Source: a virus. From it: a stretch of DNA of 48,045 bases. Shown in pieces: positions 1 through 48,045 of this stretch (the first letter of the stretch is position 1; the number at the start of each line of letters is the position of its first letter). The DNA lies in the IMG/VR virus record IMGVR_UViG_3300022187_000051, positions 1 through 48,045 of that record, one strand, 5' to 3'. Position numbers and translations under genes: made by a program. Below the pieces are notes generated by a model, which worked only from the letters and a program-made list of their open reading frames with translations, was not told the origin of the DNA and did no database searches.

Positions 1-8
1 AAAGTACG

Positions 9-278
9 TTACGACTCTTTTTTCTTCCATCTTTTCAACAATATTTCTTTTGCTCGTTCAAAGTCAAAAGTCCAGTAAGCCCACTTTCCAAAGTGCTGAG
101 AGCGAGGGTAACGGACAATACCGTACCGCTCGTTCTCTTTGTGTTTAAACACCTCGTACCTTGTTTTACTTCCTCCGTCCACTCGGTATATGTACCCAAA
201 CGGCTCTTTTACAACTTGGGTAAAAGTGTATCCCTTTACCTCTCCTTTTCCGTCAAACTCTTTTGGTAGTGGTCTCAT
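9..278 (-). CDS. Small hypothetical protein
   Basis: Complete 89-residue frame ending in TAA close to the window edge. The protein is basic and aromatic, with a C-terminal run of lysines and a central YRVDGG segment; I recognise no family. Its ATG directly abuts the TAG of the preceding minus-strand gene, so the two are probably co-transcribed and translationally coupled. Codon use (AAC, TAC, GAC frequent) matches the phage core. No membrane segment or signal peptide is visible. Function unknown. Confidence 0.7.
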   Translation of the reverse strand: MRPLPKEFDGKGEVKGYTFTQVVKEPFGYIYRVDGGSKTRYEVFKHKENERYGIVRYPRSQHFGKWAYWTFDFERAKEILLKRWKKKES

Positions 279-464
279 CTATTCTTCAATTACCCATTGT
301 AAAGCTTCCATCTTTCCAACCAACATAGCGTGGTTTTCAAGTCTTTTTCTTCTGTCAGGTTCTATTAAGTTATCGTATTTACCCAATATAAACATCTTAG
401 CTTCTGTGTTACGAATAACAGCTAACCTATCTATTTCTTTTTGTATTTCTTCTTGATTTACCAT
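279..464 (-). CDS. Small helical hypothetical protein
   Basis: A 61-residue, charged, probably all-helical protein beginning MVNQEEIQKEIDRLAVI. It starts about 9 bases after the T-run of a strong minus-strand terminator hairpin (479-502), so its expression may depend on read-through. Its stop codon abuts the start of the next gene downstream. No family recognised; small coiled-coil proteins of this kind are common in phage early regions. Confidence 0.65.
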   Translation of the reverse strand: MVNQEEIQKEIDRLAVIRNTEAKMFILGKYDNLIEPDRRKRLENHAMLVGKMEALQWVIEE

Positions 465-478
465 AAACTTGTTTAAAA

Positions 479-502
479 AGCGGGGGCGACTAAACCCCCG
501 CT
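479..502 (-). terminator. Rho-independent terminator, minus strand
   Basis: Perfect 8-bp stem AGCGGGGG/CCCCCGCT with an 8-base loop. Read on the minus strand it is followed by CTTTTT. It lies downstream of the HNH gene and immediately upstream of the next minus-strand gene, so it could be a terminator or an attenuator. Confidence 0.8.
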
Positions 503-574
503 ACCTCAAAACTTGAACTTTAACACTTGGTTAAAAATTTGTTCGGAGCAAACATAAAGAAAAATATCTTACAA

Positions 575-1117
575 TTAACTAAGTCCATGCTCTTTTCTGT
601 GGCATTCTTTGCAAAGTATCTCTAAATCAGCAAATTTCTCCCTAAAAAGATTTTCGTATGTTTTGTGATGAACTTGTATATTCTCAGTTTTTCCACATCG
701 CTCGCACTTCTCCCCACGCTTGTAAAACAGACCCCAACGCATCATTGTCCATTGGTCGCTATCTATGTACTTATCGTAAGCTTTCTTATGTGAACTCTTA
801 ACCTTTTTCTTATTTCGGTGTTTCGGCTGCCTTTTATTTCTCTTAGACCTATCTCCACGAATAGACACCCTTCTATGCTTTTTTGCCATGCGCTTTTTCT
901 CATCATCGCACTCTATAAAAAGCATTAACTGCTTGTTTGTTAGGTTGTCTATTTCTATTTCTTCCTTAAAATCACGAATTGGTTTTATTCCCAATATATC
1001 AAACTCAGTATAAGAAAGCCTTCTCCTGTGCCTAATTATAGCTTTGAAATCAGTCTCTAAAGCTTTTCTGTTTAGACTGTCGTAGTCGTAATCTTCGTCT
1101 TCTGATGTGTACTTCAT
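575..1117 (-). CDS. HNH endonuclease
   Basis: The C-terminal 60 residues carry a complete HNH fold: a CERCG zinc knuckle, VHHKTY with the catalytic histidine, the DLEILCKEC asparagine/aspartate region and a final H-x3-H. The N-terminal 100 residues are helical and end in a strongly basic stretch, probably for DNA contact. I chose the ATG at 1117 over one 33 bases upstream because a TATATTTG promoter box (1123-1130) lies just before it. This is a free-standing nuclease, probably a homing type, although a role in packaging cannot be excluded. It is one of four HNH genes in the window. Confidence 0.85.
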   Translation of the reverse strand: MKYTSEDEDYDYDSLNRKALETDFKAIIRHRRRLSYTEFDILGIKPIRDFKEEIEIDNLTNKQLMLFIECDDEKKRMAKKHRRVSIRGDRSKRNKRQPKHRNKKKVKSSHKKAYDKYIDSDQWTMMRWGLFYKRGEKCERCGKTENIQVHHKTYENLFREKFADLEILCKECHRKEHGLS

Positions 1118-1122
1118 TAAAG

Positions 1123-1130
1123 CAAATATA
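1123..1130 (-). promoter_or_regulatory. Bacteroidota -7 promoter box for HNH gene
   Basis: CAAATATA on the plus strand reads TATATTTG on the minus strand, matching TAnnTTTG. It ends 5 bases before the chosen ATG, so the mRNA would be nearly leaderless. Confidence 0.55.
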
Positions 1131-1150
1131 AATAAATTTTCACTTATCAT

Positions 1151-1181
1151 TTGGATTTCATAATTTTTTTACTTACCTTTG
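1151..1181 (+). promoter_or_regulatory. Promoter of candidate small RNA
   Basis: TTG at 1151-1153, a 20-base spacer and TACCTTTG at 1174-1181 match the Bacteroidota -33/-7 arrangement. The surrounding TTTTACTTAC(C/A)TTTGC is nearly repeated before the cassette gene at 8713. No reading frame follows for about 280 bases. Confidence 0.6.
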
Positions 1182-1185
1182 CAAA

Positions 1186-1346
1186 ACATCGAGTTAAAAG
1201 TTCTCGGTAGGCGAGTTAGTGGCGTGCCTAAACAAAAAGCAAACTGCGACGGGTCACTTAAGCGACAAGCAGGGGTGGAGTCACACTATGGTTTTTTGCC
1301 TCGCGTACACGCACACGCGTTCATTAGACTATAGTGGCTTTTTCTC
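1186..1346 (+). ncRNA. Candidate structured small RNA
   Basis: About 160 bases with no reading frame, preceded by a good promoter. Visible pairing includes TAGGC (1208-1212) with GCCTA (1226-1230), and a nested end structure of CACTAT (1284-1289) with ATAGTG (1331-1336) enclosing CGCGT (1302-1306) and ACGCG (1315-1319). The structure is followed by GCTTTTTC, a terminator-like tail. I see no tRNA, tmRNA or known riboswitch signature. It could instead be the leader of the gene at 1467. The RNA call rests only on pairing, promoter and lack of coding. Confidence 0.4.
1284..1346 (+). terminator. Terminator-like nested hairpin
   Basis: CACTAT/ATAGTG outer stem with an inner CGCGT/ACGCG stem, followed by GGCTTTTTCTC. 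It would end a transcript started at the promoter at 1174-1181. Confidence 0.45.
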
Positions 1347-1392
1347 TAGTTACTGCTCAGAGTTCCTTAGCTCTAAGCAGTTAGTTTACTAG
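1346..1392. repeat. Long imperfect hairpin upstream of GH16 gene
   Basis: CTAGT/ACTAG, ACTGCT (1352-1357)/AGCAGT (1376-1381) and AGAG/CTCT form one extended stem with a C-A mismatch and an 8-base loop. A further weak pair, AAACAG/CTGTTT, lies at about 1405-1439. It could be an operator or part of a longer RNA leader for the next gene. Confidence 0.45.
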
Positions 1393-1454
1393 CAGTTATA
1401 GTTACAAACAGTCGAACTTTTTACGGAGCAATAGCTGTTTATCTAAAAAAAAAC

Positions 1455-1462
1455 TATATTTG
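1455..1462 (+). promoter_or_regulatory. -7 box abutting GH16 start codon
   Basis: TATATTTG ends only four bases before the ATG at 1467. Transcription starting at the usual distance would give a leaderless mRNA. Confidence 0.55.
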
Positions 1463-1466
1463 TGAC

Positions 1467-2093
1467 ATGATACAGCTAAAAGATTTTCAAAAGAGGCTTT
1501 GGTACTGTCCCGAAGATGTAGCTTTGGAGTTAGGGTCAGTGACAGAGTTAGGAGACAACGAACTACTACTTCACCACAACGGAAAAGAAATAGAGACAGA
1601 TTGGGCTAAGTTAGGTTCTGTTGATGCAATGTTACCTGTTACTCAAAGCGGAACAGCGTTAATCCCAACAAATAGTTTTCAAAGGGGTCACTACAAAATA
1701 GAGGCAAAGGTGGAAGAGGTAAATCAAGGCTTTCACTCAGCACCACTTTGGTTTGTGAGTGAGAACTACATCATGCCAGAGATTGACGTAGTAGAGGTCT
1801 ACTACGGAAAAAAGATGCAAAGCAATCTCCACTTCGGGCTAAACTACGGAACAAGCACTCACTTTCAAAAGGGTGGCAAAAATCATCTTAATTGGTTTAA
1901 CAAGGTTTTCAGGGGGTGGAAGTTTACAGATTGGTTCACTTACGAAATGATTTGGGATAGACACGTTGATATTTTCTACAACGGAGTAAGGGTAAGAAGG
2001 TTCAAAGACATTGACTCCACCGACAGAATAATCCCGATTGTAAGTGCAAAGAACGGAACAATAAGAGTTAGAAATTTTGAATATAATAAGTAA
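1467..2093 (+). CDS. GH16-like beta-glucanase / polysaccharide hydrolase
   Basis: A 208-residue protein with a concanavalin A-like beta-sandwich pattern. Residues 105-110 read EIDVVE, which matches the GH16 catalytic signature E-(I/L)-D-x-x-E; E105 would be the nucleophile, D107 the assisting residue and E110 the acid/base. The flanking segments GHYKIEAKV and WFTYEMIWDRHVDIFYNG also fit the family. The length is close to a bare catalytic domain. No signal peptide is visible, so it is either a virion-associated depolymerase or acts inside or after lysis. It would attack beta-1,3/1,4-glucans or agar-like host or algal polysaccharide; the substrate cannot be told. It is the first gene of the rightward block. 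Confidence 0.75.
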   Translation: MIQLKDFQKRLWYCPEDVALELGSVTELGDNELLLHHNGKEIETDWAKLGSVDAMLPVTQSGTALIPTNSFQRGHYKIEAKVEEVNQGFHSAPLWFVSENYIMPEIDVVEVYYGKKMQSNLHFGLNYGTSTHFQKGGKNHLNWFNKVFRGWKFTDWFTYEMIWDRHVDIFYNGVRVRRFKDIDSTDRIIPIVSAKNGTIRVRNFEYNK

Positions 2094-2190
2094 AATATAG
2101 AACTAATAATTAAATATTTGAGCGATGTCAAAATTAATTTGAAAAATTAAAACTTATGATTGATATAAATAAAAACTACAATCACAAAAT

Positions 2191-2379
2191 ATGATGGCGT
2201 TAATCATAATCGGAATTATTGCGTACTTTGTAATACCCCTAGCGTTAACAGTTAGGTTTTTAGAACGAAATGATTACAAGGTATTTGGAATAGAAGTAGA
2301 TGTTTATCTGTCTGGATTGGTAGTGTTGTTATTTGAATTTATAATAGCAATGCAAATATTATTTTGGGTATTTCATTAA
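2191..2379 (+). CDS. Small two-helix membrane protein
   Basis: A 62-residue hydrophobic protein. An N-terminal helix (IIIGIIAYFVIPLALTV) and a second helix near the C-terminus (GLVVLLFEFIIAMQILFWVF) are separated by a short charged loop. The start could be either of two adjacent ATGs. Codon use is T-ending and AT-rich compared with the phage core. It could be an imported gene, a superinfection-exclusion factor or a holin-like protein, but there is no direct evidence for any of these. Confidence 0.55.
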   Translation: MMALIIIGIIAYFVIPLALTVRFLERNDYKVFGIEVDVYLSGLVVLLFEFIIAMQILFWVFH

Positions 2380-2393
2380 AAAGCGAAATAGCG

Positions 2394-2600
2394 ATGGCAA
2401 AAAAATATAGATTCTTTTATCACTACTACAAACAATACAAATGTCTATCTGTGCATTTTAGAGGAAAGTGCTACAGAGTAGATGATGTTGTTTGTGAAGT
2501 GCCAACTGAAAGTAAGTGGAATAAAACTCAACCAAATTTGGTTATGCAAGGTTGGGCAAAATCACTTGACATAGAAAATAATGTAGCTAAAATATCTTAA
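2394..2600 (+). CDS. Small hypothetical protein
   Basis: A 68-residue basic, tyrosine-rich protein starting MAKKYRFFYHYYKQ. I preferred the ATG at 2394 because the longer frame begins inside the previous gene. It contains two cysteines (residues 17 and 26 region) but no clear zinc motif. It forms a pair with the preceding membrane gene and shares its AT-rich codon use. Family unknown. Confidence 0.5.
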   Translation: MAKKYRFFYHYYKQYKCLSVHFRGKCYRVDDVVCEVPTESKWNKTQPNLVMQGWAKSLDIENNVAKIS

Positions 2601-2632
2601 TGTTCGGAATAATACCCTAACTAATAAAGTCT

Positions 2633-2640
2633 TATCTTTG
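2633..2640 (+). promoter_or_regulatory. Promoter box TATCTTTG
   Basis: Exact TATCTTTG, 17 bases before the ATG at 2658, with an A-rich leader (AAAGTAAAGAAAAA). Confidence 0.6.
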
Positions 2641-2657
2641 TACAAAGTAAAGAAAAA

Positions 2658-2936
2658 ATGGAATTTGATAGCTACGTAAAAATCTCACAAGAAGACATTC
2701 AAGCATCTGAACTAAAGAAATCAGACTTGCGAAAAATACTCAAAACAAAAGCAACCATCGCCCAAAACGTAACCGTTGACTCGGAAGGAAAAGGACTAAG
2801 AGTTACAGTTTTCGGAAATGGCGGAGAAAAATCTGTTGCTTACGCTGGTGACTATCTTATCAAAGATAAAGACGGAAACTACTCTGTAATGTCTAAAAAA
2901 GCTTTTCAAGCTGAGTACGCAAAAGCTGGAGAGTAA
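2658..2936 (+). CDS. Small phage protein with GDY(L/V)-type C-terminal motif
   Basis: A 92-residue protein. The C-terminal segment AGDYLIKDKDGNYSVMSKKAF resembles the PGDYVVKxxxGEYY(V/A)xxxxxF motif found at the end of many small phage proteins of unknown function. The N-terminus is helical and charged. It is transcribed from its own TATCTTTG promoter and heads a run of tightly spaced genes. Possible nucleic-acid or replication accessory role is not demonstrable from sequence. Confidence 0.65.
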   Translation: MEFDSYVKISQEDIQASELKKSDLRKILKTKATIAQNVTVDSEGKGLRVTVFGNGGEKSVAYAGDYLIKDKDGNYSVMSKKAFQAEYAKAGE

Positions 2937-2942
2937 GTTTTT

Positions 2943-3212
2943 GTGGAGTTTCCAACTTTCGACAACATACGAAAAATCACCGTTGGCGACTTAAAAGACG
3001 GAATGAGTTATCTTGTCAACGGCTTCCAAAGAGGCGGAAAGGTAAAGATAACAAGGATTGTTCCGTTTGACGAGTTAGCGTATCACACAACGGACGAAGT
3101 ACTAATGTTAAGTATTTTCGTAAAAGATACGCAAACAGACGTAGAGTATAAGTGGTTTGACTTATCTTTGCGCGAGGTAAGTAAAATTGAATATTTTGAA
3201 AGTAGTAAATAG
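2943..3212 (+). CDS. Small hypothetical protein, GTG start
   Basis: An 89-residue beta-rich protein beginning with GTG six bases after the previous stop. Segments such as ITVGDLKDGMSYLVNG and GKVKITRIVPFDELAYH suggest a small beta-barrel or SH3-like fold. A TATCTTTG promoter box for the next gene lies inside its 3' end (3163-3170). Family unknown. Confidence 0.55.
   Translation: MEFPTFDNIRKITVGDLKDGMSYLVNGFQRGGKVKITRIVPFDELAYHTTDEVLMLSIFVKDTQTDVEYKWFDLSLREVSKIEYFESSK
3163..3170 (+). promoter_or_regulatory. Internal promoter box TATCTTTG
   Basis: Exact TATCTTTG inside the 3' end of the preceding gene, 26 bases before the TTG at 3196 that I take as the next start. Confidence 0.5.
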
Positions 3213-4002
3213 ATATGTCTTTGACGTACCCGAAAAAGACGCATTTAAACAAAAAATTGGAGACAAAGAAATATACTTTGACGCTTCTCTTGGGTCAGAA
3301 CACGACAACATGGTTCAATACGGAACTTTGGTCGCAAAACCTAAATCAGCTAAATTTGACATCGATGAAGGTGAGTTGGTTTACTTCTCCCATTTAGCTA
3401 GAAACTACCAAGCCCGTATCCAAATAAAAGACAAGGTTTACTACTCGGTAGACCAAAAGTTCTGTGAAGGAATCGGAAACCTTTACCAACTAATTCTTTG
3501 CACCAACAAAAGAGCCGTTGGTGACGTTACAATAGTAGAAAGAATAGAAGAGCCAGAGGAAAACTACAAATCTGGCGCAATATTTCTTAAAACAAAACCC
3601 GACAACTTAAAGAACCAATTCAAAGTTGTAAAGTCCAACAAGATAAAAGCGGGGACAGAAATAATCATTAGCGAGGACGCAGACTACGATTTCTTGGACG
3701 AAAATAAAAAAGAGCTAATAGCAGTCCAAGACCAACATATCATGGCTACAATAGACAAAGGTGAACTTGTTCCTTACGGAGATTACGCCATTATAGAACC
3801 GCTAGACGACGAAGAAAAAGAAGACTTTGTAGAAAAGAACGGAGTTTTTATACCAAAAGACAAAGCTCTAAGAGGTTGGGGAAGGTGGAAAGACAGTCGT
3901 GTTTACTACCACAAAGTACAGTCAAATAACTTTGAGTACAAAAAAAAGAAGTATTCGGGTTGTATCAAGCAAGATATTTACTATATTTGCGAAAAGGAGT
4001 AG
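3196..4002 (+). CDS. Three tandem GroES-like domains, putative co-chaperonin
   Basis: A 268-residue protein that appears to contain three consecutive GroES-like (Cpn10) units. Unit 1 (about 1-95) has a flexible stretch then YGTLVAKPKSAKFDIDEGEL and VYFSHLARN. Unit 2 (about 110-185) has GAIFLKTK, FKVVKSNKIKAGTEIIISE and ELIAVQDQHIMATI. Unit 3 (about 190-268) has YGDYAIIEPLDDEEKEDFV, NGVFIPKDKALRGWGRW and KQDIYYICE. These follow the GroES order of R/Y-xx-h-h-xxPLEEEE, mobile loop ending GGIxIPDxAxEKP, G-x-V, V-x-x-GDxVLF and the final EEDIL strand. A phage co-chaperonin would help fold the capsid protein with the host GroEL. Start is TTG (3187 also possible). Assignment is by pattern only. Confidence 0.55.
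   Translation: MKVVNRYVFDVPEKDAFKQKIGDKEIYFDASLGSEHDNMVQYGTLVAKPKSAKFDIDEGELVYFSHLARNYQARIQIKDKVYYSVDQKFCEGIGNLYQLILCTNKRAVGDVTIVERIEEPEENYKSGAIFLKTKPDNLKNQFKVVKSNKIKAGTEIIISEDADYDFLDENKKELIAVQDQHIMATIDKGELVPYGDYAIIEPLDDEEKEDFVEKNGVFIPKDKALRGWGRWKDSRVYYHKVQSNNFEYKKKKYSGCIKQDIYYICEKE
3982..3999 (+). promoter_or_regulatory. Promoter box plus Shine-Dalgarno site
   Basis: TATATTTG at 3982-3989 is followed by AAGGAG at 3994-3999, five bases before a TTG start. A clear Shine-Dalgarno is unusual in this window and supports the TTG start. Confidence 0.6.
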
Positions 4003-4004
4003 TT

Positions 4005-4337
4005 TTGAAGAAGTTTGAAAACAAGACAAAAGAAGAGCTTTTAGAGATTGTGTTTACTCTTACAAGCGAGTCTACAAAAGTAAAAGCTTACCACGCTTTA
4101 AAGAAACAAGTAGACGGAATCACAGATTACTTAAACCAAAACGTTCTTGCCACGAAAAATAACCTATCGGACAAAGACGAGAAATCTTGGGACAGGGGAA
4201 AGGTACTTTTAGAAAAACTATCACAGTACACAAAAGACTTAGCCGATTTAGAGAACAGCATTTTAAACCTTGACAGCAAATACGTAGAAAAAGCAACCGA
4301 GGGAAGTTTAGAGGACTATCTTGCGAAAGGTAAGTAA
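4005..4337 (+). CDS. Helical hypothetical protein, TTG start
   Basis: A 110-residue, lysine/glutamate-rich, all-helical protein beginning MKKFENKTKEELLEIVFTL. The TTG start is fixed by AAGGAG five bases upstream and the TATATTTG box before it. No Pfam-like motif is recognised; length and composition fit a small DNA-metabolism accessory or structural chaperone. The next gene overlaps its 3' end by 17 bases. Confidence 0.65.
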   Translation: MKKFENKTKEELLEIVFTLTSESTKVKAYHALKKQVDGITDYLNQNVLATKNNLSDKDEKSWDRGKVLLEKLSQYTKDLADLENSILNLDSKYVEKATEGSLEDYLAKGK

Positions 4338-4659
4338 AAAGCAATCAAAATCAAACCAACAGGTATCAAAAGCAAAGAAACAGTTTTTGGAGTCTTTTTT
4401 AGACACCTATGGATACGCTTTTTGTTGTGGATGTGGGGTATCAAATGGACGCATAGATATTTCCCACCTCGTGCCAATCGGATACAACAAGTCCTTGGAA
4501 AGCACCGTAGAAAATCTCACCTTACACTGTCGAACTTGCCACGGGATTTGGGAGAACCAACTAGCGGGAGTAGAAAAGATGTTTGACTACAAAGAAAATC
4601 TTGAAACAATAAAAGGTCTTGACGAGTCCTATTACAACTTAATTAAAAATAAGAAATGA
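4321..4659 (+). CDS. HNH endonuclease (small)
   Basis: A 112-residue protein with CCGCG, DISHLVPIGYN, ENLTLHCRTCH and a downstream coil. This matches the HNH zinc-knuckle nuclease order: two CxxC pairs around an H-(15-20)-N-x8-H core. The basic N-terminus (KKQSKSNQQVSKAKK) probably touches DNA. It starts at TTG inside the preceding gene, and its end overlaps the next ATG by ATGA. Since it is co-transcribed with the exonuclease, it may act in DNA processing rather than homing. Confidence 0.75.
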   Translation: MRKVSKKQSKSNQQVSKAKKQFLESFLDTYGYAFCCGCGVSNGRIDISHLVPIGYNKSLESTVENLTLHCRTCHGIWENQLAGVEKMFDYKENLETIKGLDESYYNLIKNKK

Positions 4660-5618
4660 GCAAGTGGAAAAAGTACGATAACTTGATTATCGAGAACTAC
4701 AAACACGGAGACAAGAACTACTACAGCATCGCCAAAAAGATTTTAGGAGTAGATAAAAACACTAGCGAAGTAGACTTGTTAAGGACTTATGCAAGACGAC
4801 TAATCAACAGAAAGGGGTTGGCTGATTTAAAGAACACCGCAAAGATACTTCTGTTCGATATTGAAACCTCTCACATTGAGTTTAAGACAAGGGTATTTAG
4901 CATTTGGCAACAGAACTTAAACCCCGACCACATAACAAAAGATTGGCACATACTGTGTTGGTCTGCTAAGTGGTTATTTGAAGATAAGATTTACAACGCC
5001 TCTTGCACCCCAAGCGAAATAGAAAAGGGAGACGATAAAAGGGTTACGCAAGCCCTTTGGAATATGTTGGACGAGGCTGACATTGTAATCGCACATAATT
5101 TAAACAGATTTGACCGTAAGGTAGCCCAAACTAGGTTCTTAAAAAACGGGATAGCTCTTCCCTCCCCTTACCAAACAATAGACACACTTCTTCACGCAAG
5201 AAAACAGTTTAAAATAACAAGCAACCGACTAGACTATCTAGGTGAGTTTTTAGGTGTTGGAAGAAAGCTAGAAACAGAAAAAGGTCTTTGGGATAAAGTA
5301 GAGGACGGAGACAAGGAAGCTATGGAGCGTATGCAAAAATATTGCGACATTGACTGCACGCTCCTTGAAAATGTTTACCTCGAAATGAGACCTTACATTC
5401 AACCGCACCCAAATATCGGGTTGTTCATTGAAAGCAACTTTGATAGGGTATGTCCGTCTTGCGGAGGAACGCACTTAACTTACATTGGCGATTACGCAAC
5501 AACAGTAAACACTTACGACGCTTATAGGTGTGACGACTGTGGAAGCCAAACAAGAGCAAGAAGGGCAAACACTCCCGCAGGAGCAAATCAACACATAACT
5601 TCAAGCTTACCGAAATGA
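4656..5618 (+). CDS. DEDDy 3'-5' exonuclease with zinc ribbon
   Basis: A 320-residue protein with three parts. Residues 1-55 form a helical, HTH-like region. Residues 60-245 are an RNase H-like exonuclease: Exo I FDIE (D68, E70), Exo II HNLNRFD (D153) and Exo III YCDID (Y229, D233), the DEDDy set of DNA polymerase B and DnaQ-like proofreading nucleases. Residues 262-300 form a C4 zinc ribbon (CPSCG ... CDDCG, C266, C269, C292, C295). No polymerase domain follows. Likely roles are recombination, DNA degradation or end processing. It overlaps the HNH gene by four bases (ATGA). Confidence 0.8.
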   Translation: MSKWKKYDNLIIENYKHGDKNYYSIAKKILGVDKNTSEVDLLRTYARRLINRKGLADLKNTAKILLFDIETSHIEFKTRVFSIWQQNLNPDHITKDWHILCWSAKWLFEDKIYNASCTPSEIEKGDDKRVTQALWNMLDEADIVIAHNLNRFDRKVAQTRFLKNGIALPSPYQTIDTLLHARKQFKITSNRLDYLGEFLGVGRKLETEKGLWDKVEDGDKEAMERMQKYCDIDCTLLENVYLEMRPYIQPHPNIGLFIESNFDRVCPSCGGTHLTYIGDYATTVNTYDAYRCDDCGSQTRARRANTPAGANQHITSSLPK

Positions 5619-5619
5619 C

Positions 5620-5847
5620 ATGAAAACATTCATAAAACACATAAAAGCAGATAGAGGTTTCGGCATATTTTGCGCTTTGAACTTTATCGTTTTGCCGAGT
5701 ATATTTATTTGGCTACACTTCAACGAAGAATCAGTAAACGACGTAATGGAGTCAACTGTACCAAAGGTTTGCCTTGCGGTGCTGTTTACTATTTACACCG
5801 TTGCTATAATCATAAGTCACAGAAAATGGGCGAAGCGTTTCTCTTAG
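5620..5847 (+). CDS. Small membrane protein
   Basis: A 75-residue protein with two probable transmembrane helices (IFCALNFIVLPSIFIWLHF and VCLAVLFTIYTVAIIIS) and a basic tail HRKWAKRF. It begins one base after the exonuclease stop. The next membrane gene starts inside its 3' end with a 22-base overlap, suggesting the two work together. Function unknown. Confidence 0.6.
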   Translation: MKTFIKHIKADRGFGIFCALNFIVLPSIFIWLHFNEESVNDVMESTVPKVCLAVLFTIYTVAIIISHRKWAKRFS

Positions 5848-6191
5848 GATTTATTTGCGGTTTCTTTAACGCCGTAATGGACGTTATTAAACACCGTTGG
5901 GAAAGGTCTGTATTTTCAGAAATAGACAACAAGAAGTTGTTTCTGTTCTTTCACCAAGACGGATGGAAAAACAAGTACGTTGACGAAACGTTTACAACCC
6001 GAAGGAACATTCCTGTAACTTTCACAGATGGGTGGCACTTAGCTAAAAGCTTTTTGTTGACCACAGTAACCATATCTATTATCGTAATAGGTTCTCAAAA
6101 CATCTACGACACAATTTTCTTTGCGCTTATTTGGAGGGTTTGTTTTGGCTTTTCGTTCAGTTATTTCTACAACGTTGGGCTGATTAAGTAA
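5826..6191 (+). CDS. Membrane protein, overlapping gene
   Basis: A 121-residue protein starting MGEAFLLGFICGFFNAVMD. It has an N-terminal membrane helix, a soluble middle with HQDGWKNKYVDE and DGWHLAKS, and one or two C-terminal helices (TVTISIIVIG, IFFALIWRVCFGFSF). The longer in-frame extension upstream lies wholly inside the previous gene, so ATG 5826 is preferred. It is the last gene before the structural block. Function unknown. Confidence 0.65.
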   Translation: MGEAFLLGFICGFFNAVMDVIKHRWERSVFSEIDNKKLFLFFHQDGWKNKYVDETFTTRRNIPVTFTDGWHLAKSFLLTTVTISIIVIGSQNIYDTIFFALIWRVCFGFSFSYFYNVGLIK

Positions 6192-6258
6192 ATAGTGCGA
6201 ATTAAAAACTCTTTATCAAGTATCGCAATACTAAATAATAGCCAACTACTTAGTTTAT

Positions 6259-6266
6259 TATCTTTG
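6259..6266 (+). promoter_or_regulatory. Late promoter box for portal gene
   Basis: TATCTTTG followed by a 19-base A-rich leader before the portal ATG at 6286. It lies in the only sizeable gap (94 bases) ahead of the head genes. Confidence 0.65.
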
Positions 6267-6285
6267 CAATTAAGTAAAGCAAAGT

Positions 6286-8679
6286 ATGTCGTCTTCCCCT
6301 TTAAATTTTCCAGATTTAGTAGCACCTAAGTCAAAGAAAAAAAGTAAAAAGTACATTCTCGACTACGTAAAAGCAATTTGGTGGAACGAATACCAAGGCG
6401 TTGACTTCTATTCTACCGAGCGTAGAAACAGAATGATAGAGAACATTAATTGGTCAACGGGTCAAGAGGACATTACTTACCTTCACGACTGCATAGCCAC
6501 AGGAGACAACTCTTACTCTCAAATGAACTGGAACGTTGCAAACCCTATTGTAACGCTTGTAAACGACTTTGTAAACCGAACTACCTCAAGAGACTACGAC
6601 TTAGTTTGCGAGGCTTACGACATCACCTCAAAAGGAGAGTACGATAAAGAACTAGCTAGGCGTAGAGGAAAGCTAAGACTAAAGAAAGAGGCTGCCGAGT
6701 TCGCGCAAAACGGAATCCAAATAATGTCGGAAGAGGAAATGGAAACCGTACCCGACACGTTAGAGGAAATAGAAATAGACCTTGAGCTAAACTACAAAGC
6801 TCCTTTTGAAGAGGCTTACGAAGGCGCACTTCAGTACGTATTTCAAAACAACAGAGACTATTGGTTAAGAAGAAGGATAGCTTTTAACCTTATGTCCAAT
6901 CAAATCGCCGCAACAAGAACAGACTATGACGAGTTTGGAAACCCAAGAATAAGAGCGGTACAGATTCCTAACTTCATTTACTCTTATTTTACGGAAGAAG
7001 ACGCTTCTGATTGGAGATACTTTGGAGAGGTACAAGAAATGGAAATCTCCGAACTTATAAAAGAAACAAACGGAGAGTTCAACAAAGAAGATATTTTTAG
7101 AGCAGCTTATATGTCTCAAGGAAAGTGGGGCAACCGCTCTTGGGAATACGGAAAGTACGACGAGTTCAGAAGAGAAGTAGGTTGGGACGACATACAATCT
7201 GTAAAAGTTCTTGTGTTAGACTTCATCTTTAGAAGCGCCGATAAGTTCAAGTGGAGAAAAAAGCAAACAGGAAAAGGCTCTACTTACCGCTTTGAAATGG
7301 TGAGTGACGAGTACGACGAAAAAGGAAAGCACAAAGTAACAGAGGTAGTAGACAAAACAGTTGAAACAATTTACGGAGGAAAGTGGGTTGTTGAGACGAA
7401 TTTCATTTACGACTACGGAATGAAAAAGAATCTGTTGCGTAAAAAAATCGACGGTCTTTATGAGTCAAAGGTGCAATGTCCGTACAAAGTTGTTGCTCCT
7501 AATATTTTAGACATGAACCTTCGGTCTAAAGTAGAGCAAATGCGACCAATCGCTGAGTTTATGATGTTGCTTGATTTAAAGAGACAGCAATTAATAAACG
7601 AGTCGAGACCTTCTGGACTTGCAATCAACTCCGATGCTCTTCAAGGGGCTGGAATGGCTTACGACTCTTACGACGAGGTAGAAGCTCAAAAGATGTTCGA
7701 CGAGACGGGAACTATTTACTACTCCTTAAAAGACGAAGCAGGGCAACCAATAAACGACCCACAACCTGTAAGGCAGTTGGTAAACGGTCTTCCGCAAGAC
7801 ATTATTGTTCTACAGCAAATGTACGACTACGGTTTACAAAAGCTGTACGAAATAACAGGGTTCAACCAAACCACTTCTATTGATAAAGACGCAGCGGTTG
7901 GAATAGAAAAGATAAAGGAGAAAGCACACCAAAACTCCATTAAGCACCTTACAGAAGCTTACACTAAGTTAATAGAAGCAACGGCAGAAAACGTTGTACT
8001 ACTTGTAAGAGACTCTATTGCTATGGGTTCGGGAATGGATAAAGCCTACTCCAAAGCAATAGGAAAGGAACGGGTTGATATGATTAATCTTACCAAAGAC
8101 CTCTCGTTAGCTGAGATTGGGGTTAAGATTAACTACCGCCCTACAGATTTGGAAATGGAGCAAATGGAAAGGGATTTAGGAATAGCCCTTGACAGAAACC
8201 AAATCTCTATTGACATGGCTATGATTGTAAGAAGGGTATCTAAGCAATCAATAAAGACCGCTGAAAGAGTAATGCAACACCTAATGAAGAAATTCAGAAA
8301 GGTGCAACAAGAACAGTCTATGGCTCTGCAACAACAAAACGCAGAAGTCCAATCTCTAGCAGCAAGAGTGGCGGAAGAAGAAAAGAGAAAGACCTTAGAG
8401 GCTCAAGCACAAAAAGAGGCGGCTGTTCTAAACGCAGAGTACGACAGAAAAGAACGCTACTTAGAACTAGAGTACGAGAAGAAGAAAGAGTTAGCTGTGT
8501 TGGAAGGCGAAATCAAGCAAGACCTTTTAGAAACTGCCAAAGATGGGGAAGAAAGCACCCTTGCAACAAACACCACAAAGGCTGCTAACGGAGGAGGTGG
8601 GTTAGGTATGCCAAAAGCCCCCACGGTAAGAACCACCCCAAGACCAGAGGATGATGTCGAAAGAAACATCAGGTCTTAA
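6286..8679 (+). CDS. Portal protein
   Basis: A 797-residue protein, first of the head genes. It forms the dodecameric ring at the portal vertex through which DNA is packaged and ejected. The N-terminal half contains the stretch NWNVANPIVTLVNDFVNRTT and a long alpha/beta wing. The central segment with CPYKVVAPNILD, MMLLDLKRQQLINESRP and TGFNQTTSIDKDAAVG corresponds to the clip and stem region. The C-terminal 120 residues form a glutamine-rich coiled coil, probably the barrel. The size matches T7-like to crAss-like portals (about 540-800). Position ahead of scaffold, capsid and terminase genes supports the call. Confidence 0.85.
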   Translation: MSSSPLNFPDLVAPKSKKKSKKYILDYVKAIWWNEYQGVDFYSTERRNRMIENINWSTGQEDITYLHDCIATGDNSYSQMNWNVANPIVTLVNDFVNRTTSRDYDLVCEAYDITSKGEYDKELARRRGKLRLKKEAAEFAQNGIQIMSEEEMETVPDTLEEIEIDLELNYKAPFEEAYEGALQYVFQNNRDYWLRRRIAFNLMSNQIAATRTDYDEFGNPRIRAVQIPNFIYSYFTEEDASDWRYFGEVQEMEISELIKETNGEFNKEDIFRAAYMSQGKWGNRSWEYGKYDEFRREVGWDDIQSVKVLVLDFIFRSADKFKWRKKQTGKGSTYRFEMVSDEYDEKGKHKVTEVVDKTVETIYGGKWVVETNFIYDYGMKKNLLRKKIDGLYESKVQCPYKVVAPNILDMNLRSKVEQMRPIAEFMMLLDLKRQQLINESRPSGLAINSDALQGAGMAYDSYDEVEAQKMFDETGTIYYSLKDEAGQPINDPQPVRQLVNGLPQDIIVLQQMYDYGLQKLYEITGFNQTTSIDKDAAVGIEKIKEKAHQNSIKHLTEAYTKLIEATAENVVLLVRDSIAMGSGMDKAYSKAIGKERVDMINLTKDLSLAEIGVKINYRPTDLEMEQMERDLGIALDRNQISIDMAMIVRRVSKQSIKTAERVMQHLMKKFRKVQQEQSMALQQQNAEVQSLAARVAEEEKRKTLEAQAQKEAAVLNAEYDRKERYLELEYEKKKELAVLEGEIKQDLLETAKDGEESTLATNTTKAANGGGGLGMPKAPTVRTTPRPEDDVERNIRS

Positions 8680-8712
8680 ATATTAAAAGTTCGATTTTCC
8701 AATTATTTTACT

Positions 8713-8720
8713 TACATTTG
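8713..8720 (+). promoter_or_regulatory. Promoter box of cassette gene
   Basis: TACATTTG within TTTTACTTACATTTGC, nearly the same string as the candidate small-RNA promoter at 1174. It precedes a short hairpin (8724-8745) and an A-rich leader. Confidence 0.55.
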
Positions 8721-8778
8721 CCTAACGGTTTGTATATGAGCCGTTGCTACACAGGATTTAATTAAAAGAAACAGATTT

Positions 8779-9033
8779 ATGGATTGGATAAAGTGGAAAT
8801 ATAGACAACTAAAGCAATGGCTTATATACTTTGTTATGTACCGTGCTTTTTGGAAAAAGTTGTGGGTAAGCGAAAGTGATAATTCAAAATGGGAAATATT
8901 GCATGATAGCAAAGCCAAAACAGTAGAATTACATTATGTACCTAATGATGATTATAGTATTGATGATGTGAAAATAAAAATGCAATATGACGATTTTGAG
9001 GACTTAGTGAAGTTTATGATTATGATTCGGTAG
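8779..9033 (+). CDS. Cassette-borne hypothetical protein
   Basis: An 84-residue protein starting MDWIKWKYRQLKQWLIYFVM. It has an amphipathic or membrane-associated N-terminus and a beta-rich acidic C-terminus (DDYSIDDVKIKMQYDDF). Family unknown. AT-rich T-ending codons and flanking hairpins set it apart from its neighbours, so it is probably host-derived. A role in altering the host or excluding other phages is only a guess. Confidence 0.6.
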   Translation: MDWIKWKYRQLKQWLIYFVMYRAFWKKLWVSESDNSKWEILHDSKAKTVELHYVPNDDYSIDDVKIKMQYDDFEDLVKFMIMIR

Positions 9034-9051
9034 CATGGTACATAACACCAA

Positions 9052-9080
9052 GCTATCCCATCGTTTTAATGATGGATAGC
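9052..9080. repeat. Bulged stem-loop at cassette right end
   Basis: GCTATCCCATC (9052-9062) pairs with GATGGATAGC (9071-9080) leaving one extrahelical C. TAAC lies upstream and GTTA downstream. The architecture is attC-like but the core sites do not fit the consensus. Confidence 0.5.
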
Positions 9081-9089
9081 GACTGTTAG

Positions 9090-9109
9090 CGCACGTTTTT
9101 AAATGTGCG
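9090..9109. repeat. Stem-loop CGCAC/GTGCG
   Basis: CGCAC (9090-9094) pairs with GTGCG (9105-9109) around an AT-rich loop. It lies just past the 3' end of the minus-strand regulator gene and may end both transcripts. Confidence 0.45.
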
Positions 9110-9115
9110 GAATAA

Positions 9116-9382
9116 TCAACTAGCCACTAAGCAAACGTCAAAGAAAGTAACAATGTTCATGTTGAACGCTGCGGCTATTCTAACAACGTGTTCCATTTTA
9201 AAGTTAGCCTTTCCACTTTCCATCATTGATATTACGTTTTGTTGAACACCTGAATACCACTCCAACTCTTGTTGGGTGATGTTGTGCTTTTTCCTAAGAA
9301 ACTTTATTCCCCGCCCAAAAAAGTTATTTGCTACTTGTAGTTTTTGGTCTAGGTCTTGGCTGTCAGCGTCTACGTCTTTCAT
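9116..9382 (-). CDS. Xre/Cro-type HTH transcriptional regulator
   Basis: An 88-residue protein with an HTH_3 domain: IKFLRKKHNITQQELEWYSG, then QQNVISMMESGKANF as the recognition helix region and VRIAAAFNMNIVTFFD. This is the Cro/CI family pattern. It is encoded on the minus strand in the middle of the rightward head operon, directly after the cassette. Its promoter overlaps that of the scaffold gene, so it could regulate itself and the late genes. It may have arrived with the cassette and could instead act on host genes. Confidence 0.85.
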   Translation of the reverse strand: MKDVDADSQDLDQKLQVANNFFGRGIKFLRKKHNITQQELEWYSGVQQNVISMMESGKANFKMEHVVRIAAAFNMNIVTFFDVCLVAS

Positions 9383-9414
9383 AAATCTTTATGTTGTATA
9401 GGAATAATAACCTG

Positions 9415-9444
9415 CAAATATAGTAATTATTTTTGCAATAACAA
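9415..9444 (-). promoter_or_regulatory. Promoter of HTH regulator
   Basis: On the minus strand, TTG (9442-9444) is followed by a 19-base spacer and TATATTTG (9415-9422), the canonical Bacteroidota spacing and one of the best promoters in the window. Confidence 0.7.
9428..9435 (+). promoter_or_regulatory. Overlapping rightward promoter box
   Basis: TATTTTTG fits TAnnTTTG, lies inside the leftward promoter region and precedes the TTG-started scaffold gene at 9463. No -33 TTG at the right distance. Confidence 0.35.
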
Positions 9445-9462
9445 CGAGTTAAATTAAAGATT

Positions 9463-10611
9463 TTGGAAAAAGAAAAGGAAGAATTGTTAATTCGCCAAAT
9501 ACGTGGCGATAAAAACAAGGACGAAAGCATTGAAGATAGTTCTTTGAAAACAGACGAACCCCAAGAAGAAGCGGGTAGTACAAAAACGGTAGACGAGCCA
9601 AAAGCAACCGAACCACAAACCGAACAAACCGAAGAATCGGCAGAACAAACCGAACCAACGGAAACAACGGAAAGTGAGCAAGTATCGGATTGGACAGAAC
9701 TAGCCTCTAAAGAAGGTTGGATTTCTCCTGACGCTAAAGACAAGTACTACAACTTGGAAGAAGACCCCTATATTGCCAAACTCATTGAGTTCAAGCAAAA
9801 AGGAATCGACATTCAAGACGCAAACTTTCTTCTTGAGCAGAACGTAGATTACTCATCGTTTGACGTTGAAAATCCTCGCCACGCTATTGAATTGATTACT
9901 AAGGAGCTAACGGTAAACAACCCTGACGCAGACCAAGAAGACATTCATTATTTAGTGGAAAAAGAGTTTGGCGCTCTATACGAAAAAGAGCCAATTCAAA
10001 GGGAAGACGAGTTAGACGAAGAGTACGACGACAGGCTAAAAGATTACAGACAACGTAAGCGTGACGCTGAAGTTACATCTAAGTTCCGAGCGCGTGAAGC
10101 AAGAAAAATGCTCCAAGAGCGACAGTCACAAATGGCAATGCCGAAGGTTGAACAACAACCACAATTAACGCCACAAGAGATTGAAGCTAGAAAAAAGGAG
10201 ATAACAAAACAAGCTGACGCTGCTCTAAAGGAGTTCTCTCAAATCAAAGTGAACGTAGCAGACCAAGACGTTTCACTTGACGTATCCGACAAGGTAAAGG
10301 AGATTAAGAAGACAATGCTAAACGAAGTAGTCTTTGAAAACACCTTCTTTTCCAACTACGTTAAAGACGGAAACATATCTTACCAACAACTCGCAGAAGA
10401 CTTAATGTGGGCAAATAAAGAGACAAGGGACACGCTTATACAAGCGGCAGTAAATCAAGCCTTGTCAGTAGGAGAAGAAAAAACGGTGAAAGCCTTAAAG
10501 AACACGGAATTGCCTACAAAGCCATCTGCGCCGCAAAGCGGAAAGCCACAATTAGAAGGGGCTGACTTACTAGCTTACCAGATAGCACAAAGACGTAGAG
10601 CTAACAGCTAA
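9463..10611 (+). CDS. Capsid scaffolding protein
   Basis: A 382-residue protein located between portal and major capsid protein, the usual scaffold position. Residues 1-75 are very acidic and low complexity, rich in T, E and Q (for example TEQTEESAEQTEPTETTES). The middle is a charged coiled coil (RQRKRDAEVTSKFRAREARK) and the C-terminus ends basic (AQRRRANS), as in scaffolds that bind capsid protein through a C-terminal basic helix. No protease motif is seen. It would direct procapsid assembly and leave before packaging. Start is TTG after an A-rich leader. Confidence 0.75.
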   Translation: MEKEKEELLIRQIRGDKNKDESIEDSSLKTDEPQEEAGSTKTVDEPKATEPQTEQTEESAEQTEPTETTESEQVSDWTELASKEGWISPDAKDKYYNLEEDPYIAKLIEFKQKGIDIQDANFLLEQNVDYSSFDVENPRHAIELITKELTVNNPDADQEDIHYLVEKEFGALYEKEPIQREDELDEEYDDRLKDYRQRKRDAEVTSKFRAREARKMLQERQSQMAMPKVEQQPQLTPQEIEARKKEITKQADAALKEFSQIKVNVADQDVSLDVSDKVKEIKKTMLNEVVFENTFFSNYVKDGNISYQQLAEDLMWANKETRDTLIQAAVNQALSVGEEKTVKALKNTELPTKPSAPQSGKPQLEGADLLAYQIAQRRRANS

Positions 10612-10633
10612 CTTTTAAAACTGCACATAAAAA

Positions 10634-12055
10634 ATGGCAACTACTTTTCAAAGAACGGCTACTGTCAGAAACTATTTGAACTCTCAAATTGTTGACTCTA
10701 GCTACAGTTCTATCACACTTGACAAACCAGAGGTCGGAGATTCTTTGGTTCGTCCTTATGGACTAGGATACCTTTCTAGCCTTGTATCTATGATTGGGAA
10801 TAAGAACATTGTTCAAAACCCACACTACTCTCACTCTGAAGAAAACAGGATTCGTGACGTAATCGTTGCAACGGCTTCAGCTGGCCCTGCGGGTGCTGAA
10901 GTTATCTTTACTGTTGACTCTTCAAAGCAAGCGACTAACTCTAACTCGGCTGCTCCTGAATATGGAACTTCGGGTAGTACTGTCGTAACAATGCCACAAC
11001 AAAACGACGTAATCCTTGTTCCAAACGGTTCAGGAGGACACGTTCAGTGTGTTGTTACCTCTACTACAGACGGTTCTAATCAGTTTAAAGCTACTCCAAA
11101 AATCACAGGAGAAAACATTCCTGCTGTTACCACTGCGGTTGAAATCGCTATCATCGGTACTCAGTTCGGAGAGTCTTCTTCTGAGCCAAGCGCTGTAAAC
11201 CCAACGCTTACTTCTTACACTAACAACACTCAGATTTTCCGTAGAAAAGCTAAGGTTAGTGGAAGTGCTATGGGCAACTTGACTTGGTTTGATAACCTTG
11301 GAGAAAACGAGAACGAGTCTTATTGGTTCTACGAAGGAGTTCGCACACAAAAAGCTAATCTGTTTAACGACAGAGAGACTTCTTTGCTAGTAGGTGAAGC
11401 CACTACCAACACTACCCTTACAGGTATTTCTGGTTTTGGAACAACTAAATCTACAAGCGGTCTAGTTCCGTTTATCGAAGCTAACGGACAACGTGAGCAG
11501 TACACAGCAGGTTCACTTGCTTTGACTGACATCGAATCAATGTCTAAGAAACTCTTCAAGCAAAGAGGTTCTACAGAGAACATGATGGTTGGTGGTCACG
11601 ACTTGATTTTCGAATTTGACAACCTTATCAGAACAAGCGAAGGCTTGAAAGCTGGTGGTGTTCAATACGCTGGAATGGGCGGAGAAAAGAGAGCCGTTGA
11701 TTTAGGTTTTGATTCTATCAACTACGGTGGAATCACTTACCACTACAAGCCACTTGAAGTAATGACTTCTCCTGAGCTTTTGGGAGCAACAGGTCTTACT
11801 TACAAGAACATGGGTCTTGTTATTCCACTAGGAAACGTTGTAGCTTCAATGGACGAGTTCGGAAACGACCGTCAAAACGTTCCTAACCTTCGTATCAACT
11901 GCTTGTCAGATGGTAAAGGAGGCTCAAGGGAGTACGTTGAAGTAGCAAGAAACGCTATGGAGACAGATGGTAACGACGAGTTTGTTATCAACTTGCTTTC
12001 AGAGTGTGGATTTGAAGGATTCGCTGGACAGCGTTTCGGACAATTCTACGTCTAA
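10634..12055 (+). CDS. Major capsid protein
   Basis: A 473-residue protein directly downstream of the scaffold gene and closed by a strong terminator, as expected for the most highly expressed virion gene. The N-terminal arm is followed by VRPYGLGYLSSLVSMIGNKN, then an inserted beta-rich segment (about residues 75-190, small and polar). The remaining HK97-like region includes NENESYWFYEGVRTQKANLF, a P-domain-like helix stretch (DIESMSKKLFKQRG) and the C-terminal VINLLSECGFEGFAGQRFG. Codons are strongly biased to one preferred form per amino acid. The call is from position, length and fold pattern. Confidence 0.8.
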   Translation: MATTFQRTATVRNYLNSQIVDSSYSSITLDKPEVGDSLVRPYGLGYLSSLVSMIGNKNIVQNPHYSHSEENRIRDVIVATASAGPAGAEVIFTVDSSKQATNSNSAAPEYGTSGSTVVTMPQQNDVILVPNGSGGHVQCVVTSTTDGSNQFKATPKITGENIPAVTTAVEIAIIGTQFGESSSEPSAVNPTLTSYTNNTQIFRRKAKVSGSAMGNLTWFDNLGENENESYWFYEGVRTQKANLFNDRETSLLVGEATTNTTLTGISGFGTTKSTSGLVPFIEANGQREQYTAGSLALTDIESMSKKLFKQRGSTENMMVGGHDLIFEFDNLIRTSEGLKAGGVQYAGMGGEKRAVDLGFDSINYGGITYHYKPLEVMTSPELLGATGLTYKNMGLVIPLGNVVASMDEFGNDRQNVPNLRINCLSDGKGGSREYVEVARNAMETDGNDEFVINLLSECGFEGFAGQRFGQFYV

Positions 12056-12071
12056 ACAAAAACGGTTATTT

Positions 12072-12103
12072 GGGGGAGAGCCGAAATTCTCCCCCTTTTT
12101 TTT
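12072..12103 (+). terminator. Strong rho-independent terminator after capsid gene
   Basis: Perfect 8-bp stem GGGGGAGA (12072-12079) / TCTCCCCC (12088-12095) with an 8-base loop and eight T residues (12096-12103). Confidence 0.93.
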
Positions 12104-12120
12104 AAATTAAAGTAAAGAAA

Positions 12121-13197
12121 ATGAAAAAAGAAAGAGGCGCTATATTTGTAGCGGTAGAAAAAAAAGACTTAACTATTAAGCACACAAGCGGAATCAACGT
12201 ATCTTCTTCCGCAACTTCAATTCCAAGAGTATGTATGGCTTTCTGTCCCGAAAAACAAAGGACAGTAATGATTGGTTACGACCCAATGAAGCCAAGCATT
12301 TACGTGGAAGAGTGGGGCGAAAGGTTTAAAAACCTAAACATTAGAGAGGTATCTTTAATCATTGACCCAACAGGAGAGAAGATTCAGATTGCTCAAATGA
12401 AAGGTAAGTACGTAAGACCAACAGAAAAAAATCTTATGCACTACCTTAGAATCTCTCCGTTCAACAAAGACAACCACGCTAAAGATAGCGAGTTCAGAGA
12501 AGAGCAACCAAAGGTTACTGCTTCTTACTACGAGTTGAACTTTGAGAAACAAGCCAAAACCCGTAGGACTTCCGACAAGGAGCAAACAAAAGCGAAAGCC
12601 CTTGTTTACGAAAGTGACTACGAAGCTAAAAAGGCTTACTGTGTTGCAAAAGGAATCAACACAAAAGCACCAGATGGCGCACCTCTTAGTGACGCAGAAC
12701 TAGAGGATATGTTAGCTTACAGAGCCGAGAAAGACCCTGAAACTTTCCAAAAGGAGTACAATACCCCAGAGATTTGGAACGCTTTCTACATTAGAAAAGC
12801 TATCGAAAGAGGGTACTTGTCAGAAAAGGACGGGGGGCGTGTACTTGTTGACTCAACAGGTAACGTAGTGAAGTCTGCTCCTGTATCTCAAAGAGCTATT
12901 GACGCTTTAGCTAAAGGTGCTGCAACAAACAACGCCAACGACGCTTACTCTTTAGACACCATTAAGGGGTTTGTGACGGGTAAAAAGGAAAAGAAAGTTG
13001 TTGAGCGCCAATCGGACAAAAACGTGCTAGACTCAGCAATTAGTTGTGGCGTTATTGAAAAGCAAGGAGACCTTTACCTTTTTGAAGGGGAGAACCTTGG
13101 AAGTTCAAGAACGGCAATCATCAACCGTTTAGATACGGACGAGAAGTTGCGAACTAAAGTAACTAAGCTAGTAGAACTAGAAAGTGAGAACGGTTAA
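12121..13197 (+). CDS. Virion-associated hypothetical protein between capsid and terminase genes
   Basis: A 358-residue protein lying between the capsid terminator and the terminase gene, which it overlaps by 14 bases. The N-terminus is beta-rich (VCMAFCPEKQRTVMIGYD), followed by a lysine-rich linker (KTRRTSDKEQTKAKAL) and a helical C-terminal half with DAELEDMLAYRAEKDPE and IRKAIERGY. It could be a head-completion, decoration or small-terminase-like protein; no HTH typical of TerS is clear. I do not recognise the family. Confidence 0.65.
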   Translation: MKKERGAIFVAVEKKDLTIKHTSGINVSSSATSIPRVCMAFCPEKQRTVMIGYDPMKPSIYVEEWGERFKNLNIREVSLIIDPTGEKIQIAQMKGKYVRPTEKNLMHYLRISPFNKDNHAKDSEFREEQPKVTASYYELNFEKQAKTRRTSDKEQTKAKALVYESDYEAKKAYCVAKGINTKAPDGAPLSDAELEDMLAYRAEKDPETFQKEYNTPEIWNAFYIRKAIERGYLSEKDGGRVLVDSTGNVVKSAPVSQRAIDALAKGAATNNANDAYSLDTIKGFVTGKKEKKVVERQSDKNVLDSAISCGVIEKQGDLYLFEGENLGSSRTAIINRLDTDEKLRTKVTKLVELESENG

Positions 13198-15148
13198 GCA
13201 AGCTTATAAAGCAGCTTACGAATCTTTTGAAAGAAATAGGTACATAAGGGGGTACGAGGTTGAACTACCCAAACCCCCACCAATTTCTTCTATTGCCAAC
13301 TACGGTGAAAAGGACGAAAAAAAGCGCAAATTCCCCTACGCTCCGCTTCCAGATGAGCCAACGCCAAAGCAAAAAGACCAAGAGGTTGAACGGCGACAAA
13401 ACGGCTTTTGGTTCTTTAACGGTTCAGACCAAAACATCCAATTAGAGTACGTAACAGGGCAACACTATATGTTGCTTCAACACTTTCCAATAGTAAGAGA
13501 GGACGGCTCAACGGGTAACGCAGACTTTGTAGACGCACAAAGGGATTGTTACTACGTTTGGGATTTGTTAGAAAACGACCCAAGGTGTTACGGAATGCTA
13601 CTCTTTAGTGGTCGTCGATTCTTTAAGACCACCTTTGCTGTAAGTACGGGGTATTGGAGAACAACTTGGGGTCACAACCGAAACTTCGGGGTTCAAAGTA
13701 AAACTTTCAAAGACGCAAAAGAAACGGTCTTTCGTGACAAGATTGTAAAGGCTTGGCGTAATATGCACCCTTTTTGGCGACCAACAGACACAGGAAACCA
13801 AAACCCAACAGACAAAATAGAGTTCACCGTTCCGAGAAAGAAAACGGCAGAAAAGAAAAAGTCACAAGTACTTGACAGTTATATAGTTACTTATCCAAAC
13901 CGAGACGAAGCAGTGGACGGTACTCGTAACTACACCATGTACCAAGATGAGATAGCAAAAACAGAAAAAGACGTAAACCCCCGAAACAGATACTACGTAG
14001 CAAGGGAAACTTGCTCTATGCGAGACAAGGTTGTTGGAAAGTTAATTCTAACCACTACCGTTGACGAAATGGAGAAAAGTTCCTCTCAACAAACAAAGAA
14101 ACTTTGGGAGGAAAGCAACTACGAGGGAAGAAGTGAAGACACAGGAAGAACCGTAAGTGGTCTTGGGCGTTACTTTAACCCCGCAGACAGAGGGTTTATT
14201 ATTGACGAGTGGGGATATTCAGACGAAGAAGCGGCTAGGAAACACCACATGGCGGAAAGGGCAGCTAGAAGTGGCTCTGCTCTTTTGAGTTACATTAGAA
14301 AGTATCCGTTAAGCGAAGACGAGATATTTTTGGAAAACTCTGACGCTTCTATTGTAGCTGTTGAAAAAGTACAAGAGCAACTAGAACACAACGGCGCTCC
14401 ACCGCCTATGTACAATCTAGTTTGGGACGAGGTTGATGTATCGGTAAAAGCTGTTCCTGTGGGAGAGCAGTTAGTAGACGGAGATACCAACGGTTTTTTT
14501 CAAATAGCTAGTATGCCGTCGGAAGAAGAGCGAAACAACTACGCTTGGAACGGAAACTTTAAAGTGCCTATTGGTCGGGCGATTAAGTTAGGCGTTGACC
14601 CCGTCGACCACAAAGCGGTATCTTTTGGAGAGGGTTCAAAGGTGTCGATGTACGGACTAAGGTACGGTAGTGATTGGGTGATTCGGTATTGCACCAGACC
14701 CGACAACCCTAACGAGTTTTACGAAGATATGATAAAAGCTTGCGTGTTCTTTTCTGCTGAAATAAACGTAGAGAACCAAAAGCAAGGACTGATAAACTAC
14801 TTCAGAGAAAGGGGTTACGAGAAGTACATTATTCACAACCCGCTAGAAAAAGACCCAATAAAAAGATTGCAGACGGAAGGTACGCCAACCACAAGCGAAG
14901 CTAGACGTAACGAGTGCATGGATAAGTTAGTTATTCACACTTGGGAGAAAATAGGAAAGCAAGCCGACGGATACGGGTTCTGTCCTTTTGACGATTTGTT
15001 GGAGAATTGGCTAAGGTTTGAGGCTAACAGTTGGACAAAGTACGATGATACGGTTGCCTCTATGATGGCTATTGTAGCTTGGGAAGTACCAAAGGTTGCT
15101 CCAAGGGTGAGAAGTAAGTCACTTCCAAGGCGAAGATTTACAAAATAA
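13184..15148 (+). CDS. Terminase large subunit
   Basis: A 654-residue packaging motor. The ATPase domain has a deviant Walker A, FSGRRFFKTT (residues 141-150, K148), and Walker B TMYQDE (D255, E256), with TTTVDE (about 290-295) as the coupling motif. The C-terminal RNase H-like nuclease shows LGVDP (D472), INVEN (E530) and KYDDT (D621, D622). The enzyme pumps DNA through the portal and cuts concatemers. The N-terminal 90 residues are an extension before the ATPase. GTG start inside the previous gene. Confidence 0.88.
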   Translation: MRTVKQAYKAAYESFERNRYIRGYEVELPKPPPISSIANYGEKDEKKRKFPYAPLPDEPTPKQKDQEVERRQNGFWFFNGSDQNIQLEYVTGQHYMLLQHFPIVREDGSTGNADFVDAQRDCYYVWDLLENDPRCYGMLLFSGRRFFKTTFAVSTGYWRTTWGHNRNFGVQSKTFKDAKETVFRDKIVKAWRNMHPFWRPTDTGNQNPTDKIEFTVPRKKTAEKKKSQVLDSYIVTYPNRDEAVDGTRNYTMYQDEIAKTEKDVNPRNRYYVARETCSMRDKVVGKLILTTTVDEMEKSSSQQTKKLWEESNYEGRSEDTGRTVSGLGRYFNPADRGFIIDEWGYSDEEAARKHHMAERAARSGSALLSYIRKYPLSEDEIFLENSDASIVAVEKVQEQLEHNGAPPPMYNLVWDEVDVSVKAVPVGEQLVDGDTNGFFQIASMPSEEERNNYAWNGNFKVPIGRAIKLGVDPVDHKAVSFGEGSKVSMYGLRYGSDWVIRYCTRPDNPNEFYEDMIKACVFFSAEINVENQKQGLINYFRERGYEKYIIHNPLEKDPIKRLQTEGTPTTSEARRNECMDKLVIHTWEKIGKQADGYGFCPFDDLLENWLRFEANSWTKYDDTVASMMAIVAWEVPKVAPRVRSKSLPRRRFTK

Positions 15149-15168
15149 AGCCACCTTAGTTTCCTTTG

Positions 15169-15176
15169 TATCTTTG
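15169..15176 (+). promoter_or_regulatory. Late promoter box TATCTTTG
   Basis: Exact TATCTTTG in the 46-base gap after the terminase gene, followed by a leader rich in ACAAACAAACAAAA before the ATG at 15195. Confidence 0.65.
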
Positions 15177-15194
15177 TAGTACAAACAAACAAAA

Positions 15195-16421
15195 ATGGCT
15201 ACACAGAGTACGGCAATTACTTACACCACCGCAATAGCTTTCAATTCTGAAACTATTACTTTTCAAGACACCTCCCCTACTTACGGCTCAGGAGATTTAA
15301 GTTGGGCAGAAGCAAGCAACGCAATTCTTGTAAAGATTACAGACCCAACAGGAACGGTAAGTTACAACAACACAAACGGTTCAAGTCCTGACGCAACAGG
15401 AGTAGACGCAAGTTTCACAACTTCTCTTCCACAAGACGCAGATGGAAACGTTTTGCAAGGTCAGTACATTATTCGCATTACTTATTTTGACGTAAGCGAC
15501 ACAGGGTTATCTAACGCCTACTACAGAGACTATGTTTACACCCTTACTTACTCTCGCCCTGTACACGACATTGATGTAAGCCACAGTATCTTTAACCCTA
15601 AGTTCTTCTTAGCAGTTGACGAAACTGATTACGACGTAAACTCTATTACCCCAACAACAACTAGGGATTTTAGAAGGTACAACCCTACAACTATTGGCGG
15701 TTACATTCAAAGTACAACTAGCACAATAAACACAAACTCCTTTTACACAGGCACAAACACTATTTACTTAAAGTCTACGTTGAGCTACACCTTTACCGAC
15801 GGGTATTGGAGTGACGCAAGTGGAACTGCGGTAAACTACACGCTTACCGACATCATAACTACAGCTGCTTTAGATTACGTGGTTAGCGACACAACTTCGA
15901 TTTGTGATTTCTACTGCCCGCTAAAAGAAGTTTACAACGGGTACTACAACAACAAAACAACCAACGTAGGAAAAGCTAACTCTTACCTTGCTAAGTACGA
16001 AGAGGGGTTACACGCTCTTACGATGCTTCAACTTTCTATTGATTGTGGCAAAAGCACAGACATACAAACTTACGTGAACAGACTAACAGAAATACTAGGT
16101 GACGGATGCGAGTGTTCTTCTACTAATACTCCTACGCTTGTAACGGGAGTTGGCGTTATCAATAACTTAGAAAGGGTTTACTCTAAAACCACAAGTTCAA
16201 ACACAACCGCTTACACTTTCTTGGAGTCGGACGCAGCTACAGGAAGTTCAACAAGTTCAAACGCTGCTCTTATTGGATTAACTTACAACAAAGACTTCAT
16301 TGTAACGGTTGACGGAATAAGTGATACGGGCGGAACTTTCGACGTATCAACGGGTGAATACACATTTAGTTTTACAGTAACAAGTGGTGCTGTAATTCAA
16401 GCAATCATAATTAGACCTTAA
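15195..16421 (+). CDS. Virion structural protein, beta-rich with helical cysteine domain
   Basis: A 408-residue, T/S/N/Y-rich protein. Residues about 1-230 look like two immunoglobulin- or FnIII-like sandwiches. Residues about 236-312 form a helical domain with paired cysteines (CDFYCPLKEVYNGYYN, ECSS) and YEEGLHALTMLQLSIDCGK. The last 90 residues are again beta-rich. It begins a new late transcript after the terminase. Such proteins are often head fibres or tail adaptors; the precise role is unknown. It may interact with the signal-peptide protein encoded next. Confidence 0.65.
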   Translation: MATQSTAITYTTAIAFNSETITFQDTSPTYGSGDLSWAEASNAILVKITDPTGTVSYNNTNGSSPDATGVDASFTTSLPQDADGNVLQGQYIIRITYFDVSDTGLSNAYYRDYVYTLTYSRPVHDIDVSHSIFNPKFFLAVDETDYDVNSITPTTTRDFRRYNPTTIGGYIQSTTSTINTNSFYTGTNTIYLKSTLSYTFTDGYWSDASGTAVNYTLTDIITTAALDYVVSDTTSICDFYCPLKEVYNGYYNNKTTNVGKANSYLAKYEEGLHALTMLQLSIDCGKSTDIQTYVNRLTEILGDGCECSSTNTPTLVTGVGVINNLERVYSKTTSSNTTAYTFLESDAATGSSTSSNAALIGLTYNKDFIVTVDGISDTGGTFDVSTGEYTFSFTVTSGAVIQAIIIRP

Positions 16422-16426
16422 TAACG

Positions 16427-17248
16427 ATGAAACAATTACTTTTAACAGCACTTTTAACTCTTGTATCTTTTGTGGGATTTTCCCAATACAAGAACGTAAA
16501 TCAAAAGTTGTACTTTGTAAACGGGATTAAGATTGGAGACACGCTTAAAGTTGACTCTGCGGGAATTTACGGTTCAGGGCATTTCTTAAAAATCCAAGAC
16601 ACTACCACAAGTCCTTGGACGGTAATTCGCTCTGAAATTGACGCAACAGACACAAGTTTCTTTAACAGAGTTTCAAACAAAATAACGCCTAAAAATGCGG
16701 GAGACACTATTGAGGCTGCTGGATTAGACCTTAACGGTCTTTCTGGGAGTGGTTCGTTCTTAAAGATAGGCAACGATAACCGAGTCACTAGGGGTACTGG
16801 TATTGCTACCGACACAAGTTTTTTTAAAAGAACCGCTAACGGAACTATCCAACCAAAAACAGAAACCGACTCTTTGTATCTCGGCTCTAACTTAAACGCT
16901 ACTGAGTTAAACCTAAAAGGGCAGTTCACTCAAAGTAAAGGAGAGGCTTTTTTGGACAACACAATGGGAGGGCCTAAACTTCTAGTTCTTTCTGGCGCTC
17001 ACAACGTTGACACTATTGCTTACGGTGGCCCTTTCAGAGCAGAGGTTGGCGCTCTTGTAAACACGCGAGTTGGAACGTTTTTAACTATTGTTGGAACAAG
17101 TGGTGTTGTTGACGATTCAGCAGCGGTATTTCTTGATTCCCCGCCTTTTTACCTTAATGGAAACGACACGCTTGGTTCGGGAGATATACTACAATTGTAC
17201 ATCTATAATGAAACTAAGTTTTTAGAGGTATCAAGAAGCGACAACTAA
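16427..17248 (+). CDS. Repeat-containing fibre-like protein with Sec signal peptide
   Basis: A 273-residue protein with a textbook Bacteroidota signal sequence, MKQLLLTALLTLVSFVGFSQ, then a beta-repeat region. A unit of about 45 residues recurs: GSGHFLKIQ ... ATDTSFFNRVSNKITPK and GSGSFLKIG ... ATDTSFFKRTANGTIQPK. The C-terminal 100 residues resemble the closing domain of Bacteroidota fibre or surface proteins (GPFRAEVGALVN). It sits between virion genes with five- and three-base spacing, so it is probably expressed late. A signal peptide on a structural-module protein is unexpected: it may be exported to the host envelope, or the leader may be removed by another route. Confidence 0.65.
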   Translation: MKQLLLTALLTLVSFVGFSQYKNVNQKLYFVNGIKIGDTLKVDSAGIYGSGHFLKIQDTTTSPWTVIRSEIDATDTSFFNRVSNKITPKNAGDTIEAAGLDLNGLSGSGSFLKIGNDNRVTRGTGIATDTSFFKRTANGTIQPKTETDSLYLGSNLNATELNLKGQFTQSKGEAFLDNTMGGPKLLVLSGAHNVDTIAYGGPFRAEVGALVNTRVGTFLTIVGTSGVVDDSAAVFLDSPPFYLNGNDTLGSGDILQLYIYNETKFLEVSRSDN

Positions 17249-17251
17249 TAT

Positions 17252-18199
17252 ATGGCTGTATCTGTAAATAAAGTTTACCAAATCTGCCAAGACTTGATTA
17301 GAAAGTCACAAAGTGGCGGATACTTTGACGAGACTGTTTTTAACAGGTACGCTGATATGGCTCAACGTGGCTACTTTAACGACAAGTACAAAGAAAACGA
17401 GTCAAGCCAAGAAAACGACGACAGCTTACAAACCTTAGACGCAAAACCAAGAGTAATTCAAGTGTCAAACGGAGAGGCTAAATACCCAAGCGACTATTGG
17501 CACGCTCAGTTCTTTCAACTACCTTACAAAGTAAAAGGTCGTACAATCAACGTGGAAACGGTACAGCCCGCAGAAGCTTCAATGAGATTATCTAGTGAGT
17601 TCATCGCCCCAAACGAACAAAACCCTATTTGCGTTTTAAGAGATAGCTACATTCAACTTTACCCAACAACTATTACTCAAGTAGAGTTGTCTTATTTGCG
17701 CGAACCAACCCGTCCTTTTTGGAACTATACGGTATCGTCTAACAGAAAGGTTTTCGCAGGGGCAGGAGGAACGGGAACAAACACCAACCCGTCTAAAAAA
17801 GTTTTCTTAAACACGGGCAACGTAAACACCACATTAAACATTATTTCTATAAACAATCACGGACTCCACAACACACAAGCCGTTCTTTACTCAGACGAAG
17901 GAGGAACAGCAATAGGTGGTCTAACAGACGCAACGGATTACTTTGTTATTGTAGTTGACCCAAGCACTATAAAACTAGCGTCTAGTTTAGCCAACGCAGA
18001 AGCAGGTACGGCTCTTTCTTTGTCGGCGGGAGCGGTTGGTACGTCACACAGTTTAACAATAAATGCCGCTGACCACTCCACAGATTTTGAGGTTAGTGAG
18101 TACGATTTACCAAAGATAGTAGCAAGAATTTTAGCCCTTATGGGAATAAGCGTAAGGGAATTTGACATAACACAAATAGCGGGAGCAGGTGCGAACTAA
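17252..18199 (+). CDS. Head-tail connector/tail protein with inserted beta domain
   Basis: A 315-residue protein. The first 150 residues (VNKVYQICQDLIRKSQSGGYF, NRYADMAQRGYFND) are helical, as in connector proteins. Residues about 195-272 form a separate beta module containing GGLTDATDYFVI and TIKLASSLANAEAGTAL, which is also found twice in the 1360-residue tail protein. The end (EVSEYDLPKIVARILALMGI) returns to the helical connector. The next gene overlaps its 3' end by 11 bases. It is likely part of the neck. Confidence 0.65.
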   Translation: MAVSVNKVYQICQDLIRKSQSGGYFDETVFNRYADMAQRGYFNDKYKENESSQENDDSLQTLDAKPRVIQVSNGEAKYPSDYWHAQFFQLPYKVKGRTINVETVQPAEASMRLSSEFIAPNEQNPICVLRDSYIQLYPTTITQVELSYLREPTRPFWNYTVSSNRKVFAGAGGTGTNTNPSKKVFLNTGNVNTTLNIISINNHGLHNTQAVLYSDEGGTAIGGLTDATDYFVIVVDPSTIKLASSLANAEAGTALSLSAGAVGTSHSLTINAADHSTDFEVSEYDLPKIVARILALMGISVREFDITQIAGAGAN

Positions 18200-18806
18200 A
18201 AGGTCATACGCAGAACAAGTCTTAAGGTTGTTACAGCCACGTCTTAAGCCCGAAACCAAAATAAACATTCGGGAAGTGGAAAGTGCGCTGTCGATTGTGC
18301 GTGACCAAGTTTCAACCATTTACCTTAACCAAGCTGTGTGGGCAAACGAGCTAGGAATTTTTGGCGACTTTATTTCAAACTACACAATAGAAGTAAAGAG
18401 TGATAGTGAACGAGGGCTTACTTACGCCACCCTTCCTGTCCGCCCTCTTGACATCGCAAAGAACTACGGAATATACCAAGTGTTTTCAGCCAAAGATATG
18501 GGAGAGCTTTTTATTCCGCTAAGTAATTCCTTTAACTTTTTCTACAACAACGACTTCTCTTCACAGATGGAAGGGTTGAGTGGGTACATCTACGAAGGAG
18601 AAAACATTTATTTTCAACCAGCCCAAGAAGAAGGGCAAACGCTTCAACTAAACATTGTAGCCACAAGTGACGACCTTGACTCTTTTGATAACTTCCCTGT
18701 TGCTCCGTCTTCGGTGAACGATATTATTAGAGGAACTGTTGAATTAATCACCATTGAAAAGGGGTTAGGAGAAGACATAATTAACGACGAAATAGACCAA
18801 GCTTGA
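18189..18806 (+). CDS. Neck / head-tail joining protein
   Basis: A 205-residue protein starting at GTG inside the previous gene. It is mixed alpha/beta, with RSYAEQVLRLLQPRLKPETK and INIREVESALSIVRDQVSTI at the N-terminus, TLPVRPLDIAKNYGIYQV in the middle and an acidic helical C-terminus. Its position in a chain of four overlapping genes leading to the large tail protein suggests a connector or tail-stub component similar to those of crAss-like and T7-like phages. Assignment is by context. Confidence 0.6.
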   Translation: MRTKRSYAEQVLRLLQPRLKPETKINIREVESALSIVRDQVSTIYLNQAVWANELGIFGDFISNYTIEVKSDSERGLTYATLPVRPLDIAKNYGIYQVFSAKDMGELFIPLSNSFNFFYNNDFSSQMEGLSGYIYEGENIYFQPAQEEGQTLQLNIVATSDDLDSFDNFPVAPSSVNDIIRGTVELITIEKGLGEDIINDEIDQA

Positions 18807-19444
18807 GACCTTTAATTGACATAGTAAAAGATTACGCAGTAGGAAAAGGTTACGATTCAGCACACGGATTTGACAGACTTATTCGTTCGGCTATAAAAGG
18901 GTTACGTGAGTTAAGCTACGACGTTGACGGAATAAATGTTGAAGACACTTACACACTTGACAGCGACAACACCATTCCAATTCCAAACGATTACATTCGC
19001 CACGTATTAGTACGAGGTATTACAAACGGTGGACACGTTGATTTGATTCTTAGTACATCTCGCCCAAAAAAGGACGATTGTGGAGACGACAGATTTACCA
19101 ACAACAACTGTGAGTTCAAAGGTACTTTTGTAGAGAACAGAGCGGCAGGAAGATTAGAGTTTGGAACGGAGTACACCTTTACAAAGATTTGGATGAAGTA
19201 CGTTGCCAACCCGCAAAAGGTAGACGGAAAATACCTTGTCCACGAATTTTTAGAAGAGCCTCTTTTGTTGTGGATGGACTACGACTTGGTAAGGTTCAAA
19301 GACAGCGTGAGTAGAGGTGAAAAACAAATGCGCCACATTGCTTACGCCAACGCTAAGTCTCACGCAAGAAAAAGATTAAAGACTCGAAGAAGAGAAGAAC
19401 TACAAGCCTCGATTAGACGCAACAGAAAACGATTCAAAGGTTGA
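18803..19444 (+). CDS. Neck / tail-stub protein
   Basis: A 213-residue protein starting at TTG overlapping the preceding TGA. It has a helical start ([20 protein letters not shown]), a central beta region with [19 protein letters not shown], and a very basic C-terminal helix ([20 protein letters not shown]) that could contact DNA in the channel. The pattern of helical N-terminus plus beta barrel resembles the T7 gp11-type adaptor. It is followed directly by the homing endonuclease gene. Confidence 0.6.
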
Positions 19445-20016
19445 AAGAAGAAACAAGAGTTTTCACTGGCGGGATTACAGATATAGATGATTTGCAGGGA
19501 GAGGTGTGGATGCCTACGACTATATCTCCTGAATATTATATGGTATCAAATTTAGGAAGAGTAAAAAGTCTAAAAAGGACTATAGTTAGGAATAAAATGG
19601 GTAAGTTTCCAGTTGACGATAGAATATTATCGCAATCTTTTGATAAAAGAGGTTATCCTAAAGTGAAATTAAATTTTAAAAAAAAGAGTGTCACTAGGAG
19701 AGCGCATAGAATCGTAGCTGAGGCTTTCATACCCAATCCAGATAACAAACCGCAAGTAAACCACATAAACGGAATAAAGTCTGACAATAGGGTTGAGAAC
19801 CTAGAGTGGGTTACTAATTCAGAAAACATACGCCACGCAGACGAAAATAAATTAAGGGTGTCTTGCTATAAGCCCGTTGTTAGGGGAGACGGCGTTGAAT
19901 TTAAATCTATTTCAGCCGCAGCTAGGGGTACTATTAATGGGAATGCATCAAATATATGTCAATGTTGTGAAGGCAATATAAAAACATCATCTGGGTATAC
20001 TTGGAAATATAAATAA
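19441..20016 (+). CDS. NUMOD4-HNH-NUMOD1 homing endonuclease
   Basis: A 191-residue protein. Residues 17-45 carry a NUMOD4 motif ([18 protein letters not shown]); residues about 85-135 an HNH_3 core ([39 protein letters not shown]); the C-terminus a NUMOD1-like DNA-binding repeat ([26 protein letters not shown]). It cuts DNA at a specific site to spread itself. The first residues, [11 protein letters not shown], copy the start of the following tail gene (KEETRIFNGGM). This suggests insertion at that gene's 5' end. Codons are T-ending, unlike the upstream genes. Its stop overlaps the tail gene ATG (TAATG). Confidence 0.9.
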
Positions 20017-23000
20017 TGGCTCAGAAAGAAGAAACTCGTATATTTAATGGAGGAATGAACAAGGATGATTCGCCTCGCTTTCTACCCAACGGAGATTGGA
20101 TAGACGCTTTAAACGCTTCTGTTTTAAATAGAGAAGGTACGGGCGGAGATATTGTTACTGAGATTGGAAACGAAGAAATATCGCTTTACCGAAGCTCAGG
20201 CGCTACAACTTACTCTTTACCCTCTGGAACAAACACTACAATAGGAAGCGTTGACGACCCAGTAAGAGGACATACTTATTGGTTTGTACACAACTCAAAC
20301 AACAAACATGTAATACTAAGATACGAGTACGACACAAATATTGCAAGACTTGTCTGGGAAGATAACTCTTACGCCCAATCTTACAATCAATTTAACCTAA
20401 ATTTTATAGGAAGCTTCTTAAGCACAACCGCCTATTCAAAGGGAGATATAGTTTTAGATAGTGGTTCGTATTATACTTTATTGAGGAAAAAATATATATC
20501 TCAAAAAACAATAACAGCCTACAATAATTACACAGATTTAATAACATTAGGTTTCTCTCCAAATTATTACAAAACAGGAGACAAGGTTGTATATAGCGAT
20601 AACGGTGGTAGTGTTGGTGGGTTAACTGACGGAGATACGTACTATGTAATATCTGTAACAAGTGCTACTATAAAGCTAGCAAACTCTTTTGCAAATGCTA
20701 TTGATGGTGTCGCTATTGATTTAACTGGAAGTTTAAGTGGTTCACCAAATTTGGTACACGTAAACGAGGTAAATGATGGTAGTTGTTGGGCTAATATAAG
20801 CGACACGCTTAATTTTAGTTCAAGTTTCCAAATAACTCATGCTGTTGTTGTAGAGCAAAACGAGCGAGTATATCTTATTTGGACAGATAATAACGAACAG
20901 CCATCATTTCTTGAGGTAACATCTATAAACAACCTATCCCCATATCCATATTTAGATAGAAAATTTATTGACTTATACGCCTTTCAACCTCAGCATCCAA
21001 TGGTTTGTACTATTGGTACTGACTCATCAATAGAGCAAAACAGCATCGCTCAAAAAATATTTCAGTTTAGATACGCTTGGAAATTTAAAGATGGAAGAAC
21101 CACAGCTATGTCTCCATCCTCTAGGTTGCCACTACCATCTAAATACTTCTATGAAGACATACACACAGACAATAAAATAGATATTGAAATACCGCTACCT
21201 CACAATCACGAAAATAATATAGTAGAGCAAGTATTGGTTTATGCGAAAGAAAACGGAACAAACAATACTGGTGATTATTACTTGACGGAGGTTTTAGACG
21301 TAGAAGATGAAACTGTTTCAGAATACGACTCCCCGTACTCAGATAGGTATTTGTGGTATATTTCAAAATCATTTTACAACAACTCAATTACATCTGCTGT
21401 GCCTACGACGGTGCAAAATCAAGTTCAAGATTTTATACCCGTAAAGTCTGCTACATTAGCAGTTGTAGGGAATGGTAGAGTTTTATTAGGCAATAATACA
21501 GACGGATATGATTTTGACTTATCTAATTTAGATGTAAACTTTAGCGCAATAACCACTTTAAACCCATCAAACTTAGCCTCTAATTCTGGCGCAAAGGGGC
21601 ATTTTAAGAAAAATAGTAGATACCCATTTGGGATAGTGTACGGTGATAGAAGTGGTAGGCTTACGAATGTTTTAAGGAATGATACGATGTACTTAGACAC
21701 CCCTTATTGGAATTTAGCTAATAGAGGGGAGGTAATGTGTAAAATGACAATCGCTCATGCGCCTCCCTCTTGGGCTGAATTTTGGTATCCAGTTTTTTGC
21801 GGAAACCAAACCACAGATAAATATATACAATCTGCTGCTGCCGCTGTTACAGACCCAGATTTAAGATTAGAAGACCCTAATGAGTACGCCGATAAAATAG
21901 ATTTTCCGTCTTACACCTATACTTTCTCTAATGGTCAATATATTAGAGTAATAGAGGATTTTAGCGCATCTAACTATATGCCTTCATCAAATGGTATATC
22001 TCAAATATTAAAGAGTAACCCAGACGGGACAGAGCCATTTGAGATTAGGACTAATGGGTTTTCAGACTTTACAATCAATCCAAACACATCGGATATGGTT
22101 GAGGTTTTTTCTTTGTCAAATAAAGACCCAAATCAGCAGGTTTGGTACGAAATGGGGTGGGCTTTTAAAATTGAAACAGATGAAAACGGGAATAGGGTTC
22201 ACGGTGGAACTAATAGCTTTTATACCAACGTAAAAAATTATACAGACACGGAGTTTTCTATAACTGGTGTTTCGGGGGGCAGCAACGACATACTCACCAT
22301 AGGTAGCAACACACTATCAACAGGCGATGCTATTTTATATAAAGACGGCTCGGGGGCAATATCAGGATTAATAGACGCTACTGTTTATTATGTTATTGAA
22401 AACACATCTACTACAATAAAGCTTGCAGATAGTGAGTCAAATGCGGATTCTGGTATTTCTATAACTGGATTAAATTATTATGGGGCTGGGTCTTATATTG
22501 TGGGGGAGACAGACATTGTTTCTTGCCAATCTCAGATTATAGGCGGTGCAAACGCTCAGGATTGTGTTGTTGTTTTAGACCAATCGGATTCATACTCAAT
22601 AGACATAGACTTCTATGAGCAAAGTCTTGCTAAAACCCCCATGATAGAAAGTATGGATATATTTCCATTTAAGAACTCTAAAATATCCGTTCAAGGCAGA
22701 CCAAATTTAGTCAACAGTAACTACAAACAAAATATTAGGGAACAAGAGATAGTTTACTCAGAACCCATAGTTGACAACACTGACTTTTTTGGGGCAAACA
22801 GATTTTTCGACGGAAGTTTCAGCGATTCGTTAAACAACGCTTACGGAGACTTAACCGTTATGCACTCTGACGGAAACGAGTTATTTTGTATTCAAGAAAC
22901 AAAGGTCGCAAGGATATTAACTAATAAGAACCTCCTTTACACAGCTTCGGGAAGTCAAAGCCTTAACGTGCAAGCGGATACACTTCTTTCAGAGCCTCAA

Positions 23001-24098
23001 TATTTCCCACAAGACTTCGGCTGTCAAAACCCAGAGAGCTTTTCAGAATACGGTGGTGTTAAGTTTTGGGTGGACAGATTAAGGGGTGCTGTTTTAATGA
23101 GCGCTGCGGGCGAAGTAAAAAACATTGCCCAAATAAAGATGTTAAGTTACTTTGAAAACAACTTAGCTTATCCCTATCCGTACAACGAAAACTCTGACAC
23201 TTTCGCCAACGGAAACAAAATATACAGTGGTTACAGCATTAGAGACAACTCTTACTACATAACCCTTGACGCTCACAAGTTAATAAAAAGAAATGTTTCC
23301 ACAAGCGGAACAGAGTACACAATAACAATGACCGCCTTAGATATAGAAGATGGTACTTTTGATAGGCTTGTGGATATAGGTGTTGTGCCTATAAAGAGCG
23401 AAGTCAACACTTACGACATTGTTTGGGAGGGATTAACAATAACATCTAGTGATTCATCTGCAAAAACAATAACGGTAGACAGCGGTGTTTCCATTGGAAC
23501 TATATTTGCGGGTCTTATATATGTTCCTTTTGTTCAAACCATTTCCTTTTCAAAGGACAGGGGAAGGTGGATAAGCAGACACAGTTTTACGCCTGAGTGG
23601 ATGAGCAGCAGTGGTAACAGCTTAGTTAGCTTTGTTGATGGAAAGTGTTACGTTCACAACCTAACAAGCTACCAAACGGCATTTTTTGGCACTAAATTTA
23701 ATTACGCAAGATACTACGGTTCTGACCCCGCTGGCGCTTTGGACGACACGGTAAAAAACTTGTTTGTAGAGTTTCCGTTTAACCAAGAGCCTAACATTGT
23801 AAAAGAACCAATCACAATAGCCACAGACTCTAATCAAGTATTCAACATTGATTACGCTGTAAACGAGTCAGAGCAAATAACGGACAACGAAACAACAGAC
23901 TACGAAGAATTTGAGGGTTACTATTGGTCTCCTATTTTCAAAGACAAAACAACACCTGTGGTTACTTATCCGTTACTAGAAGGAGACTTAGTAAAAGGCA
24001 AGTACTTAAAGGCAAGGTTAAAGGCAACAACGGATGGAAACCAACAAGCTTCTATATCTTCGGTAAAGCTAAAGTACAATAATAGTAACCTAACTTAA
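20016..24098 (+). CDS. Large tail (nozzle/stabilisation-type) protein
   Basis: A 1360-residue virion protein. The N-terminus (RIFNGGMNKDDSPRFLPNGD, WIDALNASV) is typical of large beta-propeller tail proteins that build the nozzle of short tails, comparable in role to T7 gp12 and the large tail proteins of crAss-like phages. Two copies of a beta module sit inside it, at about 20505-20770 and 22244-22510, each with a GGLTDGDTYYVI / SGLIDATVYYVI and TIKLA core. From about 20400 to 22780 codons are T-ending; afterwards they return to the phage norm. No enzymatic motif seen. Confidence 0.75.
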   Translation: MAQKEETRIFNGGMNKDDSPRFLPNGDWIDALNASVLNREGTGGDIVTEIGNEEISLYRSSGATTYSLPSGTNTTIGSVDDPVRGHTYWFVHNSNNKHVILRYEYDTNIARLVWEDNSYAQSYNQFNLNFIGSFLSTTAYSKGDIVLDSGSYYTLLRKKYISQKTITAYNNYTDLITLGFSPNYYKTGDKVVYSDNGGSVGGLTDGDTYYVISVTSATIKLANSFANAIDGVAIDLTGSLSGSPNLVHVNEVNDGSCWANISDTLNFSSSFQITHAVVVEQNERVYLIWTDNNEQPSFLEVTSINNLSPYPYLDRKFIDLYAFQPQHPMVCTIGTDSSIEQNSIAQKIFQFRYAWKFKDGRTTAMSPSSRLPLPSKYFYEDIHTDNKIDIEIPLPHNHENNIVEQVLVYAKENGTNNTGDYYLTEVLDVEDETVSEYDSPYSDRYLWYISKSFYNNSITSAVPTTVQNQVQDFIPVKSATLAVVGNGRVLLGNNTDGYDFDLSNLDVNFSAITTLNPSNLASNSGAKGHFKKNSRYPFGIVYGDRSGRLTNVLRNDTMYLDTPYWNLANRGEVMCKMTIAHAPPSWAEFWYPVFCGNQTTDKYIQSAAAAVTDPDLRLEDPNEYADKIDFPSYTYTFSNGQYIRVIEDFSASNYMPSSNGISQILKSNPDGTEPFEIRTNGFSDFTINPNTSDMVEVFSLSNKDPNQQVWYEMGWAFKIETDENGNRVHGGTNSFYTNVKNYTDTEFSITGVSGGSNDILTIGSNTLSTGDAILYKDGSGAISGLIDATVYYVIENTSTTIKLADSESNADSGISITGLNYYGAGSYIVGETDIVSCQSQIIGGANAQDCVVVLDQSDSYSIDIDFYEQSLAKTPMIESMDIFPFKNSKISVQGRPNLVNSNYKQNIREQEIVYSEPIVDNTDFFGANRFFDGSFSDSLNNAYGDLTVMHSDGNELFCIQETKVARILTNKNLLYTASGSQSLNVQADTLLSEPQYFPQDFGCQNPESFSEYGGVKFWVDRLRGAVLMSAAGEVKNIAQIKMLSYFENNLAYPYPYNENSDTFANGNKIYSGYSIRDNSYYITLDAHKLIKRNVSTSGTEYTITMTALDIEDGTFDRLVDIGVVPIKSEVNTYDIVWEGLTITSSDSSAKTITVDSGVSIGTIFAGLIYVPFVQTISFSKDRGRWISRHSFTPEWMSSSGNSLVSFVDGKCYVHNLTSYQTAFFGTKFNYARYYGSDPAGALDDTVKNLFVEFPFNQEPNIVKEPITIATDSNQVFNIDYAVNESEQITDNETTDYEEFEGYYWSPIFKDKTTPVVTYPLLEGDLVKGKYLKARLKATTDGNQQASISSVKLKYNNSNLT

Positions 24099-24105
24099 AA
24101 AGGGT

Positions 24106-24113
24106 TATCTTTG
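24106..24113 (+). promoter_or_regulatory. Late promoter box TATCTTTG
   Basis: Exact TATCTTTG after the large tail gene, six bases before the ATG at 24120, which makes that ATG (not one 9 bases earlier) the likely start. Confidence 0.6.
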
Positions 24114-24119
24114 CAACAG

Positions 24120-24641
24120 ATGTTTCGCTTATTTAAAAGAAAGCCAAAAGGCGAAGAAGTTTTGTTAAAGAAACTTTCGGAAGGAAGGGGTCTTTTGTGG
24201 GACAGAATAAACGAGCTAAAGGAGCAACTACAAAACGTTGAAGGCGCTGTAAAGCACCACACAAAGGAAATGGAAGAAATGTTTCCAACAACACACCACC
24301 TAGAAAACGGGCTTTACACAAGGCAAGTGTTGATGCCAAAGGGAAGTTTTGTTGTTAGCTTCATTCACAAGCAAAGCCATCCGTCGTTTTTTCTTTCGGG
24401 CGAAATGGACGTGTTAAACGACAAAGCAGAAATAAAAAGAATAAAAGCCCCAATGACAGTACAAACAGAAATAGGCACACAAAGAGTGGCTTATATGCGT
24501 GAAGACTGTGTTTGGGCGTGTGTCTACAAAACAGACGCTAAAAATATAGAAGAGGCAGAAAGGGAAGTTTATACAGAGAACTACCTTGAATTGCCACAAA
24601 GTGTAATTAACGAAAAGATTCTATTATTATGGCAGGAATAG
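24120..24641 (+). CDS. Cupin-like phage protein
   Basis: A 173-residue protein. After a basic helical start (MFRLFKRKPKGEEVLLKKL) there is a probable cupin-type beta barrel from about residue 60: NGLYTRQVLMPKGSFVVSF, HKQSHPSFFLSGEMDVLND, KRIKAPMTVQTEIGTQRVAY and EDCVWACVY. This matches the compact cupin-like proteins often encoded near phage tail genes; the usual metal site is reduced to one or two histidines. It overlaps the next gene by 13 bases. A virion or chaperone role is possible. Confidence 0.65.
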   Translation: MFRLFKRKPKGEEVLLKKLSEGRGLLWDRINELKEQLQNVEGAVKHHTKEMEEMFPTTHHLENGLYTRQVLMPKGSFVVSFIHKQSHPSFFLSGEMDVLNDKAEIKRIKAPMTVQTEIGTQRVAYMREDCVWACVYKTDAKNIEEAEREVYTENYLELPQSVINEKILLLWQE

Positions 24642-25480
24642 CATTAGGACTAAGTTCAGGAACTGCATTAGCAGTAGGACTAGGTTTAACTGGTGCAGCG
24701 GGGCTTACTTTGGCGGGCACTAAAATCGCTGCAGGCTCAAAGCAAAGAAAAGAAGGTAAACGACAAAGGCGGGAAGCTATGGACTTGCAGGTAGCCAACG
24801 CAATCAACGAAGCAGAAGCAGCGCAAGGAAAAGCAGCACCTACTACCATGGGTTTGATTAGCGCTTCTAGTCAAAACTTAGAAGAGTTGCAAAAGACAGG
24901 TTCGCGAGTTCTTTCGGGCTACGAAGAAATGGCAAGGGAAGGATTACCCGAAGAGGCGTATCTAGCTCAACAAGAAGCCATTGACAGAAGTGCTTCAATG
25001 GGGGTTCAGTACCTTCAAGGCTCAAGGGCTGGTATACGTGGTATTGGAAGCCTTGCTCAAGGAACAATAGACGCTTACCGACAGCTAAACGCAATGGACG
25101 CACAAGCAAGGTTGCAAAACAGACAAACTTATCTCAGCGCACAAGCACAACAACAGCAACTAGAGAACCAAGCAAGGACTCAATTCGGAACTGCGCAACA
25201 ACAAGAAGCTCTTCGCCGTGAAGGATTAATGTATAACCTTTACGGAATAGGTATGCAAAACATTATTAGCGGTATTGAGAATCAAGGAGAAGGTGCGGCT
25301 CAGGCATTAATGGTTGGCGGTAATGCGGCTCTTACCGCTAATCAAGCTGGTCTGATTGGAAATGGGTCTACGCCACAAATGAATCCATATTATAACGTAA
25401 GCGGTAATATGCCAACAAAACCATTGCCGACAAACCTTGGAAGTACAGGTCAAATGCAACCAGTCTTAACAATTAGATAG
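24629..25480 (+). CDS. Internal virion / ejection protein (small)
   Basis: A 283-residue protein with a glycine/alanine-rich hydrophobic N-terminus (GLSSGTALAVGLGLTGAAGL), a basic patch (KQRKEGKRQRREAMD) and a long glutamine-rich helical region (QAQQQQLENQARTQFGTAQQ). This is the layout of podovirus ejection proteins such as T7 gp14 that insert into the host membrane. It is the first of three consecutive genes leading to the 2386-residue protein, like the gp14-gp15-gp16 order of T7. Assignment by composition and order. Confidence 0.65.
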   Translation: MAGIALGLSSGTALAVGLGLTGAAGLTLAGTKIAAGSKQRKEGKRQRREAMDLQVANAINEAEAAQGKAAPTTMGLISASSQNLEELQKTGSRVLSGYEEMAREGLPEEAYLAQQEAIDRSASMGVQYLQGSRAGIRGIGSLAQGTIDAYRQLNAMDAQARLQNRQTYLSAQAQQQQLENQARTQFGTAQQQEALRREGLMYNLYGIGMQNIISGIENQGEGAAQALMVGGNAALTANQAGLIGNGSTPQMNPYYNVSGNMPTKPLPTNLGSTGQMQPVLTIR

Positions 25481-25484
25481 TATC

Positions 25485-27152
25485 ATGTCAGCAGGTTTAA
25501 GAGTATTAGAAACACGAGACCCACAGGGTTTAACCTTTAGTGATGTAACGGATAGGCTAAAAGAATTGCGAGAGCAAAAACAAAAAGAGGCAGAGGCGAG
25601 GGGAAAGCAAAGGTTAAAGGACATTGAGGCGGTAAACAACGACTTAAAAACTCCGTTCTTTAGAGACCAAGTTTCAAGCCACGTAGATGAATATGTTGCA
25701 AACAGATACGAGGTAGGGGACACCGAGCAAAAATCTCAAGCCGAAAAAATGGTTCTCCTTAACATGATGAATGGTTTAAGGGAAATAGATAATAATTTAT
25801 CCGCAGCCGTAGCAGACTCAGAAGTTGACTTTGGTATTTATACAGACGATGTAAACGCAATAATGAGTGGAACTTCTGACTTACCTAAAGACTTACAAGC
25901 AATAGAAAAAATTTACGAATACATACAGTACGGACGAACACAGGCTGAGAACATAGAGGACGCTTACAAGTCATCTAACATGAGGCTTATTGCTTCTGAC
26001 CTTTTGCAAGCGCAAGAAAAAGAAAAGGGCAACACCGTAAATGTAGACGGAAAAAACTTTGTTCAAATAGTTCAAAGACTAGACGAAGAAAACGTAAGAG
26101 ATTTATCTAACCTTTTATCAACAAGAGTTGGACTACAAAAGGGTTACGAAAACCAATTAGGTAGACCAATAACCGCAGAAGAGTTTAAAGAGCTAACGTA
26201 TAACGACTTACAAAAACTTCTTCCGCTTAAAAAATATGAAACCTTAACTGGTCCAAGCCCAAAGAAAGACGACAGTGGTAGTGGTTTAGACTCAGGATTC
26301 CAAATAGAAGAGGGGGAAGAAGATGTTAGGTTAAATTGGGAAGACGCTAAAAGAAGCGGTTTTGAGAGCGTCAAAACAATTAACCTTCCAAACGCAGACG
26401 CAGTTGCGGATGTTAGTGTTACAGTTGACGCTGTTGGAATTCCTAACGAACCCGCAAGTGAGGATAACCCAATAGTTCCAAAGAGCGGTAAGATTACAAG
26501 ATTCACCGTTGGAAAAGAGGGGGATAACATCGGAAAGCCTGTGGCTATTGTGGAAATTCCAGTAAGCGTTGAAGGGGTTAAACAAATACAAAAAGTGGAA
26601 GTACCTTATAATGACATTAAATCTAGCTTCAAGCAAGGTGTTCGCGGTGAGAAAGGTGTAACTGAAAAAGATAAGAACAACATCATTGATTCGCTTGATA
26701 GTTGGGAGTCTAGGGTTAAAAAGGAAATGGCTAAGAATAAGTTAGACAAGCCTAAATATGAGAAAGCTTTCTCTGCTCTTGCTGATATAGCCATGAGCGA
26801 TTTAACAGATGCCCAAAAGAGCGAGGAGTTCAAGAAAATACTCCCTAACGCAGATGTGAGTTATGTGTCTGGAATAATGAATGACATAAAAATAAACGGA
26901 GAGAGTTATCCTTTATTTACTGGCGGTATGTTTAGAGATGCAAAACCCGTTAGCGGTGAAGATATGTCTGACGCTGTTAAAGCTATTTACGGCGCGGGTG
27001 TAGACATGGACGCAGTTAACTCTCGTCTTAGTGGTGAGTATAAAGGCGAGTACACAACACCTGACGGAGAAGCGATAGAGGGTTGGGATGATTTGTCAGA
27101 CTCAGAAAAGAAAGAATTGATTGATTCTGGTCTTGTTGTTGAAAAGAAATAA
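25485..27152 (+). CDS. Internal virion protein (middle)
   Basis: A 555-residue charged protein starting MSAGLRVLETRDPQ. The N-terminal half is helical coiled coil (TDRLKELREQKQKEAEARGK). A linker near residue 260-280 (KKDDSGSGLDSG) leads to a beta segment (DAVADVSVTVDAVGIPNEP) and a helical, acidic C-terminus. It sits between the two other ejection-type genes with spacing of four and three bases, consistent with an ejection channel component. No enzyme motif is visible. Confidence 0.6.
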   Translation: MSAGLRVLETRDPQGLTFSDVTDRLKELREQKQKEAEARGKQRLKDIEAVNNDLKTPFFRDQVSSHVDEYVANRYEVGDTEQKSQAEKMVLLNMMNGLREIDNNLSAAVADSEVDFGIYTDDVNAIMSGTSDLPKDLQAIEKIYEYIQYGRTQAENIEDAYKSSNMRLIASDLLQAQEKEKGNTVNVDGKNFVQIVQRLDEENVRDLSNLLSTRVGLQKGYENQLGRPITAEEFKELTYNDLQKLLPLKKYETLTGPSPKKDDSGSGLDSGFQIEEGEEDVRLNWEDAKRSGFESVKTINLPNADAVADVSVTVDAVGIPNEPASEDNPIVPKSGKITRFTVGKEGDNIGKPVAIVEIPVSVEGVKQIQKVEVPYNDIKSSFKQGVRGEKGVTEKDKNNIIDSLDSWESRVKKEMAKNKLDKPKYEKAFSALADIAMSDLTDAQKSEEFKKILPNADVSYVSGIMNDIKINGESYPLFTGGMFRDAKPVSGEDMSDAVKAIYGAGVDMDAVNSRLSGEYKGEYTTPDGEAIEGWDDLSDSEKKELIDSGLVVEKK

Positions 27153-27155
27153 AAT

Positions 27156-30100
27156 ATGGGTAAGCAAAGTGCACAAGAACTGCTAAAAAAAGCAAGAGAG
27201 GGAAATCAGAGCGTATCTGCTAAGTCCTTATTAGAGGAAGCTCGAAAAAAAAAAGAAGAACCATCTTCGGAATTACCTTTACAATCTCAAGAAGAAGTTT
27301 CTGTATCAGTTGGGGTTGAACCACCAACCACTCAAGGAGACACTACCGCAGAGCAAGGTAAGATAGAAATACCATCTGTTATAGCCCCTGTTGAATACAA
27401 AGAGGCTGACTTTGGAAACGTAAACCCTGCGGCTCTTTATGGGGACTTTCAAGCAAACGAAAGGTCTTTAGGGCAAATAAACCAAACCCTATCAAAATAC
27501 GAGCAAGCACAATCCCAAGTACGAACCGACGATATTTCTTTCGGTAGAAATACTCAAGCTGATTTATCGTCAGAAATATCTCAACTAAAGAAGGATAGGC
27601 AAAAAATAATGGAACAACAGAAAAATCTGTCAAACAGATTACTAAATCCTGTTGTTAAGGAGGCGAGTCAGTTTTACTTAAATGAGGACGGCTCTGTAAA
27701 AGAGCAGTACTACAAAGAGAACTTCTACGGGATGAAAGTTCCAAACGTAGAGAAAATAAACGAACTTGTTGACGAGCGAATTGAAGATAAAGGGCTTCGA
27801 GTAAAGTTAGCCGAAAAGATACAGGGCGATATTGACTTTAACCTAAACATAGACCAAGAAAAGTTAGCTTCTTTGGCAAAAGAAAAAATAAAGTCAAAGA
27901 TAAAAGATATTCAAGGTGAGAGGGAGGAGCTATTTGAAAGCCAATATGGTAAGGATGTTTCAAACGCTTACGCAAGCGCACTGCGAGAAATAAAATCTGT
28001 TTCAGATATTTACGGTGACGAGTACAAGGAAAAGGCTATAGAAATTGATAGTGAACTAAAGCAAATAACCACAGACTACGAAGCGTACTCAACCGAACTA
28101 AAAAACAAGGAGTACACCACCCAAGAGGAGGTAGACCAAGCGAACCAACTTTTACAAAAAGCTTACGGCGATTATCAGAAAAGCTATTCAGATGCGGTAA
28201 CTAAAAACGCACAACTACTCAACGCTTACAACGCAAAAATAAACAAACGCGCACAAGAGGTTCAAGCTATTTACCAAGAAAAGGTAAACCAAATGGCGGA
28301 ACAGTTTGGTAAAGATAACCCAATCCCACCAGAGCTTATTGACAAAGCTTATCAAGAGGCTTTATCGGAGCAAATGGCTAAAGTAAGGGAGGTGAAAGAG
28401 TTTGTGGTTTCGCAAGGGGGATTACCTCTTAGGTTTGGTACTTCAACCCTTTCATCTTTTGGGTCGTTCATTGAAATGGTTGGAGCTACATTTGGAGGAG
28501 ATGGGGAGACAGGAAAGCAAATGCAACAGTACTTTCAGCCCGCAGTTGACCCGATTAAAGGATTTAGAGACCTTACTCTTTACAACCTTGTAGAAAGTTC
28601 GGGTAATTTAGCGGGTTCTATGATTCCTAGCGTTGTGGCTAGTGCTGCTGCTGCTGCCACAACAAGAAACTTATCAACATCAGCTAGGCTTTTATCCACC
28701 GCCTTAGCTGGCTTTACATCTGAAACAGCAGACTTAATGGCTCGTTCTTACAGAGACGCTTTAAAGAGAAGTGGTTCTGTAGAGGAGGCTAAAAACGCTG
28801 CGATAGAGACCTTTAATTCTCAGTTGGTCTTAACCCCCGCTTATGTTCCTAGTGCTCTTCCCTTTGTTGGTGGAATAAAGCGTATAAAAAACCCCATGTT
28901 ACGATTTGGTGCTAACGGGCTGTTGGAGTACACAACAGAAACTTTCCTTCAAGAATACCCACAAAACATAATGGAGAGAGCTATTGCTGAGACGGGTGAG
29001 TACGAGAGCGCTCCTTCGTTTGCTTCACTTGAGTCTCTTCAAGAAACAGCAGCAAACACTTTAGCAACTATTCCTTTCGGCGGAGCTACTGCTGCTATAA
29101 GTAGCGAATCAACAGTAACCCCAACTCCTGACCAATTTATTCAAAACTTAGAAAAAGTTTTAAGAAACGAGGGAGGGGATGCCGCAAACAGATTGATAAC
29201 TGAACTATACTTAGGCGGTAAGATAACCGAATACGAAATGGGTATGTTGGTTTCTATATTAGAAGATATAGACATAAACAATTCCGAGCAATACAACGCA
29301 ATAAGATACAGGAGGGATATAGTCAACGAGGCTATTAGTAATGAGCCTGACGAGGCTAAGAAGAAAAAGATGAAGAAATACGTTAAAGCTTATGACGATA
29401 TACTTGAGCGTATTTTAGGCGGTGAGGAAGTAACAATACCAAAGCAAAAAATAGGAGGGCAAGAGTATTATTCAGTCCCAAATAATCCTATTTCATTTTT
29501 AGATAACTTAAACAAAAAAGACAATGAAAAAGTACAGCAAAAAGACCAAGAGTTGCGGGAGCAAGAAGGTGAAGTCAAAAAAGAAGAAGAGCGGATACGG
29601 CAAGAAGAGCAAACTAGGGTTTTAGAAGAGTTTGATGCCGTTGAAGATAATGAAACTGTAACCATTACGTCTAAAACATTAGAAAAAATACCTGAACAGT
29701 TTAGAGATAGGGCTGAGAAGGTAGAAGGCGTAGAGGTAGAAACAAAGAAAACATTTCTTGGAATACCTTACGGCAAGGCTGAGTCAATTATTGTTGGTGA
29801 TGGTTACAGGTACAACGCAACAGGCGAAGAGATAAGAAACGCCATAAATCAAGAAGAGCAAACTATTGTAGCAGATGAAAAAGCGAGTATCAAAGAACCC
29901 GTGCTGGAAAAGCCACAAGATGGTGGGGTTCAAAAAGAAGGGGAGCAAGAGAGTCCCCAATTGCGTACCGAAAAAGAAGAAGTAACAGAAGATGCCAAAG
30001 AAACGCCAAAATCTGAGGTTACTGGCGATAATTTGGAGGAAGAAACTACGCTAGAGCAAGATATTAACAATATTGGATACGAAAACCCATTTAATCCAAG

Positions 30101-33100
30101 AGAAAGGATTATTAATGACGAGTCCACTGTTGAGGTGGGTATTTTTGAAGGTGATATTTTCTTATCTAGTATTTTTGCCTTAAATAAGGGTAAGGGTGCG
30201 GGGCAGCGCGCACTAAAAAAGGTAAAAGATATAGCGGATAAGCACGGAGTAAAAATAAGACTAAACCCTGTGCCGTTTGGAGAGGGCGGAATGAGTGAGT
30301 CTGATTTAGTAAATTGGTATAAGAAAAACGGTTTTTCTTTCGAGCAGGGTAAGGATTTCGGTGAAATGACCTATACCCCAAAAAAGAAATACAACTTAAG
30401 CTCAGATAAATCAAGGGTCGTTGATAAGCCAGATATGGAAAACCCCATTCACGGTATACGTATTGGCGAAAGAGATGTCTTTGTTCAGAGGCTAGATGGC
30501 GATGGGTGGTTTGAGGTCGAGCTAGATGAAGGTGGTGTTTGGATGGTTGTCGATGGCTTAAATAGATTTAATGACGGAGACACTAAATCTGAGGCTATAG
30601 AGGCGTTATCTAAAAAATACAATACAAAACAACAAACAGATGCCCAAGAAATTAGAGAGGTGCGTAAGGAAGGTAAGCAAGAAGCAACCCAAGAAGAAAG
30701 CGTGGGCGATTTGCAAGAGCAGCCTCAAACACAAGAAAAAGTAGCCCCCAAAGATGAAGTAACTGTAACTTACGAAGCCTATAATAGTAAAGGTAAAAAG
30801 GTAACTAAGCAAAGGCGTGGCGTTGTAGAATCTGTTAACGATGATGGTAGTTACGACATTAGGGCAAGAGAGGGAGTTTATAAGGGGGTTAAGCCAATAA
30901 AAATAAACAAGGTAACAAAGAAGCCCACCGTTAAAAGCGAAACAAAAGGTCTTACCGAAGCCGAACAAGCTAAGCAAGGGTTGGAAGAGATTCTTGCAGC
31001 AAAAGAAAGCAAGTTAGCCGAGATAAAACAAAAGCTTAACGACAAGATAGCTCAAGTAAAGGAGAAGTTTAAAGGTAAGCTGTCGGAAGAAAAGCAAAAA
31101 CAGCGAGAAGACAAAGCTGCCCAAAAGGAGTTGACAAAAATCATTAACCAAGAAATGAGAGAACTTGGCTTGGGCGACCTTAGAAGGGGTAGGGTTTCAA
31201 GGCTTCTTTCGGGGTTAAAAAACACAAAGGACACTAACTTTGACCAACAGCTTGAGAAGGTCTATGACGCTTTAATACAAGAAGCAAAGGGTAAGAGGCT
31301 ATCTCAGTACACAAAAAAGGCTAAGAAGGCAGCTAAGAGGGTATCTAAGTCTGATTTTGGTACAAAAGCCAACGCCCTGCTTCCGCTGTTAAGACTTGAC
31401 CCTAAAATAATCCAAGACCAAGACATAGTAAGGTATACTGAAATAGTTGACGCTTTAACTCAAGAAGGTAAGTACAGGGTGGAAGACCTCGACCTTATTA
31501 TAGACGACGCTTTGGAAATTCAACAAAGAGCGGAGGACGCTATAGGTACTTTAGAGGCAGAGGCTTCGCAAGTAGCACAAGGGCTTACCGAAGATAACTT
31601 TACTTCAAGCGTTGCTAAAATGTTAGAAGACGGTGTAATATCTGAGAAGTTGGCGAATTTCCTTACCAAAAACAAAAGAAGGTTGTTAGGGTCGGAGTCT
31701 AAGCCAATAAACAGAGGGCAGTTAGAGTACGAAGTAAAAGATAGGGCGGAGTTTGTTTCAAATAACAAGCCAAAGGTAGAGGATAGTCAAGTGGAAGACG
31801 CTGTTGATACCGTGGTTAGCGTTACGCAAAGTGACTTAGATAACTTAACCCCACAACAACTTTCACTGCTTAACAGAGTGTTAGACGCTATGGAGGTTGG
31901 TATTGTCCCTAGCCAAGTAATAAGAGTGGCAAGGGATATTACAGCGTTTAGGGAAGCTAGTAATATTAACGAGGAGTTAAGGTCACAAAAAGGTGTTCGA
32001 GGAAAGATAACCACAGTTATAGAAACGCCACTAAAAACTCTTTTCGATACAAAAAGAGCAAAAACCGAAGCAAGGGTTCTTAAGTCACAAACCCCTGAGA
32101 TTGACGCTGCGCTAGGATTTAAAGGAAGGGCAATAGACGACGCTTTGCGTAAGTTTAACTTAGGGTACGCAAACTTTTCAGCAGAGAAGTACAGAAACGA
32201 TGCTCAATTAGCAACGCTGTTAAAGGGTATTAGAAAAAACGAAGAGTCGGACATCAAAGCCTTTATGTACATGGCTGAACTTCAAAGTCGCTCAAACCCC
32301 GACTCAAAGAAGGTTCACTCGGTAAGAGAATTGGTGGAGGTTCTTAACAAAGACGCTAGGTCGAGAAACGAGTTCATAAAAATTTACGGCAAAAAAAGAT
32401 TGCAAAGCATCAACGAAATGTTGGAGCAGTTCAAAGATGAGGACGGGGATTTGGATGTGGAAGCCGTTTACGAATCAATGACCAAGGCGGAAAAGAAGTA
32501 CGTTGACGGGGTGAGAAAGATTTTAGACGACACAACACCAAAAGCAAGAGCCGCTGCTTTTATGCGCAGTGAGCCTTTCGAGGAGTTTGAGAACTACATA
32601 AACTATCCCGTTGTCTCCTCTATGACAAGGGATAAGGTAAGCGCTGCGGTGGAAAGTGTTATGCGTGGTGGTAACGTAAACAATATGTCAACTAGGTCGA
32701 TGCTAAAGGAAAGGCAAGTTGCTGTACCTCCTGTTTCTTTTTCTTTGGCTGAATCTGTACAAAACTCTTACAACGAAACCTTAAAAGATTACTACCTAAC
32801 AGACCCCTTAAAGACAGAGTTCTCCGCTTTAAATAAGCTAAGTGAAATGGCAAAAGACGAAGAGGGTATGTCTCAAGTAGTGGAGGGGATAAGAGACGGT
32901 ATTCGTGTTCAGCGAAAGCACCTTTTAAGAACCCAAGCAACACAAGGATTAAACAGTAAGCTTTACAACCAAGTAACAGAGGCAGCTTATAGATACTTAT
33001 TGGGCAGCACTCAAAGGTTTGTGGCGGAAGGGTTATCTAACGCACTTTATGTACTTACAAGTGACCCCAACGCATTTAAAGAAGCTATATACCTAGCTGA

Positions 33101-34316
33101 TAAAGGCTTGGACATAGGCGAAATCCTTCAAAACACACAACAAACAACGCAAAGAGAGAGGGTAATGGGTAACGCTAAGTTCATGGGTCACGCTGACGTT
33201 GCTTCCACCTTTAGTGAAGGGGTTGACTTCTCGGTAAAAAGAAAAGACCTTGACACTAAAGCTGCCGAAGTCTTAAAACGCGCACAAGATTGGTGGGGGT
33301 TAAAAGTTCCAGAGAGCGTGCCTATGATAGGTGGAACTAAAATAAGTCCAAAAGCTTACCAAGAAGAAATAATGCGCTCACCAGATAGGTTCTTTGCTCG
33401 CGGTGTTTTATTTTCAGCCGTAAAGAAAAGTTTCAAAGAGCAGACGGGAAAAGACCTTGACTTAATGAGTTTAAAGGATAAGGACTTCGTAAGACAAAAC
33501 AAAAAAGTACTGCGTGAAGCGTTTAAGATTGGCGATAGGGCGTTAAGAAAAGCCTTTGCTACTACCAACCCCGCAGAAAGAGCGGGAGCGCAGCTAAAAG
33601 CAACAGAGGGCGCAATGGGCGGGAGGTTTAAGTACTTCATGCTTCCATTTATGATTAACGAGTACGAGCAGCTAAGGGGTGCTTACATTAGAGACGGCTT
33701 TGTTGGTGGTGCTACTACTTCCCTTCCAATCATGTTAAGGTTCGCTACTTACGGGGTAATAGCGGATGTGGTTTCAAGAATGTTGCTTGCACCTTTCACC
33801 GACGATGATGAGGATATTTGGGACATATTACCAAACCCAAAAGAGTTCGGACGTTCTTTCCTTAGTGCTTTTGTGGCTCTTACAATCCAAAGAAACATGA
33901 GTAACTTCGCTAGAGTTCCAATGAACGTGGCTATTGAGATTCTAAACGATGTGTTTGGCGAGGGAGTTACTAGGGAAAAAGGAGACGACTACAACAAATA
34001 CTCAAACAGTGTTATGTACAATAAGATTGACATAACAGAACTTGATAAGATGAGTGCTTTTGAAGCGTCAAAAGTTATTATGCCACAGTTATCTCCGTTT
34101 ATCGGGGCAACCGAAACAACTTGGAAAGCCGTCGATAAATACCTTGAGAATAAGGATAAGATGTTTTTAAGCAAAAACAAGAAAGACTTAGAGACTTACT
34201 ATAAGTACAAAGCTGCGATTGAAGTGCTGGCTTCGTTAGGTATTATCACAAAAGACGTAAGGTCGGGATATGTGTACTACAAAAACAAAGACAGAATAAT
34301 GAAGCGCGGAAAGTAA
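27156..34316 (+). CDS. Giant internal virion protein with GNAT-like domain
   Basis: A 2386-residue protein, last of three ejection-type genes. Residues 1-400 are coiled coil; about 415-640 contain a glycine/alanine-rich hydrophobic stretch (NLAGSMIPSVVASAAAAATT). Residues about 990-1075 look like a GNAT acetyltransferase, with motif A NKGKGAGQRALKKVKDIADK and motif B LVNWYKKNGF. Residues about 1198-1252 resemble a KOW/SH3 barrel (KQRRGVVESVNDDGSYDI). The rest is helical, with a hydrophobic segment near 2161-2228. Such proteins enter the cell with the DNA in podoviruses. No lysozyme or RNA polymerase motif was found. Confidence 0.7.
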   Translation: MGKQSAQELLKKAREGNQSVSAKSLLEEARKKKEEPSSELPLQSQEEVSVSVGVEPPTTQGDTTAEQGKIEIPSVIAPVEYKEADFGNVNPAALYGDFQANERSLGQINQTLSKYEQAQSQVRTDDISFGRNTQADLSSEISQLKKDRQKIMEQQKNLSNRLLNPVVKEASQFYLNEDGSVKEQYYKENFYGMKVPNVEKINELVDERIEDKGLRVKLAEKIQGDIDFNLNIDQEKLASLAKEKIKSKIKDIQGEREELFESQYGKDVSNAYASALREIKSVSDIYGDEYKEKAIEIDSELKQITTDYEAYSTELKNKEYTTQEEVDQANQLLQKAYGDYQKSYSDAVTKNAQLLNAYNAKINKRAQEVQAIYQEKVNQMAEQFGKDNPIPPELIDKAYQEALSEQMAKVREVKEFVVSQGGLPLRFGTSTLSSFGSFIEMVGATFGGDGETGKQMQQYFQPAVDPIKGFRDLTLYNLVESSGNLAGSMIPSVVASAAAAATTRNLSTSARLLSTALAGFTSETADLMARSYRDALKRSGSVEEAKNAAIETFNSQLVLTPAYVPSALPFVGGIKRIKNPMLRFGANGLLEYTTETFLQEYPQNIMERAIAETGEYESAPSFASLESLQETAANTLATIPFGGATAAISSESTVTPTPDQFIQNLEKVLRNEGGDAANRLITELYLGGKITEYEMGMLVSILEDIDINNSEQYNAIRYRRDIVNEAISNEPDEAKKKKMKKYVKAYDDILERILGGEEVTIPKQKIGGQEYYSVPNNPISFLDNLNKKDNEKVQQKDQELREQEGEVKKEEERIRQEEQTRVLEEFDAVEDNETVTITSKTLEKIPEQFRDRAEKVEGVEVETKKTFLGIPYGKAESIIVGDGYRYNATGEEIRNAINQEEQTIVADEKASIKEPVLEKPQDGGVQKEGEQESPQLRTEKEEVTEDAKETPKSEVTGDNLEEETTLEQDINNIGYENPFNPRERIINDESTVEVGIFEGDIFLSSIFALNKGKGAGQRALKKVKDIADKHGVKIRLNPVPFGEGGMSESDLVNWYKKNGFSFEQGKDFGEMTYTPKKKYNLSSDKSRVVDKPDMENPIHGIRIGERDVFVQRLDGDGWFEVELDEGGVWMVVDGLNRFNDGDTKSEAIEALSKKYNTKQQTDAQEIREVRKEGKQEATQEESVGDLQEQPQTQEKVAPKDEVTVTYEAYNSKGKKVTKQRRGVVESVNDDGSYDIRAREGVYKGVKPIKINKVTKKPTVKSETKGLTEAEQAKQGLEEILAAKESKLAEIKQKLNDKIAQVKEKFKGKLSEEKQKQREDKAAQKELTKIINQEMRELGLGDLRRGRVSRLLSGLKNTKDTNFDQQLEKVYDALIQEAKGKRLSQYTKKAKKAAKRVSKSDFGTKANALLPLLRLDPKIIQDQDIVRYTEIVDALTQEGKYRVEDLDLIIDDALEIQQRAEDAIGTLEAEASQVAQGLTEDNFTSSVAKMLEDGVISEKLANFLTKNKRRLLGSESKPINRGQLEYEVKDRAEFVSNNKPKVEDSQVEDAVDTVVSVTQSDLDNLTPQQLSLLNRVLDAMEVGIVPSQVIRVARDITAFREASNINEELRSQKGVRGKITTVIETPLKTLFDTKRAKTEARVLKSQTPEIDAALGFKGRAIDDALRKFNLGYANFSAEKYRNDAQLATLLKGIRKNEESDIKAFMYMAELQSRSNPDSKKVHSVRELVEVLNKDARSRNEFIKIYGKKRLQSINEMLEQFKDEDGDLDVEAVYESMTKAEKKYVDGVRKILDDTTPKARAAAFMRSEPFEEFENYINYPVVSSMTRDKVSAAVESVMRGGNVNNMSTRSMLKERQVAVPPVSFSLAESVQNSYNETLKDYYLTDPLKTEFSALNKLSEMAKDEEGMSQVVEGIRDGIRVQRKHLLRTQATQGLNSKLYNQVTEAAYRYLLGSTQRFVAEGLSNALYVLTSDPNAFKEAIYLADKGLDIGEILQNTQQTTQRERVMGNAKFMGHADVASTFSEGVDFSVKRKDLDTKAAEVLKRAQDWWGLKVPESVPMIGGTKISPKAYQEEIMRSPDRFFARGVLFSAVKKSFKEQTGKDLDLMSLKDKDFVRQNKKVLREAFKIGDRALRKAFATTNPAERAGAQLKATEGAMGGRFKYFMLPFMINEYEQLRGAYIRDGFVGGATTSLPIMLRFATYGVIADVVSRMLLAPFTDDDEDIWDILPNPKEFGRSFLSAFVALTIQRNMSNFARVPMNVAIEILNDVFGEGVTREKGDDYNKYSNSVMYNKIDITELDKMSAFEASKVIMPQLSPFIGATETTWKAVDKYLENKDKMFLSKNKKDLETYYKYKAAIEVLASLGIITKDVRSGYVYYKNKDRIMKRGK

Positions 34317-34328
34317 CTTTTATTAAAA

Positions 34329-34352
34329 ACCCCGCCAACAACAAAGCGGGGT
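34329..34352. terminator. Bidirectional terminator hairpin
   Basis: ACCCCGC (34329-34335) pairs with GCGGGGT (34346-34352). On the plus strand a weak T-rich tail follows; on the minus strand TTTTTAATAAAA follows. It ends the giant late gene and backs up the terminator of the converging HNH gene. Confidence 0.75.
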
Positions 34353-34371
34353 CTTATTCCCTAAAAAAAGA

Positions 34372-34389
34372 AAAGCCTCCGTTGGCTTC
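34372..34389 (-). terminator. Terminator of minus-strand HNH gene
   Basis: On the minus strand AAGCC pairs with GGCTT (34384-34388 with 34373-34377) around a six-base loop and is followed by TTCTTTTTTT. It lies directly after the HNH stop codon. Confidence 0.7.
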
Positions 34390-34875
34390 TCAAAGAACGT
34401 CCTGTTGTTTTAATATGCTGTGAATCGTTGATTTACTTTTTATTCCAAATTTCTCCATAGTTTTTTTGTAAGACTTAACGCTTTTATAAAACTCTGTTAC
34501 ATCTTCGTGATTGTATTTCTTTAAAAAAGAGGCAGCGTGTTTAGCTTTTGCCACCCTAACCTCTTTAGGCATATCCATCATGTTATCGCTGTGAGTTCCA
34601 ATACCTATGTTATCCCAAGAGTTATCAGACTCGTCACCGTTTAAGTGTCTAACAAAAAATTTTTTAATCTTATCCCCAAACTTCTGATAACCTTGAAGCC
34701 TGTGTAGCTCTACGTTTATAGTTCCTTCTGAACTTCTAAAAGAAAAGGACTTGTATCGTTTAGTTAAGTACAAGCTCATTTCTTTTCCGCTTGGGTTTGT
34801 AGCTTTAGTCCCACACTTTGTAACCCTGTATCCTTTTTGGTAAGCCTCTATAAGCCCTCTAGTTTTTTTACTCAT
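34390..34875 (-). CDS. HNH homing endonuclease
   Basis: A 161-residue protein with the HNH_3 core: VELHRLQGYQKFG, then FFVRHLNGDESDNSWDNIGI and GTHSDNMMD, as in free-standing phage homing nucleases. The C-terminus (YKKTMEKFGIKSKSTIHSIL) is a helix-turn-helix repeat for site recognition. It is encoded opposite to the surrounding late genes with its own TATATTTG promoter and its own terminator, as is usual for an inserted selfish gene. Confidence 0.88.
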   Translation of the reverse strand: MSKKTRGLIEAYQKGYRVTKCGTKATNPSGKEMSLYLTKRYKSFSFRSSEGTINVELHRLQGYQKFGDKIKKFFVRHLNGDESDNSWDNIGIGTHSDNMMDMPKEVRVAKAKHAASFLKKYNHEDVTEFYKSVKSYKKTMEKFGIKSKSTIHSILKQQDVL

Positions 34876-34879
34876 AAAG

Positions 34880-34887
34880 CAAATATA
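34880..34887 (-). promoter_or_regulatory. Promoter box of minus-strand HNH gene
   Basis: CAAATATA reads TATATTTG on the minus strand, four bases before the HNH start, so the mRNA would be almost leaderless. Confidence 0.55.
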
Positions 34888-34921
34888 TAAAATTTAAATA
34901 ATACCCACTACTAACTCTTTG

Positions 34922-34929
34922 TATCTTTG
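34922..34929 (+). promoter_or_regulatory. Late promoter box TATCTTTG
   Basis: Exact TATCTTTG, 14 bases before the ATG at 34944, with leader TAAAAACAACAAAT. Divergent from the HNH promoter 35 bases away. Confidence 0.65.
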
Positions 34930-34943
34930 TAAAAACAACAAAT

Positions 34944-35414
34944 ATGCCAGCTAAGACATATACCACAAAAGACACTGTTCCAGCTCACACAGATGTCGCC
35001 ACAATTACAGTTACCACTTCGGGAGCAAAGTACACCACAAGCGCAGCTAACACTTTTCAAGTTGGTGATTACATTTGGAGCGTTGCTGGAAACGAGTTAC
35101 GAAAGATTGTAGATGTTCGTTCAACCACAGAAGGTTTTATGGAGTCAGCTTTTTCTTCTGACCTATCGGCTGTAGCTGTTGACATTATCACAAAGAACGA
35201 CGCTAAAGTTGCTTCTATTTCTGTTGCCGCCCCAAGTGGAGGTTCGGTTACTATTTGGAGTAAAAACGGAGACAGCAGTACACTTCCCGCCTCCACTTCT
35301 TTGAACCGAAGTGCGGCAGGAAAAGGCGGTGGAGAGTTCTGTGAGCCAATCATCGTTGACGGAGCAACAAACAACCCACTTGTAGAGTACACCCAAAAAG
35401 GGGTAGATTACTAA
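34944..35414 (+). CDS. Small virion protein candidate
   Basis: A 156-residue, threonine/alanine/serine-rich, beta-type protein (ATITVTTSGAKYTTSAANTF, VASISVAAPSGGSVTIWSKN) with highly biased core codons. Such composition suggests an abundant structural protein, for example a capsid decoration or head fibre base protein. It has its own late promoter. No family recognised; a surface or tail role is inferred from composition only. Confidence 0.55.
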   Translation: MPAKTYTTKDTVPAHTDVATITVTTSGAKYTTSAANTFQVGDYIWSVAGNELRKIVDVRSTTEGFMESAFSSDLSAVAVDIITKNDAKVASISVAAPSGGSVTIWSKNGDSSTLPASTSLNRSAAGKGGGEFCEPIIVDGATNNPLVEYTQKGVDY

Positions 35415-35438
35415 AAAGGGGTGTTTCTTATAATCAAT

Positions 35439-35729
35439 ATGACGGTTGGTGAACTACTCGCATATTTAAGCGGGGGAGGTTTAGCCCTTGTTTTCGGGGT
35501 AATAAAAATCTACGACCTAATCAAAAAACAAGGGGCAAAGGAAGCCACAAAAGAAAACGTAGACACCGCTCAATCAGAACAGATAGAGCAGCTTATAACA
35601 GACTACAACCAACTAAAGGTTGACATCGAAAAACTTTACCGAGATAAAGCCGAGAAGAAAGACTTAGAAAAACTTCTCGACAGAATGGACAGATTGATAG
35701 CGCTAATTATTCAGAACAATAATGGATGA
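35439..35729 (+). CDS. Membrane-anchored coiled-coil protein (holin-like candidate)
   Basis: A 96-residue protein. One N-terminal transmembrane helix (ELLAYLSGGGLALVFGVIKI) is followed by a long charged coiled coil (EQIEQLITDYNQLKVDIEKL). I chose ATG 35439 over a GTG 18 bases upstream. The arrangement fits small phage membrane proteins of lysis regions, such as holin or XhlA-like proteins in reverse order. It overlaps the next gene by eight bases. Lysis role is inferred from nearby genes. Confidence 0.55.
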   Translation: MTVGELLAYLSGGGLALVFGVIKIYDLIKKQGAKEATKENVDTAQSEQIEQLITDYNQLKVDIEKLYRDKAEKKDLEKLLDRMDRLIALIIQNNNG

Positions 35730-36162
35730 TAAGTTTCTTTCAATAGACAAAAAACTTGAAAGTCTGTCAAAGAACCTTGACAAAATCCGCCCGATTGACT
35801 TCACGATTGATGTGTTGGACGATTTGTTTCCGTTTGGTTATCACATCATGGACATAACTTGGGTGGGAGACGAGTACGTTGTAGACCAAAGGGTTTCAGA
35901 GGGTTATCAACAAGCTTACGAATACACAAAGGAAGAGCTACCTCTTACAATGGAGTCTAAATATTCAGTAGCTAAAAAAGAAGAGGTAGACGAATCAAAC
36001 TTAAAGTTCGACCAAACAATCAGAACAGGAGAATGCACAAGCGGTTACATAACTGTTAAACACAAGTCAGGGGTAAACGTAAAGTACTACTACCGAAACA
36101 CCGTTGTTGGCACAAAAGGTGGAAAGACCAAAACTATCTTTGGTTATCAAGTGAGGTGTTAA
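35722..36162 (+). CDS. PAS-like domain protein
   Basis: A 146-residue protein. A short N-terminal coil (LSIDKKLESLSKNLDKI) leads to a region resembling a PAS/PAC domain: YQQAYEYTKEELPLTMES (as in FEELFGYTREEL), KKEEVDESNLKFDQTIRTGE, then GYITVKHKSGVNVKYYYRNT and KTIFGYQV. PAS domains bind small ligands or partners. It is encoded between membrane-protein genes and overlaps the upstream one. PAS folds are not expected in this part of a phage genome; the match is by pattern and could be coincidental. Confidence 0.45.
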   Translation: MDDKFLSIDKKLESLSKNLDKIRPIDFTIDVLDDLFPFGYHIMDITWVGDEYVVDQRVSEGYQQAYEYTKEELPLTMESKYSVAKKEEVDESNLKFDQTIRTGECTSGYITVKHKSGVNVKYYYRNTVVGTKGGKTKTIFGYQVRC

Positions 36163-36187
36163 AATAAGCCTACGCTTTTTTAATTTG

Positions 36188-36195
36188 TATCTTTG
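36188..36195 (+). promoter_or_regulatory. Late promoter box TATCTTTG
   Basis: Exact TATCTTTG eight bases before the ATG at 36204. Confidence 0.6.
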
Positions 36196-36203
36196 CTTTT
36201 AAG

Positions 36204-36818
36204 ATGATACTAGAAACAATAGGTTTAAAAGTAGCTGAAAAAGTAATAGTAAAGCACTGGAAAAAGATTGCGATTGGGGCTTTAATCGTCGGGTTAATCT
36301 TTGCTGTTCAATCTTGCAAGAAGTACCAAGACGAACTACTAACAGCAACCGACAACTACGAAGCTGAGATAGCAGACGCACAAGCCCAAACCCAAAAACA
36401 AGTTCTTACCACAAAACAGCTAAAGAAGTACTACGAAACGGAGTTGGCTACTTTGCGGGATAGTTTGTCCATAAAACCTAAAACAGTCACACGCATACAG
36501 AAGATTATAACCGTAGAACACGACACGATTATAAGCGTAATAAATGAATCCCCCGATTTTAACTTCAACGACCTTAACGTTGCCGACTTTAAAAGGGGTT
36601 GCACAAGTGGAAGTTTTGTTTGGGTGGACGGAGACTCTTTAGGTACTTTCACTATCACCAATAACAACTCCTTTTTAATGGTTGACCATTGGGAGCGAAA
36701 GCGTCTCTTTGGTTGGGGTTGGACTCCTAAGTGGGGAAGAAAGTTTGGGAAGGTTAGTGTAATAAACGAGTGTGCCAGCGACACGGTATTGGAAAACAAA
36801 GTAATAGAGGTAAGGTAA
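36204..36818 (+). CDS. Spanin-like membrane-anchored protein
   Basis: A 204-residue protein. Residues about 20-36 form one transmembrane helix (KIAIGALIVGLIFAVQSC), then a long periplasmic coiled coil (DNYEAEIADAQAQTQKQVLT ... YYETELATLRDSL), a KPKTVTRIQKIITVEHDT strand region and a globular end with two cysteines. The topology fits i-spanins and related Bacteroidota phage proteins that link inner and outer membranes during lysis. No separate lipoprotein o-spanin is seen, so it could be a unimolecular version or serve another envelope function. Confidence 0.6.
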   Translation: MILETIGLKVAEKVIVKHWKKIAIGALIVGLIFAVQSCKKYQDELLTATDNYEAEIADAQAQTQKQVLTTKQLKKYYETELATLRDSLSIKPKTVTRIQKIITVEHDTIISVINESPDFNFNDLNVADFKRGCTSGSFVWVDGDSLGTFTITNNNSFLMVDHWERKRLFGWGWTPKWGRKFGKVSVINECASDTVLENKVIEVR

Positions 36819-36822
36819 AAGG

Positions 36823-37551
36823 ATGCCAAACTTAATAAATTGCGACGGAATACTTGTAGGTGGTGGTGGCGGAGGTGGGTCTTCTGATGTTATTACCCTA
36901 TACAAAAGACCTGATTTGCCCACTCACACAATTAGCTACTTTACAGGAGATGAAGGATGGCAAATAGCTCAAGGCTTATTTGATAATTGGAACAATACCA
37001 CAGCCACAGGCGTACAATGCCAAGTACAACAATTAGACTATTCCGACACTACTTGTAGGACTTTGCTACACAATAACCCTTTTGGCAATAAAATTCGTTT
37101 TACGGATGAATTAGGTGGCACGACTTACACAAACGGATTAATGCTAGACAATCTAACAGGCATTTGGTGGTACAAAAATAATAATGATACAGGCTCTGTT
37201 TTTGATGCGTCTATTCATACGGCAAATGATGTGATAACAGCCATAGAGGCTTACACAGACCCTTTAGGTAATTCAGATTATCATTGCCCTCTTAGAACAA
37301 TTATTAATAGCGTTGTGACTTATATTAACAGTGGAAGCGCATTAATCAATACTGATTTTGATAGCATTGGAGTTGGGACTAGAGTTTTTTTAAGCGCAAC
37401 TCCTTTTGTGGATTTTTCCACAACTCGATATATTAGGTATCAACTGCAGAACAGAGGTGCTCAAGGTTCTCAAACCAAAACATCGACTTTATCGGGTTCA
37501 AGAGGTGTGCCTTATCGAATAATCCCCCAACCAATAATACCCAACCCATAA
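36823..37551 (+). CDS. Receptor-binding candidate with C-type lectin-like (Lcl_C/DUF1566) domain
   Basis: A 242-residue protein. A short anchor ends in GILVGGGGGGGSSD, a glycine hinge also present in the second receptor-binding candidate. The body resembles the DUF1566/Lcl_C fold: IRFTDELGGTTYTNGLMLD and NLTGIWWYKNN (compare RFTDNGDGTVTDNxTGLMW), then DYHCPLRTIINSVVTYIN in place of WRLPTxxEL, and VFLSATPFVDFSTTRYIRY. C-type lectin-like folds are used in phage tip proteins. T-ending codons suggest import. It is followed by two small genes that may be its chaperone or adaptor. Confidence 0.5.
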   Translation: MPNLINCDGILVGGGGGGGSSDVITLYKRPDLPTHTISYFTGDEGWQIAQGLFDNWNNTTATGVQCQVQQLDYSDTTCRTLLHNNPFGNKIRFTDELGGTTYTNGLMLDNLTGIWWYKNNNDTGSVFDASIHTANDVITAIEAYTDPLGNSDYHCPLRTIINSVVTYINSGSALINTDFDSIGVGTRVFLSATPFVDFSTTRYIRYQLQNRGAQGSQTKTSTLSGSRGVPYRIIPQPIIPNP

Positions 37552-37554
37552 ATT

Positions 37555-37857
37555 ATGAAAAAGACTGTAGAATTAGATTCTAAGGGTAACTTTGTGGACA
37601 TTCGTAACATAAGATTTGAGTGCAAGGTAGCCGATGTGTTGCTCGGAGTGCAAAGAGGTATTGACGTTTATTTTAGGTTTGACTCACACGATAATTTAGT
37701 AAACGAAAGATGTTTCCATTGGTCAGGGCAAAACGAAGACCCTTGGAGTAACGAAAAGTGTTTAGAGGAAGTAATTAAAGTAATTAACCAAGGAGGTGTA
37801 ATCAAAACAACTATTGGCTACCCTCCAAAAATAGAAGAACCAAATGTTATTAATTAA
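37555..37857 (+). CDS. Small protein accompanying receptor-binding candidate
   Basis: A 100-residue protein starting MKKTVELDSKGNFVDIRNIR. The middle has FRFDSHDNLVNERCFHWSG, and the end is proline-rich. It lies three bases after the receptor-binding gene and overlaps the next by 14 bases. It could be a fibre assembly chaperone or part of the tail tip. Part of it (EKCLEEVIKVIN) vaguely resembles the second half of the protein at 39080. Confidence 0.5.
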   Translation: MKKTVELDSKGNFVDIRNIRFECKVADVLLGVQRGIDVYFRFDSHDNLVNERCFHWSGQNEDPWSNEKCLEEVIKVINQGGVIKTTIGYPPKIEEPNVIN

Positions 37858-38347
37858 AACAAACAACTTTAAAGAAGATATAGACCAAATAGATATGTTG
37901 CTATTTGGGAGAACAGACCAAGAGACTTGGCAATCAGAACCAATCTTCCACGATGGGGATATGTACATTGCTTATGCTCCAAAGATTGATGGTTTTGCAG
38001 AGGGAAAAGACATTATAGACTTAGACCCTAATAACTCAGCGCAGAGTGGTGAAGCCCCTAAAGAAAGCGTAGTACAGCCATTGGAGGTAAAGGTAGACCC
38101 TGTTAAGGTAGAGTTTAACCCACAAGTAATATTTAGAAAGCCCGACCCTGTAGAAGTAAACGTTTCAGTTGAAAAGCCTGAGCCAATTTCGGTAAACGTA
38201 GAAGTTCCCACACCTGAGATAAACATAAAGCAAGAACCCGTAAACATAAACACCGAAATAATTAGCTTAACGTCTCTTGCTAGGGAGGTTAGTTTATTAA
38301 GAGAACAATTAGCTAAACCTTGGTGGAAAAGATTTTTAGGACTATGA
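37844..38347 (+). CDS. Tail-tip adaptor with extended proline/valine repeats
   Basis: A 167-residue protein. Residues 1-52 are related to the N-terminus of the protein at 39080 (shared DI--I, WQ-EP, Y-P--D). Residues about 78-140 consist of alternating P-V/E-V repeats (VKVDPVKVEF, DPVEVNVSVEKPEPISVNVE) that would form a stiff extended rod. The C-terminus is a coil ending in an amphipathic KPWWKRFLGL. It overlaps the second receptor-binding gene by four bases (ATGA). Likely links a binding protein to the tail. Confidence 0.5.
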   Translation: MLLIKTNNFKEDIDQIDMLLFGRTDQETWQSEPIFHDGDMYIAYAPKIDGFAEGKDIIDLDPNNSAQSGEAPKESVVQPLEVKVDPVKVEFNPQVIFRKPDPVEVNVSVEKPEPISVNVEVPTPEINIKQEPVNINTEIISLTSLAREVSLLREQLAKPWWKRFLGL

Positions 38348-39075
38348 TTAGTGGTTTATACGTTGGTGGCTCAGGAGGTGGGGGCGGAGCTAATAAGTAC
38401 GAAATAAAACTTGTTGCCTCTAACGTTACTGGTGTAACAGACGGAAACCCTATTGAAACTATACCCGACTCTAGCGGAAACGGTAACGATGCTGTGCAAA
38501 CATCGGGAGCATTACAAGCTGTTTGGGACGAAGTAGATGCAGATTTTAACAACAAATCTTCAATAGTATTTACTGACGATTGGTACGAGTTTAAATCTGT
38601 GTTTCCCTATGACCCTATTCAAGGCTCTTGCTTTTGGTGGGTAGGTAGCATAGATACTGGACAGAGGTTTGATACTTTTGGTACTTATCTAACATCAGAT
38701 TATACTTCCATGACGTTTTTTGAGGATTTAGGCTACCTAAGATACCAAGGAAGGGTTACTAGCGCATCTGGCTCAGACCCACTTCTTAACGATGCATCTT
38801 TAGACGATGCTGCTGTTTGGCTTTTAAGGTCTGACGGTACAAACTTTTATTTATACAAGAACGGAGGTAGTGCGGTAGATACAGAGGCAATATCATCTTA
38901 TAATGTAGGTAATTCAGGATTTAAGTTTTTAGGCGCGTTTAGTAGTGTTGTTAGAGCAAACGGAAAATTCGCAGAGATTAGAGTAGAAAACGCAGAAGAT
39001 GATTTAGCTAACATTAACGCCATAGGTTCAGAGTTGGCTACTACTTACGGATTTACTTGGATAACTATAACTTAA
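38344..39075 (+). CDS. Receptor-binding candidate with LamG-like lectin domain
   Basis: A 243-residue protein starting MISGLYVGGSGGGGGA, the same type of glycine hinge as the candidate at 36823. The rest resembles a concanavalin A/laminin G-like domain: IPDSSGNGNDAVQ near the start, FNNKSSIVFTDDWYEF, FWWVGSIDTGQRF, WLLRSDGTNFYLYKNGGSAV and ANGKFAEIRVEN. Such domains bind sugars. I chose the internal ATG at 38344 because it overlaps the previous stop by four bases and places the glycine hinge at the N-terminus. Confidence 0.55.
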   Translation: MISGLYVGGSGGGGGANKYEIKLVASNVTGVTDGNPIETIPDSSGNGNDAVQTSGALQAVWDEVDADFNNKSSIVFTDDWYEFKSVFPYDPIQGSCFWWVGSIDTGQRFDTFGTYLTSDYTSMTFFEDLGYLRYQGRVTSASGSDPLLNDASLDDAAVWLLRSDGTNFYLYKNGGSAVDTEAISSYNVGNSGFKFLGAFSSVVRANGKFAEIRVENAEDDLANINAIGSELATTYGFTWITIT

Positions 39076-39079
39076 GAAA

Positions 39080-39535
39080 ATGAACGTAATAGAGACATTC
39101 GATTTTAGTCAAGATATAAAGTCCATTAAATCATATTTATCTAGCCACGAAATATCTATGGATAATTGGCAGAAAGAACCTTTTATTGCCGAGGGTAGTA
39201 ACTTCATAAAGTACAAACCAATTTTAGATTCTTGGCGAGGAGACAGACCTATCCTTGATATATTCTACTCCGACGATAATCAAGAGTACTTCCTAAACGA
39301 TACGGTAGAAATTTCGGGGAAGGTTTACTCAACCGAATACTTACTACGAACAGTTAAGTTTGTAAGCAAAAAAGTAAACAGCATATTGAACACTTCGGTA
39401 GATGTTACGTTCTCTTATGATAAGGAAAAACAGCACACAATCACCCTTCAAGATTGGGCGTTTTGGAGAACGCTATCTGATGAGGAGTGTTTATCAAGAC
39501 TTAAAAAACAAATAACAAAAAAAGATAAACTATGA
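39080..39535 (+). CDS. Adaptor or chaperone paralogous to protein at 37844
   Basis: A 151-residue protein whose first 52 residues align with those of 37844-38347: both show a DI--I--(Y/L)L run, then WQ-EP, a five- to seven-residue gap and I-Y-P--D. The second half differs and is beta/alpha (YSTEYLLRTVKFVSKKVN). It follows the LamG-like gene just as the related protein follows the first binding gene. This supports a duplicated fibre module. Overlaps the holin gene by four bases. Confidence 0.55.
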   Translation: MNVIETFDFSQDIKSIKSYLSSHEISMDNWQKEPFIAEGSNFIKYKPILDSWRGDRPILDIFYSDDNQEYFLNDTVEISGKVYSTEYLLRTVKFVSKKVNSILNTSVDVTFSYDKEKQHTITLQDWAFWRTLSDEECLSRLKKQITKKDKL

Positions 39536-39738
39536 GAAACGGATTTTTTCAAGACAACGAGGGCAACTTTAGCTCGATGAGGTTAGTATTTTTAGTAATG
39601 ATAGCTTACGCTTTGGTTACTGGATGGTGGACACTTTTAAACGAAGGAAGTGTTGCTTGTTTAGCTTTAGTATCTGGGCTAGTAGGACTAGCGGGTGGTT
39701 TAAAATTAGGGCAAAAATACCAAGAGAAGAAAGGATGA
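39532..39738 (+). CDS. Holin candidate
   Basis: A 68-residue protein with two transmembrane helices: RLVFLVMIAYALVTGWWTLL and ACLALVSGLVGLAGGLKLG, with a charged C-terminus KYQEKKG. The opening FQDNEGNFSSMR is like that of many small phage holins. It overlaps the preceding gene by ATGA and precedes the endonuclease I and endolysin genes. Holins control the time of lysis by making holes in the inner membrane. Confidence 0.65.
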   Translation: MRNGFFQDNEGNFSSMRLVFLVMIAYALVTGWWTLLNEGSVACLALVSGLVGLAGGLKLGQKYQEKKG

Positions 39739-39824
39739 GAAAAGGAAGAAAGGCTTGCAAAACCAAGGTAGTAACAAAGATGCCAAGCGGTAAGCGTATC
39801 AAGACCGTTAAGAGAAAGAAGTAG
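39735..39824 (+). CDS. Very small basic protein
   Basis: A 29-residue frame, MRKGRKACKTKVVTKMPSGK and nine more residues, over half basic. It starts inside the 3' end of the holin gene (ATGA overlap) and ends one base before the TTG of the endonuclease I gene. Tight coupling supports translation. It might bind nucleic acid or be a virion peptide; no family known. Confidence 0.5.
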   Translation: MRKGRKACKTKVVTKMPSGKRIKTVKRKK

Positions 39825-39825
39825 T

Positions 39826-40251
39826 TTGGCTAGAAAGAAATCTAACACAAGGGCTAGGCATAAAGCTAGACGTGGTAGTAAATACCGTTCTAAGTTTGAG
39901 TCTGAGTTCGCAAAGAACCTTAACCAACGAAAAGTAAACTTCGATTACGAGACTGACAAGATAGAGTACGTTGTTCCTCGTAAGTACACTCCCGACTTCT
40001 GCTTTGAAAAGAAGGACGGCTCAAAGATGTACATAGAGACAAAGGGAATCTTAGACGCTAGAAGCAGAACAGTTCTAATCAATGTGAAGAAGTGTCACCC
40101 CGAACTAGACATACGAATAATCTTTCAAAGAGGTTCTAACACCATATCAAAGGTATCAGCTACTACTTACCTTGAGTGGGCAAGAAAGAACGGCTTCCCT
40201 TGCGCTGAAACAAAGATGCCTAGTGAGTGGAAGAAAGAGTTAGTAAATTAA
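39826..40251 (+). CDS. T7 endonuclease I-type Holliday junction resolvase
   Basis: A 141-residue protein matching the T7 gp3 family along its length. It has a basic N-terminus, FESEFAKNLNQRKVNFDYE (catalytic E25 or E27), KYTPDF (D57), ETKG (E71, K73) and HPELDIRIIF, nearly identical to the T7 HPELDIRIVF, then YLEWARKNGF and MPSEWKKE. It resolves branched DNA before packaging. Length is close to the 149 residues of T7. The start is TTG, one base after the stop of the small basic gene. It converges with a minus-strand gene and overlaps its stop. Confidence 0.93.
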   Translation: MARKKSNTRARHKARRGSKYRSKFESEFAKNLNQRKVNFDYETDKIEYVVPRKYTPDFCFEKKDGSKMYIETKGILDARSRTVLINVKKCHPELDIRIIFQRGSNTISKVSATTYLEWARKNGFPCAETKMPSEWKKELVN

Positions 40252-40529
40252 TCTTTTGACTCCCAAGGTGGTATATTATAATACTCAACACCACCTTTCA
40301 ACTCACCACCCCATTCGTCTTTAAATGGAAACCATAGCCTTTGCATGGCATCCCATAAATCATTTCCCTCATCCCATTCCCCAAAGCACATTGACGCGAT
40401 ACTTCCGTCCTCGTTATAGTATGTAACGTAGTCGCAACTGTGATTATGATGGCAATAAAGTGTTTTTGTTATAGTGCTTCCGTAAGCACCCTCTTCGCTA
40501 TATGTTGTCTTTACTCTAGTATGACTCAT
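40248..40529 (-). CDS. Small hypothetical protein
   Basis: A 93-residue protein starting MSHTRVKTTYSEEGAYG, with a histidine/cysteine cluster (YCHHNHSCDY) and an acidic tryptophan-rich end (FGEWDEGNDLWDAMQRLWF). The chosen ATG overlaps the stop of the upstream 34-residue membrane gene; the longer frame starts inside that gene. T-ending codons suggest an imported gene pair. Function unknown. Confidence 0.6.
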   Translation of the reverse strand: MSHTRVKTTYSEEGAYGSTITKTLYCHHNHSCDYVTYYNEDGSIASMCFGEWDEGNDLWDAMQRLWFPFKDEWGGELKGGVEYYNIPPWESKD

Positions 40530-40620
40530 TTCCGCAATAATATGTGATTGTAAAACAAATAGAAAGCCACACCAAAGGTAGCCCTGCAAATAACAGCACG
40601 CAGTGTAGAAAGTTTTTCAT
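40516..40620 (-). CDS. Very small membrane protein with hairpin leader
   Basis: A 34-residue frame, MKNFLHCVLLFAGLPLVWLS plus 14 residues, with one membrane helix. It is preceded by a TATATTTG promoter (40664-40671) and a hairpin leader, and overlaps the next gene. Promoter, leader and coupling argue that it is translated. It may be a leader peptide or a small membrane factor. Confidence 0.5.
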   Translation of the reverse strand: MKNFLHCVLLFAGLPLVWLSICFTITYYCGNESY

Positions 40621-40651
40621 AATCGCTTTGCTCGTTAGCGGTCTTGCGACC
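40621..40651 (-). promoter_or_regulatory. Hairpin leader element, copy 1
   Basis: On the minus strand GGTC-GCAA-GACC is followed by GCTAACGAGCAAAGCGATT and then ATG. The GNRA-type tetraloop hairpin lies between promoter and start codon. Related elements precede four other minus-strand starts. Confidence 0.55.
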
Positions 40652-40663
40652 TTATCTACTTTT

Positions 40664-40671
40664 CAAATATA
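40664..40671 (-). promoter_or_regulatory. Promoter box TATATTTG (minus)
   Basis: CAAATATA on the plus strand; places the start of transcription just before the hairpin leader at 40621-40651. Confidence 0.6.
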
Positions 40672-40709
40672 GTATTTTTTGTTAGATAATCCACCTCTTT
40701 TTTTAGTTG

Positions 40710-40717
40710 TATCTTTG
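40710..40717 (+). promoter_or_regulatory. Promoter box TATCTTTG of endolysin gene
   Basis: Exact TATCTTTG, five bases before the GTG start at 40723. Divergent from the minus promoter at 40664-40671. Confidence 0.65.
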
Positions 40718-40722
40718 TAATT

Positions 40723-41187
40723 GTGATATTTGAAGAAGCAATACAAAAACTATTTAAGCACGAAGGCTATATTAGTGACGACCCCGCAGATAGTGGGGGG
40801 TTAACAAAGTACGGCATAAGCCAAAAGGCGTATCCAGACCTTGACATAAAAAGCTTAACCCAAAAGGAAGCTGCCACAATATACAAGCGAGACTATTGGG
40901 ATAAGTGTCGCTGTGATGAGTTGCCCGACCACATAAGATACTCTGTGTTTGACTTCGCAGTAAATGGTGGGGTATCAAGGGCTATTAAAACCCTTCAATC
41001 TTGCGCCTCAGTAAAAAAGGACGGAATCATTGGGGCTAACACCCTTGAAGCGTCTAAAAGCGTCTCCAAAGAGAGATATGCGCTTGAGAGAATGTTCTTT
41101 TACTGCCAACTTGTACGCAGAAACCAATCACAAGCTAAATTTTTAGGGGGATGGTCTCTAAGAACGATGGATGTTTACAACGCCTAA
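40723..41187 (+). CDS. Endolysin, GH108 N-acetylmuramidase
   Basis: A 154-residue lysozyme-like enzyme. The N-terminus has the GH108 signature KHEGYISDDPADSGGLTKYG, with E14 as the catalytic acid. The C-terminal half (IRYSVFDFAVNGGVSRAIKT, KDGIIGANT) is the PG_binding_3 region typical of this family. It cuts the glycan chain of peptidoglycan for lysis. No signal peptide, so it needs a holin; two candidates lie upstream. Start is GTG right after a TATCTTTG promoter. Last gene of the rightward block. Confidence 0.9.
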   Translation: MIFEEAIQKLFKHEGYISDDPADSGGLTKYGISQKAYPDLDIKSLTQKEAATIYKRDYWDKCRCDELPDHIRYSVFDFAVNGGVSRAIKTLQSCASVKKDGIIGANTLEASKSVSKERYALERMFFYCQLVRRNQSQAKFLGGWSLRTMDVYNA

Positions 41188-41291
41188 AGCTCGATTAAGT
41201 AGTTAATCAACAAAGCTGCCCCGCCAAGAATAAGTAGGTCTATAAAAAACCAAACTGTTTTCTTGTCAAAAAATCCTTTTAATCGCTCCAT
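41184..41291 (-). CDS. Very small membrane protein
   Basis: A 35-residue frame, MERLKGFFDKKTVWFFIDLL plus 15 residues, with one membrane helix after a basic N-terminus. Its stop overlaps that of the endolysin gene. It starts inside the 3' end of the next frame (41266-41427) in another phase. Could be a lysis regulator or the last gene of the early operon. Confidence 0.45.
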   Translation of the reverse strand: MERLKGFFDKKTVWFFIDLLILGGAALLINYLIEL

Positions 41292-41427
41292 AACGTTGTT
41301 TGTATTTGTTAAGTGTTGGGCGGTTCTTTTCGTTTTCCGCTGTTTTAAAACTCCAAGCCTCTATTTTATTTAAGAGGTGAACCATTTCTTTTATTTTGTT
41401 TCGTTCACTTTCTAGCCAATCTTCCAT
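41266..41427 (-). CDS. Small helical protein
   Basis: A 53-residue frame, MEDWLESERNKIKEMVHLLN onward, charged and helical. It fills an otherwise empty gap between 41291 and 41482 and overlaps the downstream membrane frame by 26 bases. Codon use fits the phage. Family unknown. Confidence 0.5.
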   Translation of the reverse strand: MEDWLESERNKIKEMVHLLNKIEAWSFKTAENEKNRPTLNKYKQRYGAIKRIF

Positions 41428-41481
41428 AATCTCTTTTTTTAGTTTTATCCGTAGTTGTAGGTGAAATCGTTTTTCATAGCT

Positions 41482-41727
41482 TCAATCGTCTTTAAATTTA
41501 TGTTCGCTGTATTCTGTCTTTGTTATCTCTTTCACTATCACCTCTTGTGAAGAGGACTCAAAACAAGCAACGGCTCTGTTCTTTGCCCCGTTTAAGGTCT
41601 TTGCCACCACTTCCATAGCGCAACACCTTTTTGTTATTTTATCCTCTACTGTGAGGTAATATGACCTTAATCCCACGCTTAAAGCGGTGGAGAAAGGAAT
41701 GCTGTCGGATTGTTCTTGTTGTTCCAT
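41482..41727 (-). CDS. Small hypothetical protein
   Basis: An 81-residue protein, MEQQEQSDSIPFSTALSVGL onward. The middle (KRCCAMEVVAKTLNGAKNRA) and C-terminus look alpha/beta with a pair of cysteines. It belongs to the leftward cluster of small early-type genes and begins three bases after the stop of the preceding gene. No family recognised. Confidence 0.6.
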   Translation of the reverse strand: MEQQEQSDSIPFSTALSVGLRSYYLTVEDKITKRCCAMEVVAKTLNGAKNRAVACFESSSQEVIVKEITKTEYSEHKFKDD

Positions 41728-41730
41728 AGG

Positions 41731-41934
41731 TTAAAGTATATCAATTTGTTGTTCGTTGTTGGAGAACAATAACTTATCTCGCTCTCTAATTTGGCGGATA
41801 ATCCAAGCGGGTTCGTACTGCTTGATTAGTGTTCCCTTTATTCTGTTTCGTCTAGCAAAGTCAAATAGTTGCTTCTTGTCGTAAGAAGCCACTACTAACT
41901 TATTGTTTGCCATTAATCTATAAAGTCTGTGCAT
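41731..41934 (-). CDS. Small basic hypothetical protein
   Basis: A 67-residue basic protein, MHRLYRLMANNKLVVASYDK onward; a start at the second methionine (41913) is possible. The pattern KKQLFDFARRNRIKGTLIKQ suggests a small DNA- or RNA-binding fold. It lies six bases after the upstream gene, so is probably part of the same leftward operon. Function unknown. Confidence 0.55.
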   Translation of the reverse strand: MHRLYRLMANNKLVVASYDKKQLFDFARRNRIKGTLIKQYEPAWIIRQIRERDKLLFSNNEQQIDIL

Positions 41935-41940
41935 CGTAAA

Positions 41941-42171
41941 TCAATATTCAATTTTAACTGCACCTGTGGTGTTATCTACTTCCAAACACTCACCGATGTT
42001 TTCGTTCACGTAAGTTGCCACGTTAACTTCTTTTGGAAACCCAAACATCCACCCGTTCTGTATAAAACTTTCGGGCAAAGGTGGGTGTCGCTTATCAAAG
42101 TTAGTAGCGATTACTTCTTTTTCTGTCTTAACGGTTATCCTTCCGTCCTTTACTTCTACTTGTGCTTTCAT
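41941..42171 (-). CDS. Small hypothetical protein with hairpin leader
   Basis: A 76-residue beta-rich protein, MKAQVEVKDGRITVKTEKEV onward. It has a TAAATTTG promoter (42210-42217) and hairpin leader copy 2 directly before the ATG. This is the clearest example of the promoter-hairpin-start arrangement. Family unknown. Confidence 0.6.
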   Translation of the reverse strand: MKAQVEVKDGRITVKTEKEVIATNFDKRHPPLPESFIQNGWMFGFPKEVNVATYVNENIGECLEVDNTTGAVKIEY

Positions 42172-42203
42172 AACTCACTGCGTTCGTTAGCGCCCTTTCG
42201 GGC
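42172..42203 (-). promoter_or_regulatory. Hairpin leader element, copy 2
   Basis: On the minus strand GCCC-GAAA-GGGC, a GNRA tetraloop hairpin, is followed by GCTAACGAACGCAGTGAGTT and the ATG at 42171. Confidence 0.6.
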
Positions 42204-42209
42204 TATTTT

Positions 42210-42217
42210 CAAATTTA
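42210..42217 (-). promoter_or_regulatory. Promoter box TAAATTTG (minus)
   Basis: CAAATTTA on the plus strand; seven bases before the hairpin of leader copy 2. Confidence 0.5.
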
Positions 42218-42221
42218 AAAA

Positions 42222-42374
42222 TTATTTTTTAGGTAACCAAGGAACAGCCGTTAATTGTGTTCGATAGTCCCAAAGCTTGTGGGCTGTAACAAACCTATCA
42301 ACAGCGTGAAACGGACTCTCACCCATCTCCCTTGCTATTGCCTTTCCGTTGTGTTTTATTGTGTAAGTAGTCAT
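42222..42374 (-). CDS. Small hypothetical protein
   Basis: A 50-residue frame, MTTYTIKHNGKAIAREMGES onward, ending VPWLPKK. It fills a gap between larger genes, is preceded by hairpin leader copy 3 and has phage-like codons. A mixed beta/alpha fold is likely. Family unknown. Confidence 0.55.
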   Translation of the reverse strand: MTTYTIKHNGKAIAREMGESPFHAVDRFVTAHKLWDYRTQLTAVPWLPKK

Positions 42375-42409
42375 TCAACTTCGTTTTCATTCCTAACGGT
42401 CTAAAGACC
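42375..42409 (-). promoter_or_regulatory. Hairpin leader element, copy 3
   Basis: On the minus strand GGTC-TTTA-GACC is followed by GTTAGGAATGAAAACGAAG, TTGA and the ATG at 42374. Confidence 0.5.
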
Positions 42410-42418
42410 TATTGTCAT

Positions 42419-42448
42419 AGTCGCTTTGCTCCTAGCGCCATGTCGGGC
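42419..42448 (-). promoter_or_regulatory. Hairpin leader element, copy 4 (decayed)
   Basis: On the minus strand GCCCGACATGGC keeps three pairs with one mismatch, followed by GCTAGGAGCAAAGCGACT and an ATG that opens only a five-codon frame before leader copy 3. Confidence 0.4.
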
Positions 42449-42453
42449 TGTAG

Positions 42454-42645
42454 TCATTTAGATTCTATTTCGTTTATTGCTTCCCATATCTTATCCCAAG
42501 ACCCGTCTTTTACCCTGTTTATTCGCTTTAGTACATTTCCGTCCGTCCCGTGCTTTACGGTTATTGTCGCTTCGGATAACTCAATAAAGATTGAAGCTGC
42601 TCCCGCTTCTAATCCCTCAGTTCTTAATTCGTAATTTGTTTTCAT
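42454..42645 (-). CDS. Small hypothetical protein
   Basis: A 63-residue acidic protein, MKTNYELRTEGLEAGAASIF onward, with a beta strand pair and a C-terminal helix (WDKIWEAINEIESK). Its ATG overlaps the TGA of the preceding gene (ATGA), so the two are coupled. Family unknown. Confidence 0.6.
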   Translation of the reverse strand: MKTNYELRTEGLEAGAASIFIELSEATITVKHGTDGNVLKRINRVKDGSWDKIWEAINEIESK

Positions 42646-42839
42646 GTCGTTAAAATATTAGGACGAAGATTAAAAGGCTCTCCGTCTAAGCCGTAGCTGA
42701 AAGTCCAGCCTTCTTTTTCAAATCTTTCCTTCCACTTTTTCAAGTTGTCATATCGTGGGTGTTGTTCCTCGAACATCCAATCGCTTAAGTCTTGAATTTC
42801 TTTTGGAAGTTTATCGTAGTGTTCAAAGTAATCTCTCAT
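42642..42839 (-). CDS. Small hypothetical protein with hairpin leader
   Basis: A 65-residue acidic, aromatic protein, MRDYFEHYDKLPKEIQDLSD onward. A longer frame opens at 42947, but its first 36 residues cover a hairpin leader (copy 5), so I chose the ATG at 42839. The sequence has helix-helix character with DWMFEEQHPRYDNLKKWKER. It overlaps the next gene by four bases. Function unknown. Confidence 0.6.
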   Translation of the reverse strand: MRDYFEHYDKLPKEIQDLSDWMFEEQHPRYDNLKKWKERFEKEGWTFSYGLDGEPFNLRPNILTT

Positions 42840-42867
42840 TTCATTCGCTCTTAACGCCCTAACGGGC
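42840..42867 (-). promoter_or_regulatory. Hairpin leader element, copy 5
   Basis: On the minus strand GCCC-GTTA-GGGC is followed by GTTAAGAGCGAATGAA and the ATG at 42839. Confidence 0.5.
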
Positions 42868-42880
42868 TGTAATCCGTAAT

Positions 42881-42981
42881 GTGAGTTATAGGGGGCTGAA
42901 AGGCTTGCTACAATTAAGCGCGAATTTAAAGAACCCTCACCTTTCATTTTTTTTAAAGTATAACCCCCATATATTACTCAC
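42881..42981. repeat. Long imperfect inverted repeat
   Basis: GTGAGT-TATA-GGGGG (42881-42895) opposes CCCCC-ATATATT-ACTCAC (42964-42981), and inside it GAAAGG (42898-42903) opposes CCTTTC (42940-42945). The whole could fold into a cruciform of about 100 bases between two genes. It may be a remnant of an inserted cassette or a control element. Confidence 0.5.
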
Positions 42982-43297
42982 GTTGTTTATTATATTCTTC
43001 GATAAAATCTACTACTGCTTCATACACTTCACCTATTGGGCTGTATAAAGAGCAGTTAATTAGTTGTTGTGGCACTCCCTCGTTTACTGATTCAATCTTT
43101 TTCAGCACAGGCATTAACCAATTCCAATTGGAATGAAATCTTGGGTTGTATTCCTCCCTATCAAACAATATTGTTATTTCTCCGTGACCCCATAGGTCAA
43201 GCGTCCATGCCTCAAGGTATCCCTTTCGTTTGGGGCTGTGTTTTGCGCCCATAAAATCTAGTATGAGCTTCGCTTCTTTTATTTGTTGTTCAGTCAT
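42974..43297 (-). CDS. Small hypothetical protein
   Basis: A 107-residue protein, MTEQQIKEAKLILDFMGAKH onward. I chose the ATG at 43297 because the longer frame begins inside a terminator hairpin. The middle (LEAWTLDLWGHGEITILFD) is beta-rich, and the end (GEVYEAVVDFIEEYNKQ) is helical; this recalls widespread small phage and prophage proteins with a helix-beta-helix layout. Function unknown. Confidence 0.6.
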   Translation of the reverse strand: MTEQQIKEAKLILDFMGAKHSPKRKGYLEAWTLDLWGHGEITILFDREEYNPRFHSNWNWLMPVLKKIESVNEGVPQQLINCSLYSPIGEVYEAVVDFIEEYNKQRE

Positions 43298-43309
43298 AAT
43301 AATCTTTTT

Positions 43310-43343
43310 AAAAAAGCGGGGCAACTAATAACAGCCACCCCGC
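43310..43343 (-). terminator. Rho-independent terminator, minus strand
   Basis: GCGGGG (43316-43321) pairs with CCCCGC (43338-43343). On the minus strand the stem is followed by six T residues. It ends the DUF932-like gene and lies only 13 bases before the start of the next gene. Confidence 0.75.
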
Positions 43344-43354
43344 CTAAACCTAAC

Positions 43355-44272
43355 CTAAACTAATTCTTCTTTATTCAACCATCTGAGCATAGTATTGTAC
43401 GCTCTTTCGTTAATCTTAGCCTCTGTTCCAAACATCAACCCGTAGTCAACGTCTTTCGACGATGTGCTGTGGTTGGTGTATCTCGTCACCCCGTTGAACA
43501 ACGCCCAAAGGGTTGACCCTTGTTCAGCTATGGACGTTTCGATGTCTTGAGATAAAGCCATTACTTGATTCTTACGTCTAGTACTAAGCTTATCGTCAGG
43601 TATATCAAAGATGTTACGCCCAAACACAGACTGAACAATCTCTTTTATGTTCTGATTCTGTATCGGCTTAGTCGATGCCTCTTCAAAGACTTGCATTTGT
43701 TTATCGTCTTCTCTTAACATCCTGTTAATCACCAACACCGCCTCGTCAATACGTTGTTGCATAGAAGAGGTGTGTCTGAACTTGCTTAGTTCAAGCTGTG
43801 CCTTTTGAAAGGTATTCTCACAACAAACAACTTGGTTGCCCGTTCCAAAGCCTACACTACCGCTTCCATCGTGAAAGTTGGTTACTGTAATGTATCGCTT
43901 AATGTCAGAGCGTCCGATGTGTTCGTCAGGAAGTTCAATCTGCATAAAGACAGCCCTACCATCTTTTAAAGAGCCACCCCCAATGTTACCAAAAGAACCC
44001 AGCGTTTCTGAGTTATTCCAAGGGTGTTTGAACTTTGCGCCCTTGTCAAACAACTCACCACCTGCATCGTAGATGACGTGTGCCATGTCCTTGTTTTGCA
44101 AGAACTCGTACTTGTTACCTACAATTCCAAGCGCTTTGTTGTTATCGCTTCTTATCACCCCGTACTTGTCAGGAACTTCTATTCCTTCTACGGTTACTAG
44201 TGGAGATTTTTTTACTGTCCAATTCAGACCTGTGTTCTCCAACACTTCAAATATTACCTCATTTGTACTCAT
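43355..44272 (-). CDS. DUF932 phage/plasmid-like protein
   Basis: A 305-residue protein of the DUF932 (TIGR03299-like) family found in phages and plasmids. Recognisable stretches are VPDKYGVIRSDNNKALGIVG, YEFLQNKDMAHVIYDAGGEL, VFMQIELPDEHIGRSDIKRY, FHDGSGSVGFGTGNQVVCCE, NTF and SKDVDYGLMFGTEAKINERA. The ATG at 44272 is preferred over one 33 bases upstream because of the promoter at 44295-44325. The molecular function is unknown; the family is usually early-expressed and of typical length here. Followed by a terminator. Confidence 0.85.
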   Translation of the reverse strand: MSTNEVIFEVLENTGLNWTVKKSPLVTVEGIEVPDKYGVIRSDNNKALGIVGNKYEFLQNKDMAHVIYDAGGELFDKGAKFKHPWNNSETLGSFGNIGGGSLKDGRAVFMQIELPDEHIGRSDIKRYITVTNFHDGSGSVGFGTGNQVVCCENTFQKAQLELSKFRHTSSMQQRIDEAVLVINRMLREDDKQMQVFEEASTKPIQNQNIKEIVQSVFGRNIFDIPDDKLSTRRKNQVMALSQDIETSIAEQGSTLWALFNGVTRYTNHSTSSKDVDYGLMFGTEAKINERAYNTMLRWLNKEELV

Positions 44273-44294
44273 TTTGTTTAAATTTAAGTTTTGC

Positions 44295-44325
44295 CAAACA
44301 TACAAAGCCCGTTTGACTTGGGCAA
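44295..44325 (-). promoter_or_regulatory. Promoter of DUF932 gene
   Basis: On the minus strand TTG (44323-44325), a 20-base spacer and TATGTTTG (44295-44302) match the Bacteroidota -33/-7 layout, followed by an A-rich leader. Confidence 0.6.
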
Positions 44326-44326
44326 A

Positions 44327-44593
44327 TTATTCTTCAATAAATTTTACGTTGTCAATTCTTGTTACTGTATCAAAGTTAAAAGAACGGTAAGCTTTTTTGT
44401 GTACGTCATATACTTTCTGTACTACCTCAGACCTTCTCATTGGTCTTGGGTTAGGCGCAAGGTATTTCTTGACGCCCGTCCTACAAAGCATTAGTCTTGG
44501 AGTCCCGTCTTTCTTTATAAACTCTACGCTGAAAAACTTTCCAGCCTTTGCTTTTATTACTTCCTTTATGATGTGCTTTTTCGTTGTGTTCAT
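44327..44593 (-). CDS. DUF2693-like SH3 beta-barrel protein
   Basis: An 88-residue protein. GKFFSVEFIKKDGTPRLMLC, RTGVKKYL and VYDVHKKAYRSFNFDTVTRI match the small phage family called DUF2693 (SH3 beta-barrel fold), common in Bacteroidota phages and thought to bind nucleic acid. The length is typical. It overlaps the stop of the preceding gene by four bases (ATGA), so it is part of a coupled operon. Confidence 0.75.
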   Translation of the reverse strand: MNTTKKHIIKEVIKAKAGKFFSVEFIKKDGTPRLMLCRTGVKKYLAPNPRPMRRSEVVQKVYDVHKKAYRSFNFDTVTRIDNVKFIEE

Positions 44594-44850
44594 CCTGCGT
44601 ATAAATTACGTTCGTTAAATTGATTTTTGTCTATGTCATCACCTGTAAACTCTTCCAATCTTTGTATTGGTATAAGTTTGTCAAGTATCTTTTTATCGTT
44701 CTTTGGTTGATGGTTACTCCATCCAAGTGGGGAAAGATACATTGGTCTAGCCTCATTAAATTGCCCTTTTACTATTTTGTATAGGGTAATAAAGTAACCG
44801 TTTGTGTGGATTCTTTCGCTGTACAAAAAATGTGTTGCTTCTTTACTCAT
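44590..44850 (-). CDS. Small hypothetical protein
   Basis: An 86-residue protein, MSKEATHFLYSERIHTNGYF onward, alpha/beta in pattern with QRLEEFTGDDIDKNQF near the end. Both ends overlap neighbours by four bases (ATGA), which places it firmly in a translated operon. Family unknown. Confidence 0.65.
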   Translation of the reverse strand: MSKEATHFLYSERIHTNGYFITLYKIVKGQFNEARPMYLSPLGWSNHQPKNDKKILDKLIPIQRLEEFTGDDIDKNQFNERNLYAG

Positions 44851-45005
44851 AGTATTTTCATTTTGGACTCATAAGTCCCAATTATTTTACCACCCTTTCT
44901 CAGGATTAAGTCCACCCAATTAGAGTAGTGTTGTTCGTCTTTAAATTCTTTTTCGTAAGTTTCGTACTTACCCTTGAACCAACTCACCGTTATTTTTAAC
45001 TTCAT
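44847..45005 (-). CDS. Small hypothetical protein
   Basis: A 52-residue frame, MKLKITVSWFKGKYETYEKE onward. It starts inside the 3' end of the GP88-like gene and ends in an ATGA overlap with the next gene. This coupling and phage-like codons argue it is real despite its size. Beta-rich; function unknown. Confidence 0.6.
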   Translation of the reverse strand: MKLKITVSWFKGKYETYEKEFKDEQHYSNWVDLILRKGGKIIGTYESKMKIL

Positions 45006-45720
45006 CTTTTAGTTTATTTACGTTCACCACAAATCCGCTGTCAACAGCTTCAATCCTGTCTGAGTTAGAACCTTTGAACCTTAAGCCTAACACATACGCT
45101 CCGCGTTTGTCAAGCATAATATCGTCAGCTTCGTCACCGTCCACCACTGTGTGTCCTAAGTATTCACTCGGCAAAGGTTCGCCTTTCTTTGTGCTAAACA
45201 CTACAGATATTGGTGAGCCAACGGTTAAGGCTTCAACCGCTTCGTGTTCGTTTGTTTCAGACCTGCTAAACGTCAGCCTGTAGTTAGTACCAGCGTACCG
45301 TTTTACCCGCGTTAATACCTTTGTGTAGTCGTAGAACGTCAAGTTAGGCAAAGACTCAAGAACGTCAACGTTATGGTGTAGGTCAATTAACTTTATAAAG
45401 TCAACGTCACTTGTGCCGTTAAGCCTTACCGCAAATTTGCCTTTATTGTTAAGCTTCACCAGTTCGTCAAGTAGTTGCTTTGTAAACTTTCGTTTGTCAC
45501 TTACAAAGTAGTTAGCTTTGTTTATTCTAGCTTGTTTCACGTTGCTAAATTTACCGCGTCCTGAGTTATACAGACAGGCTGCAGCGCACCCGTTACTTGC
45601 TTTGGGGCAAAGGTTAGTACCTCGCTCGTTTTGATTGAACGGAGCAATGTACATTATTGCTGTGTTGCGTTTGTTTTTAGACGTCTTCGCGTTCGTCTTT
45701 CCGCTTGCTAATAAGTTCAT
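44968..45720 (-). CDS. GP88-like phage protein with conserved cysteines
   Basis: A 250-residue protein of a widespread phage family. Seen are NTAIMYIAPFNQNERGTNLC, PKASNGCAAACLYNSGRGKF, SNVKQARINKANYFVSDKRK, AVRLNGTSDVDFIKL, TFYDYTKVL, YRLTFSRSETN, VVFSTKKGEPLPSEYLGHTV and VDGDEADDIML. The Cys-x6-Cys-x3-Cys group and a TIM-barrel-like spacing suggest a metal or iron-sulphur site. Similar proteins are called GP88 or DUF7227; their role is unknown. Starts after an AAACCTAAACACTATG leader, a pattern shared by nearby genes. Confidence 0.7.
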   Translation of the reverse strand: MNLLASGKTNAKTSKNKRNTAIMYIAPFNQNERGTNLCPKASNGCAAACLYNSGRGKFSNVKQARINKANYFVSDKRKFTKQLLDELVKLNNKGKFAVRLNGTSDVDFIKLIDLHHNVDVLESLPNLTFYDYTKVLTRVKRYAGTNYRLTFSRSETNEHEAVEALTVGSPISVVFSTKKGEPLPSEYLGHTVVDGDEADDIMLDKRGAYVLGLRFKGSNSDRIEAVDSGFVVNVNKLKDEVKNNGELVQG

Positions 45721-45766
45721 AGTGTTTAGGTTTAAAAAGTTTTCGTTGAATTGCTTGTTTTATTGG

Positions 45767-46288
45767 TTAAAATAACTTTCCATCTTCGGTAAACTCGTAC
45801 TCGTTTGCCTCAATAGTTTCTATAATAGCCTCCTCACTTGTTCGGTATTCATAATCCCTCTCAAGCATTGAGAAATATTCTTCGCCTAACTTTTTTTCGT
45901 ACTCGCTTTCTAGTTCATCAGCTTCTTGGTCAAAGTCGTATTCGTTTTCTTCCGTTACTGTATCACCTCCATCGCTGTACTTTTCCACTAGGCTATCGTA
46001 CTCTTCAAAAAACTCAACGGCTATCTTGTACGTTTCGCACATTTCGCCATGACTTTTTAGTATCTCAGTTGCTGTATCTTTAAAGCCGTACTTTGTCTCT
46101 AGTTCGCAATACTGACCCCTACCAATGTCGAAGCCGTTTATTTTACAGCATATTTGTTCTGCATCTTCATAAATAAACTCCCACCAATCGTAGTTTACAT
46201 TGATGTCATACATATTTTCAACCGCTTTCTTTTTTGCTTCGTCTGACAATTCGCCAAACTGATAAACTTTTGTTTCTATTGTTCTCAT
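45767..46288 (-). CDS. Acidic phage protein of a widespread unknown family
   Basis: A 173-residue, very acidic helical protein. The opening FGELSDEAKKKAVENMYD and NYDWWEFIYEDAEQI are typical of a protein found in many phages and prophages (ELSDEAKxKA ... WWEFIYEDA). DNA-mimic or antirestriction functions have been considered for such acidic early proteins, but that is speculation here. The C-terminal half is rich in EY and DE. Leader ends AAGACTATG. Confidence 0.65.
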   Translation of the reverse strand: MRTIETKVYQFGELSDEAKKKAVENMYDINVNYDWWEFIYEDAEQICCKINGFDIGRGQYCELETKYGFKDTATEILKSHGEMCETYKIAVEFFEEYDSLVEKYSDGGDTVTEENEYDFDQEADELESEYEKKLGEEYFSMLERDYEYRTSEEAIIETIEANEYEFTEDGKLF

Positions 46289-46292
46289 AGTC

Positions 46293-46403
46293 TTAAAGAT
46301 TTAAAAATTCGTGCCAACTAACAAAGGCTATAAGAGCCACTAAACCCCACATTAAAGCTGTCGCTAGTTCTTTTGTGTCTACTTTTGTTTCAGGTTGTTT
46401 CAT
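46293..46403 (-). CDS. Very small membrane protein
   Basis: A 36-residue frame, MKQPETKVDTKELATALMWG plus 16 residues, with one membrane helix (LATALMWGLVALIAFVSW). It fills a 119-base gap, starts after TTTAAAACT like its neighbours and ends four bases before the next ATG. Probably translated; function unknown. Confidence 0.5.
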   Translation of the reverse strand: MKQPETKVDTKELATALMWGLVALIAFVSWHEFLNL

Positions 46404-46407
46404 AGTT

Positions 46408-46689
46408 TTAAAGGTTTATTTTTTCAACACCCATCAAGTTTATCTCATTGGGGTCGTCGTTTTCTTGCTCGATTAGATAGTCAAAAACCTCTTGAAGGGC
46501 ATCGTCCTCACTTGAAGCTGTGAGCAAATGTACCCTTGCAAAGTTCGTGCAATGCTCAAACACTAAAAAAGGGCTATAAACGTCCTCTTTATAGCCTTTA
46601 AGATTGTCGTGAGAATGGTTAACGTGAACCGTTTCGATGCCATTTGTTGTTTCTATCTCAATACCTCTTTGAGTTTCTATTAACTTCAT
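46408..46689 (-). CDS. Small hypothetical protein
   Basis: A 93-residue protein, MKLIETQRGIEIETTNGIET onward, with a histidine-rich middle (VHVNHSHDNLKGY) and an acidic helical C-terminus (ALQEVFDYLIEQENDDPNE). It is followed by the 36-residue membrane gene after four bases. Family unknown. Confidence 0.6.
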   Translation of the reverse strand: MKLIETQRGIEIETTNGIETVHVNHSHDNLKGYKEDVYSPFLVFEHCTNFARVHLLTASSEDDALQEVFDYLIEQENDDPNEINLMGVEKINL

Positions 46690-46773
46690 ATCAATCTAGT
46701 TTTAAAATTTGCGCCCAAAGTCCGAACGAACGGTTAAAAGTCTTATTTCAACTTTTGCTTTGGGCTGTTAGTT

Positions 46774-47172
46774 TTATGCTACTTTTTTAAGTTCTACTTT
46801 CTTTGCGTTTCTAGCTTTTTCAGCCCTCAATTCGTGCGCTTGCATATAAGCCTCCGCACGTTTCGATTTGTTAAGGTCGGCAAATTGCACTTGAGCCTTT
46901 GCATATCGCTGAATTTGATTTGTCAGCATATGCGCTGTACATTCGTTCTTTTGCGATTTTTCGCGCTCGGTGCGATATGGTAACAAATTACGCGGCGTCA
47001 ATTCCTTAACGTCTATTTGCAAAGATTCAAGCAAAGCCTTCAATTTTTTGTCAGCTAAAGCTATTTTTAGCAACGTTGAAAAACTGTTTTGCGTCTTTTT
47101 AACGCTATCTTTGAAAGCCTTTTTTTGCTGGGTTAATTGCTTTCCCGTAACCCCTTCTTTCAGATACTTCAT
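46774..47172 (-). CDS. Basic helical hypothetical protein, first of leftward operon
   Basis: A 132-residue, strongly basic, all-helical protein. It contains KQLTQQKKAFKDSVKKTQNS, LLKIALADKKLKALLESLQ and a C-terminal KARNAKKVELKKVA. It is the first leftward gene after the long non-coding region, so it is probably expressed early. Its codons include rarer CGC/GCG forms than in the neighbours. It might bind nucleic acid; no family recognised. A 9-bp inverted repeat lies upstream. Confidence 0.6.
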   Translation of the reverse strand: MKYLKEGVTGKQLTQQKKAFKDSVKKTQNSFSTLLKIALADKKLKALLESLQIDVKELTPRNLLPYRTEREKSQKNECTAHMLTNQIQRYAKAQVQFADLNKSKRAEAYMQAHELRAEKARNAKKVELKKVA

Positions 47173-47193
47173 GATGTTTAGATTAAGTTTAGC

Positions 47194-47238
47194 GGCAAAG
47201 GTCGCAATTGCTGCATACGTCTACAACGTACCTTTGCC
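47194..47238. repeat. 9-bp inverted repeat at divergent control region
   Basis: GGCAAAGGT (47194-47202) and ACCTTTGCC (47230-47238) are perfect inverted copies 27 bases apart. They flank the start region of the leftward operon and overlap a rightward promoter, so they could be an operator pair. Confidence 0.6.
47208..47236 (+). promoter_or_regulatory. Rightward promoter into non-coding region
   Basis: TTG (47208-47210), an 18-base spacer and TACCTTTG (47229-47236). No reading frame of note follows for about 800 bases, so any product would be an RNA. Confidence 0.5.
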
Positions 47239-47295
47239 AAAATTTAAGGTATATTTTTTAGCACGAATTCACCCTCTTAAATTATAGGCATTGAA

Positions 47296-47307
47296 CACAA
47301 TATTGTG
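47296..47307. repeat. 12-bp palindrome
   Basis: CACAATATTGTG, perfect, inside a larger ATAGG/CCTAT stem. Could be a repressor operator. Confidence 0.5.
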
Positions 47308-47762
47308 CTATTTTTTGCACCTATCAATTTAGCACCGCAATTCATCAACTACGGCGGCTCAACCCCGACTTTCGTCTTTCGGTTGCCTTGCTGCTTAATA
47401 TCTATTAACAAGGAGCGGACTTCTGTCCTCTTTTGGGTAAATTCTCAAACTACATTCAAACGTCTTCACTATTAAAAGGGTTTAGCGTATCCCTTAGCCC
47501 GAATTGCCTATTTCGGGGCAGCAATGAAACGAACGGCGCACGGCGCGTGATGCGCTGGTGTCTTTGGTGCGCTCTCAAAGCTTTTTCGATAGGTTAGCCC
47601 GCGCCCGCTTGGGTGCGCTTGCAAAAGGGGTTCAGCCCTTTAGGCAGCTTTGGTCGTCGGTTTGTTCAGCTCTTTGCGAGTGAATGTAGTCAGTGTGTCA
47701 AGGAACGGAGCGAGACGTTTCCCGCTTTGTTGATGACAAAGGAAAACAGAAAAATCGAGATG

Positions 47763-47783
47763 ACAAAGAGTTAACAAAGAGTT
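47763..47783. repeat. Tandem 10-mer repeat
   Basis: ACAAAGAGTT occurs at 47763-47772 and again at 47774-47783, followed by a T-run, at the left edge of the AT-rich region. Confidence 0.5.
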
Positions 47784-47793
47784 TTTTTAATTA

Positions 47794-47934
47794 AACTTAT
47801 TAAACGGTAAAAAAAATACTTAAGTAATTGAAAATCAGCAACATAAACAAATAACACTTATTCAAATAAGAAACCGTGCGCGCGTGAATAAACAAAAAAA
47901 ACTAATTGACAAAAAGAACTTATTAAGCGGTAAA
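47794..47934. repeat. Iteron-like direct repeats, candidate origin
   Basis: AACTTATTAAACGGTAAA (47794-47811) and AACTTATTAAGCGGTAAA (47917-47934) differ at one base. Between them lies CTTATTCAAATAAG, a palindromic relative of the same core, in a very AT-rich stretch interrupted by GTGCGCGCGTG. The layout fits an origin of replication or a multi-site operator. No initiator gene is visible. Confidence 0.5.
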
Positions 47935-47955
47935 TATAAGTATATCTATTTATAT

Positions 47956-47993
47956 TGATAGCAAAACTATCGAGAGCGATAGTAATACTATCA
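47956..47993. repeat. 38-bp dyad with four GATAG half-sites
   Basis: TGATAG-N4-ACTATCG-AGAG-CGATAGT-N4-CTATCA is symmetric about 47974/47975. The inner arm is a 7-bp perfect hairpin and the outer half-sites are placed symmetrically. It looks like a binding site for a multimeric protein. Confidence 0.6.
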
Positions 47994-48003
47994 AAGGTGA
48001 AAG

Positions 48004-48039
48004 TATTGGGGTTATTTTTGATGGGGATAATTCAATACC
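48004..48039. repeat. Inverted repeat near window end
   Basis: GTATTG (48004-48009) and CAATAC (48034-48039) enclose a G/T-rich stretch (GGGGTTATTTTTGATGGGGA). Adjacent to the 38-bp dyad; may be part of the same control region. Confidence 0.4.
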
Positions 48040-48045
48040 TACTAC

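Follow-up and report, generated by a model that had tools for sequence, protein, structure and literature searches.

Free-standing homing endonucleases favour conserved target sites, and such sites lie in important genes that the insertion must not destroy. Splicing is how introns and inteins meet this constraint. The virus DNA analysed here, positions 1 to 48,045 of IMG/VR record IMGVR_UViG_3300022187_000051 (hereafter the window), raises the question of how an HNH endonuclease gene can occupy the first codons of a virion gene that is full length. A sequence-only reading of the window had proposed that the nuclease gene inserted just inside the virion gene, retained the old start at its own 5′ end, and left the invaded gene to be restored by a second copy of the start. 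From sequence comparisons with nuclease-free relatives and with HNH genes of other phages, we consider it very probable that a free-standing NUMOD4-HNH gene invaded the first codons of the virion gene as a cassette, composed of the nuclease body and a diverged, functional replacement start.

A chimeric endonuclease gene between two virion genes

The HNH open reading frame (positions 19441..20016, plus strand) begins with TTG, encodes 191 amino acids and was assigned from Pfam matches, similarity to I-HmuI and a structure model. The protein carries a NUMOD4 domain (residues 21-78, positions 19501..19674, plus strand; 40.9 bits) and an HNH_3 domain (residues 86-129, positions 19696..19827, plus strand; 48.1 bits), both over the curated Pfam cut-offs, as well as a weak I-HmuI-like NUMOD match at residues 149-188, and it is matched by the I-HmuI structure 1u3e with E=6e-6. 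The HNH residues H89, N107, H108, N116 and N120 are invariant among 23 relatives. Judged by these matches, the window nuclease is an ordinary NUMOD4-HNH (I-HmuI-like) homing endonuclease, with activity predicted.

The chimeric part of the gene is its 5′ end. As had been noticed from the sequence alone, NUMOD4 begins only after the start that the nuclease shares with the virion protein. The first residue of NUMOD4 relatives aligns with residue 20-22 of the window protein, so its first ~20 residues are an extra that is specific to it. In an AlphaFold model with a mean pLDDT of 89, confidence is high from residue 21 onward, with pLDDT values of 55-58 for residues 1-20 versus at least 96 for the next 20 residues; in the model, the first 20 residues are a loose tail on a normal nuclease.

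Both neighbouring genes overlap the HNH gene. Upstream lies a virion structural gene (PHROG 13977; 18803..19444, plus strand, from its open reading frame and PHROG match) whose TGA stop overlaps the old start codon TTG, now that of the HNH gene, as TTGA. Downstream, the ATG of a second virion structural gene (PHROG 14478; 20016..24098, plus strand, from the same kinds of evidence) overlaps the HNH stop as TAATG. This second frame encodes 1360 amino acids and aligns with the homologue in a nuclease-free relative (G003) along its whole length; the target gene is thus not in two pieces, its full length being restored by a new start. No sigma-70-like promoter was found inside the insertion region. 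The virion genes at 17252-18199 and 20016-24098 have a repeated stretch in common, at about residues 179-253 of the larger protein, which is also present in related phages.

The likeness of the two N-termini, and the run of identical coding bases seen in the earlier reading, are real. The run GAAAGAAGAAAC is common to the HNH start and the virion start (12 bases with the preceding G), and the start-to-start score of 49 is rare among mismatched pairs. Start codons in all comparisons described here were deduced from alignment.

An empty allele defines the insertion

A second IMG/VR contig (IMGVR_UViG_3300034375_007944, here G001) is without the HNH gene and is 99.9% identical to window positions 1-19472 and 30277-48045. 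Its site reads GGTTGAAAGAAGAAACAAGAGTTTTCACTGGCGG followed by CTTAAACAAAGACGACGAC and then by CCTCGCTTTCTACCC, and its virion gene begins at the TTG from which the HNH gene is read in the window, in overlap with the upstream stop codon. The native virion start of 32 nt (19441..19472, plus strand), which is now the HNH 5′ end, is identical in G001 at 32/32 bases and continues there via CTTAAACAAAGACGACGAC into the virion gene. The ungapped match between the window and G001 stops at 19472 and restarts at 20073, from which point 99/99 bases agree up to the end of the G001 contig. The inserted cassette is therefore 600 bp (19473..20072, plus strand) in place of 19 bp, and it comprises the nuclease body and, as its final 57 bases (20016..20072, plus strand), a ready-made divergent virion start. 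Although the G001 contig ends 99 bp beyond the junction, an assembly chimera is unlikely there, since the junction encodes GGLNKDDDPRF, the same as in G003.

Other relatives complete this picture. Another contig, G002 (= L001), carries the nuclease and otherwise hardly differs from the window; the presence of the nuclease at this fixed site thus varies among near-identical genomes, being found in the window and G002 and absent from G001. G003, which is free of the HNH gene, has the same TTGA start and matches the HNH start at 27/32 bases. In G004, also HNH-free, the TTGA overlap is kept and the start sequence has diverged. In relatives without the nuclease the virion gene therefore starts at the position of 19441, as was to be expected if the old start had become the HNH 5′ end, and the proposal that the nuclease gene inserted just inside the virion gene stands. 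The overlap of TTG and TGA, present in G001 and in both of these more distant relatives, is ancestral and the nuclease derived, given that G003 and G004 have the overlap and no nuclease.

Close to the site, the window differs from G001 by a cluster of four synonymous changes (19408..19420, plus strand) that fall within 13 bp, spread over a run of five codons in the upstream gene and lying 52-64 nt to the left of the insertion. The two sequences are identical between this cluster and the insertion, and leftward there is no other difference back to 17668. These differences may represent a co-conversion tract, with the cluster as its possible left end, or part of the site of the nuclease.

About 12 kb of G001 (from the end of L108 to the start of L109) joins both ends of the window, and the window is probably an incomplete genome and possibly a circular one. 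The corresponding slot in L011, in front of a distantly related virion gene with an FTGGLNKDD start, is occupied by an open reading frame for a GIY-YIG-like endonuclease (L011:7708-8007), which makes two nuclease classes at this position. The start mimicry of that gene was not convincing, and it was not taken as a case of start copying.

The replacement start is probably not a copy of the native one

The earlier reading held that the virion gene was restored by a second copy of its start. A complete second start is indeed present, but it is not a fresh duplicate of the resident one. We compared the 48 bases between the start codon and CCTCGC, over which the restored start and the native start of G001 differ at 17/48 bases, mostly synonymously, whereas the native starts of G001 and G003 differ at just 6/48 bases, even though the virion protein of G003 is only 59% identical. 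Within the window, the two start copies have 8/29 DNA mismatches, which makes them less alike than the similarity of the proteins suggests, and 5/8 of the residues common to both use different codons. Copies so poorly alike in DNA argue against a recent tandem duplication. Most likely, the restored start arrived together with the nuclease, already diverged, from another lineage. Searches of IMG/VR with the peptide patterns FNGGMNKD and GG[ML]NKDD did not find a donor with the restored virion start; the matches were only carriers or more distant relatives.

Start copies recur at other phage genes

We surveyed 178 HNH genes from IMG/VR and GTDB genomes, scoring the N-terminal part of each protein against the start of the gene that follows it and against the starts of all the other downstream genes. 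A score of at least 45 was obtained for 4/178 own pairs versus 2/31,506 mismatched pairs, both of the latter being phages that share a target gene; the window score of 49 was reached by all four own pairs and by a single mismatched one (1/31,506, two phages with the same target gene). There are thus four convincing copies of the next gene's start among 178 HNH genes, chance accounting for about 0.01. These firm cases are the window, L018 (same as L017), L046 and L158; they sit at three unrelated genes, encoding a virion protein, Prim-Pol and dUTPase, and the replaced end is the amino terminus in 4/4. The pattern is found in a minority, about 2%, of the HNH genes surveyed.

Some weaker candidates were set aside. 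The start-to-start matches of L176, L150 and L035 have protein scores at or near chance and are not counted, and L081 proved to be an artefact of a truncated open reading frame. The weak similarities between the HNH start and the next gene's start at L176:2839-3600 and L150:2914-3560 (MKN..., MK..L.FI) are possible further cases. At L035:1129-2346 the pair is suggestive, in that the HNH start MQNPR, located within the last part of the upstream gene, returns in a different spelling at the head of the following gene. No convincing start copy was present among 18 HNH genes of six annotated phage records, and no relatives of the downstream proteins of L035 and L046 were found in GenBank phages. 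In Lactococcus phage P1048 (L326, 61389-64785), the annotation divides the ribonucleotide reductase alpha-subunit gene into three pieces, and an HNH gene separates the third piece from the second, which points to either a split gene or an intron.

The HNH genes of L018 and L046 precede the same type of gene, identified as Prim-Pol by the Pfam match of L018. These HNH genes start with MDELNSLLSFAWQ (L018) and MEELTPLLSFAWR (L046), their own restored starts are MDELQELLSFQWL and MDELQNLLSFAWK, and the nuclease-free relatives L316 and L317 start with MQELNNLLSFAWQ and MEELNNLLSFAWQ. The HNH starts differ from those of the nuclease-free relatives at 10-13/39 nt, versus 17-18/39 from their own restored starts. 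The HNH genes that L315 and L320 carry before Prim-Pol have no copy of the Prim-Pol start, although the L315 contig begins too near the gene for certainty.

The dUTPase gene provides an independent check

The cleanest independent check of the cassette reading is the dUTPase case. In L158, the HNH gene starts with MNLSKLFELQRQLDE and the dUTPase gene behind it with MNIQKLFEMQKQLDLRIE. The dUTPases of isolates AP45 and A403, counted as nuclease-free because no nuclease is annotated directly before dUTPase, start with MNLSKLFELQRQLDE: 14/14 compared residues are the same as in the L158 HNH start, from which the two differ at 3 (AP45) and 6 (A403) of 42 bases. L331 (2465-2850) and L332 contain a decayed copy of an L158-type nuclease, with an internal deletion and a frameshift, and this relic is flanked by a native-type start (MNLAKLFEMQRRLDE) on its 5′ side and a restored-type start (MNIKKLFELQKQLDLRIE) on its 3′ side. 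After decay of the nuclease, as these two sequences show, the restored start stays as the start of the gene.

Comparison of L158 with L331 reveals a mosaic, in which the restored starts differ at 5/42 bases and the adjoining nuclease sequence at 5/62, while the native starts fused to the nuclease differ at 13/42 (13/42 vs 5/62, Fisher p=0.003). Such a mosaic is as expected if the nuclease and the restored start move together as a single cassette and the recipient's own start then becomes the nuclease 5′ end.

Alternative explanations

Since the nuclease has a copy of the same start on either side, tandem duplication at the time of insertion, resembling a target-site duplication and followed by drift of the second copy, was the simplest reading from the window alone. 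We regard it as improbable, for the genome elsewhere is 99.9% identical to the empty allele, yet the window copies have the mismatches described above, and at dUTPase two phages have restored starts that are more alike than their neighbouring native starts. That the N-termini resemble each other by chance or convergence might be entertained on the grounds that the shared stretch is short, about 11-15 residues; however, the exact empty site refutes chance and the survey statistics speak against it, leaving this reading next to no weight. Just as implausible is a group I intron or intein whose splicing restores the gene. Group I introns are a frequent location of HNH and NUMOD4 proteins, but the window nuclease is an open reading frame of its own with a stop codon, no Rfam match occurs in 18800-21000, and splicing is not needed because the virion gene has a complete start after the nuclease.

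A less remote alternative, though still an unlikely one, places the nuclease in the ancestry of G001, which would have recovered its empty start through recombination with a phage lacking the nuclease; the window cassette would then be old. Recombination in either direction would account for the clustering of differences near the site. Preference for gain over loss in this pair rests on the outgroups G003 and G004, which have the empty arrangement and suggest that the window was invaded. The loss reading bears only on which of two near-identical phages changed last, and leaves the structure and origin of the cassette unchanged.

A possible route of invasion

The position and borders of the insertion, the in-frame fusion of the native start to the nuclease, the restored full-length gene, the recurrence of the pattern and the decay of the nuclease are directly visible in the sequences, and cassette invasion could have produced them as follows. 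In a nuclease-free phage, the enzyme would have cleaved or nicked the conserved start region that encodes GGLNKDDDPRF, and repair from a nuclease-bearing relative in a mixed infection would have joined the two in homologous sequence (CCTCGCTTTCTACCC) on the right and at GGCGG on the left. Because of its overlap with the end of the upstream gene, the old start could remain, and it would now begin nuclease translation by translational coupling, while the replacement start would keep the virion protein intact. Carriers would be immune, their nuclease site being interrupted and the restored copy having a different spelling. The different spelling would also limit recombination between the copies, which would delete the nuclease. 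It may have been selected, or may merely reflect a divergent donor.

Relation to known mobile elements

Mobile open reading frames with a replacement gene terminus are known from fungal mitochondria, in Allomyces atp6 and in Glomus atp6, atp9, cox2 and nad3, where the native fragment has 91-98% nucleotide identity to a relative and the inserted copy 64-81%, and the gene is full length (PMC3630166). In those elements, as probably in the window, an endonuclease gene inserted in a conserved gene has brought a foreign copy of the gene end and has left the native fragment on its far side (PMC3630166). The asymmetry by which the Allomyces type is recognized recurs in the window, with a native fragment identical to G001 and an inserted copy that differs at 17/48 bases, and likewise at dUTPase. 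However, the fungal elements replace the carboxy-terminal end, encode LAGLIDADG or GIY-YIG enzymes and are mitochondrial, whereas the phage cassettes replace the amino-terminal end and encode NUMOD4-HNH enzymes; moreover, unlike in the fungal case, the nuclease takes its start codon from the native remnant, to which it is fused in frame (PMC3630166). Tremella mitochondrial introns are similar in that a mobile element swaps in a carried homologous piece of the host gene, but that system is intron-based and the carried piece, as described, resembles the exon after the insertion (PMC7315562).

Among phages, T4 mobA in gene 60 and Aeh1 mobE in nrdA resemble the window in being free-standing endonucleases within a conserved gene, with start/stop overlap (PMC2988022). 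In those cases the target is split into two polypeptides, whereas the window cassette brings a new start, which keeps the virion gene at full length (PMC2988022 for mobA and mobE). The I-HmuI-like HNH genes of lactococcal Skunavirus belong to the same nuclease class and are site-specific free-standing phage insertions; the passages considered make no mention of N-terminal remnants (PMC12724721), nor of duplicated target starts, which are likewise absent from the passages considered in another paper on phage HNH genes (PMC12724721, PMC10448857). The literature searched, mostly outside subscription journals, contained no phage precedent for a start-replacing cassette.

It is an even question whether the cases described here represent a general, previously undescribed class of phage homing endonuclease cassettes, which would invade gene starts, reuse the start codon and first codons of the victim, and carry a pre-recoded start that rescues the gene and immunizes the carrier. 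While fungal mobile open reading frames carry a new gene tail, the phage nucleases examined here appear to carry a new gene head. The window and G001 provide base-exact occupied and empty alleles of such an insertion. The pattern explains the puzzling N-terminal extensions of some HNH proteins and makes the target of a nuclease predictable from its own first codons. It also serves as a warning that phage genes can have foreign starts.
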